Shown here piece after piece: positions 1-64,000 of a stretch of 64,000 bases of DNA. Below the pieces are notes generated by a model. It was not told the DNA's origin and did not search any database. It was given only the letters and a program-made list of their open reading frames with translations. The position numbers were made by a program, and so were the translations under genes. Source of the DNA: Rugalucina vietnamica (taxonomy: Eukaryota; Mollusca; Bivalvia; Lucinida; Lucinidae); NCBI GenBank assembly GCA_964017185.1, contig OZ024878.1, positions 16,079,851 through 16,143,850 on the forward strand, read 5' to 3'. Position 1 is the first letter of the stretch. Each line of letters opens with the position of its first letter.

Positions 1-129
1 GGTCCGATCCTGTCCGATCTGGTGATTACACACACCGCTACAGTTAATTATTAGATATGGGTGTGTTCTTGGCTTTCGGATCCAGTCACTACTAAGCTGT
101 AGTTTGACAAGTCGGCCCAGTACCTTAAT

Positions 130-300
130 TAATTTTTTAGACAATTGGGTAATTACCCACCCCTTTTTTATTCCATTGGGTATCTGAAATTTTAATTGGG
201 TATGTTCATATTTTTTACCCACTCTGTTTTTAATCAATTGGGTAAAATGGAAAATCAATAGGGTAAATGGTCACGAAAAAAATATTATTTGGGTATTTAG
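130..300. repeat. Degenerate ATTGGGTA motif cluster
   Basis: About seven copies of ATTGGGTA or its complement TACCCAAT-like form lie at irregular 20-35 bp spacing. The sequence between them is AT-rich and not conserved. Similar clusters can be subterminal motifs of DNA transposons, but no partner end is visible. Confidence 0.5.
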
Positions 301-2479
301 TGTTTAATTCATATTTTATCATTTATTAAAGCTTATATTTAAGATATGCCTGTGCCACTGTTGTACTGAACTGAAGGGACAAAATGGAGCTACAAGTAAG
401 AAAGAGTTTAAAAACAAAGACATCACTCATTGTCAATAGATTTTAGCTGATTTACATGTACTACAGACCTAGGTCGTTACTGTTTTGCAAACTTTCTTAA
501 TGATTTGAGACCAGCCAAGGAGTTTTGAAATCTCAACTGTCTCACATTCGCGAACAGTCATGCAGGTTCTACTTTCGTTATCCATTAAATCATGTTTGCC
601 CCTAATTGATAGTGATTTCAAGGGTATATTCTCAACCAGACACATGTCAAAACATTTTTTTACAATTCCAGTGATGAACGGTTGCGTGTATATATCAAAT
701 CGCCATAGACTACCTGTTTTTGGGGTTTTTTTTGTCGAAATTTAATTGATTTGCGGAGAATTGAAGACATATTTTTCACTTTTGAGATATTCCCCGATGC
801 TGTATCTCGTCATTATTGGATATTGTAATAAAACACTTTGAGGCGTGCTGGAAACCATTCTCGCCGACAGGTAGCGCTTACGCACTGACAAACCGGAAAC
901 GTTATAAACACTGGTACTGATAAAAACCGGTACACATTAAATTTTCCCGGGATGGCGCATCGCCGATTTCTTTTGCATTTTGTTACGCAATCAGATCGTC
1001 TTGAATTGGGTTTTTCACTAATTTAATTGCGTAATTACGCAAATATGCTTACTAATTATAATAAGGTACAACAGCCTCAAACTGAATTTTTAATATCTGA
1101 TTATCATTTTGACAAAATGAACCTTTTGGTATGATATTTTCATTTTGACAGCTGACTAGTCAGACTAAGACAAGTCAGTTTTTAGGTAGAATACCTCAAC
1201 AATCAAGCTTTGTAGCCTCCAATGGGGTTTGAAGTATGCACAGACATGAGCAAAATTTAAAAAAAAATATTCAGGCATAGGAATTGCCACAAGTCCATAG
1301 ACGATACGTCAGACTAGACAGAGATGTGCATCAGCTTGTCTCTGTTGAAGGTATCACCAGCCAAGTTTTTCCTGCATCCCTGTAACACTTGACGTAGTGC
1401 TAAAATCACTTGTGGTCTAGCGAGCTGCTCTCCTTTGGATCTTTTTAATCTGGAGTGTCTTATTTTTGGAAAAGGTGTCCCATATGGGGGAGGCGTACTC
1501 CAGTTGGGACCATACTAAAGTGTTGTAGGCAGTCTCTCTCACATTGGGCTTTGATTTTGGCTTTGGTTTTATTAGAGTTGAAGTAAGGGGTGAGAGAGTC
1601 AGTTCTAGAACATTATATTTACTGGATGTACTCTATAAAGACACATCACTAAACACTTATGAATTGGTCCATGAATAACTATCATGCTCAGCCAAAACAT
1701 CATGAATTCCGAGGTTCATTCCTTGACACTGAATGTGATACCATGTGTCACATGAATCACACTAGATTTGTCGAACAGCTTTAGAGCAAGTACCACTTGG
1801 GTACTTCGGGGGTCTTGGGCCTCACAGGGTTCATCTGCACATCATGAGAGAGAGTCACAAGAAGAAGATTGATGTACAAAAGAGTAGTACATGTACCATT
1901 GGCACTTCTCTGTGGACATGTGTAGAGTTTCCTTAAAGTATCAAAACCATTTATTCAAGTGTTTTGAATTTAATGCCCTGAGGCAGAGAAGTTTAAATGG
2001 GTCCTGGGCTGTTTGGGTCTGCCAGTCATCTTGTTGGAGAAGTCTCACCAAGTAACAGATGGTTGATAATGATGCCAGCAGGCAAAAGAGACTCACCAGA
2101 TTCATGTTTCATAAATCCAATAATTGTTCTCAGTTCCGGAAGTAAACAATGTGATCAGAGACACCACAGACGCTTGAAGTTATAACCATGGCAATACCAT
2201 ATTGCCGTGTAAACACTCATTTGAAGCAATATGTTCCTGTTTTATGGCAATAACTTCAAGCACCTGTGGAGACACTAAGCGCTTGCCACTACAACTTTGT
2301 AGTGGGTGGGGTAATGTCTAATGTTTTGTGCTCTGACACCGAGAAGCTATTGCCAATACACTCTTGTTGAGATGATGAGAAATGACAACATTTTCAAACC
2401 AAGTTTAAATGTGTGAGATCCTATGATGATGCTTTTGAGTTCTTAAAGTTGACAGGATAGAAGCAGGATGCATGTACAA

Positions 2480-2502
2480 AAAAAAAAAAAAAAAAAAAAA
2501 AA
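2480..2502. repeat. A homopolymer
   Basis: An uninterrupted run of more than 20 A. It could be the tail of an old retroposed copy, but no recognisable body precedes it. Confidence 0.9.
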
Positions 2503-3478
2503 TGTTTAGATACATCCGTAAACTTCTAGTTTGCAAAATTCATGTGAGAATTTTTTGCAAAACAATTTTTTTACCGCCGAATGTTACCCCTCTCTTCTCA
2601 TATAATTTTATTGGGAAGCTTAAAATTGCCATTTTATAAACAAGAAAATTAAAAACAACAAAAAAAAAAACAAAAAAAAAACACACACACACATTGTGTT
2701 TTACTGATGTACGATTGAAAAGTTTGATGCACTTTGATTAAAATTCCCACCAAAAGATGCCAGGCGGGTCAGAAAGCATCATTCAAGGCATCACAAAAAA
2801 TGCAGCCAACAAAGTCCAACATGCGTAAATAGATCAACGAGTGAGGTGGCCATTTGACCATCATAAATCTAAAACAATACCCACAGGAATAACAGACAGA
2901 TAAATGGACATGTAACATGAAGGTAAATCACAACAGAACTATCTTTGAATGGGCAGTAAAGATTTACTTGAGGGCTTAAATCATTTTTAAGGAGCTGCAA
3001 TTATGGTTGGGAAACCAAACTTCCTAATCTGAATCTGAATGGTTTACTGGTGACAGGCTAAATTGAAAATACTTCACCAGGGGGTGTGCCAGGAGAGTAA
3101 TCAGTCCCTGGCTCTCACAAGAGGTGCAAACTTGGACACACAGAACCGTCTATTGGAGTCTGTTGGCATAGAGATCATACTGGTCAACCTAAATGCAGTA
3201 ATATTTCTCCTACAATGTTATTTTTGTTCTAAAAAGGATGTTTACAGCACATTTAGACCTAGATCTATAACAAATCGTTTGACAGTCAGTCTTTATGTTT
3301 GGACACTGGCAAGAGCCATGTTTGTTTTTGACATCAAGTTTGATCATGTGACTTAGTGTGACACGATGTTGTTCATGGAACTATGATCCGCATTTCAATT
3401 CTATAGATTCATTAAGACTTGGCATCAGAAATGTAAATATTTATTAGTAAATGAGGTTGTAATGTATCATGTTTTCAG

Positions 3479-3641
3479 ATTTACAAAGAATCTATCCCCT
3501 GACAAGATCAACCTGAGCACCCTGAAGGGGGAGGGGGATCTGACAAACCTGGAACTGGATGAGGCTATTCTCATGGAACTTATGGACCTCCCCACTTGGA
3601 TGAAACTTACAAAAGCTGTCTGTAACAAAGTATCAGTCAAG
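3479..3641 (+). CDS. BLTP3: BLTP3 exon 2 (chorein N-terminal region, residues 1-55)
   Basis: The acceptor is TTTTCAG|A; the first base completes an Arg codon begun in the unseen exon 1. The exon ends AAG|GTAAGA in phase 0. It reads RFTKNLSPDKINLSTLKGEG, then an LDLPTW-like helix and VCNKVSVK. This is the most conserved part of the family, the mouth of the lipid-transfer groove. An ATG at 3462 is upstream of the acceptor and is not the start. The last half of this exon has a decayed copy at 4243-4311. Confidence 0.95.
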
Positions 3642-6600
3642 GTAAGACACACTTGTTAACAACCAACATAGCTGGGAGCAACCAATACGTGAAATCAGCA
3701 AGTGACGATAGGGAGTAAATGAGCCGCGACGCGAGAAAACCGGTCTTCGGGGTTTCCGACCAGGTCCGACACAAACCGGCCTGTACAAGCTCAGAAAAGA
3801 GTTAGAAGCTTGAAATTTCGGATTTAAGTAGAAGAGGAATTGTACTATCCGAGTAGCGAAAACAAAGGCGCTGATCAGCTTCGCGGTTACCGCGAAGCTG
3901 ATCTGCGCCTTTGTTTTCGCCTAGGCAAAAATCCGGTTTTGTCATGGCGCGGCTCAAATACGTGTCAGGGGAATACAAAATGTTCCCAGACACAGGTATT
4001 TGCATCCATCACTGTTCTTTCCTCATCAGGATCTCAACATTTGATCCGCCTTTTGAGAAAACCAACAATTTGCATAGGCGAAAACAAAGGGGCAGATCAG
4101 CTTGGTGGTAAACGTGAAGCTGATCAGCGCCTTTGTTTTCACTACTCAGAAAGAACAATCCGTCGTCTTCTTAAATCCGAAATTTCAAACTCCTAGCCAT
4201 CTTCTGTAACTGTACAGGCCAGTTTGTGTCGGACCTGTTTTTATGGAACTTATTGACCTCCCCACCTAGATGAAAAACTTATGAATGCTGTCTAACAAAG
4301 TATCAGTCAAGGTAAGACATACTGGTTATCCAGGGACAACCAACATAGCTGGGAGCGACAAACGTATGTGAAATCAGAATCAGGAAAACATGTCCATGAA
4401 ATTTTAACCCTCTTAAACCCCAGTTTTGGGGTATGCAGGGATATACATATTTTTGCTCCAAAACATAGATTGTGGGTACTCATTAGAACCTCCTCGCTGA
4501 GGCGTTTCTAACGTGTAACCACAATCTATTTTTTGAGCAAAAAAAAAAAAAAAAGAGAAAAAAATATAAAAAAATTTCTACTGAAAATTTTCATTTTTAC
4601 GGCTTTAAATATTCTCTGTATATTCTATATTGCATGGGTGTCTTTTCATAATGATAAGTTACGATATACCTATCTGGGAACACCAGAATATTCCCTGATG
4701 AGTATTTGCATCCAACACCATTCATGGCTCACATGAGCTGAAGGCTCATAGGTGGGCTTATAGGATAGGCAGGTACCCGGCGTGCGGTGTCCGTCAACGT
4801 TTTGTTGATTTCATCATATTCTGTGTTTGTTGTACTTAGTTGTAATACTGATGTGACTGGAAAGATTCAAAGTTTTTTAAATGGACAAGTCAGACAGACA
4901 TAGATCAAATTGCCGTTCTGGACTGATTCATAGCTTTTTTATACTGAAAGATTCTGACAAACAGAATGAAACGGTGATTTAGCAAAATGTATATGGGAAG
5001 GGAATTTCTTTGCTAAATCTTATGCCATGATGCCTCCAGTGTAAGGTATTCAAGTATTTTATACACGGGGGCTGATTTAGTTGCCATTCCAATTATATTC
5101 CTAGAATTGTGAGTCACATTATGAGAAAACTGGATTTTTGCATATGCGAAAACAAAGGCGTTGATCATTCTGTAGAGTAACTGCACAGCTGATCAGCACT
5201 TTTGTTTTCTCTACTTGGATAGTACAATTCCTCTTCTACTTAAAGCCAATATTTCAAGCCTCTAGCCTGCTTCTGTGACTGTATAGGCTGATTTGTGTTG
5301 CACCTGGTCGGAAACCCCCAAGACCGGTTTTCTCGCGTCATGGCTCATTTATGGGGCTTTCTATTTTTACTCTGAATCAGCAATTCAATATCCAATTTTT
5401 TTTTCTTCACTTTTTTCTTGTATCCAACATTTGACTAATTTCGGTCCTAAAACAACTTAAAATGATGTCTTGATTTGAAATTCTGAATTGCCTCCAGCAT
5501 TTTTCTGTCTCTATTCCCTGAAGTCTTAGAATTCAATTAGTCAAGGTTTTACTACTGTATTGACTCTAAATTTTAGGTCGGAAGCTTTAACAAAATTAGT
5601 GTTTGCATGCATTTATTCAATTCCAAATGCTTCAGTTCTATTTAAGGAAGCAGTCTGGTATATGAGCCACAACGTGAGAAAGCCGGTCTTTGGGGTTTCC
5701 TAGCAGGTTTGACACAAACCGGACTGTGCAGTCACAGAAAACGACTAGAAGCTTGAATTTTCGGATTTAGGAAGAAGATTAATCGTACTATCTGAGTTAA
5801 GAAAACAAAGGCACTGATCAGCTGTGCAGTTACTGCACAGCTGATCTGCACCTTTGTTTTCGTATATGCAAAAATTTGTTTTTCTCATGAAGCAGCTCAT
5901 TTAAATGTGTCAATTGTTTACCATTTTACAAAGAAGCTAAATTTTCCATTTATTATGGTTTTCTATATATTGTACACACTGTACTTTTACAGTATGTTTG
6001 CAAATGGAAAGCTCGAGAAATGTTTAATTGAGTCACTTAAAGTGATAGAATGTCTCATTTGGTGATGTGGGAGCTTAGTTTAATTGAGTAATTTAGATAG
6101 AAAAAATAGCCTCATGTATGAGAAAAGCAGCGATTTTCGCAAGCAAAATCAAAGGCTTATACTCACATACATGCATGATTAGCTGTTGGGTTTTCAGCTA
6201 ACACACAGCCTAGTCAGCAACTTGGTTTGTTGCTGCTAGGTAGATGTATCAATTTTAACAAAATAACGAACAATTCTTTGAAAATGGTACACAGTTTCTA
6301 TGATAACAATATGGCATACCAATACAGAAGTTTTATCCAAAACTTTTTTGTTATTTTTTTGGTTTTACAGTCCATCCATACAATAATCAAAATGTGGTGT
6401 TTTTAGTTTTTTTAAATTTTGACAAGTCCAAAACATCATTAAGGCTGCATTTCTTAGATTGTGCCTCAAAATTGGTTGTTATACCAATCAAATGTTAAAC
6501 ATTAGTTCAATGCCTTAAAGGAACTAATATCATATGATTTCTTTCTGTATTTGCATATCAGAAAAATCTCAGCTTAGATATTGAGACACCCAGTCTGAAG

Positions 6601-9600
6601 TGAGCCGCGTCATGAGAAAACAGGATTTTAGCCTATGCAAAAACAAAGACGCGGATCAGTTGTGCAGTAACTGCACAGCTGATCAGTGCCTTTGTTTTCG
6701 CCACTCGGATACTGTACAATTCCTCTTTTACTTAAATCCAGAATTCCAAGCGTCTAGCTTTCTTCTGTCATTGTACAGCGCGGTTTGTGTCAGACTTGGT
6801 CGGAAACCCAGAAAACTGGTTTTCTTGCGTCGCGGCTCAAGTAGTCTGAGATTGGGTCATTCGGAGGACTTCAGTCAGAGCCACATCATGAGAATACATG
6901 TATTCCGTCTTCAGGGTTTCCCACGCATAACGGCCTGTATAGTCACAGGAAAGGGCTACAAGCACAAAATTTCAAAGAACCATTGACCATTTCCTGTAGA
7001 ATATGCCTTGTTTTCGAAAGCCCAAAACTACGATTTTAAGCAATTTCTACTACAACTTTGCAATGAAAAAGGTAGTATGATGTCTTAAGAACGGATAAAT
7101 GCTATAACGTATGAAGCGTGAACATACTGTAGAAATGGCTAGGGAAGCGGGGGTAGGAGTCAAAAATTTGAAAATATAAATCGGAATAAAAATCATTTTT
7201 TGTTGCATGTCTGTATTCACTTCCTCCATTGTTGTGATTTTTAATCGTGTAGGTCAGTGATAAAAGTCTTAGACACCCTAAAATTCATCTCAAATATTTG
7301 ATGATTAATAAGCAACATTAATTTCATAAATTATTTTGGGAGTTACCTGTATATCATTACTAACAATGACAAGTATGAGCAAAGTCATGAGAAAATCTGT
7401 CATTAGTTTCCAAACAGGTAGAACATAAACCCAAGTTATGTAGCCAAAGAACATGACAAAATACTTCACAAATTGGGGTTTAAAAACACAGAGGAAGCAA
7501 AATGTCCATGCCATTGGCGACTACCACACAGCTGATCTGTACTTTAAGCTTGGTACACGTATCTGCAAAACACATTTTCTCATGGATGCCTCAATTACTG
7601 TATGATTTTCATAAACATGAAATGGCACGGAAGAATTTATTTGCAAGTCTGGAATGAATGACTGCATGCATGCCACTATTCAAATTAGATACATATGAAA
7701 TCTAAATGCTTTCTGTTAAAATTTTCCTACAGGGATCAAATATTTTCAATGTTAAAACTATGGTATATACATGCACCTGTACAGCTATAACACGCCCTGC
7801 TATCTCTTTCGCAATACACATCAATGAAATGTATAGAGAAAGAAGTACTTCAGTGAAATATTGTTAATCTAAATGAGTCAAGACATACTGTCAAGAGTAA
7901 ACCAAGATGATGCTACTAATTAAGTGTTTGACTAGATGCACAGACCTTAAATCCCTGTAAATCATGGATTAAGAAGTTTAATAAAGCAAATGCCTGAAGT
8001 AGTCAAAATCTTCATGTCATGATGCTGACATGAAATAACATGTACTTAGAGATCATCCATCACACAATTTAACGTGGATTGATATATTTACAAAGTCCCT
8101 AACCCCCCCTAAACTTTGAACATGTTGTTCTCAGTCCTGGGATACAGATCATTCATGATATTACATCTCCTGAAAGGGCTATGAATGACAAACGTTATCC
8201 TAGTAATATAACCAGAATTTGTATTTGCATTTTCGTGCATGTTGGTAGTGAAATGCACTGTTAGTTTGAAAACTGCTTTTATTTTTCTTGCATTGTTTTA
8301 CGCTTAAATAAGAAATATTGTGGGATGAGTGTTGGCACGGTAGTTAGTAAGTAGAAAAATCTATCAACTGCTATCATTTTTGTTCTGTTTGAAACAATTC
8401 TTACCGAAATATCTGCAGACAAAAAGCCTGTTTTTTGAGACTAATCAAGGTCAAATTAATGGGCTTATTTGTTATGTAAAAAGGCTATGGAAATATACTG
8501 TATATGTATGTTCTACCTGAATGAACAGACTACCTGTCCTATTTTAACAGGTATACACAGCGTGTACATACTATAATGCATATAAATATAGTGTACAAAA
8601 TAATTTTATCTATGTTTTATTTGAGACATGTCTCAGAGGACTTTAAATCCAACGTTACTTCAACAACACACAACAATTGTTTTTACCCTTATTAGATACA
8701 TAAAAGATATTGTCAGAAGAACTTCCCTAATGTCTAAAACGTATGAAGACACTGTTCAAAGTAAAAGTTGCTTAATTTATTTGGCATGGTGTATTTAAGG
8801 TACAGGTATTTGCATAAGTGACGGACAATATTATCTAAAGTAATAAATCTGATAAAGATGATGCACCTGCTATTCATGCAAATCGTTTCTAAGCTAATTT
8901 TTCAGCTTGCAAATTAGTTGGAGAACATTATTTAGACCTTCACAAAGGTTTCTATCAATTAAAATCAAAAATTTATTTTAAAGGATTATTTATGGAAATT
9001 TATTAGAAAAATAGGTAATTTCACTAAAAACTTCTATTACAATGGCTTCCCTTTGGAAAACATTATCATTCATAAGAAAGTTTAAGGTTTAGGGATTATT
9101 CTGGTATGTAACATGCCACATTTTTTTTTAAAAATCTATGAAATATTTATGAGCAGAAAACACTATTATTATAGTAATAAGGAACCTTAAATACTGACAA
9201 CTTTCCAATGTATAGTCTAAGTGCATTGAGGGACAAATGCCCCATTATTTTTCCTTTAATCAAGACTGATCTCTCCACGTGTTCAATCCAGTCATGTGCT
9301 TTGAAAGAATAGGGGGCGTGTATGTTTTAACTTGTATTGTAGTATAGATTGGTGCAAAATTTTGTTCCTTGAAATGTTATTTCTCTATTTTGTGAATGAA
9401 TCAAAAAAGAAAAATGTTTAAAAATCAATTATTTTCCCGTATTGGATGACAAAACTAGTACATGTATGTCTCACTTTATTGCACTTGATAGGAAAGAACC
9501 TAAATTCTACCATTCTCACTGTTCCCCCCAGATTACCAACAAGCCATTCAAATATAATATGTATTTTATGATGACCTCCCGTCTGTAGAAAGTCCATAGA

Positions 9601-12600
9601 TTCCATGGACTTCCTGGACATTTTCCATGGAATCCATGGATATTTTCCACAGAATGCATGGACATTGTCCATAGAACCCATGGAATGTGTGGACAATGTC
9701 CATGGAACCCATGGAATGTGTGGACAATGTCCATGGAGTCCAGGGACAATGTCCAGGGTACTGTGGACATTGTCCATGGAATTTTTGCAGCATCTCCTCA
9801 TGAAAGAGTGGACAAATTCCATGGACATTGTACACTGTCGTCCATGGACAATTTCCACTCTTAGAATTACCCATAATCCCATGATATCTGACATCACTTC
9901 CTTTTCCTGTTTCACATAATTTTAAAAAGTAAACAGAAATCTAGTCTGAACAAATCTTCAAACATCTAAGGCATCAGAATGCCAGCAAGCGAGAAACTTG
10001 AAGAATATACTGCAGACAGACTCAGAGATGCTAAATGAAAGAGAAAACTGCAAAAAACATTGATGGGAACTGGTCAAGATAAAGCTTTTGTAGAAAGCAT
10101 GTGGGGAATGAAAGAACATTTCTAGACAGATAAATTGATAAAAGCTAGGAGTTGCAAAACCAAGATTGTTACACTTGCTGCCTTGCAGGTAAGCATTTTA
10201 GATATGTTAAAATATGAAAAAACATGTATGTGCATGTTGTTCTTATTTATCATACTGCAGAAGTGTCTGGTTGGGGCATGTTAGATTTCATAATTTGGCC
10301 TGAATGAGAAGTCATTTTCAGAAAGACTTCCCCTCTGTAGAAAGTCCATAGATTCCTCTAGCTTCATGGTTGATACTAGACTGCTGGCTACCTTGTTGAG
10401 AAAGAGCTAGTCATCTTGCTCTTGGTGCATGTTGTACATGTAAAAATTATTCTTACATTTAAGACACAGAAATTGATCTTACATTTAGACACAGAAAATG
10501 ATCATAACATTCATTTTAAAATCCCAACCTAGAAAAGATCTTTTTTCCGCCCCGCCTGGTGTCTGGGTTGGGATTTTAAAATCAATGTTATGATCAATTT
10601 CTGTGTCTGTGTCTTTTAATTTTAAGATCCCAATCCAGACACCAGGCGGGACAGAAAAGATTTTTCTGTCCCACCTGGTGTCTGGGTCTGGATTCTAAAA
10701 TTAATGTTATGATCAATTTCTGTGTGTTAAATTCTTATGTAGTACATGACATAATTTGTCCAGCTTTTCTGTCCCACCTGGTGTCTGGTTTTGGGATTTT
10801 AAAATTAAGAATATGACCAATTTCTGTGTCCTAAATTCTTACATTTAAGACACAGAAATTGATCATAACATTAAATTGTGCATCATTCCTGTCCCGCCTG
10901 GTGTCTGGGTTGGGATTTTGAAATTAATGTTTTAATCAATTTCTGTCTTAAATTCTTACATTAAAGACAAAAATTGATTATAAAATTTAATTTGTACATC
11001 TTTTCTGGCCCCCTGGTGTCTGTGTTGGGATTTTAAAATTAATGTTATGATTGATTTCTGTGTCTTAATTTCTTACATTGTAATTAATGTTAAGATGAAT
11101 TTCTGTGTCTTAAGAATTTATGTTGTACATATAATTGTGCATCTTTTCTCTCCCGCCTGGTGTCTGATTTGGGATTTTAAAATTAAGGATGTGATCAATA
11201 TCTGATGACGAATCTTTGTGTCTTAAATTCTTACATTTAAGTCACAGAAATTGATCATAACATTAATATGTCCAGCTTTTCTGTCCTGCCTGGTATCTGG
11301 GTTGGGATTTTAAAATTAATGTTTAGATCAATTTTTGTGTCTTAAATTGTTACATTCAAGACACAAAAATTGATCACAAAATTAATTTGTGCACCTTTTC
11401 TGTTCCGCCTGGTGTCTGGTTTGGGATTTTAAAAATTAATGTTATGATCAATTTCTGTGTCTTAATTTCTTACATTGTAATTAATGTTAAGATCAATTTC
11501 TGTCTCTTAAGAATTTATGTTGTACATATAATTGTGCATCTTTTCTGTCCCGCCTGGTGTCTGATTTGGGATTTTAAAAATAAGGATATGATCAATATTT
11601 GATGATGAATTTCTATGTCTTGAATTCTTACATTTAAGACACAGAAATTGATCATAACATTAATTTGTCCAGCTTTTCTGTCCCGCCTGGTGTCTGGGTT
11701 GGGATTTTAAAATTATTGTTTTGATCAATTTTTGTGTCTTAAATTCTTACATTTAAGACACAAAAATTGATCACAAAATTAATTTGTGCATCTTTTCTGT
11801 TCCGCCTAGTGTCTGGTTTGGGATTTTAAAAATTAATGTTATGATCAATTTCTGTGTCTTAAATTTCTTAGATAATCAAATTTATTACGATTGAAATATA
11901 GAAATCAAATTTATTACAATTGAAATATAATTCTTTTGCACTGGAATTGTGTTTGCTTTTAATAACAACTGTCAACAAGAGATACTGTTAGTGTTAACGA
12001 GAGATGCATCTTGCCATAATGTGCATGAAAGCAATATGATTCAAATGTCTTCTCAGGGTTTACACTGCACAGCCATCTGCTATATATCAGTGGACAATGT
12101 CCATGGAAATATTCCATGGACATTGTCCATGGATTTTGTCCACAGTGTACCTGTACATATTTCATGGACATTGTCCATGGAACTTTTCCATGGACATTGT
12201 CCATGGATTTTGTCCACTGATTCCCTGGACAATCTCCATAGACTGTGGAAAAAGTCCATGGATTCTGTGGAAAAACTCCATGGATTCCATGGAAAAGTTC
12301 CATGGACATACTGGAAAAATTCCACGGACATACTGGAAAAACTCCATGGACATTTTCCATGGATTCACTGGAAATTGTCCAGTGTTTTCGTTCCAATACT
12401 CCAGCCGGACAATGTCCATGGATTCCATGGACTTTGTCCACTGATTCCATGGACTTTTTCCACTGGTTCCATGGACTTTCTACAGACGGGTTATCACCAT
12501 GCAAAAGGATTTGTTGGTAATCGGGGGGGGAACAATGTTCGAAAAATAGTAATCTGTTTTCCTATATTTTCAATACAAAAACTAGCTGTTTTAGCCCAAA

Positions 12601-15600
12601 AATAAAGCTATACATTTATCGAAATGGGGACCAAAGTCCAATATGCTAAAATATGGACTGACAGTGAACTAATGTGTGCTGGTTGAAGCATTTAAACAAC
12701 TTTTACATTTTTCGAAAGACAGGGCAGCTATACATTGTGACTCCCATCACCACTGTCAAAGATCCTTTATCAGTCCTGACTGAAAGGTTTTCGGAAGATT
12801 TGATAGGTAAGGTTTCCCGCCCAAAGTTTGAGTGTTTCTTGCAGCTTCTGTGTGATTTGTATAGAAAAAATGTTGCATTCTCCGTAAAATTCAACATTTG
12901 ATCAATGGAACAACGTAGTGGAAACCTCTTTATGTTACATACATGCAGAATAAATCTATGTCAAAGGGGGAGGGGTTCAGATTTTTTAAAATAAATATTT
13001 TGTCAGAAAACATATTTTTTGCAATAGATTATCAAGGAAATGCTACAATGTGCTTATTGCAACCCAAAATTTTGGATAGAAACTATTTATCCACAACTAA
13101 CAGGTACAACATCTTTATTAGATTTATAACTGTAAACAGCACTGTCCATCACTTATGCAAAAACCTGTACCTTAAATATACTATGCAAAATAAACTAAGC
13201 AACTTTTACTGTGAACAGTGACTCCATATGTAGACAATTATAGGGAAGTTCTTCTGACAATGGCTTGCATGTATCAAATTATGGTAGAACCAGTCTCTGT
13301 GTGATGCTGAAGTGACATTTGATTTTAAGCCCACTGAGGCATATTTCAAGTAAAACATTAACCATCAAATATTGATAAACATATTTTGCACAGTATATCT
13401 ATATGCACTATTAAGTGTACACTTTGTTTTTACCTGTTAAAATAGGACAGTCAGTCTGTTCATTCAGGTAGAACATACATATACAGCATGCGCGGATCCA
13501 GAGGGGGGGACCGGGGGTCCGGACCCCCCCCCCCCCCCCTGGAATTTGAAAATTTTACCTAAAAAAACGTAATTTTTCGGAATTTTTGGGGGGTTGGAAC
13601 CCCCCTCATATGTGACCAAAAATTACCGTTTTCTTTGGACCCCCTCTCATGAAAATGTCTGGATCCGCGCATGTATACAGTATATTTCCATAGTCTTGGT
13701 GAATTTCAAATAATGGACCTGAGCCCATTTATCGGTTATGGGGCTTTTTGACAGCCTTCCCCCCCCCCCTTGCCCAAACATGACATTTGGATATAATGTG
13801 TCATTTACAAAATTACAGTTGTGTTCAAAATGTTTTGGTTGGGCAAGGGGGGGAACATGGTCTTATAAAAGGTTTCCTATTTCCTATATGATGCTATATT
13901 AAATTCAACGATTTTGTCCAATTTTTAAAGAAGTCACTGCTTGAGTTACACAAAACATAACATGCCTAAATACAATAGAAACTAATTTTCGACTGCAATA
14001 AATGTCGTTTCAGTGACTGGAACGTGAGATTTTGAAAATTTCTTGGGCATTTCACAAAAGAAATCTTCCGAAAACCTTTTTTTGTTGACTGGGACATTAA
14101 GCAGTCTCTCAAAATAGATGAAAAAAAAAATAAATAAATAAAAAAAAAATAATAATAAAAAAAAATATAATAATAAAAAAAAAAAATTGATACATGTATC
14201 ATTTGCTCGTACATGTATTTCATAAATGACACTTTCTCTGAATCATTTTCAATATTACTCAGATTCTTCCTCTTGATAATCATTTTCTGTCTCCATATGA
14301 CCTTAGCAGCTTTTGAGTGAGACAAATGAGTCGCCTCGTGGGAAAACCAACAATGTGGTTTTCGAACAGGTCTGACACAAACCGACCTGTACAGCTACAG
14401 AAGCAGGCTAGAAGCTTGAAATTTCGGATTTAAGTTGAAGAGGAATTGTACTATCCGAGTAGCGAAAACAAAGGCACTGATCAGCTTCGCGGTTACCGCG
14501 AAGCTGATCTGCACCTTTGTTTTCGCCTATGCAGATTGTTGGTTTTCCCATGAGGCGGCTCAAATAGCTTGAACATCACCACCTTCTTTGAGAGGATGGT
14601 GTTATTTTCTGCTACAATATTTGTGGTGCAAGGTTCCTAAGGCACCTATTTTTCCATGAATTTGACAATTTTTTAAAAAATTTAGTTGGGGAATAAATGG
14701 CCAAGCCCAGCCACTTTAGTCTTAATGAATCTTTGCCTGGATTCATACAAAACTCTGCTATCAGACTTGATAATCTCGAAATCCTTCGAAAATGCAATAA
14801 AACATCATTTCATTATAAATTTAAACTTATTAGGACGATTATTAGCCTTTTAAAGGAGAATTGCCGATATTCCTGCTGTTTAATTAATGAATATTGACAG
14901 TGATATCTAGGAAAATGTTCCCAACTTCTTCATGTTTAACAGGCTGCCTTTGTCCTTAAGTGACAGTATTTGAGCCCCGTCATGAAATAAAAAAGATTTT
15001 TGCCTATGCAAAAACAAAGGCGCAGAATAACTGTGCAGTAACTGCACAGCTGATCTTTGCCTTTGCTTTCGCTACACATATAGTACAATCTCCATTCTTC
15101 CTAAATCGGAAATTCAAGCATCTAGCCATCTTCTATGACTGCACAGACCAGTCTGTGACAGACCTGGTCAGAAACCCCAAAGTCCGGTTGTCACGAAGCG
15201 CGGCTCATTTGTCGAAATCTATTGTGGATCAATATCGCTGCTGCTTTACGGCTGTAAACAAATTAGATAAAAGTGGGAAAGTCTCATTAGGGCTTCTAAT
15301 AGTTTCTAGATGTCTGTAATTTTTCCAAGCTAATAATGTTTTGCATGATCTGATGCTATTTTTTCTGGAAAACAGGTTTTTAAAGTCCAAAAGTTCAGGA
15401 GGAGGACAAATCATTTAAGACTGTTTCTTGCTTGTTACAAAATTTTACATTTAAACCAAATTCAATATTGTTGTTGTTGAAAAAGTTTTAAGAAGTCACA
15501 AGTGTCTTCCTAATTACAATCATGTACTTTTTTTGCTAGTAAAAATACAAATGTACCAGTTTTATAACATACTGAAAAATACAGTGCACAGTCAGACTTT

Positions 15601-18600
15601 GGTTCTTATTGTTTGCTGTTGGCTATTTTCTAAAAAAAGATTTGTAAGAAAGACCCATGGAGCACCACTATCACAAGTCATGATACATTCTCTCCAAAGT
15701 TGAGGTGAAAGCATTCAGCATCATTATAGTGCGCCTTGTAGAATCGCTTATTGTCCATCGACGCTTTGTTCTACAGCGCCTCACTATAATGCAGTTTTCA
15801 ATATATCATGGCCACGTCATTGCTTCCATTGATAAATTTACTATATGTATATAATTTAAAGTAACCTCATTATAACACAGTTTCAATTAAAACAGTCTGC
15901 TTCTTTGGACCCAAAAGATAGTGTTATAACGAGGTTAACCTGTAACCGATTCTTACTATTTTGATGATGCCAGCTGCTATATTTCTTTTCAGATTCAATG
16001 GACAAAACTCAAGTCCCAGCCAATATGCCTGGTAAGCCTGTTGATAATATGAGCCGCGTCATGAGAAAACCAGATTTTTGACTAGGCTAAAACAAAGACG
16101 CAGATCAGCTGTGCAGTAACTGCACAGCTGATCAGCGCTTTTGTTTTCGCTACAGGGATAGTACAATTCCTTATCTACTTATACCCAAAATTTCAAGATT
16201 CTAGCTTTCTTCTGTGCATGTATAGGCCGGTTTGTGTCGGACCTGGTCAGAAACCCCGAAGACAGGTTTTCTCGCGTCGCGGCTCAAATTATCATCACAT
16301 CCTATAGTCACTAATTTATGCTATTACACCTGAACCTCTTTATAACATGGTTTGTTACAGCACGGTTTTGGATATTACACAGACCATTCATGGTCCCTAA
16401 ATGGGCATTTTAGACTGATTTTGCTATTTATCTAAACATTTTACTCTCGTTATAACATGAATTGGATAGCTAACACGGAAATTGTCTGAGACAGCAACAA
16501 TAGTGTTATAAAGAGGTTTTGCTAGAGCAAGATGCTTTAAGCTTCCCATAGCACTGGTTAATACCCAGGAAACTGTAGCTCCATTTGTGACACTTGGCTA
16601 ATGGTGAAAAATAGTCTAAAATCCCATGATGGTAGGATTAAATTTTCTGTCATCACATAGCTCAATCTTTGGCGCTTCTGGCCACAATATAAGATAATGT
16701 TCTGTTGGGTTTGACCTAGTCTCAAAACAAATCACAGAAGTTGACAATTTGGGGGGTGTGGGGGGGGAAACACAGATCACTTAACTGCTTGAAATTTGGG
16801 ATTTAGGTAGAAGAGAGATTGTGGTGCTATTTTCTTTGTAGGAAAACAACAGTATGTTGTGCTGTCACCAAAACTGCATATGCAGGAAACAGGTTTACTC
16901 CCAATGCAACTCATAAATTCTGTGTATGTCTCGTAGGGACAGTTTGCCTGAAGTCAGTCTGATTTCCGAGACCTGTCAAATTAGCCGTCTTAACTTGGGC
17001 ATTAAGAGACATTGCTTAGACAGGGACAGAATTGTTGGAATACAAATACCACAGACGAACAACTTCTCTTCTCCCTAAATGAATCACATCATGAAAAAAC
17101 TGGTCTTTAAGGTTTCTGACCAGGTTTGACACAAACCAGCTTGTACAGTCACAGAAGAAGGATAGAAGATTATATTTTGGATTTAAAAAGACGAGAGAAC
17201 CAAGAAGCAAAAACAGAGGTGCTCATCAGCTGTGCGGCAATGAGTAAGTAACTGCACAGCTGATCTGCACCTTTGGTTTTGCATAGGCAAAATCTGGTTT
17301 TCTGCAGTGTTTCTCAAATTAGGTTAAATGAAGATTTACAAGGCCGTAATTATGGCATTATGTCTGGGTGATGGAAATGGGAGAAGGAAAAATGTACTCT
17401 TAATAGTAAAGTGGTCAAGACAGCCGTGATTTGTGCTTTGATAGCCTAGGAGAAAGCAATCCAAAATAATTTCAACCATGGTTGAGAAATCCGCATTTTT
17501 GCCTATATGCGAAAACAAAGGCCTTTCAACACCTTTGTTTTCGCTTCTCGGATAGTACAATCTCTCATCTTTTTAAATCCAAATTTCAATCTTCTATCCT
17601 TCTTGTTAAACCCGAAATTTTCAGCTTCTAGCCTATTTCTGAGACTGTACAGGCTGGTTTATGTAAGACCTGGTTGGAAATCCTGAAAACCGGTTTTATT
17701 GCTCACGGCTCATTTCATTCTTGTCTGCTTATGCTTGTATATAAATGGCAGAAAAAAACAACATTTTTTCCCCAAAATTGGTGTTTGGTCATACACTGTA
17801 TTGAATCACAACATGCAATCGATCTCTAGATAGTCACTCTGAAGCCGTAATACATTGAACATTTATACATTAAAAAAATATTATTCATTCTCAGACAAAT
17901 AAAACAGAATTTTAGCTGAAAGCAAAATAAAATTGTTCAATATTCAACAAAAGCTTTCAGAAATATTAAGTTTCAGCCTGTTAAGCATGCATTTAAGACA
18001 TTATAAAGGTTTTCCAGAAACCATTTATAGACGGCAATTTAACATGCTTTTAAAATATAATATTAACATTGCATGTTGTTTGGAATCTAGCAATGTCATC
18101 ATGATAGATATTCTAAAAATTTGAACAATTTTAACTCTCAAAAGAAATAATAATGATAATGATAATAAATAATAATAACAAACCCTGGGTTCTAAATCAT
18201 CTGTGAGCAGTGTGACCACTTTTTCGATGTTACATGTCTAATTTTGGCTTTAGAAGCCAGATGTAAAGAATTTTAAAAGGTTGTTGCTGAATGATTGTGC
18301 AAGGTTCTAGACTGATCTCTGATTGCTTGTAGAAGAGCTGCCTAATTGGCTATTTGCTGTGCCAATGCCATCTTTTAATGCTGTTGCTCCAAAGTAGAAC
18401 CGCTTTAATTTGAAATTTAGAAAGTTAAAACAATTTTTTTGTGGTTGTATAGTGTCTGAAAATTCAGGAACTGTTAATTATATTCTTTTTCAGTATCTAG
18501 ACGAGGTTGTTCTGGAGATAGAGACCTGCAGTGAGCCACGTCCACCAAATAATCCTGCCCATATGTCAAGCTACAGGTAAATTAATGCATCTAGTCCATG

Positions 18601-21600
18601 TTTTACAATTGCTGCTTCCATGAAAAGTAAAGTTCACAGTTTTCCCAATGGTATCTTTTGGATATGGCTTAGCCTGATCAGCACCCCAGTTCATATCATT
18701 TTGATGGTCTAAAAGTTGGCCACTCAGTTACCCAAACTAATTATATGTCTACATATAGCATCTAATGTAGAAGAATTACTATGACACCGAGAGATCCAAA
18801 ACAGAAGTATTGCCTTGCATCTTGATTGGTCAGTAATACAAAATGGGGACTTGAATTAGTTTACCGGAATTCCAACCTGGCCCTCAGCTTTTGAAGTAGT
18901 TCAAAACATTTTGGTTAGTTGTTCAAAAGTTGTTTTTAAGTTGTTTTAGTTGTATTAAATCAATCTTTAAAATGAGCCGCCGCATGGGAAAACCAACAAT
19001 CTGCATAGGCGAAAACAAAGGCGCGGATCAGCTTCGCAGTAAATGCGAAGCTGATCAGCGCCTTTTTTTTCGCTACACGGATAGTACAATTCCTCTACTT
19101 TATAAATCCAAAATTTCCAGCCTCTAACCACCTTCTGTGACTGTACAGCCCAGTTTGTGTTGGACCTGGTCGGAACCCAAATTGTTCATATTTCCAGGTC
19201 TGGTGGGAAGTATGGTTTCGTTGACAAGGTGATAGATGGCATTTATGTACACATCAACTCTGTCACAGTACAGTTCAACTCACAGAAGTTTCAAGCTAAT
19301 CTTCAGGTAAGATTTGCTCTGCTCTTTAAAAGTATGTACAGAAGTCTTTGTAGAGTTGTAGTCAAATCACTTGCCTTGTAAACTAGTGATCTCTGGTTGA
19401 TCCTAGGCTTTTTCCAGTCTTGTAGATGAGACTTTAACCCATATTTTACAAATGGATTTTCCCATCATTATCAACTGGATGAGTCCACTTTCATTTTAGG
19501 GGTGTTAGGATTGATTTTTATTTTTTATTCAATTATTCGATGAAATTCCTCTAAGCAAACAGAATAGCCCCAGATGGGACGCCGCGTTCTGCGGCGTCAC
19601 ATCTGGGGCTATGCTGTTTGTCTATGTCCCATAAAAGGGACGCCAGGCTTAAAATTTGAGTTAAACTAAGGTCCCATCCCCATATGACCCGAGTTGTTGG
19701 TTGGATGTTAAACCGGAACTTAGCTTTGAATAATTAAACAATTCGTTGTATGACTGATAATTGTTTGTGACTTTACAAAACGCCAACAAATTACATTCGC
19801 TGTAAATATTTAAGCATTGTATGTAATGATGACTTGTCCTGTCTACTGTCTACAGTGCAACAAACCCATAAAAATACATGTATTACTGTGCCTGTTTTTT
19901 TGCCTCAAGCAACCATTTCTTTAAGTCACAAGTGGACAGACGTAAAGGACTCATTTGCATAAAGCCACGGTCCAATGAATATCTTGACATATGAGCCACT
20001 GCATCAGAAAACCAACAATTTGTGTATGCGAAACCAAATGCGCAGATCAGTAACTGCACAGCTGATCAGCGCCTTTGTTTTCATTTCTACCACAGTACAA
20101 TTCCCCATCTACTTAAATTCTAAATTTCAAGCCTCTAGCCAGCTTCTGTGACAGTCTGGCTTGTGTTGGACCTGTTCGGAAAGCCAGATAGTCGGTTTTC
20201 TCATGCGAAGGCTCATATCATAATAACTAATGAAATAACTGATGAGACATGATTCCATCCTATCTCCAGCTATCTAGAGTGAAAGTGCAGAGTCTGACTC
20301 CCAGCTGGAACTTATTCACTGATCTACGACAATCACGGATCAGGAATGAGGTGGATGGAGAGATTCTGCTGTTTAAAGAAATAGACTGGCAGACCACCAG
20401 GATCGAGGCTAATGCTCGTGACAATGAGACAACCACACCGCTGAGGCTGATCGCCAACCAGTCTAAAATTAGGATCATTCTGAAGAAAAAACTCAGTGGT
20501 AGGGATTGTTCAATGGGCAATGGTTTAATTATACATTCAGCAGCCAGTTGTTCAAAATTAACAATGTCATTAGTTAACGCTTCGTTAAAGTTTTTTAAAA
20601 ATGGCAATATTACAAATACACTGTAATTTTTTGTTTCAAAAATGTGAGAATCCAATGCAAAGGATTCTTTCATTTTTTCAACAAAAAATAACTGTGTATT
20701 TGCTTTTGAAGTTGATATAGGGTTAACAAATTGAGGGCTTAACGACAGCATTAAGCTAACAAAGTTTTGAACAACTGGGCCCTGTTGTGGAAAAAAATTC
20801 TATCATTCTCCATTATTTGAAAAATAAAAGCACATAATCAGTACCGGTGAAAAATAATCAACGGTAAATGCTGGTTAATTGCTTCAATAAGGCTTGCTTG
20901 GGAATAACATGTCCTCCTAACATGAACACTCTCGTTTGTTATTGTCCTAAAGCACCTGGTTAAAACTACATCAGTCCATCCTGACATGACTGAAAAATAA
21001 AATTGTTGTCTGGGATGTTATGCCATGACCAAACCTAACCAATATTTGTCTTTTTTATTTGACAAGGATTCATAAAAGCTGGAGTACCAAATCCATATCA
21101 AGAATCAGAATGTTTTTTTTATTGTGAAAATAGTGAAACATACTTTGACCGTGCCTGTTTAACTGTGACATAGATACACATTTGTTGATCGAACTGCTTA
21201 AATGTGTATGTTTTCAATCATGCGACTATTTGATGGTAATCACTCACTATATGATCATGTGCTTCACATAACAGAAAAACGTGTGAAGCAAATATGTGCC
21301 CCTTTTCTAGTGTTTACAAAACTTTGTCACACGAGGTCAACCGGCACGTTCAAAGTATTTGCACTATATCCTCTGCAGTATTTTATTTATTTTTCTATTT
21401 CTGCACCTACATAGTGTCAGATGAAATCCTAAAAAAAGTTTCTTCTTGACTTGTTACAGACTGCAGTATTATATCTTCGAGGGTGATTCTTCTGTTGGAC
21501 GACATTCTCTGGGTTCTAACAGACACACAGCTCAAGGCGGCCATCTTGTACACCAACTCTCTGCGTGATATGATAGAGAAATCAACAGAACAGAGTAAAA

Positions 21601-23949
21601 AATTAGCGGCAGAGAAACTACAGGTAAACTTTGGTATTAAACAGCGGCATTTCAGAACCAATAAATGAGCCGCGTCATGAGAAAACCAGATTTTTGCCTA
21701 TGGGAAAACAAAAGTGCGGATCAGCTGTGCAGTAACTGTGCAAGTCCTCCTCTACTTATACCCAAATTTTCATGACTGTAGCTTTCTTCTGTGGTTGTAT
21801 AGGCCGGTTTGTGTCAGACCTGGTTTGGAAATCCCGAAGACCGGTTTTCTTGTGTTGCCACATCATAAGAAACCCTGCCTTTTACATATAAGACAGCCCC
21901 TGTAGAGGCCAGTTTCTGTTGGACCTGGTTGGAAAACCCAAAGGCAGGTTCCAAGGTGATACTTCTGATGTTTTACTTTTTATTGCACCTGCTAATAGCA
22001 GGGTGCGATATAGAAGTTCAAAGGGAGGGTCTCATATGCGCCCACGCACCAATTTTGTTTTTGCTTTGCATGGTGAATTCCTTCATTCTCACACCTATAA
22101 AAATGCATTTATTTATTTTGAAAAGCATATGTAGGTCTCAGGATAGCACCCTGACGTACTCCATCTTTGTGACCATACCTGCCTTATACTTTGCCTATAT
22201 GGTAACACTTATATAACTTTTAATAACCCAATTAAAACTGAAATTAATAAAGTACTCCATATGGCTTACGTTGATACCATTTTGGCTTAAATAGATAAAC
22301 AGATAGATTTTCTATTGAAACTAAAACTTGAAATTGTCAAAATTTTATCAAAATTATTTTCGAGAATGACAAATTGTGTCTCATATTTTGATATGTTCTA
22401 GTGCTTGTCAACCTATGATACTGCCCATAAAATTGGCCAGTGGTACCCTCTTTACGCTGGTAAAGTTTTATAAATTTTCAAAACCGGTAACACTGTTGAA
22501 ATGTACATGATATACATATTGGTAAATTTTTGACAAAAATGAATTTTAATGTTTTTAGCTGTTTTTTCGTCTAAAATCATGTTATTCCACAATTTTATCA
22601 TTGGAAATTATAAAACACATAAGAAATATGAATTCTTAGTATAAAATGCTTATTTGATTTGGCATTTTCACATATTTAGTACTGGCCTACCTTAAAGTTA
22701 TTAGTAATCTATTGCAAACTTTTTCAGGTCTCAACAAAAATTTCAAATATATTATGGAAAGTTTCCATAAGTTCATCACTAAATATTTTTTTAGGTTTAG
22801 ATGTATTTGGATAATCTTATTGGAGTAACATTAATTTAATATGTGATTGACCACCGTAATGCCTAATGGTAATGGACATTTGATTGATTCCTTGATTTGT
22901 TTTACCATCTTGTATTATCGTTTATAAGATTGTACATAACTTTACTTATTGTTGATGCTAACTTTAGTTAAAAGATTTACAAGAATACCAAATAATGTGG
23001 CACTTTCTAACGCTTCTATCACCGTTATCTTTATACTTATCCAGTAAGTACATAATTCAGCTATGTGACAGGCTTTTCTCTTTGTAAGTGTTCAGATGTG
23101 ATGCTCAGGTATAGTTTTCACTTTAAATATTCTTCAGTAAACACATCCGTTATTGACATTATTGTTTACCATTTAAATGTGGTTCTTTTTTTCTATTTTT
23201 GAAATGAATATTAGAGTAATGAATAATGCGACTGAAGTTACTGAACACTCAGACAAATATCCAAACTTGATGTTTATTTGATTTATGAATCATGTTCCTG
23301 CGTTTAATAGTCACTTATAAATACTGCAATTTTTTTGTAATTTCATGCTGATAGTTGTCTACATACTCTTCTTTAATCCTGTCCTTGGTTAGAAATTATG
23401 GCTATTTTGTCAATTATCTGTCAGCTAGGTAAAAAAAACCCTCTCAGCTACATAAAAGTTTGTTTATAAGTTCAAAAGCTCCATTATGAGTGAGGGTTTC
23501 CCATTGTGAAGTGTTTGAAGTATGTTTGAAACTTCCAGCAAAAGGTTTGCCTGCTGTAGTAGATGATTAAATGCATGCATAAGATTAATCACTTTCATCT
23601 CAGATTTGATATATGGTATAACCTGTTTCAAACATGCTATTAACTATTGTTAAAATGCTGCCAAGTACATGTATATTATGCATTAGATGTTGGGGAAATG
23701 AAAAACACACAAAAGTAGTTAACCGGTTCCTGTTGTTAGTAACTTATCTTATAATTTTATCTATTGAGATTTCGTTTTCTCTCTTCATCCTATTGGCTTT
23801 GCTTCATTATATACTTGGGTGGGTGGGGTGTTTTTCTGGGATCAAGAAATAAACTGTCCTTAATCCCATCTGTTTATTTTATGCAAAATGCTAAATCCTT
23901 TAGGCTTTCCATATGACATAGGTTCATTAAAATAATTTATACCTAAACA

Positions 23950-23983
<34 letters not shown>

Positions 23984-26900
23984 ATAATAAAAATAAACAG
24001 TAAAAACTAGGTAACTGTATCATAAACACGTATACATTATAGAGAATGGCTAACTAATAGATAGAATCATGTTCTAAAATTTCATTATGAAAACTAACAA
24101 TAATGGGCAGATATGCTTTTTAAGGTCCAAGACAGGGTGCAATTTTCTTACTTAAATCAATATTCAAAATATGTATGATAGCGTTGATGGTCATGCAAGA
24201 CACAAAATTGCTTACCTACAAAATGTTTCACAAAAAGTTTGCTTTGTAACATATTAATAACATGAAATACTTACAATTGGATAAAATCATTGTTAATTTT
24301 ATGTTTTTCAGAATTCTGACTTGTATCATTCAATGTTCTAGAAAAACATGTTACCGGTCTTCAAATTTTACGAAATTTTCAGCATATAATCTATATATGT
24401 GTAGCCTAATTTAAGGTTAAAATTATAGGTTGACAAAACCTGGAACATGTTAAAATTGAAAATCAAACTTGTGATTACACCATTATGGAGCTAAAATTTG
24501 GGGTCATCTGCGAAACAAATGATAATCAGCTGAATTCAGTATTATAGCTATCACCAATTATGCAATACAAATATGATCAGTGATCATTCTAGAGTACTTT
24601 ACAAACAAACAGAACCAGGAAAAGGCTATTATGATGGTTATGGGCGACTTTAATCACACATACCTCTATATTCAGACACCCTCTAATACAAAATGTTGTA
24701 TTTAAAAGTTTTAAGTAGTTAAGAGAAAATCTATATTACTAATAAAGTGGCCATGCACCAAGCAAGCAATATGCATAATATTATAAAAATCGGTGCGTGG
24801 GCAGAACCCTATGTAAATTTCATATAGCGTGAGACCACCCCTTTCCGTCCGTCCGTTCATTCGTCCAGTCCGTCAACATTTATGTCAAAGTTTGGTTTTC
24901 TCTACATCAGTGGGAGCTAGGAGTGTGAAACCTTGCATAGTAATTGTCCTTGACATACCCTTCAAGCATGCACCTTGACCCGGTGCCCTTGACCTATATT
25001 TCACGGTCCATTGACTTTGTTAATTTTTACATCGAAGTTTGGTTTTCTCTACATCAGTGGGAGCTAGGAGTGTGAAACCTTGCATAGTAATTGTCCTTGA
25101 CATACCCTTCAAGCACGCACCTTGACCCGCTGACCTTGATCTATATTTCATGGTCCATTGAATTTGTTAATTTTTACGTCAAAGTTTTTTTTCTGCATCA
25201 GTGATAGCTGCGAGTGTGAAACCTTGCATAGTAAATGTCCTTTACATACCCTTTCAGAACACTCCTTAACCTGGTGCCCTCGACCTATATTTCATGTTTT
25301 TAGTTATTTTGCCCGATGCAGGTGCAATATCGACCTCCGGAGTTCTTGTTGTTTTATGTTTTGAAGCAAATTTTTGTGCTATTTGAACCTTATGTAAGTT
25401 TTCATAGTTTTAGTTAAGTTCTGGTAACTGAGTGACCGGCAGTTGGGAAATAGCTGCTCACTCGGCTTACGATATGTTTTCTAAGTACCTAATGGTCAGT
25501 TTAGTTTTTTCCCACCTCGGTTTTTGGAGTGGGAATTTCTTTATGATTGTGCCTTTTCCTGATCATTGCCTACTTGTACTTTTTAGAGTGAGGTGTTCAA
25601 CAGTGGTTGAATGCTTAGATCAGCATGGACATTTACACAGTCTGATTTAGTCTGATTCTGATTAAGAGTTATTGTTGTATATCTTATGTACATAAGGATC
25701 ATTTATTTGTCCATACTGAAGTCATTGCAATTTCGAATTACAATTAAAATATATTCCATTTGGCAATGACAAAAGTATCAGACGTACCCATCTCTTTCTG
25801 GTAAAAGGCCAAATAAAAATTAGGAACAACATAACCATAATTTTAGGGCGATGTCTCACTTAATATATGAGCGGCATCATGAGAAAAACCAGATTTTGCC
25901 TAAGGGAAAACAAAAGCACAGACCATCTTCGCGGTAACGGTGAAGCTGATCAGAGCCTTTGTTTTGGCTACTCGGATAGTACAATTTCTCTTCTTCTTAA
26001 ATCCGAAATTTGAAGTTTCTAGCCATCTGTAGCTGCACTGGCTGGGAAGACCAGTTTTCTCGTGTCTTGGCTCATATAATTTCAGTTTTGGAACAGACCC
26101 TGTATTATTTTTCTTCTATTATACAGAAGCAGAGACAAAACCAATCTTTCCATGATCAGATGCATCAAAACCAGTTGTCCCAACAACAGCAGAAACAGTC
26201 ACGCTCTGTGACCAGCGAAATGAAGTACTTCCAGAAATATGACGTCGCTACGACATCGTATCATGTGATTACGGGTAGAATTGACCTTCACCTCTGTGAT
26301 GACACACCCCCTGATAAAGGTAGGAACAATCTGCTGTTTCTTTCATAAGGTTTTATATGTTTGATTTGTGGTTTAACATCCCAGTCAACAATTTTTCAGT
26401 CATGTAGGGATTGAGTCACTGTTTTAACGGTGTTAAAAGTTACTCTAAAGAGTTAATGTGTCTTGTCCAAGGACTCAACCCGGCGCCATTGGGGGCCAAA
26501 ACCCAAAATTTCTCAATTCAGAGTCCACTAGACCTACATGCTTTCCTTCATTCATAAGGGATGGGGGGGGGGATCTGTCCCGACATGACTGAAAAATTCT
26601 TGACTGGGACTTTAAACCTCAATACAAACAGCCAGTAAGGTGGAGGATCTTCATATGTTTTGATAGTGTTAATTTCATTTGAAAATTAATAATCAAAAAC
26701 CAGATGCATCACAACTGTTGTTGGGGAGTGTAATGACTCAGTGTTGGACTTTGGAGTTTGGGGTTAGAATTGTACAGTTGTTGAGCAAGCACAACAGAGA
26801 CACCCTGAGCCGCCTCATGGGAAAACCAACTATCTGCATAGGCGAAAACAAAGCCGCAGATCAGCTTCGCGGTAACCGCGAAGCTGATCAGCGCCTTTGT

Positions 26901-29900
26901 TTTCGCTACTCGGATAGTACAATGCCTCTTCTACTTAAATCCTAAATTTCAAGCTTCTAGCTCTTTTCTGTGACTGTACAGCCCGGTTTGTGTCGGACCT
27001 GTTCGGAAACCACATTGTTGGTTTTCCCACGAGGCGGCTCACCCTGTATAGGCCATCTGAGACTGAGCATGTTTCCAATGCCTGTCAAAGAAAAGGGCCT
27101 GGATAGCGTAGTGGATAACGCACTCGCTTGTCACCACTGCGATCCGGGTTCGAATCCGGGTCAAGACATGTGGCAGGGTAGTGGTCGCCCGTCCAGGTTC
27201 GGTGGTTTTCCCCGGGTTCTCCTGTTTCCTCCACCACGTTGGACCACATAACGCCAACATCCGCGCCTTCAAGAACACGTATATAAGTTCAATGAGCTTT
27301 CTGTGTAATTGAAGTAAAATAAATAAAGTTTAAACTTTTTTTTTTAAAGAAAGATTATGGCCATTACAATATTTGATAAATTACAATATCACATTGGGAG
27401 TATGGTGGCCTAGTGATAGAATATTGGGAAGTATTGGCTTGAACGCAGCTGGTACGGTGTCCTTTAGGCAAGGCACAATTTCATCCCACAGGTCTTGAGC
27501 CAGTTGTTCAAAACTTTGTTAGCTTAACATCATAGTTAAGACCTCAACTCGTTAAGTAAATGCCGACTACATAAGCAAATACACAGTTATTTTTTGTTGA
27601 TAAATTGTTAGAATCTTTTGCATTTCAAAGAATTCTCACATTTTATCAAAAGTGTATTTGTAATATTTATGTTTGAAACTTTAGCCAATTGTTAACTAAT
27701 GATGTCGTTAATTTTGAATAACTAGACCCTGGTTAATATTTAACAAGTGGTGGCTCTGTCTCAGCATGACTGAAAAATTGTTGACTGGGACATTTTAGCA
27801 CAAATTAAACAAAAACTTTAATCCTTATTTCCGATTTCAGAGTCTAGTCCAAACCACAATCGTCAGATAGATGGTGGAGCTATGCAAGTCACTTTCTGCA
27901 AATTATCTGTCGACTTTTACCCATTCCATGAAGCAGGTGAGTCAGATTGGTTGCAATAGTATTTATCACACCGGTTATCCAGAGACAATTGAGCCGCGTC
28001 AGAGAAAACCAACAATCTGCATATGCGAAAACAAAAGTGCATCAGCTGTGCAGTAAAAGCTACACAGATAGTACAGTTCCCCTTCTTATTAAATCCGAAA
28101 TTTCAAGCTTTTTACCTTCTGTGACTGTGCAGGTCGGTTTGTATCGGACCTGGTCAGAACATAAAGTTTTGGTTTTCTTGTCTCACGGCTCATTTATTCC
28201 CTGGTTATCCATTGACAATTATGTGACTGACATGAACGAGATAAAATCAATTTAAGCGACATTAGGCAGTAAATACCTGTCATGCAATTCCAATGTTGTT
28301 GTTGTGAGTTCTACCTGTACATGTGTTACATGTTTGTGACTTATGTTCATCCTGACTTAATAAAGGTAAAGTACCTATCACAGATTATTCTGATTCGTTA
28401 GAAGTGGTTCCTGGTCGAGTATTTGCGTCCTAGATTATTGTGTTGATTTTATCTGCATTGGTTTTCACAATCAAATTGGTTGTTTCTGGTTAAGCAGTGT
28501 ATTGATATGTATCAAGAATGTGCATAAGTGTGTGCCTAAAACATGTTTGTGTCTTTATAGCATTAACAAGAGCACCAAAGGCCTGTGGGGTTTAAAAAAT
28601 TCAAGAAAATAAATTTTCAGACAAAAATATTGGCTCAAGAGAAAGCTAAGACTTATGAACACAAAACTGCATTGCCAAATTTTTGTACAATTCTATTTTG
28701 GTATATCAAAATTAAGTATAGATGATAAAAAGTTTTCTTTTCATGACCCTATATACCTGTGATGCAACCAAATTACTTACAGCACAAATTGATGCAACGT
28801 TACACAACATGACAAAATTGAGTTTGGTGATTGGATTGGACAACAACAAACAGCAAGGCATTGATTGGACACAACCTACAGTGAAGAGTTCATTGCCACC
28901 CTATTGGTTGTTGCTGAACAAAACTGGCTTCCAATCACAGCATTACCTTTTGTCATGTGATGTTGCATCAATCTGTGCTGTAAAAACTTTGGTGGCAGGG
29001 TGGGCTTGGTAGCTAATGAGTATGAAAAGATGGGCTGCTATTTAAAAAAGAAAAAAGAAAAATGAGCTGCCGAATGGGAAAACCAACAATCTGCTTAGGC
29101 GAAAACAAAGGCACAGATCAGCTTCGCAGTAACTGTGAAGCTGATCAGTGCCTTTGCTTTCGCTACATGGATAGTACTTTCCAATTCTTTCTAAATCCAA
29201 AATTTCCAACCTCTAGCCATCTTCAGTGCTTGTACATGTGGGTTTGTGTCTGACCTGGTCGGAAGCACAAATTGTTGGTTTTCTCACACACAGGCTCAAA
29301 TTGATGCGACATTGGCATCTGAACAGTCAGGTTAAAAGCTTCAATAGCTTCTTTAGAAGGTACATTTAGCTATCCATTACGGAGACTGCATCGAAAACTG
29401 ATCAGACTTGGCAAATTTTAAACTGCAAGTTATTAATGCCAAGAATGCATAAACTTGTATAATATTTTGGAGAAATGTAAATAACAGAGAAGTTTTCAGA
29501 AAGTCTTATACTCTGTTGACAGCCACCTTTCACAGTAATGGTACTATTGAAAGCTCAGGTACCTTAATATTACCCTTGTGACTTCTAAACTCCTTGAATG
29601 TTGATGTAACACTTTTGTGATGCTCTCTCAACCAAACTCCCATTCTAACATATGTTGTGTTCAGATTATGACGGTTTAAGTATTATTACGTGTAAACTCA
29701 TTCTTCTCACTGTAATGTTAATCATTCCAATGCCAGCTTGTGACCACATGCATGTTTGTTTTTTCGACTCATATTATTAAAACTAACATTTCTTCTTATA
29801 CTCAAATTGAAAATGAGTAATTTAATGTGCGAAAACAAAGACACAGATCAGCTGTGAAGTAACTGCACAGCTGATCAGCGCCTTTGTTTTCACTACACGG

Positions 29901-32900
29901 ATAGTACAGCTCCTCCTCTACTTGTACCCAAAATTTCAAGCATCTAGCTTTTTTGTGTGACTGTACAGGCCGGTTTATGTCAGACCTGGTTGGAAATCCC
30001 TAAGACCGTTTTTCTCGTGTCGCAGATCATATATACGGGAGCACATTGGTCTAGTGCATCAAACACAAGAGTGGGAGGTTGGGGTTCAAATCTCACTGAT
30101 GCCGGGTGGGGTTGATTCCTTGAGCAAGACACATGCCTCTGCCCTGACATAACTGAAAATTGTTTGACTGGAATGTAAAACCACAAAACAATCTATGCCC
30201 TTGCATTACTTTTTTAACTCGTTGATAACTACTTTAAACTCATGATTCAGATATGGACTTAATAATGACCAGTGGTAAGTCTGTATTTTCATTACTGTGA
30301 TGTATGCCATTCTGTCAGTCTGGTGTCTAGTTTATTTTGTTCAGCTATAGACCTGCCCAGAAATCATCCCTTTTTAAAATTGGCTAGTTTATAACTCACA
30401 CATGTAATATAGGTTTTGGCAGCCCCTTAATATTTTGATACTCTGTAACAGATTAAGTTTTCATCAACATTGAAATATACATGGGTAGGGTGATATTATT
30501 CCTGTAAAATACACATACTAATGTAGGTTGCTATGGTCAGGTCTACAAAAGACACAAATAGGACTGAATTAAAAAAAAAAATATCGGCAACAACAAAACA
30601 ATAAAGAAACATCAAGGGATGGCCAATCCTGAAGGCTGACTCTAAAAATAATTACTATAATATCTTTTTATACTACTAGAAAACATGTCGACATCCGCAA
30701 TAACTAGTGGTCAAGTAAGAAGAATGTGCAAAATGAAAAAATGGACAAAAATTACCATTGTGTTTTATAGTGTGATTAGAAATAAATCCACCCAAATATT
30801 TCAATGTTGATAAAATCTTAATAAACCTTAGATGATGTCTTTACAAATTAGAGTTTGAAGTGTCACATCTCAAACAGGCTATTCTCTTATGGCTAACAGT
30901 AACTTATAAAAGTGATGGTTAGCCGTAAGAGACCAGACTGTAAATATTGTGGTTTTGATATTACAGATTTTAATGGTTAGGCTTCCTTTTTAAAAGAGAA
31001 ATACAAACTTTTGTAACTTAACACTAATTTCTGATGATTTTATCTTAATTATAGTGTCAGTGGTCAATAATCAAATGCTTGCAGTAACTTAATGTTTTAA
31101 TTTGCATGTTGAAATAGGTTTAGAATTATAGCAAAAGACAGATATTTCAATTTTTGAATAACATTATCAAGTGTTGCATGCATTTTTAGCTCACCTGAGC
31201 CTAAGGCTCATAGGTGAGCTTATAGGATGGCCATGATCCGACGTTCGTCCGTCGTCCGTCCGTCGTCGTCCACAATTTCAAAGATCTTCTTTGAAACCGC
31301 TGGGCCGATTGTTCTCATATTACACTTACAGCATCTACAGGTAAGGGGAAAGATTAATTGTGTTTTTTGTTTTGATTGGATAAGAACTCTGGTTGCTATG
31401 GCAACTTATGCTTCCCATAGACTTACAATGGAAAAAGTGAAAATTGCCAGTTTTTGCTGTCTTGTTTGAGATATTTGAATTTAGTTTTTGCAGACATGTT
31501 TATTGAGTAGTCCTTTACGTTTTATGTGACTTTTGTGCTAATTCTTTCTCTCAATTGGTTGCAGGGGCCCCATATAGGGCAAAATTTCGAAAAACATTCA
31601 AAAATCATCTTCTCAGAAACTGTCGAGGGAATGAAGCCTGTACTTTGTATACATGTTCCTGACAGTAGCCTCTACATATTTTGTGTTTTTTATTCCAGAC
31701 GGATAAGAAGTCTGGTTGCTATGGCAACTTAAAGTTTCCATAGATTTATATTGGGAAAAGTGGAAATTGGCTATTTTTCGGGACCAATTGCAGATATTTG
31801 AATTTTGTTTTTGCAGAAATGTTTATTGACTAGTCCTCTACGTTTCTTGTGACTTTTGTCCTAATCCTTTACTTGGATTCGTTGCTGGGGCCCCATAAAG
31901 GGCAAAATTTCAAAAAACATTCAAAAATCTTTTTCTCAGAAACCATCAAGGGGATGAAGCCTGTACTTTGTATACATGTTCCTGACAGAAGCCTCTACAT
32001 AATTTGTTTTTTTTATTCCAGTCGGCTAAGAACTCTGGTTGCTATGGAAACTTAAAGTTTCCATAGACTTATAATGGGAAAAGTGGAAATTTGCTAATTT
32101 TCTAATTCAGTTGTAGATATATTTGAATTTTGTTTTTGCAGAAATGTTTATTGAGTAGATATCTAAGTTTCTTGTGATTTTTTTTCCTAATCCTTTATTT
32201 TGATTGGTTGCTGGGGCCACGTATAAAGGGCAAAATTTCGAAAAACATTTAAAAATCTTCTCCTCAGAAACTATCTACGGCATGAAGCCTGTACTTTGTA
32301 TACATGTTCCTGACAGTAGTCTCTACATAATTTGTGCTGATAAGAACTCTGCGCCGCTATGGCAACTTAAAGTTTCCATAGACTTGTAATGAGAAAAGTG
32401 GAAATTGGCTATTTTTCTGGTCTAATTGCAGATATTTGAATTTTGTTTTTGTAGAAATGTTTATAGAGTAGTCCTCTACATTTTATGTGACTTTTGTCCT
32501 AATCCTTTATTTTGATCGGTTGCTGGTTGGTACATATCTCGGGTCTCAGGTGAGCGTTTACAGGACCATTGGTCCTCTGGTTGTAACTTTCTGATGCCTG
32601 TAAATGAACAATTTTTGAAAACAAAATGAATAATGCTTTATCTTTCAATGGAAAGTCTTAGAAATCAAGCTTAATAAACAGCCTTAAAAGCCAAAGTCTT
32701 CTAAAAACTGCATGCCTATATCCGATGGGGTGCATGTGGATTTTAACCTTGAGTTTCTGTGTGTAAATAGGTGTGATTTATTTTCCTGGGGTTGGTTAAA
32801 ACTACATGTACCGTAAGCCCCACTAAACTGTATAGCTTCTTTTTCAGCCTAGAATTGAGCCATGACACAAGAATAAAACATTGTGACCAGATCCGACGTA

Positions 32901-35900
32901 AACCGAATGGTACATGCACAGAAGACACCTAGAGGCTGGAAATTTCAGATTTAGAAAGAAGAAGAATTGTACTATCCCTGTTACGATAACAAAGACGCTG
33001 ATCAGCTTCGCGGCTATTGCGAAGCTGATCTGCATCTCTGTTTTCGCATGTGCAAAATGTTGGTTTTCTCATGATGTGGCTCAATTTTATTGTTTTATTT
33101 TCTCTAAATGTGCCTGTTGTAAAATATGTCTCAATGTATTTTCTCAATACTTTTATCTGTTTTTTCCTGGATCAAGAGGTTGGGGATTTCGACCCCGACC
33201 GGTGCTTGGTTTTGTCCTTGAGCAAGACACATTATCTCCCTAAAGGTCTCGTCACATATAAGAGAAAATCCCTTGACATAGACCTGCGCAGACTTGCGTT
33301 TTATTGCGAAAAGGATTTTTTGTTTGATTAATTGCTTTCAACAGATAATGTCCTGACATGGCCATAGCTGTTGACTGCAACTTAAAACAATAAATCAAAC
33401 AAACAGAATCTACTTTTGGCATTGAAACGCAAGTCTACGTAGAGAGATTTTTGCTCATAACGACGCCTTATAAACCCGGTTAATTCCCCTGGAATCAGTG
33501 GCTTGTACCACCATGACTGTAGGATTGTTGACTCGGTTCTTAACCCACAAAAAAAACAATACAAAGACAGTAAAAGTGATCAGTGGTTTGCCATTTTCTG
33601 TACAGCATAATTTCAGATGGCGAATCCCATGGCCATTTGATTATGGTTGCTGCTTTCGGTATTTGAGCCACCTCATGGGAAAGCCTGCATATGCAAAAAC
33701 AAAGACACAGATCAGCTTCACAGTAACTGGGAAGCTGATCAGCGACTTTGTTTTTGCTACAAGTACAATTCCTCTTCTTCTTAAATCCGAAATTTCAAGC
33801 TTCTAGCCTGCCTCTGTGACTGAACAGCCTGATTTGTGTCAGACCTGTTCGGAAACCACATTGTTGGTCTTCTCATGATGTGGCTTATTTCTCTTAATCG
33901 TTTGATACCCTCATAGCTGTGTCCAGTTTGGATTTAGGGTACATGTGGGGCAATCCAAGTACTGCCTGAATGTGTACCAGGTTGTTTTTCTTGGTGTACT
34001 CCTGTTTTCTCCTCTCACCCACTACTGCTCGACCTGTTGCATTTGAGTAAAATAATCTTGAAAGGGAGGTAAAGCTGAATAAATAAAACAAGAAAAGAAC
34101 TTAAATTGAAACTTTCAGTTTTATGTCTGCAGTTACTAAACAGAAGTTTTGCCAAGCTAGTGTCTATTGTATCTTTCCTGGACTTATACAACATTTGTGA
34201 CAATGAAGCTCATATCTCTTCAGGTGGTGAAAGGAAGCAGTGGTACCGTTACGTCGACAACCAGGGATCACGCAACGCCTGGGTCCAGAAACTGTTCCAA
34301 GCATTCCGACAAGAAGCAACTCAAGCCAGAAAAACTTGTCAAATTGTCTCCCCTTCTAGCTCTCCAGCTCATCAGTCGTCCAAAAAGACGTCACCAGTCC
34401 GACCTTCACCTCGACCTTCGCCTCAGCCTTCACCTTCTGTTGTTAAGCGACAAGGTCAGAGCCCAGCCCACCAAGGTCAAGGACAGAGTCCTGCAAAACA
34501 AGGTCAAGTTCGAGGACACAGCCCAGCTCGCAGCCCAGTGCATCCTCAAGGTCAAGGTCAAACATCTCGAAAGGCAAAACTGTTGGAAAGTTGTATGGTT
34601 CTGCGGATAGAAGAGTTCATAATATATAGGATTTCCACAGCTGACAACAAAAGGAGTGCCCCAAGGAAGTTCTTCTGCTCAGACAAGAAAGCTCTTCATT
34701 TGCCGTCTGATATGTCGATGGTGCATATTGAGTACACAGACTACTTCTTCACAGAGGGGTTGGAGTACCCAGGTTGGTCAAGGAATTCTGATTAGTTCCA
34801 TTTCTTTGGCTGGCTGATAGAGAATAGCATGCAACAAATGAGCCGCCTCGTGGGAAAACCAACAGTGTGGTTTCCGAAAAGGTCCGACACAAACCGGCCT
34901 GTACAAGCGCAGAAAAGAGCTAGAAGCTTGAAATTTCGGATTTAAGTAGAAAAGGAATTGTCCTGCCCGAGTAGCGAAAACCAAGGCGCTGATCAGCTGT
35001 AACCGCGAAGTTGATCTGAGTCTTTGTTTTCGCCTATGCAGATTGTTGGTTTTCCCTGAGGCTTACAGTATCAAATACATAAGAATATTATGTAGCATAT
35101 GTTGATTTTGTGAAGAGGACAAGTCCACAGTACACTATTAATGAGGAAAATGGGTGTGCTAAACATGGAAAAAATCTAGACAAAAAATCTTACTGGAATC
35201 AAATTTACCTCCCTTTGCAAATTTTGCACCTTTTAAGCTAATAGGCGCATAGATTTGTTCATTCTGTTTGGATGTTTAGTCCATTGATTTTACTTTTATT
35301 AACATTTACAGTTCCCCATGCCAACCTGTATGTACTGGTAAATCCTGTACGGCTAACACTGGACTACCTTACTATCCTATGGGCCAATTACTTCTCGCTG
35401 AACCTCGCTCAATATTTGGTAAGGAATACCTTTCTATATCTGTATTTGAGTGGTGGAATGAGCTTTCCCTGAACTGGATCCTTCAGTTATCAACCTATGG
35501 AAACGGTGTATTAGAAAAACGGTGAATCAACGGGGGTTAATCGGAAAAATGTGAAGCATCGGGCGATGTGTCGGTGAGACATCAGGATTTGCACTAGATA
35601 AAAGGTATGTTGTTTGTTTACTTCTACTTTGAAGCGAAAGCTAAAAATACTGCAGAAAATAAAAACAAATCGAACACTTGCAGGAGCTGTAAGGGTCTTT
35701 GATGCAGCCCCGGAAACCCTAAAATTGTTGAAAATGTATTTTGTTTAATCGCCACAGTGCGCCCCATTTTACTACTCAAACATTTCAGTTGACTTTCGGT
35801 TGTATTTTTTGTTTATTTTTTATGCTTACATCGAATTACGAATGTAAACAACCTTAATTCAGATTGGTGAATATAGAAAAGTAAGCTCCTGATTATCAAC

Positions 35901-36755
35901 CTTCAGAAAATTTGTCAAAAAAGACTGGGAAAATCGAGATTCAGCCGGGTGATTGATTATTTGGTGAGTCTCCGGGCAAGTTGTGTGTGTCGCCGGGGAG
36001 CAACCAAATTTTGATGGAATAAAACTTTATTTTCTTAATTCTAGCCAGTACATAATTGTTGTTTTTTAACTTTTAGTTTGAGCGGGATCATATCTATCCC
36101 AATTACGGATGCTATAAACACACGTTAATCACCGGCAGTGATGAGAACTCGGACGTTCCTCGTCCGCAGCGTCCGTCATATCGCACTGTTCGCATATATA
36201 TAGTTTTTTTTTTCGCTGGTTAAATGAAGCTGAAGCAAATGAAAACGTGTAAGAAATAATTTGAAAAGATACTGTCTCCAATTCTTAAATTTCTTCGGTT
36301 GCCGATTTGAAGACTGGGAAAATTATAACAGTAAACGCAGGTCCAATCTTTTGAAATAACATGGAACAGTATCTATTGGTGTAGCTTCTTTCCCAAAATT
36401 ATCAGGGCCTGAAATGCCCACTCTGATGTCTACCGCTGAGGTGCCAGATGATTGCGTGTCGAAGCTTAACGTTTCTTGTGAGATCTAGGGACAAAGATAC
36501 CACAGTCCCCCCGCTAGAGCGCGGTAGCTGAAGCGGTAGAGCGTCAGACTGTCATTCTGGAGCGAGAGGTCCTGGGTTCGATCCCCACGAGCGCCGTGTA
36601 GGGTTCGAGCCCCGCACGGGTCACATGTGGGACAAGTCAAGTTCTTCTTGCAGGTGTTATGTGCTTTTCCCTGGAGTACTCCTATTTTCGCCCCACCTAC
36701 TGATTTGTTAATGAGTGAAATAATTGGCTTTTAAGGCACGTAAAACTTAATCAAA

Positions 36756-36790
<35 letters not shown>

Positions 36791-39700
36791 TATCAATAAT
36801 AATAACTGATTCGTAAAACATGACATTTCGACAGGTTCCCAAGTTTGATTAGCTTTACAATATACCGGGACAATGCATACCTGACGGTATTAATTGATGT
36901 TAACTTTAGGTTCGGTCTCCTTTTGTTGCTCAGTTCACACGACTGAACATTTATTTTCTCATGGGAAAAATGAGGATTTTCGACATGACTATCTGAGTAA
37001 CACAGGTATAAGCGTTTCCAAAACGCTTGCGATCTCTCAGCACTAATTCCACTGTATGACCACGTATAAATCCACGGCGATAACCACAGACCGAAAAGAC
37101 TCTGACAGCTCGGTTCAACGTGAGCTTTCATACCCGAGCTGGCATGCGCTATTTAGTGTGACCCAGTCGAAGCTGCCTTGTCCAATCACATACGACCGGA
37201 AGTGTGGTCGATTTCCAACAAGATTCCAGCCCTGTTCAATTATATATGCGCTCTCGCCGTGGCGAGATCGCAAAAAGTAACTCGAGTAACAAGGCCAAAC
37301 AGCACGAGTTACAGTAATGCGCATACGTATCTACGTCATGTGCTTGCGTATAACTGTAACTCTCACTTAACTCGTGTTGGCATTCAATGTTACTTGAGTT
37401 ACTTGTGCTACTCGGAGTGCTGAATGCAAATGGTGATTTTATCAGGAATAGTGATAGTTCTTTCCATATTTTTGTATGTGCAGTTGGAACATCAGACACA
37501 GATTAATTTGTGCCCAAATATGCACTTTTAGAGGTCTCAGCAAATTGCTTATCAGCCATTTTCAAGTTGATTCCCGGGTTGCTTCAGTTTCCATTACTGT
37601 GGAATAGCCTCCACATGGTGCACTAGGTCACTCACTATAACAACAAAGAGAAAAATGATTTTGAAAGATCGAAAAAATGTCCACCAAAACTATCCTATGT
37701 TGCACCCCTTGATATTACCATGATAATTAAGTACTGTGTAAGATTTGCCATCTCTTGTGTAAATAGAATAACAAAGGTTACATTTTTGCCAAACACAAAT
37801 TACAATACATGTACTGGATTTCCAATTTTCGTTGGATATTCAGACCTGAAGGTAAAATTATATATGTATACTTTTTTGTTTTGTTTTTTACTTCATTGAT
37901 CATAAGTATGATGAATTCAGTTTAAATGGCTAGCATGCATTATTTTCGATTTGCCGTATCAACCAGAACATCAGCATACATAAAACTTTTTTTTAATTAC
38001 GGAAACAGCTCCGTAAAAAGGAACGTATCGTAATCTATAGTTTAGTTCTTTGACTCAGTTACCTGGGTCCAGTTGTTCAAAATTGCCGACTGCGTTAGTT
38101 AACAATTCGTACAAAATTCAAACATAAATATTCAAAATACAGTAAAAACTGACATTACGAAAACACGCCCATACAATACACAGCGATTTTTTCCGCTGTA
38201 AAAAAATGAAATTTCTGCATGATGAGAGAGGATTCTCACATTTCTTCAACAAAAATAACAGTACATTTCATTATGTAGCTAGTTTTGTTAACAACGATAG
38301 CGTTAAGCCAACAATGTTTTTAACAACTGGGTCCTGATATTTCTGTATTTGTTATTCTAGAATAGTGTATGAACGTATTTCCACCAAGATGTACGTATGT
38401 ATTTCTAGCAGAAAACGTATTATTCACCATTTTTGCTGATAATAGGAAACAGCAATATGGTAAATTTTAAGCTTTCTACCAGAAAATTGTAGCTTGGTGT
38501 GGAAATACTTTCATACATTGTAGTTAGATGACTGCAGATCCTGATTGTGGTAACAGTTTTGTCTAAAATTTATCCAGCATTCCACACAGATGTGAACAGA
38601 ATCAAACAAGGGAGCAACTTGTAAATGGCTGATAAGCAATTTAGTGAGACCACCAAAATACATATTTGGACATAAATTAATCTGCATTTGTTGGACCAAC
38701 TGCACATACATGCACAAAAATATAGAAAGAATTACTATCAGTATTCCTGATAAAATCACAATTGAGCCACCGCATGAGAAAACCAACAATTTGCATATGC
38801 CAAAACAAAGGCACAAACCAGCTTCCCGATAACCGCGAAGCTGATCAGCGTCTTTGTTTTCGCTACGCAGATAGTACAATAATTATTCCTCTTTTTCTTA
38901 AATCAAAAATTTCAAGAGTCTAGCCTGCTTCTGTGACTGTACAGCCTGATTTGTGTCGGACGTGGTCGTAACTCCAAATTGTTGGTTTTCTCATGCACAG
39001 GCTCAATTTTCCTTTGTACAGGTAAATTTTATAACAAGTAGTAGATTTTAAGATCGGCATCCCCTTAAACCCCGACTGTTTTTCGCCTCGGAGGTAAAAT
39101 TCTGACACGTCCCCGCTATATGGGGGTGCACATTCTTTCGTTGTTAAGTGACAGAATAAGCGGAAGAAAGGTCATTGTACCAAAGCATGACAGAAGTTTG
39201 TGTATTACATAAATGATCATACATTAGTGGTCATTTCATAGGTGTGTATCATAAATTTCATATGAAATGTAAGAATTTTATTATATAAGAGTTTAGAGAT
39301 TTTTTTTTTCTTTGATAAAATATCGGTGTCACGGACGTTACTAATTAATATGTTATTACACATGTGGTCATCTCATTTTATGGCATGACCTTATCCACTG
39401 AATAACATAGATGTGATGCGATATATGAACGTTCGTTGAGCTACGGGCGTGGCAGCTACTTCGGTCATGCAGCCCAAAGACGTTTCTTTTGGGTCACATT
39501 TTTTATGTATATACTGTAATTTTACCAAATCTGTCATTTGTCCTACATGTATATAAATGTATACACCCTATATACTGTCGGATGCAACCAAATTCTTACA
39601 GCGCAGATTGTTGCAATATCACAAGACACATGCCGAAAGGGAATGTGTTGACTGGAAGCCGGATAAATTAGGCTACAACCTACAACACAGCAATGAACTT

Positions 39701-42700
39701 TTCACTGTAGGTTGTTGCTCAATCGATCTGACTACCAATCAGTAAACTCCATTTTTGTCAGGTTTCGTGTGTCGCTGCATCAATCTGCGCTGTAAGAATT
39801 TGATTGCATCCAGCGGTATTTAGCCCAATTTGACCTTGCTGTACCATAGTTGGTTTGTTTGAATTTAAGGCTTTACGTCCCAGTCAACAACCATTCAGTC
39901 ATGTCTGGACGGGGCCACCGCTTCCCGGGTATTTAACAAGAACTAAGGAGAGTTAATGTGCCTTGCTTAAGGACACAACCCGGTGCCACCGGTGAGGATA
40001 GAAAGGTAAAGAAATAACCTTTAATAATCAAGAAAGTCAGACTTTAACGATGGTCAGTCCTAAAAGGGAATAAGTCACGATTAACGACCGATATTAACAT
40101 TGTCACATTTTTTAAACAACAAATCACTGCCAGCACGAATTAACAGAATTTGAGGCTAACGCACAAGCAGGCTGAAAAAACAAACAGATCCACTGTTGAT
40201 ACGAATAACATAGAATGCAGAAATGTGTATCAGTCAGAAGGTTTATTTTCATAAATTTAAAGTAGTTCCCCTGGGGGTGTTACTACCCAAGCTCTGGGCC
40301 TATAAATGAGGACATATAAGACAGTATATAAAGTTTCAGGTGAGCGCTCTCATGGCCATCGGTCCTCTAGAATATACCTGGTAAACTGAGGCTATGTGGT
40401 AGCGCGTCGGACTCCAGAGCGAGAAGTCAGGAATTCGAACACCATGATCATCTTATAGTGTCCTTGGACGTGACACTTAATCTCCCCAAAGTATATGCCA
40501 ACTACCCCGGAAGCGGTGGCAATGAAAAATTATTGACTAGGATGTTACACAACAACACCATTCAATATCGATATTCGCAATTCAATGTCAAAACATGGTT
40601 ATGACTTGAACCACTTTCAGATCATGGAACAACTTTGAGTTCTGGAGAATATTGTTAAAGGATTTTACCAATATATGGACGTGGCGGCCGCCTTTGGTAT
40701 GGGCCGTTTATATACATGCCAGTGAGGCTTCATATTTTTCTGAAATATGAGTGATGTTTGAAAAACTGCAATTTGTAGTTTCACGGCAATCACTAATATT
40801 TCCTTAGAAGCCTCCGTGGCATGGTGGCCAAGCTACTGGCCTTGTAAATCAGGGGTCGTGTGTTCGATCCCGGGCTTTCGGGTGAGACTTTAAACCGAGG
40901 CCCCTTCTCCATATGACCTGACAGCTGTTGAGTGGGAAGTAAAACACCAATCAAACAAAGAAACAAACTAATATTTCCGAAAATATTTCCAGATGTCGTT
41001 AGCAGTTAACGGACGGCTAATCGGAACTAAAATTGCAATTTGGTGATGACGCTATGTAATTGCTCAAAATATTACTTGACTTTACAAAATTACTACAGTT
41101 GGGGTTGAGTTTAAAATGAATATATATACATGTACATATTTTAAACAACAAAAGATAATCCGTTTGGGAACGATTTTCACACAAGTGCGTCTGGCACTGG
41201 CAATGATTCAGGTGAACGCTAGTGTTTTACACTTGTCGGTCTAGCACTTTAATTTCCCAACAAGAATGGGTCGAAGATGATGCGGAATATGAAATTACCG
41301 GGTCGAAGATGACACGGAATATGAAATTACCTTGATCAAAAATAGCTCTAGAGTGTTTATAATCGGAAATTAATGCAATAAGTTTTGATTGCCCGATGAC
41401 TCACAAAATTCGCCCCGTTGTCTCACATATCTTGCCCGATGCCTCACATTATGTAAATGCACCTAGCATTAAATCCCTTTGCAATGCTTGGCGAGATTTT
41501 ATTTTTTGTGGGAATTTTCCAGTATACTATTATTCATTTGCAAATACCAACGTGACCTTCTTGGTCCATTTCTTTTACTAGAAAATCAAACGAAAATGTG
41601 TTTTCGTGGCCTTGAAAGGCATGCCCTCTAAAATGGGGTGCACAATCACGCGTTTCTTGGAATATTTATTTACAAACTGTTTAAATAATAAAGAACAATA
41701 ATGATTTCTACAGCTCCTGCAGCAAACAGAATTTTGACATGCAACGTCACCCAGCCATGTGGGAACAAAACAAAAAGAAGATTAAAACTACGTACCGTGT
41801 CGCCATTGTAAATCCCGATGTCTCACCGATACATCGCCCGATGCTTCACATTTTTTCCGATTAACCGTTTTTCTAATACACCGTTTCCATAGGTTGAATT
41901 ATAATAATTTTAAACATAAAAGAAGGAAAACAAAAGACATGCATGTATTAGACCATAGGCCTTCATACTGGGATATCTAAGGCAAATGTTTGCCTCATGG
42001 TCAACAGGTCAGGTTATTTTTAGATTGTCAACATAAAATTGTGATATTTCATTTTTAGCTCGCCTGCACGAAGTGCATAGAGCTATTGTAGTCACCTCGG
42101 TCGTCCCCGTTTACGTGTACGTTTACGTGTATGTCCGCGTCACACTTTCGGTTAAAGTTTTTTTGTAAGTCTATATCTCTTGACTGTGTTGATGGATCGA
42201 GTTGATACTTTGCATGTTGCTAGATATTGGTCTGAAGTTTTACGCAGTACCATCATGACCCACCCTGGGTGACCTTGAGGTCAAGGTCATGGACTTAGAA
42301 ATTATGTGTTTAAGTTTTTGGTTAAAGTTTTTGTAAGGCTATATCTCTTGAACATATTGATGGATTGAGTTGATACTTTGCATGTTGCTAGATATTGGTC
42401 TAAGTTTTACGCAGTACCATCATGACCCACCCTGGGTGACCTTGAGGTCAAGGTCACAGACTTAGAAATTTTGTGTTTAAGTTTTTGATTTAAGTTTTTG
42501 TAAGTCTGTATCTCTTCACCATGTTGATTGATCGAGTTGATACTTTGCATGTTGGTAGATATTGGTCTGAAGTTTTATGCAGTACCATCATGACCTACCC
42601 TGGGTGACCTTGAGGTCAAGGTCACAGACTTAGAAATTTTGTGTTAAATTTTTTGGTTAAAGTCTAAATCTCTTGATTATGTTGATGGATAAAGTTGATA

Positions 42701-45700
42701 CTTGCATGTTGATAGATATTGGTCTCAGGTTTTATGCTGTACATCACATCTCACCTGGATGACCTTGAGGTCAGGGTCACAGACTTGGAAGTTTTGTGTT
42801 TAAGTTTTGGTTAATGTTTTTATACGTCTATATCTCTTGAACATGTAGATTGATCAAGTTGATACTTTGCATTGGTCTGAAGTTTTATGTTGTACCATCA
42901 TGACCCACCTGATTGACCTTGAGGTCAAGGTCATGGGTCATAGATTTTAACAGATGTAGTGGCAAAGCACAAGTCAAGCGAGCTACGCTGTCCTGCGACA
43001 GCTCTTATTATTGTAAATCCATGTTCAATCACACATACGGTATGCTCATGTTGTAATTATTATAATTATTTTGTTCACCAGGAGACTCAGGTGATAGAAA
43101 ATGAGAAGACAGAACATGTTGACGTCAAGATAGAGGCCCTTATGCCCAGGGTAAGTCTTAATTATCATGTTGAATGTCCCAGTGGGTTGGGGTCTGAAGG
43201 TGGGCCAGGGGTGGGTGGGGTGCTAGAGAAGACAGAACATGTTGACGTCAAGATAGAGGCCCTTATGCCCAGGGTAAGTCTTAATTATCATGTTGAATGT
43301 CCCAGTGGGTTGGGGTCTGAAGGTGGGCCAGGGGTGGGTGGGGTGCTAGAGAAGACAGAACATGTTGATGTCAAGATAGAGGCCCTTATGCCCAGGGTAA
43401 GTCTTAATTATCATGTTGAATGTCCCAGTGGGTTGGGGTCTGAAGGTGGGCCAGGGGTGGGTGGGGTGCTAGAGAAGACAGAACATGTTGACGTCAAGAT
43501 AGAGGCCCTTATGCCCAGGGTAAGTCTTAATTATCATGTTGAATGTCCCAGTGGGTTGGGGTCTGAAGGTGGGCCAGGGGTGGGTGGGGTGCTAGAGAAG
43601 ACAGAACATGTTGATGTCAAGATAGAGGCCCTTATGCCCAGGGTAAGTCTTAATTATCATGTTGAATGTCCCAGTGGGTTGGGGTCTGAAGGTGGGCCAG
43701 GGGTGGGTGGGGTGCTAGAGAAGACAGAACATGTTGACGTCAAGATAGAGGCCCTTATGCCCAGGGTAAGTCTTAATTATCATGTTGAATGTCCCAGTGG
43801 GTTGGGGTCTGAAGGTGGGCCAGGGGTGGGTGGGGTGCTAGAGAAGACAGAACATGTTGATGTCAAGATAGAGGCCCTTATGCCCAGGGTAAGTCTTAAT
43901 TATCATGTTTTTAGTGCAGAACAGTGTTAGCCTGAACAGTGAACACTAAATGTATTGTATCTCACATGTCTTGGGTGGGGTGCTAGAGAAGACAGAACAT
44001 GTTGATGTCCAGATAGAGGCTCTTATGCCTAGGGTAAGTCTTAATTGAGGCTTTTATTAGCTCACCTGAGCCGTCAGGCTCACAAGGTGAGCTTATAGTA
44101 TACCCATGCTCCGTCGTCCGTCCGTCCGTCGTCCGTCGTCCGTCCGTCCGTCGTCCACAATTTTCAAAGATCTTCTTCTCTGAAACCGCTTGGCCAATCA
44201 AAGCCAAATTTTACATGAAGCATCTATGGGAAGGGGGAACCAATGTGTATATAAATAATCCAGGTCACATGACCAAGATGGCCGCCATGCCCATATATGG
44301 TAAAAACCCTTCAAAAATCTTCTTCTCCGGAACCACTGAACCGATTTCAACCAAACTTGGCATGAAGCATCGATGACTCAAGCACTACAATGTGTATATA
44401 AATCATGACCTTGCGGTGACCTTGACCTCTTTTACGGCAAGGTCAACATAGGTCGCCTTTGCATTTGAATGGGAAAAATTGTTAAATTGTCATTTAAAGG
44501 AAAAATCTTGCAGAAAATGAGCAGTAGGACTGAATATTAATGATTCTGAAAAAAATTGGGCACCAGGGGCTCATCCGCCCCCACCCCGGGGCAATATACA
44601 TGTATATTATCATAATATTCAAACATCTTCTTCTCTGAAACCGCTTGGCCAATCAAAGCCAAATTTTACATGAAGCATCTATGGGAAGGGGGAACCAATG
44701 TGTATATAAATAATCCAGGTCACATGACCAAGATGGCCGCCATGCCCATATATGGTAAAAACCGTTCAAAAATCTTCTTCTCCAGAACCGGTGGACCGAT
44801 TTCAACAAAACTTGGCATGAAGCATTGATGGCTCAAGCACTACAATGTGTATATAAATCATGACCCTGTGATGACCTTGATCTATTTTACGGCAAGGTCA
44901 ACATAGGTCACCAATGCATTGGAATGGGGAAAACTTTTAAAATGTAATTTAAAGTGAAAGTCTTGCAGGAAATGGGAAGTAGGACTGAATATTAATGATT
45001 CTGAAAAAAATTGGACCCCAGAGGCTCATGTGCCCCCACCCCGCGGCAATATACATGTATATTTCCATAATATTCAAACGTCTTCTCCTCTGAAACCGCT
45101 TGGCCAATCAAAGCCAAATTTTTTGTGAAGCATCTATAGAATGGGTGAATCAATGTGTATATAAATAATTTAGGTCACATGACAAAGATGGCCGCCATGC
45201 CCATATATGGTAAAAACCCATCAAAAACCTTCTTCTCTGAAACCAATAGACTGATTTCAAGGAAACTTGGCATGAAGCATCGATGGCTAAAGTACTTTAA
45301 TGTATATATAAATCAGGACCCTGTGATGACCTTGACCAAGTTTATGGCAAGGTCAACATGGGTTGCCTATGCATTTGAATTGGGAAAACTGTTAAAATGT
45401 CATTTGAAGGGAAAAGCCAGCAGGAAATTGGCAAATGGACAGAATATTGAAGATTCAGAAAAAAGAAAATGGCCCAAGGGCTTCATCTGCCCCTGCACTG
45501 GAATAAAATACCATAATATTCATACATGTTTATTGGTATATGCAGCAGATCTCAGGTGAGCGTTTACAGGACCTTTGGTCCTCTGGTCTTCTTTGTTAAG
45601 TAGAGTGATTCATTTACTTCCTAATTCTGTCAACAGAAGAAACCCATAAATTCATTAGAACAACAAGATCATGGTTGGCTGATCACTATTTGGTGATTTC

Positions 45701-48700
45701 AAACTGCCTTTTATTAAAAACCTGGGGCCAGTTATTCAAAACTCCGTAAGCTTATTAACGTCATCGTTAAGATCTCAATTCGTTTAGTAAATGCCAACTA
45801 GATAAGCAAATACACTGTTATTTTTTGTTGATAAAATGTGAGAATCCTTTGCAGAGTATTTGATATATTCATGTTTGAAATTTTAATGAATCATTAACTA
45901 ACGACATCGTTAATTTTGAACAACTGGCCCCATATTTTTAAAAGGGGATGTGATAAATTTTATAATAGTAATAGTAAACGTAATACTGAATTATTATAAT
46001 AGTACATGTAATTAGAATAAGAAGCAAGAATGATACACTGACCAAGTGACCATTGTTTAAAGAGGATGACACATTTAGTACAAGACCCTCAATGAGGCCC
46101 TCTAACATGTTATAATATCGACTGCAGGTTGTGTTGTCTGCAGAGGAAAAAGTTGAAAATCAACCAGATCGTCCTGACTCCATCCAACTCCAAATCTCCA
46201 AACTTACGGCTTCCAATACTCATGTTGAGGACAACTTTACGCTGCATGATCTGAAAGAAATCCTTAAGCAATACAGTAACTGTGATCTCATACGACAAAC
46301 AGAATTTCCAAATAACGAAAATCAGTTGTCAGCCATTCCAAAAAGCTTACAGGATTTTGCCGATTCTCGGTTAAATCCGTATTTGAATAAGTATGCATAT
46401 AATCTGGTGCGTGGGAAACTGCCTGACGGCTACGCAGAGTTGGATTATGGGACTGAAGGATCTTTAAAAATATTGCAAACAAACACTCTTAAGAAAGATC
46501 AGAGATGCGATATTTGGACATTATGCGTAGATCAAGTATGGTTGGAATTTTTAGACACTCCGACGAGTAGAACGAGACCAGTGCCATTTGTAGAATCCAT
46601 TCCATTGACCTTGTGGGTGTGTCAGCCATCTTTGATTCCTGATTCTGTTGTTAGCCCCAGTGATTCCGAGGTGTTTGAATCGAGTAAAACTGAATACGCA
46701 AATGAGAATGGAAATTGTAGTAAAAGAGATGCTCGACCGTCGAAAATCAGGTTAAAAGAGTTTTACTCCACTTCAAGCGAAGGAAGTATAGAAACCGATT
46801 CCAAAAGTTGTGATAGTGAACAAGCAGATGTAAAATGTCAAGAAGAGCTTCAAGGGGCGGATAACTGTGATAAAACTTCTGAAGAGGGCAATGTGCAATA
46901 TGCGGCTGGACAGGTTGCAAATTTCAACGTCGTTGCCAGAATTGGTGGCAAACTTCGTGCTCAATTGAACCATTTTCAGTATTTATTTCTCATGCGACTC
47001 CTAGAGTCTGTTACAAACTTCCAGACACAAATGAATGCCGATTTAGAACAATACCTTAAAAGCGGCTCCACCCCAGAAACCACATTTTCAATCCCTTTAG
47101 TCATTCCAGAGATAGAATTTGCAATGGTCTGCCCCTACATAGCTGAGTTACTTCCCTTGACTCAGCCGGCAGATCTTGGTAGTCCAGTGAGTGACGATTT
47201 GGAGCAAAGGAGGGGCTCCCGTGACACAGACAGTGACATTGTCACAAGTACTGAAGGACAAGGTCACATGTATGAGACATATGGGAAGGAAGCTTATACT
47301 GAGGAAAGGCTGGCAGTGAACGGAACCGAAGACCAGTATTTGACCGTGACACAGACTGCTAATGGTTTGTTTTCTATTCCATATACTATTTTTTTTTTTT
47401 TCTATAACATCTTCAACCTTTGAGAATACACATAAAGTGACAGAAATGAAAAACACAAAAGAAGAAAAAAAAAAAAAATTGCATTTTGAAAGTCATGCTA
47501 GTATTAACTCATTTAAGCCTGGCGTCCTTTTTATGGGACATAGGCAAACAGAATAGCCCCAGATGTGACGCCGCAGAACGCGGCGTCCCATCTGGGACTA
47601 TTCTGTTTGCTTACAGGAATTTCATCGAAAAATGGAATAAAAAATCAAAATCACTCCCGTTGTCCCTAGAAATGAAAGTGGATCCACCCAATTGATAATG
47701 ATGGGAAAATACATTCGTCAAATATGGGTAAATAGGTATTAAAATTGAAAACATAATCAGTGACGGGAATATTTTGATACATGCTTGCTTACAACAACAG
47801 CAGCTCTAATGTCTGCCAGTTTCAAAAGTTTCAAAGATATTAGAAAAACATGTAGTTCCTTGGAAAAACTGAATACACTTTAATAAGCTATTTTTGATTG
47901 TTGGCCCTGCCCGTTGGGTCCCTGAGATATAGATAGACAGCTGTGCCTCCAGGCAAAGTTTATAATCAACTCACCAGTCACCACCTGATTACTGGTCAGC
48001 TGCTTAGAAGTTCTGAGCCTGCCAAGGAAGAGTGGTTTAATCAAATCATCCATACATATAAATTGGTTGTTTTCTTCGATGGTTTTATTTTAAAGCTTTC
48101 TTTCTTTCTTTCTCTCTTTGGAAAGTCTTATCCTCCAAGGGCTGGGTACACCCACATTACGTGGTATAAGTGTCTCTGAAGAATCTGCATATTATTAAGG
48201 AATACCCTCCACCATCGGAATATGTACATACATAAATGCAGCATTGACATTTAAGCACATTTTGTATATCATCATTTTGTATATCATGATATTCCAATGT
48301 TGTGTAGAAGTCCCATAAATGGTGGCAATGTCCCAACATGATCATAACTGTTGACTTGGACATATGGTAACAAGTTAATCAGTCAGTCAATATTTTGTTT
48401 GTTAAAGGTCCGTCTATCCAGATCAGTGAGCATCTTCCAACTCCAATGGAAAGCTATCTGTCAAAGTCTCAGAGTGACTCCAGGATAGTGAGACATTCGG
48501 ACGGCTCAGCGGGAACAGAAAATGAAGAAGGTATGTTCTGTAAAGACATGTATCCTGTATTTTGGGCACCCATTTATTTAACCGTAAACACCATAAAATT
48601 CTATCTATGAGGCTTCATCTCTCCATGAAGCAAAAAAGAAAAACAAATGATAATAAAATACAGTGAAGACTGAAGTTCATGTATCTCATTCTAGGTCTGC

Positions 48701-51700
48701 TCTGTTTTGGGATTATAATATTTTTTCAACTTTCGTATAAATAATTTTTAGCTCGCCTGTACGAAAGTACAGGAAGAGCTATTGCAATCACCCCGGCGTC
48801 GGCGTCGGCGTTCGTGTTCGCGTTCGCGTTGCTCAAATGTTAAAAGTTTTTCATTAAAGTTTTTACAAGTCTATATCTCTTGAACATGTGGATGGATCAA
48901 GTTGATACTTTGCATGTTGGTAGATATTGGTCTGAAGTTTTATGCAGTACCATCATGACCCACCCTGGGTGACCTTGAGGTCAAGGTCACGGACTTAGAA
49001 ATTTTTTGTTAAAGTATTTGGTTAAAGTTTTTAGAAGTCTATCTCTCTTGAACATGTAGATGGATCAAGTTGATACTTTGCATGTTGGTAGATATTGGTC
49101 TAAAGTTTTATGCAGTACCGTCATGACCCACCTTGGGTGACCTTGAGGTCAAGGTGTCGGACTTAAAAATTTTTTGTTAAAGTTTTTGGTTAAAGTTTTT
49201 AGAAGTCTATATCTCTTGAACATGTAGAGGATCAAGTTGAAACTTAGCATGTTGGTAGATATTGGTCTGAAGTTTTATGCAGTACCGTCATGACCCACCC
49301 TGGGTGACCTTGAGGTCAAGGTCACAGACTTAAAAATGTTTTGTTAAAGTTTTTGGTTAAAGTTTTTAGAAGTCTATATCTCTTGAACATGTTGATGGAT
49401 CAAGTTGATACTTTGCATGTTTGTAGATATTGGTCTTAAGTTTTATGCTGTACCATCACGACCCACCTGAGTGACCTTGAGGTGAAGCTCATGGGTCATA
49501 GATTTTGATAGATTTAGTGGCAAAGCACAAGTCAGGCGAGCTACGCTGTCCTGCGACAGCTCTTATTATATGTACATTGCTTTTGAAGGGTCCTGCTAGG
49601 CCTGGTAATCAATTGATGTGCTGAGTTGTTTCTAAAAGTAACACATACTTTCTATTTACATGTATAATGTAATTTTTTAAAAACATCTTTTAACTGTCGT
49701 CCAATACCCATCTAAATTTTACAGTTTGAATTGATAGGATACAATGTGTACATTTGAGCCGCCCCATGGGAAAACCAACAATCTGCATAGGCGAAAACAA
49801 AGGCGCAGATCAGCTTCGCGGTTACCGCGAAGCTGATCAGTGCCTTTGTTTTCGCTACTCTGATAGTACAATTCCTCCTCTACTTAAATCCGAAATTTCA
49901 AGCTTCTAGCTCTTTTCTGTGCTTGTACAGCCCGGTTTGTGTCGGACCTGTTCGGAAACCACATTGTTGGTTTTCCCACGAGGCGGCTCATATGTTGTCA
50001 GGGTTAAGACGAGATTCCCATTCCACCGATGACATATCCGCTGAAGATGCCAACCTTACCACAATGTCCAAAGATGTCCACTACATTGCCGCTAGCGACT
50101 CTGGCTTGTCCTCCATGACATCATCTTCCTTCGCATCAGCCGAAGGTCAAAGGTCAAGGTCATCGAGTAAACTCTCATCTCAGGCCGTCAAAAAGTCTTT
50201 CACCTCAGGCGTCAACAATATTTCAAGTTTTATGGGAAAGATCAAGAATAAGCTAGACCCGGATGACCTATCGGATGATTCTGATCGACTCTCAATAAAG
50301 ACTGATTTGTCGGATGATGATTTTGAGTTTCTAGCACTGGATGAAACGGAGATGCCAGCGTTCAATCATGGGGCAAAGTCGGACTCTATGTCAACCTTGG
50401 ATGACACAGATGATCTATCAAGTGTGTTTGCAGAGAGTACTTCGGCATCAAAAGCTAAGGAACTTGTAAGTCAAGTTAATTGAGCTGTGCCATGAGAAAA
50501 CCATAGATGTGGTTTCCAAACATGTCGACACAAACCGAGCTATGCAGTTGCAGAAGTAGGCTAGAGGCTGGAAATTTAGGATTTAGAAAGTAGAAGATTT
50601 GTACAACCTATTTAGCGAAAACAAAGGCAGTAACTGCGAAGCTGATCTGCACCTTTGTTTTCGCCTATGCAAAATGTATTTCTCGTGACGCGGCTCAATT
50701 GTTATTTTTCTATTCACAATCCTCTTGTTACTAGTTTAGGGTATACTACACATGACAGTCAGTCAAACAATGTTTCTCTTATGATTTTCAAGATGATGTA
50801 GTTTAAATCCTTGTAAGAGTCTACTGAAGCGCAATTGACCATACAGGAATTGTACTAGGTTATGTAATGCACCAGTCATTTGTAACTACTGCCCCCCCCC
50901 CCCCTTACGTGGTTTTGACATTAGGATCCTTACCCCAGGGAGATTTTCTATTGCAAATGGTGGGGCAAAGAGCAAAGTTTTGACCTCCAGTTTGCCCCCT
51001 GGGGGTTGGGCTCATTGCAGGGCACTGAAAGCTGAAAAGTCATAATCCCCGCCCTTCCCCATAGGTGGGGGAGCAGTATTTACAAATGACTGGTGCATAA
51101 ATCCAAGACAAAAACTGGCCAGCGTTGGTTTCAAGTGCAATCTTAACTTCTTGTGTAACAACTATCCACAAGTAGCTATGTGCATTTGTTTGTCTTAGAT
51201 TTTGTTTTAAATTTCCTGGTCAATTAATATTTGAGCCTTTGCGTGAGAAAACCAACAGTTTGGGTTTCCGACCAGGTCCGACACAAACTGGCCTATACAG
51301 TCACAGATGCAGGCTAGATTAGAAGCTTGAGATTTTGAATTTAAGAAGAAAAGGGATTTTACTATCTGTGTAGCAAAAACAAAGGTGCTGAACAGCTTTG
51401 TGGTTACCGTCTGTGCCATTGTTTTCGCATATGCAGATTGTTGGTTTTCTCACATAAAGGCTCATTTGACTGACAGTTTGTGTTTGATCAGTTTGCTCCA
51501 TGCAAATGAAAATTATTATTTTTTTATTTTATTTTTTTTTTTTTTTTGCGATCTCGCCACGGCAAGAGCGCATATATAATTGGACAGGGCTGGAATCTTG
51601 TTGTTAATCGACCAGAGTTCCGGCCGCACTTGATTGGACGAGGCATTTCCGATTGAGTCACACTAAATACTGCATGCCGGCTCGGGTAAACCGAGCTGCC

Positions 51701-54700
51701 AGAGTCTTTTCAGTCTGTGGTTATCGCTGTGTCATACAGTGAAAATAGTGCTAAGAGATTGCAAGCGTTTTTAGCTCGCCTGCACGAAGTGCATAGAGCT
51801 ATTGTAGTCACCTTGGTTGTCCCCGTTTACGTGTACGGTTACGTGTACGTCCGTGTCACACTTTCGGTTAAAGTTTTTTATAAGTCTATATCTCTTGACC
51901 ATGTTGATGGATCAAGTTGATACTTTGCATGTTGCTAGATATTGGTCTGAAGTTTTACGCAGTACCATCATGACCCACCCTGGGTGACCTTGAGGTCAAG
52001 GTCACGGACTTAGAAATTTTGTGTTTAAGTTTTTGGTTAAAGTTTTTGTAAGTGTATATCTCTTGACCATATTGATGGATTGAGTTGATACTTTGCATGT
52101 TGCTAGATATTGGTCTGAAGTTTTACGCAGTACCATCATGACCCACCCTGGATGACCTTGAGGTCAAGGTTACGGACTTAGAAATTTTGTGTTTAAGTTT
52201 TTGGTTAAAGTTTTTGTAAGTCTATATCTCTTGACCATATTGATGGATTGAGTTGATACTTTGCATGTTGCTAGATATTGGTCTGAAGTTTTAAGCAGTA
52301 CCATCATGACCCACTGTCGTTGACCTTGAGGTCAAGGTCACAGACTCAGAAATTTTGTGTTTAAGTTTTTGATTTAAGTTTTTGTAAGTCTATATCTGTT
52401 GACCATGTTGATTGATCGAGTTGATACTTTGCATGTTGGTAGATATTGGTCTGAAGTTTTATGCAGTACCATCATGACCTACCCTGGGTGACCTTGAGGT
52501 CAAGGTCACACACTTAGAAATTTTGTGTTAAAGTTTTTGGTTAAAGTCTAAATCTCTTGAACATGTTTGTTGATGGATAAAGTTGATACTTGCATGTTGA
52601 TAGATATTGGTCTCAGGTTTTATGCTGTACATCACAACTCACCTGGATGACCTTGAGGTCAGGGTCACGGACTTGGAAGTTTTGTGTTTAAGTTTTGGTT
52701 AATGTTTTTATAAGTCTGTATCTCTTGAACATTTAGATTGATCAAGTTGATACTTTGCATTGGTCTGAAGTTTTATGTTGTGCCATCATGACCCACCTGA
52801 GTGACCTAGAGGTCAAGGTCATGGGTCATAGATTTTAACAGATGTAGTGGCAAAGCACAAGTCAGGGGAGCTACGCTGTCCTGCGACAGCTCTTATTAAA
52901 ATGCTTATACTTGTTTTTAATTCAGTTTTACATCCCTTTCAAGATTATTTCAGCTCATATAAGACTGGCAAATCAGTAGGTGGGGCGAAAATGGGAGAAC
53001 CCCAAGAAAAAACACCTGGCACACCGGCATACAGAACTTGGCTTGTCTCACATGTGGCCAGTGCGGGCTCGAACCTACACCAGACACAGCAGTGAGATGA
53101 CCGAGTGATTAAGAAACAGCGCTCTTAACCGCTCGGCCACGGGAGCCGCTGAAAATTAATTTTGTCTGAAGATAAGATAAGATCAGAAAATTTGTTTATA
53201 ACATAAGCTGTGATGAGCTTTTGACCATCTGTACCATTTCTTTCACAAATTAAGATTTGAATTCTATGATTTTAATGCCACAGTCATTTCTAACCATGGC
53301 ACCACAACCCAGCCTAGGGGAGGGGGGAACCTAGCCAGGCTTCAACTTAAGCACAGTCCCTACAGTGCAGGAGTGGTATCCTGTTTTTGTTTTTATTGGC
53401 AAAGAGGGCAATATTAAGTAGCCATAGCAGACTTTGAGGGGTTTGCTGGACTAAGTCAAAGTCTCTGCTTTTCCCAGGGGCAAAGAGGCATGGTTACAAA
53501 TAACTAGTGGATAGGTATCATTTATTTTGATACAGGTATCAGCCATAGTATTTCGACTATCAGGCCTGGAGATTTTACTACAAGGCACAGGACCCGATAT
53601 TTATGCTCGCCTACAAGCTAAGAAGATTGATATTGAGGAGACGGGGAATATTGTATATGAAGATTTCTACATGAAATTGTCATCTTCAAAAGGTATATAC
53701 TACACATAACTCTTCAAATACCACATACACCACAACCTCTTTATAACACTATTGTTGGGGTCCAAGCCAATTTCTGTGTCAGCTATCCAATCCGTGTTAT
53801 AACGAGAGTAAAATGTATATAGACAAATACCAAAAATAACCATTTGGGGTCCAACAATGATCAGTGCTATATCCAAAACCGTCTTATAACAAATCATGTT
53901 ATAAAGAGGTCAATGTGTAACTGAATGTTATAATCTAGAATTTATCAAAGCGAATTTACCGTTCAGTGATAAAAAGACTAGACAAACAGGGTAGATAATA
54001 AGTAGACTTGGAGTAGCCACTGCCCACTGCAATATTTGCTCAATATCTTGTGCAAACTGAAACATAGATCATTTCATCTACTGTTGAAAATTATGTATGT
54101 TATGCATGTTACAGACTGTAGGCTTATAATGCTTGTATTTCATGATGCACTGAAAACCATTTATGGTCCAAAGAGTTCTGGAGCCACCACATTGCTCAGT
54201 GCAGATGGAAACACTCTTCTCACAGATAAAGAAGCTATCTTGGAAAGGTGGGCAGAACACTTCAATAGTGTGCTTAATCGACCATCAAGCATCAATGAGG
54301 ATGCAATCGACAGACTTCCACAGATAGAGTGCAATGTTCTGTTAGATGAATTTCCTACCGTTACGGAAACAAGAAAAGCAGTTCAACAACTATCATCTGG
54401 CAAAGCCCCAGGTGCAGATGCAATTCCTGCCGAAGTTTACAAGGCTGGGGGGCTACCCATGGCAGAGAAACTGACAGAGTTGTTTCACTGTATGTGGAGA
54501 AAGGAGGCTATCCCACAAGAATTTAAGGATGCATCCATAATCCACCTATACAAGCGGAAAGGAAATCCTCAAGTCTGTGACAATCACAGAGGCATCTCCC
54601 TCCTATCAATTGCTGGGAAGATACTTGCAAAAATTCTGTTGAATCGTCTGAATGTTCATCTTGATCAGACGGGACTTATCCCAGAAAGTCAATGTGGATT

Positions 54701-57700
54701 CAGAAAAGACAGAGGGACAATAGACATGATATTCACAGCAAGACAGCTTCAGGAGAAATGCCAAGAACAGAATGTAGATCTATACATGACGTTTGTTGAC
54801 CTCACCAAAGCTTTTGACACTGTTAGTCGTGATGGACTCTGGAAAATCATGGCCAAGTTTGGCTGTCCACCCAGATTCATAGCAATGGTGCGGCAGTTTC
54901 ATGATGGCATGCAGGCACGTGTGCAAAATGATGGAGAGTTCTCTGAACCATTTGAAGTAACAAATGGGGTCAAACAAGGCTGTGTTCTGGCACCAACACT
55001 GTTCAGCATGATGTTTTCTGCCATGCTTATGGATGCTTTTCAGGACAGTGACACTGGTTTTCCAATCAGGTACCGTTTTGATGGCAACATATTCAACCTC
55101 AGAAGGTTGCAAGCCAAAACTAAGGTCCAGACTGATGTGCTAGATGAGCTCCTCTATGCAGATGATATGGATAAGTATGCCAGCACAGAGGCAAAAATGC
55201 AAAGAGCCATGGATCAAGTCTCACAGTCATGTGATAACTATGATCTCACAATCAGCACAAAAAAGACAGAGGTTGTACACCAACCAGCGCCCGGAAAGCC
55301 ATATAATGAACCAACCATCACTGTGAACGGGCAAAAACTGAAAGTTGTTGACAAGTTCACCTACCTGGGAAGCACTCTCTCCAGAGCAGTGCATATTAAT
55401 GATGAGATCACTGCCAGAATTGCAAAGGCTAGTGTGGCATTCGGACGACTCCGTGCAAATGTCTGGGAGCGAAATGGAATCAAGCTTGACACCAAGCGGA
55501 AAGTCTAGAAGGCTGTGGTACTGCCAACCCTCTTGTATGCATGTGAGACCTGGACAGTATACCAGCGCCATGCAAAGAGACTTAACCATTTCCACTTAAG
55601 CTGTTTGAGAAAGTTGTTAAAAATCAAGTGGCAGGACAAGATTCCAGACACAGAGGTCCTGACGAAAGCAGGGATGCAAAGCATGCATACAGTCTTAAAG
55701 CTAGCACAGCTAAGATGGACTGGCCATGTTATAAGAATGCCTGATGCGCGACTTCCAAAGAAAGTTTTCTATGGAGAACTACAGGAGGGAAAGCGCTCTC
55801 AAGGTGGCTAGAAGAAACGCTACAAGGACACCCTCAAAGCCTCTCTGAAGGATTTCGAAATACCAATGGGGTCCTGGGAACAGACTGCACAGGAGCGATC
55901 AAAGTGGCGAGGTCTCATCAACAAGGGAGCAGCTCTTTATGAAAAGAAGAGAATCTGTGAAGCTGAAAGAAAGCGAAGAGAGCGCAAAGCCAAAACAAAT
56001 GTGCCACTATCAGACTCTATGACATTGACTTGCTCTACTTGCAACCGACAGTTTAGAGCCAGAATTGGCCTAGTCAGCCATCAAAGAACTCACCAACACA
56101 CATCAGCACTATTCAAGAAATAATGATGGTCTTTCTCATTAGTGAGAGACGAACTATCATTTTGTGATATAAACAGCTAAGTTTGTCCATTTCGTCCTAA
56201 AGGATCTGATCCGCTGCAATGGAAAACCAACAATCTGCATATGCGAAAACAAAGACGCAGATCAGCTTCGGGTAATCGCGAAGCTGATCAGCTCCTTTGT
56301 TTTTGCCACACACATAGTATGATCCCTCTTTTTCTTAAATCCAAAACTCAAGCTTCTAGCCTTCTTCTGTGGCGGTACAGCCCAGTTTGTGTCGGACCTG
56401 GGCGGAACCCAAAATTGTTGGTTTTCTCACGCACAGGCGCATCTATGCTGTACATGTTAACTCAGTGAGACTTAATGTGGTGCTTCTATACAATATCTTA
56501 AACTTGAAATAGACCAAAAATATTTCATTTAATCACTTTATTCCCACAAAATGTAAGCTACTGTTTTCTTTTGCAGGTATAATGAGAGAAGCCACAGACT
56601 TATCAGGGACCACTTTTCCTCTCAAATTCAAGTTCATCTCGGGCCCCGCTGCAGAGAAAGAGGTCCCTAAAGGGTCAGAACTGGGTTTCATGGATGCCAG
56701 GATAAGCCAGTACAAGTTTGAATTGAATATGTCCGGTATAACACACCTGACCAGTTTCATTGAAGATGAAAAGGTGACGACCCCAACGCCCATGCATGTG
56801 TCAGTCTCGGATCTCAGTATTATACTCAAGGTAAAACAGATTTGAGCCGCCTCGTGGGAAAACCAACAATGTGGTTTTTGAACAGGTTCGACACAAACCA
56901 AGCTGTACAATGACAGAAATGAGCTAGAAGCTTGAAATTTCGGATTTAAGTAGAAGAGGAACTGTACTATCCGAGTAGCGAAAACAAAGGCGCTGATCAG
57001 CTTCGCGGTTACCGCGAAGCTGATCTGTGCCTTTGTTTTCGCCTATGCAGATTGTTGGTTTTCCCATGGGGTGGCTCATTTCATAATAAAACCTGTGTCT
57101 ATAACATTGTTGATTCTTTTCTGGTTGGGATCTCAGTATTATACTTAAGGTAAAACAGATTTCATAATAAAAACCTGTGTATAACTTGGTTGATCTGTTT
57201 ATGGTTGGGGATGTAATACCGGTCAGTATAGGACCCCAATTTGTCTTTTAAACAGAAAAGATGTATTTTCCTGTATAAATACTGTAATGCTTTCTTTTTA
57301 TACTACAGGCCACTGCAGGGTTTTAAATTTGATTTAGACTAAAATAGTAATGTAATGAAAAGGTAAATTAGAATTGGTTTTAGATGAAAACATTATGTTT
57401 TGGGGTTTTATTATTTTAGTTAGTTTACTTTTTATAGTACTATATGTGTAAAGTTGCTGGTTGGCCTTAGATGCATTTTTAATAAGGAAAAAATCAATAA
57501 TGAGTTTACAGTGTTTGCTTGGGCCTATTATACATGTATCTTTCACAAAACTATAGAAAATTGTTTGATTTTTATAGGAGGATAGACCATCCCCTAATCC
57601 ATCACAACCAGCTCCAGCCCCTACTGTGATGAATATTCATGATTTGTTTATCCATTGTTATGATGATGGAGTCTTTCATATGAACTCAGGTAAACATTAC

Positions 57701-59149: not shown

Positions 59150-59169
59150 ATATATTTGCATAGTGTTCC

Positions 59170-59230
59170 TTAAGCTGTGTTCATGTGCAACATTTGCACA
59201 CAGGTGCAAATGTTGAACATGAACACAGCA
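59170..59230 (+). other. Stem-loop just after the BLTP3 stop
   Basis: AAGCTGTGTTCATGTGCAAC-ATTTGCAC-ACAG and GTGCAAATGTTGAACATGAA-CACAGC can pair over most of their length in the presumed 3' UTR. It may be a small inverted-repeat element or a UTR structure. Confidence 0.5.
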
Positions 59231-59584
59231 TAAGTTGACATACAACAATGACGAAAGTAAAAATAACTAATGAAGCCATGTTTGACACATAAAAGGGCAT
59301 AAGGAGCTCTATATTTTAAAAATTTCTTTTTAGTTTCTTGTATAGATTAGCCTTTGTTTTGCATCCTTGTGATCCACCTCATCACCTTAACATAGATTAT
59401 ACACCAAAAATTAACTTTTTATTGCATTTACCTTCACGCAAACTTGCATTCTCATTCCATTTACATGTAGTTCACATTGGTAAACATTTACTAGTCATAT
59501 TGTAGAAATTTAACACTATCAGATTTTTGAATTTTTCGTAATGATACACCTTATAAGCTACTTTACTCTTGATACTAAATGGAC

Positions 59585-59693
59585 TGTACAGCCACAAAGA
59601 CACTGATCAGCTGTGCAGTTACTGCTAGTCTGCGCCTTTGATTTTTCATATGTAGATTGTTGGTTTTCTGATGTGGCGGTTCATGTGTAAAAA
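59585..59693 (-). mobile_element. TGAGCC-MITE fragment 31
   Basis: Long arm mostly deleted; hairpin and right end (GTGGCGGTTCA) remain. Confidence 0.7.
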
Positions 59694-60044
59694 TCTTATG
59701 ATATGACTTATTAAGCACACCTTATAATAGTTAACATGAATATATGCAAACTTTTTATTACTATTTCAATTTTCTCTCTGACAATTCTCTTTTGGTTTTC
59801 AGTATTTAAACATCTTTTTCGTAGATTTTGCATTTAGTTTTAAATCTTAATTTTTATTATTAATAATCTTCTGTTTAAGTTGTTTGTTAGTTGTACAAAT
59901 CTATGAATATAATTTCTGTCTTTCAAACTACTTTGAAAATTTGTGCTCATTTTTCTTTGTTTTGCTTTATAGTTTTATTTGATAGTTTATTATTCTTAAG
60001 TTGATGGTAGAGATTATAAAGTGTGTCTTGTATATAAATCTACA

Positions 60045-60786
60045 CACTGGTCATACAGAGACAACCAACGCGACTGAGAACAACCAATGCTGATAAAATC
60101 AATAAGTGACAATAGGGAGTAAATACCTGTCTTGGAACAACTTTCCATTGATTGAAATGATCCGTGGAAAGTTGTTCCCAGACAAATATTTACATACTAG
60201 ATCCAGACCAGCTGTTTTTTACAATCTGCATGTATACACAGTAGCATTCCAAATGTATCACATAGCTTCAGTTCCATGCATATAGTTAATGGGGAAAAAA
60301 TTCTCACTTTACACATCACCATTTCAAACACGAAAATCACTGTGAAAAACGAAATCCTGCTCTTCTGCACTTCACATACTGGTTGAAGAGAGTAAAGATA
60401 TTGAATTTTATCGCTATATTTTTGTGAGATTAACTCGTACAGCTTACATGTCTGCACTCATTTTTCGGGCACTGGGCTCCAACCAATCAGAAAGCAGCTC
60501 TAGTAACACACCTCCAAATTGTACACATCACACAAAACCACATGCTGTGATGTCATTTCCGATGTCAGTCAGGCACCCACCACATGTAAACCATATGTAA
60601 TATTTTTTTATTCAGTCAGAAATTGTTTTGATCAAATTGAACCATCAAAGTCCGCAATGGAACGTATTGGAGTGAAATTTCACAACTATTTGCATACTAG
60701 TCATTATGATTTTATCTTTATTGGTTGTTTTCAGTCGCATTGGTGACAACTAACTTGGTGGTCTCCAGATAACCAGTGTGATCTAT
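60045..60786. mobile_element. CACACTGGTTATCC inverted-repeat element
   Basis: Left end CACACTGGTCATACAGAGAC, AACCAACGCGACTGAGAACA, ACCAATGCTGATAAAATCA. The right end (60690-60786) is the complement. Near the left end ACAACTTTCCATTGAT...GTGGAAAGTTGTTCCCAGAC forms a hairpin. 742 bp, no ORF. Solo ends lie at 3655, 4315 and 27966. Confidence 0.8.
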
Positions 60787-60930
60787 CAGTCTTACATTAT
60801 TTCTTTGCCAATGAAAAGTTGAAGCAATAGTGATGTGCCAAAAAAGTCTTGTAGAGATTTATAATCATGTAAAAAGCCACTGTTTCAGTATATTGTATAA
60901 GTTTACAAAAGATACTTCAGATCTATATAC

Positions 60931-61138
60931 GAGTTGCGGCACAAATAAACTGGTCTTCCGGGTTTCCGACCAGGTCTGACACAAATCAAGCCTGTACATA
61001 CACAGAAGAAGGCTAGAAGCTTGAAATTTCGGATTTAAGAAGGGGAGGAATTGTACTATCCTTGTAGTGAAAACAAATATGCTGATCTGCGTCTTTGTTT
61101 TTGCATTAGGCAAATCCACTATTCCCATGACATGGCAA
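60931..61138 (-). mobile_element. TGAGCC-MITE copy 32
   Basis: Ends degenerate, hairpin half-deleted, long arm good (AGAAGCTTGAAATTTCGGAT). Confidence 0.8.
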
Positions 61139-62340
61139 TCAACAAACCACAAACTTTCCTGTAAGAGGTGGTTCAAACATAGATCAGCTGGCTATCCTGC
61201 ACTTCGATACACTTCGTGACCTCGCTCCTCTCCCGTGACAGGTATGGAGAGGTCTAACAGAATACCGGTGGAAATATTCCGTCTAATTCAAACAATGCAG
61301 TGTATTTTAATCCCAGGAATTTCTGGACAATCATGTCACGATGATAGCAATAATATTTATTTGCGGTAACAGTCAATTTTTTTGTTGTTTTGAAGCAATT
61401 CTGAATTGCGGTAATGATTTTGTAAAAAATGTGTGGTTTAAATCTGACAAAATCAGGTCTTAGTTAAACATATAGTTGGTCACCGGCACTTTTCCATTTC
61501 GTCATTCCATTGGTGTCAACATAAAAATATCAGATTTTAGAATCTGTTGAAAATATATGCGATTCAAGGCTTTCTTTTATATTTTAGTTTATGAGTGAGA
61601 ATAACCATCATTCGTCGCAGAAAGCATTTAGTTTTGGTGAAAATATACTTTAAAATTTTACACCAATGAAAATAAAATTGTACAGACTAGTTAAAATTGT
61701 CTGTTTTTTTTTCCGTAAAATTAAGTCTGCTGATGACGAAACTGGACAATTCTGACGAAACTGTACATGGAAAGTTTTCTTTCTAGTAAGATTTTTAGTG
61801 TACAGATCTTTGAAAATTTTGGATTTTTGCAAGCAGAAATGCTTTTTCCTCATGACCGATCACTAACGTACATCAGAGAATACTTCTGAAGAATTAATTT
61901 AGGAAAGTTTGTGTTTTGTCATCTGTAACACCGGTGGAAGGACGAAACACAAAGTACCTGTGTAGATACTACAGTGAAGTCTGCTTAGAATGGTATGTGT
62001 TTATGTTAATTTGTGGCAGATTCAATTACACCTTATACATGCTCTTGAAGGGGCTCAATATATTGTGATGTGTTGATAAAAATGGAACAAATCATTGTTA
62101 TGAAATTGTTGTAACTTTATAGTAGCTAGGCGCCTGACAACAGGCTCATATTATCTATGCATAATATTTGTGCTATATCGAACATTTTGAAAAGTTTAAG
62201 TCATACAATGTGGATTTAGACAATGACTGTTGTTTTGATGTTGTTAATGCTATGCATTTTATAGTTTGGAATCTATATGTATAGTAAATTCTTGAATCAT
62301 AATGAGCCACTAGAACAGACAAAAACAAATGAGTTGTGCT
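61139..62340. other. Downstream stretch with nothing recognised
   Basis: 1.2 kb without a supported gene or repeat. Only short ORFs. Confidence 0.55.
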
Positions 62341-62344
62341 CAGG

Positions 62345-62440
62345 TCCCGAGGTTATAAAACTTTTTTCATGCTCAACTCAGCTGAGCATGAAATTTAAAC
62401 TGCTCATAAATGCTGAAATAGCCCAAATTAATTAAAACGT
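62345..62440 (+). mobile_element. CCCGAGGTTATAAAAC element, one-ended copy
   Basis: CCCGAGGTTATAAAACTTTT, TTCATGCTCAACTCAGCTGA and following bases match the left half of 58022-58272. Confidence 0.75.
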
Positions 62441-62449
62441 TAGGTTAAA

Positions 62450-62561
62450 ACCATGGTGGCTATTAAAGTGGTACAGCACTGGACTTCGAGTAAGAGGTCA
62501 ATGTTTTAAGACTTGTCCTTGCTATGGTGTTGTGTCGCTGAGCAATACGCTTAACTACACA
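62450..62561 (+). mobile_element. SINE, interrupted by two elements
   Basis: ATGGTGGCTATTAAAGTGGT is head-like, TGAGCAATACGCTTAAC is body. It is interrupted by the MITE at 62562-62792 and resumes AAGTACCCAGGAAGCAGTAG up to the GTTGTTCAAAA element at 62848. Confidence 0.55.
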
Positions 62562-62792
62562 TGAGCCGTGTCATGAGAAAACCGATTTTGCCTATTCGAA
62601 AACAAAGGTGCAGATCAGCTGTGCAGTAACTGCACAGCTAATCAGCACCTTTGTTTTCGCTACACAGCGCAATTCCTCTTCTACTTATATCCAAAATTTC
62701 ATGCTTCTAGCCTCCTTCTGTGACTGTACAGGTTGGTTTGTGTCGGACCTGGTTGGAACCCCCGAAGACCGATTTTCTCACATCACGGCTCA
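62562..62792 (+). mobile_element. TGAGCC-MITE copy 33
   Basis: Full copy, CA on both sides, ends TGAGCCGTG/CACGGCTCA. Confidence 0.92.
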
Positions 62793-62847
62793 CATAAAAG
62801 TGAAGTACCCAGGAAGCAGTAGTTCAGTCCAAACATGGAGGAATACT

Positions 62848-63084
62848 TGGGCTGGTTGTTCAAAACTTTGTTAACTTGACGTCATCATCAAGAAAAACTT
62901 GTTAAGTAAATGCCGACTACATAAGCAAATACAGTTTTTTGTTGCTAAAATGTGAGAATTTCAAAGGATTCTCACATTTTATCAACAAAAAATAACTGTA
63001 TATTATAAGTATTTGTAATATTCATGTTTGAAATTTAACAAATCGTTAACTAACGACGTCATTAATTTTGAACAACTGGGCCCT
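62848..63084. mobile_element. GTTGTTCAAAA element, copy 5
   Basis: GGGCTGGTTGTTCAAAACTT to AATTTTGAACAACTGGGCCC, with a clear AATGTGAGAAT / ATTCTCACATT central palindrome. Confidence 0.88.
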
Positions 63085-63255
63085 GATGTCTGAGTAAAGC
63101 GCAAACAAATCCATTTATTGCAAAACCAACACATTCATTTCAGTATGAATAGAATACTGCTGAAAACAGTTTTAATCTTTCAAATCATTTTTGTTAAAAT
63201 TTCCATCTTTGACTCATCATGGGAATAATTGTCTTTATCTTTGGATTCGGAATTG

Positions 63256-63412
63256 AGACGTCCTGGTTTTAAGCACCACTTTGAGGTGCTGTGTTCTGAG
63301 CAAGACAATTATCTTCCTAGGGTACTGGTTAATACCCAGGAAATGGTGGCTTTATCAAGGCATTACTGAAAAGTTATTGATTGGGACGTTAAACCTCAAT
63401 ACAAACAAACAC
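63256..63412 (+). mobile_element. SINE with conserved tail
   Basis: Body CTGAGCAAGACAATTATCTT, GGTTAATACCCAGGAAATGG. Tail GCATTACTGAAAAGTTATTG, ATTGGGACGTTAAACCTCAA. A head is not recognisable. Confidence 0.65.
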
Positions 63413-63650
63413 AATACGCATAAAACAATTTACAGATTTCCAACCTGCTATTAATTCAAACTTTGTCAGAAACCGTTTCTTGTGATAATGCTTATTTTGA
63501 AGCTTTATTTCAAAGACCAAGAGGGCTAAAATGTATTCAGTGGGTTGGTTATATGGTAGAATTAATTCATATTGTTGTACATGCTTGTTAGTTATATGAA
63601 ATTGAAAAGATCTTGTGTTGGTGTGAATTTATCTATTCCTTTCCCTTTCA

Positions 63651-63869
63651 TGAGCCGCATTACTAGAAAACTGGTCTTCGGGTTTTCTGACAGGTCCGAC
63701 TGGTCTGTACATTCACAGAATGCTAGAAGCTTGAAATTTTGGATTTAAAAAGAAGAGGGATTGTACTATCTGTGTAGCGAAAACAAAGGCGCTGATCAGC
63801 TGTGTAGTTACTGCACAGCTGATCTGCGCCTTTGTTTTCACATAGGCAAAAATTCGGTTTTCTCACGAC
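63651..63869 (-). mobile_element. TGAGCC-MITE copy 34
   Basis: Good left end and hairpin; the right end is lost after TTTTCTCACGAC. Confidence 0.85.
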
Positions 63870-63889
63870 TTTTAGACAAACCATGACAA

Positions 63890-64000
63890 GGCGGCCTCCG
63901 TGGCCGAGCGGTTAAGAGCGATGTTTCTTAATCACTTGATCATCTCACCGCTGTGTCTGGTGTGGGTTCGAGCCCCGCTCTGGCCACATGTGAGACAAGC
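63890..64000 (+). mobile_element. tRNA-Leu/Ser-like SINE, cut by window end
   Basis: GCGGCCTCCGTGGCCGAGCG, GTTAAGAGCGATG, B box GGTTCGAGCCCCG, then CTGGCCACATGTGAGACAAG. Same family as 52965-53149. Confidence 0.8.

Follow-up and report, generated by a model that had tools for sequence, protein, structure and literature searches.

The 3′ end of exon 12 of the BLTP3 gene, together with its donor and the start of intron 12, is amplified into a tandem array that is probably a young donor-spanning minisatellite, near neutral, in which donor 1 is mostly used and the preserved reading frame is a coincidence. The array more closely resembles a by-product of mutation than a means of adjusting the length of the protein. 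It lies within the 64,000 nucleotides of Rugalucina vietnamica analysed here, which will be denoted as the window.

The original assignment of the gene to BLTP3 is borne out by the Pfam family PF24917 (BLTP3A_B; BLTP3 represents the UHRF1BP1/SHIP164 family). Eight of ten window segments match this profile, two of them at 21.7 and 23 bits and thus just below the 24-bit cut-off, and exons 10-13 joined reach 221 bits. When the entire genome was searched with the PF24917 profile, eight exon matches were obtained, all within this window, and accordingly no processed BLTP3 copy that might serve as a sign of donor use. Exons 10-13 found no relative among the solved structures (best E 0.88). As to a further small exon between exons 11 and 12, six candidates were obtained with simple consensus rules, one of which passed a crude motif filter and was unconvincing.

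Table 1. Features of the BLTP3 exon 12 locus (window positions) and of exon-end and related arrays elsewhere in the genome. Slashes mark splice sites.
Feature	Position	Strand	Basis
BLTP3 exon 11, phase 0 end at TTG/GTAAGG	35312..35418	+	acceptor, donor, open frame; PF24917 positions 513-553
BLTP3 exon 12 with donor 1 (ETQVIENEKTEHVDVKIEALMPR)	43082..43150	+	acceptor TTCACCAG/GAG, donor AGG/GTAAGT; PF24917 score gain
Six full-length 123-bp units	43103..43840	+	repeat finder, copy alignment
G-rich quadruplex-type motif in intron part of unit 1, recurring every 123 nt in units 2-6	43184..43220	+	G4Hunter 2.04 in six places; GGGTTGGGG...GGGTGGGG
Intron-coded peptide of the unit (VSLNYHVECPSGLGSEGGPGVGGVL)		+	translation of intron part of array
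Copy 7, truncated, donor after 43888	43841..43909	+	copy alignment
TAG ending the exon-12 frame beyond copy 7	43928..43930	+	stop-to-stop ORF 42944-43930
Eighth copy, degenerate, intact GTAAGT after 44033, out of frame	43972-44046	+	blastn, frame test
BLTP3 exon 13 (VVLSAEEK...), acceptor GACTGCAG/GTT	46128..47378 (3′ end approximate)	+	spliced frames, PF24917 positions 578-888
L081, exon end (DVVCDPMCGSGSISVQ) and donor, 9.6 copies, period 65, adjoining exon	G000:C7:59975700-59977300, 459-1095		array sequence, family match
L038, exon-like stretch ending STPLHRNSICMELKDR and donor, about 28 repeats, period 64-78	around G000:C6:40220381, 547-2703		
L077, exon-like stretch MADIDRVSNDQPANGHKISPLTHGKCFQ, end and donor repeated 10 times, period 69	G000:C11:2771300-2774300, 1160-2148		
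L078, two arrays whose units contain GTAAGT: 54 nt x 15.6 (183-1018), 72 nt x 4.0 (1457-1744)	G000:C12:2952800-2955800		

Tandem Repeats Finder reports a period of 123 over 43103-43909 with 6.6 copies and 99% matches. The 123-bp unit comprises 48 nt of the end of exon 12, the donor, and the first 75 nt of intron 12, and exon 12 itself measures 69 nt from its own acceptor to donor 1. Copies start at 43103, 43226, 43349, 43472, 43595, 43718 and 43841. The unit had been described as present seven times, which holds for six full copies, the seventh being cut after 69 nt that match the unit, with diverging intron sequence beyond. Likewise, the seven donors of the original prediction all carry an identical AGG/GTAAGT, and an eighth, older copy with an out-of-frame donor (43972-44046) had been overlooked. 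The latter is 93% identical to the unit over 61 nt by blastn and 94.7-96% over 75 nt, and it shares with the array the junction between unit end and exon fragment. Because this diverged copy carries that junction, duplication at exon 12 would predate the recent growth of the array. Over the matched part of copies 1-7 there is a single variable site, a synonymous CpG (GAC/GAT), whose variants read C C T C T C T from copy 1 to copy 7. This order suggests that the array has grown as a 246-bp dimer, and together with the near identity of the copies it points to recent growth. A genome-wide search with the unit, which skips common words, gave eight hits, all at the BLTP3 locus; the array is not a chance pattern.

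The surroundings of exon 12 are rich in other repeats. Three mutually related repeats (42052-43010, 48744-49577 and 51768-52898) contain internal arrays of about 167 bp and look like copies of one mobile element; the first of them ends about 70 nt before exon 12. Another repeat with a 455-bp internal tandem array, bounded by the inverted pair GCTCACCTGAG / CTCAGGTGAGC, occupies 44060-45561 and begins 14 nt past the eighth copy, so that a repeat lies close on either side of exon 12 and its array. A 500-aa open frame at 54006-55508, within the BLTP3 gene, resembles by eye a mobile-element reverse transcriptase (YADD). Further away lie arrays built from a palindrome-rich unit of 22 bp with TCCATGGA (9592-9782 and 12091-12479), which have open frames on both strands.

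The seven donors follow positions 43150, 43273, 43396, 43519, 43642, 43765 and 43888. Joined to exon 13 at 46128, each of them retains phase 0 and yields no stop in the spliced-frame test, which confirms the predicted frame arithmetic with 123 as a multiple of three. The eighth donor (after 44033) is out of frame and located behind the TAG at which the exon-12 frame stops, and it is therefore unusable. Twenty GTAAGT motifs occur on the plus strand of the window, eight of them within the BLTP3 cluster. With respect to chance, a unit length divisible by three is expected in one of three cases, and 25.7% of 20000 random 75-nt window stretches are open in the given frame. Duplications of an exon end plus intron start were enumerated for every allowed pair of break-points. 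For exon 12, the product was a multiple of three and stop-free in 362 of 9955 cases with the intron following copy 7 and in 998 of 3080 with the intron part of the unit itself; the corresponding counts were 1022 of 16833 for exon 11 and 69 of 15566 for exon 10. The open frame of the BLTP3 array is thus uncommon, not extraordinary.

The products of the individual donors differ in their fit to the protein family. With donor 1, exons 10-13 match PF24917 in a single stretch (221.0 bits, positions 373-730); omission of exon 12 lowers the score to 188.7 bits in two stretches. Inclusion of one additional unit gives 222.4 bits and that of six units 214.7 bits, in two stretches each, the score for one unit not being lowered relative to 221.0. 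As judged by the profile, the conserved BLTP3 product is the donor-1 product, with an unlowered score for one added unit. Each unit encodes 41 residues, 16 from exon 12 and 25 intron-coded and glycine-rich, and a Pfam search of the read-through peptide alone gave no PF24917 match. Matches of this peptide to HicB (36.4 bits, cut-off 21) and DUF4245 were rejected as repeat artefacts, since no single stretch passes. The extra units do not behave as family-like modules that extend the lipid-transfer rod, as +1 and +6 units both split the PF24917 match. The splice-controlled lengthening of the protein proposed in the original prediction is therefore unsupported: the donor-1 product matches the family unbroken, and extra units interrupt it. 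Extended inserts and loops have been reported within RBG domains (PMC7613979), so that an inserted unit in BLTP3 could nevertheless be tolerated.

Predicted pairing with U1 amounts to -9.5 kcal/mol and is equal for all seven donors. Among the 3792 GTs of the window 22 pair with U1 as well or better, and 8 of these 22 are donors of the BLTP3 cluster. Nine GGG triplets are found within the 75 nt next to donor 1, the same 75 nt are present in units 2-6, and donor 7 is followed by none; such triplets could favour the earlier donors over donor 7. The pyrimidine fraction of the acceptor is 0.56 for exon 13 and 0.67 each for exons 11 and 12. For the 12 AGs inside unit 2 it ranges from 0.28 to 0.61, by a simple measure without a branch-point model. 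Among strong donors of equal quality, the intron-proximal site can be preferred. Use of donor 1 results in an exon 12 of 69 nt and use of donor 7 in one of 807 nt, and the splicing expectations conflict, with intron-proximal preference on one side and an ordinary short 69-nt exon via donor 1 on the other. The best expectation, by analogy with human ABCA7, would be donor 1 as the main and donor 2 as a minor site. G-rich motifs are reported to destabilise the CEB1 minisatellite in yeast, CEB25 having hardly responded (PMC3486850). As a general cause of exon-end arrays a G-rich motif was discarded, none being visible by eye in the printed sequences of four arrays from elsewhere in the genome (L038, L070, L077 and L081).

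For comparison, the genome was scanned for pairs of closely spaced strong donors, with the reversed pattern as control. The scans returned 60 versus 11, 93 versus 54 and 73 versus 61 matches, and many of the 60 belong to one dispersed repeat. A preference of tandem arrays for donors is not shown by this census, as the reversed patterns match often too. Array sequence was read at 11 donor-bearing loci, five of which (L038, L070, L077, L081 and L083) were judged exon-end arrays, their unit joining the 3′ end of an exon and a GTAAGT donor to a brief piece of the beginning of the intron. The count excludes L072, L079 and L080, where no exon evidence was seen, the ambiguous L074 and L082, and L078. 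L040, L052 and L069 were passed through the repeat finder only and lie outside the 11 loci.

At all five loci, for which both frame and first-donor use are inferred, the frame is kept by donor 1 only (L038 1/26, L070 1/2, L077 1/11, L081 1/9, L083 1/3). L070 is a phosphoglycerate mutase exon (E 5.7e-14 to a solved mutase) with two copies at a spacing of 76; a second copy of this exon, 68% identical, is present elsewhere in the genome, and the mutase gene of L070 might therefore be dispensable. L081 is a UPF0020 methyltransferase exon (E 2.4e-6) with nine donors at a spacing of 65, and its nine genome matches all lie inside its own array. L038 harbors 26 exact donors. In L077, which has 11 donors and an in-frame stop beyond the donor, other sequence intervenes between exon and array, 266 nt separating donors 1 and 2. 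L083 has three donors in the fetched stretch and an exon-like unit. L038, L077 and L083 gave no Pfam family match, and their exon calls rest on acceptor, open frame and donor. The second array of L078 has a possible 30-nt exon start and is open over 83 residues, so that L078 may be a second frame-open array and, if counted, would weigh in favour of frame neutrality. Provided that these genes work, the first donor would be the main one in the five sister genes. Since BLTP3 is one frame-neutral case among six arrays, its neutrality needs no selection and is most simply ascribed to chance.

The BLTP3 array has, in the one assembly analysed, the structure of a donor-spanning VNTR, with exon-end units that each contain a 5′ splice site and the first of them representing the exon's own donor. 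A minisatellite with multiple splice donors was reportedly described by Turri, Cuin and Porter in 1995 in human IFI6 (gene 6-16), and its unit is said to measure 12 nt. The two systems share an exon-end tandem repeat whose units bear splice donors, whereas the BLTP3 unit is much longer with 123 nt, including 48 nt of coding exon. In IFI6, two downstream repeat units are reported to be used as donors, giving several mRNA species (PMC4526556); in contrast, the downstream BLTP3 donors are putative. The VNTR in intron 18 of human ABCA7 has, according to PMC5954066, a purely intronic, out-of-frame 25-bp unit in 12 to about 427 copies, a number that varies between people. As in BLTP3, the ABCA7 array begins at the exon's own donor and has a donor in each unit; the BLTP3 unit differs in being a multiple of three and open and in including exon sequence. 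Canonical splicing together with retention of one unit is reported for ABCA7, as are skipping of the next exon that rises with allele length and, in 90% of one brain sample set, alternative transcripts that together exceed the canonical one (PMC5954066).

Reported cases of intron gain, namely potato RdRp, yeast and ATP2A1, likewise involve a tandemly duplicated segment that carries splice signals; the potato duplication crosses an intron-exon boundary, and fission yeasts have repeated 24-bp AGGT units (PMC4974935). In these cases the duplication creates a new intron complete with an acceptor. The BLTP3 array, in contrast, appears to have given rise to extra donors of an old intron, the AGs of its unit being poor in pyrimidines by the simple measure used. 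The sister arrays, with 2 to 26 donors, differ from BLTP3 in keeping the inferred frame at donor 1 only. The kind of array is thus already known from IFI6 and ABCA7, with boundary-crossing duplication described for intron gain as well. What stands out is the length of the unit, which includes 48 nt of coding exon, and the fact that such arrays recur at several loci of one genome. Among the top-ranked open-access papers, judged by title and start of abstract, none reported exon-end donor arrays as a genome-wide class, which is a weak absence.

Other explanations of the BLTP3 array have to be weighed against these data. It is very unlikely to be a protein-length VNTR under splice control, in which several donors are productive and add 41 to 246 residues, with the copy number setting the maximum. 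Such a device agrees with seven phase-0 donors in an open array, a sole variable site that is synonymous and a PF24917 score that one additional unit leaves unlowered, and in IFI6 two downstream units are reported as donors (PMC4526556). However, the family match is broken in two by extra units, the glycine-rich stretch of 25 intron-coded residues in each unit lacks a BLTP3 match, and the sister arrays are not frame-neutral, hence no selection is needed for neutrality. That the intron-proximal donor 7 wins and the long form with its 807-nt exon 12 is the main product appears highly improbable. The preference for the intron-proximal of equal strong donors would favour it, but the same rule would cost five sister genes their frame, donor 7 is devoid of the G-rich tract found downstream of donors 1-6, and a 69-nt exon would have to grow to 807 nt.

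By analogy, a row of U1 sites and G-rich RNA could act on gene dosage through unit retention, exon skipping or slower splicing with increasing copy number. This is unlikely, despite the presence of six G-rich motifs and eight strong donors at one intron start, an exon 13 acceptor poorer in pyrimidines than those of exons 11 and 12, and the increased skipping of the next exon reported for longer ABCA7 alleles, since the latter effect was traced over alleles of up to about 10 kb (PMC5954066) and the BLTP3 array spans 0.8 kb. An assembly artefact with fewer copies in the animal, as near-identical copies might suggest, is extremely improbable in view of the ordered C/T variants, the truncated copy 7 and the diverged copy 8; furthermore, as the assembly comprises 1.09 Gb in 47 contigs, it was probably made from long reads, able to span 0.8 kb. 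Rather unlikely, finally, is the broader idea that tandem amplification in this genome preferentially affects the 3′ ends of exons together with their 5′ splice sites. In that case a recurrent donor-tied mutational process would yield ladders of identical donors, occasionally in frame as in BLTP3, and thereby raw material for stepwise lengthening of proteins.

A near-neutral minisatellite with predominant use of donor 1 thus remains the preferred reading. It would have started when a segment spanning the junction of exon 12 and intron 12 was duplicated in tandem, with later growth through slippage or unequal exchange, to which the G-rich part of the intron may have contributed. The spliceosome would define exon 12, with its 69 nt, from the exon's own acceptor and use mostly donor 1, donor 2 to a minor extent and the donors beyond it less, the 41 residues per unit being a tolerated by-product of an array close to neutrality. 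This minisatellite reading is supported by the unbroken donor-1 match of 221.0 bits, by the inferred frames of the sister loci (5/5 at donor 1 only) and, by analogy, by the ABCA7 precedent of canonical splicing with retention of one unit. Contrary to it are the equal U1 pairing of the seven donors combined with the preference for intron-proximal sites, the score of the +1 product and the inserts reported in RBG domains, as well as, again by analogy, the predominance of alternative ABCA7 transcripts in that brain sample set. In addition, L078 is possibly frame-open, the frames of the sister loci are inferred, and three of the five lack a protein match.

The recurrence within one genome is more interesting than the kind of array, which is known. 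If arrays did prefer donors, which the census does not show, this would suggest an undescribed mutational process. A single genome contains six arrays with 2 to 26 donors, and in five of them the inferred frame would be lost with any donor other than the first. For such rows of identical donors, intron-proximal preference and limits on exon length predict opposite outcomes, which makes the rows a natural test of 5′ splice-site choice by the spliceosome among equal candidates.
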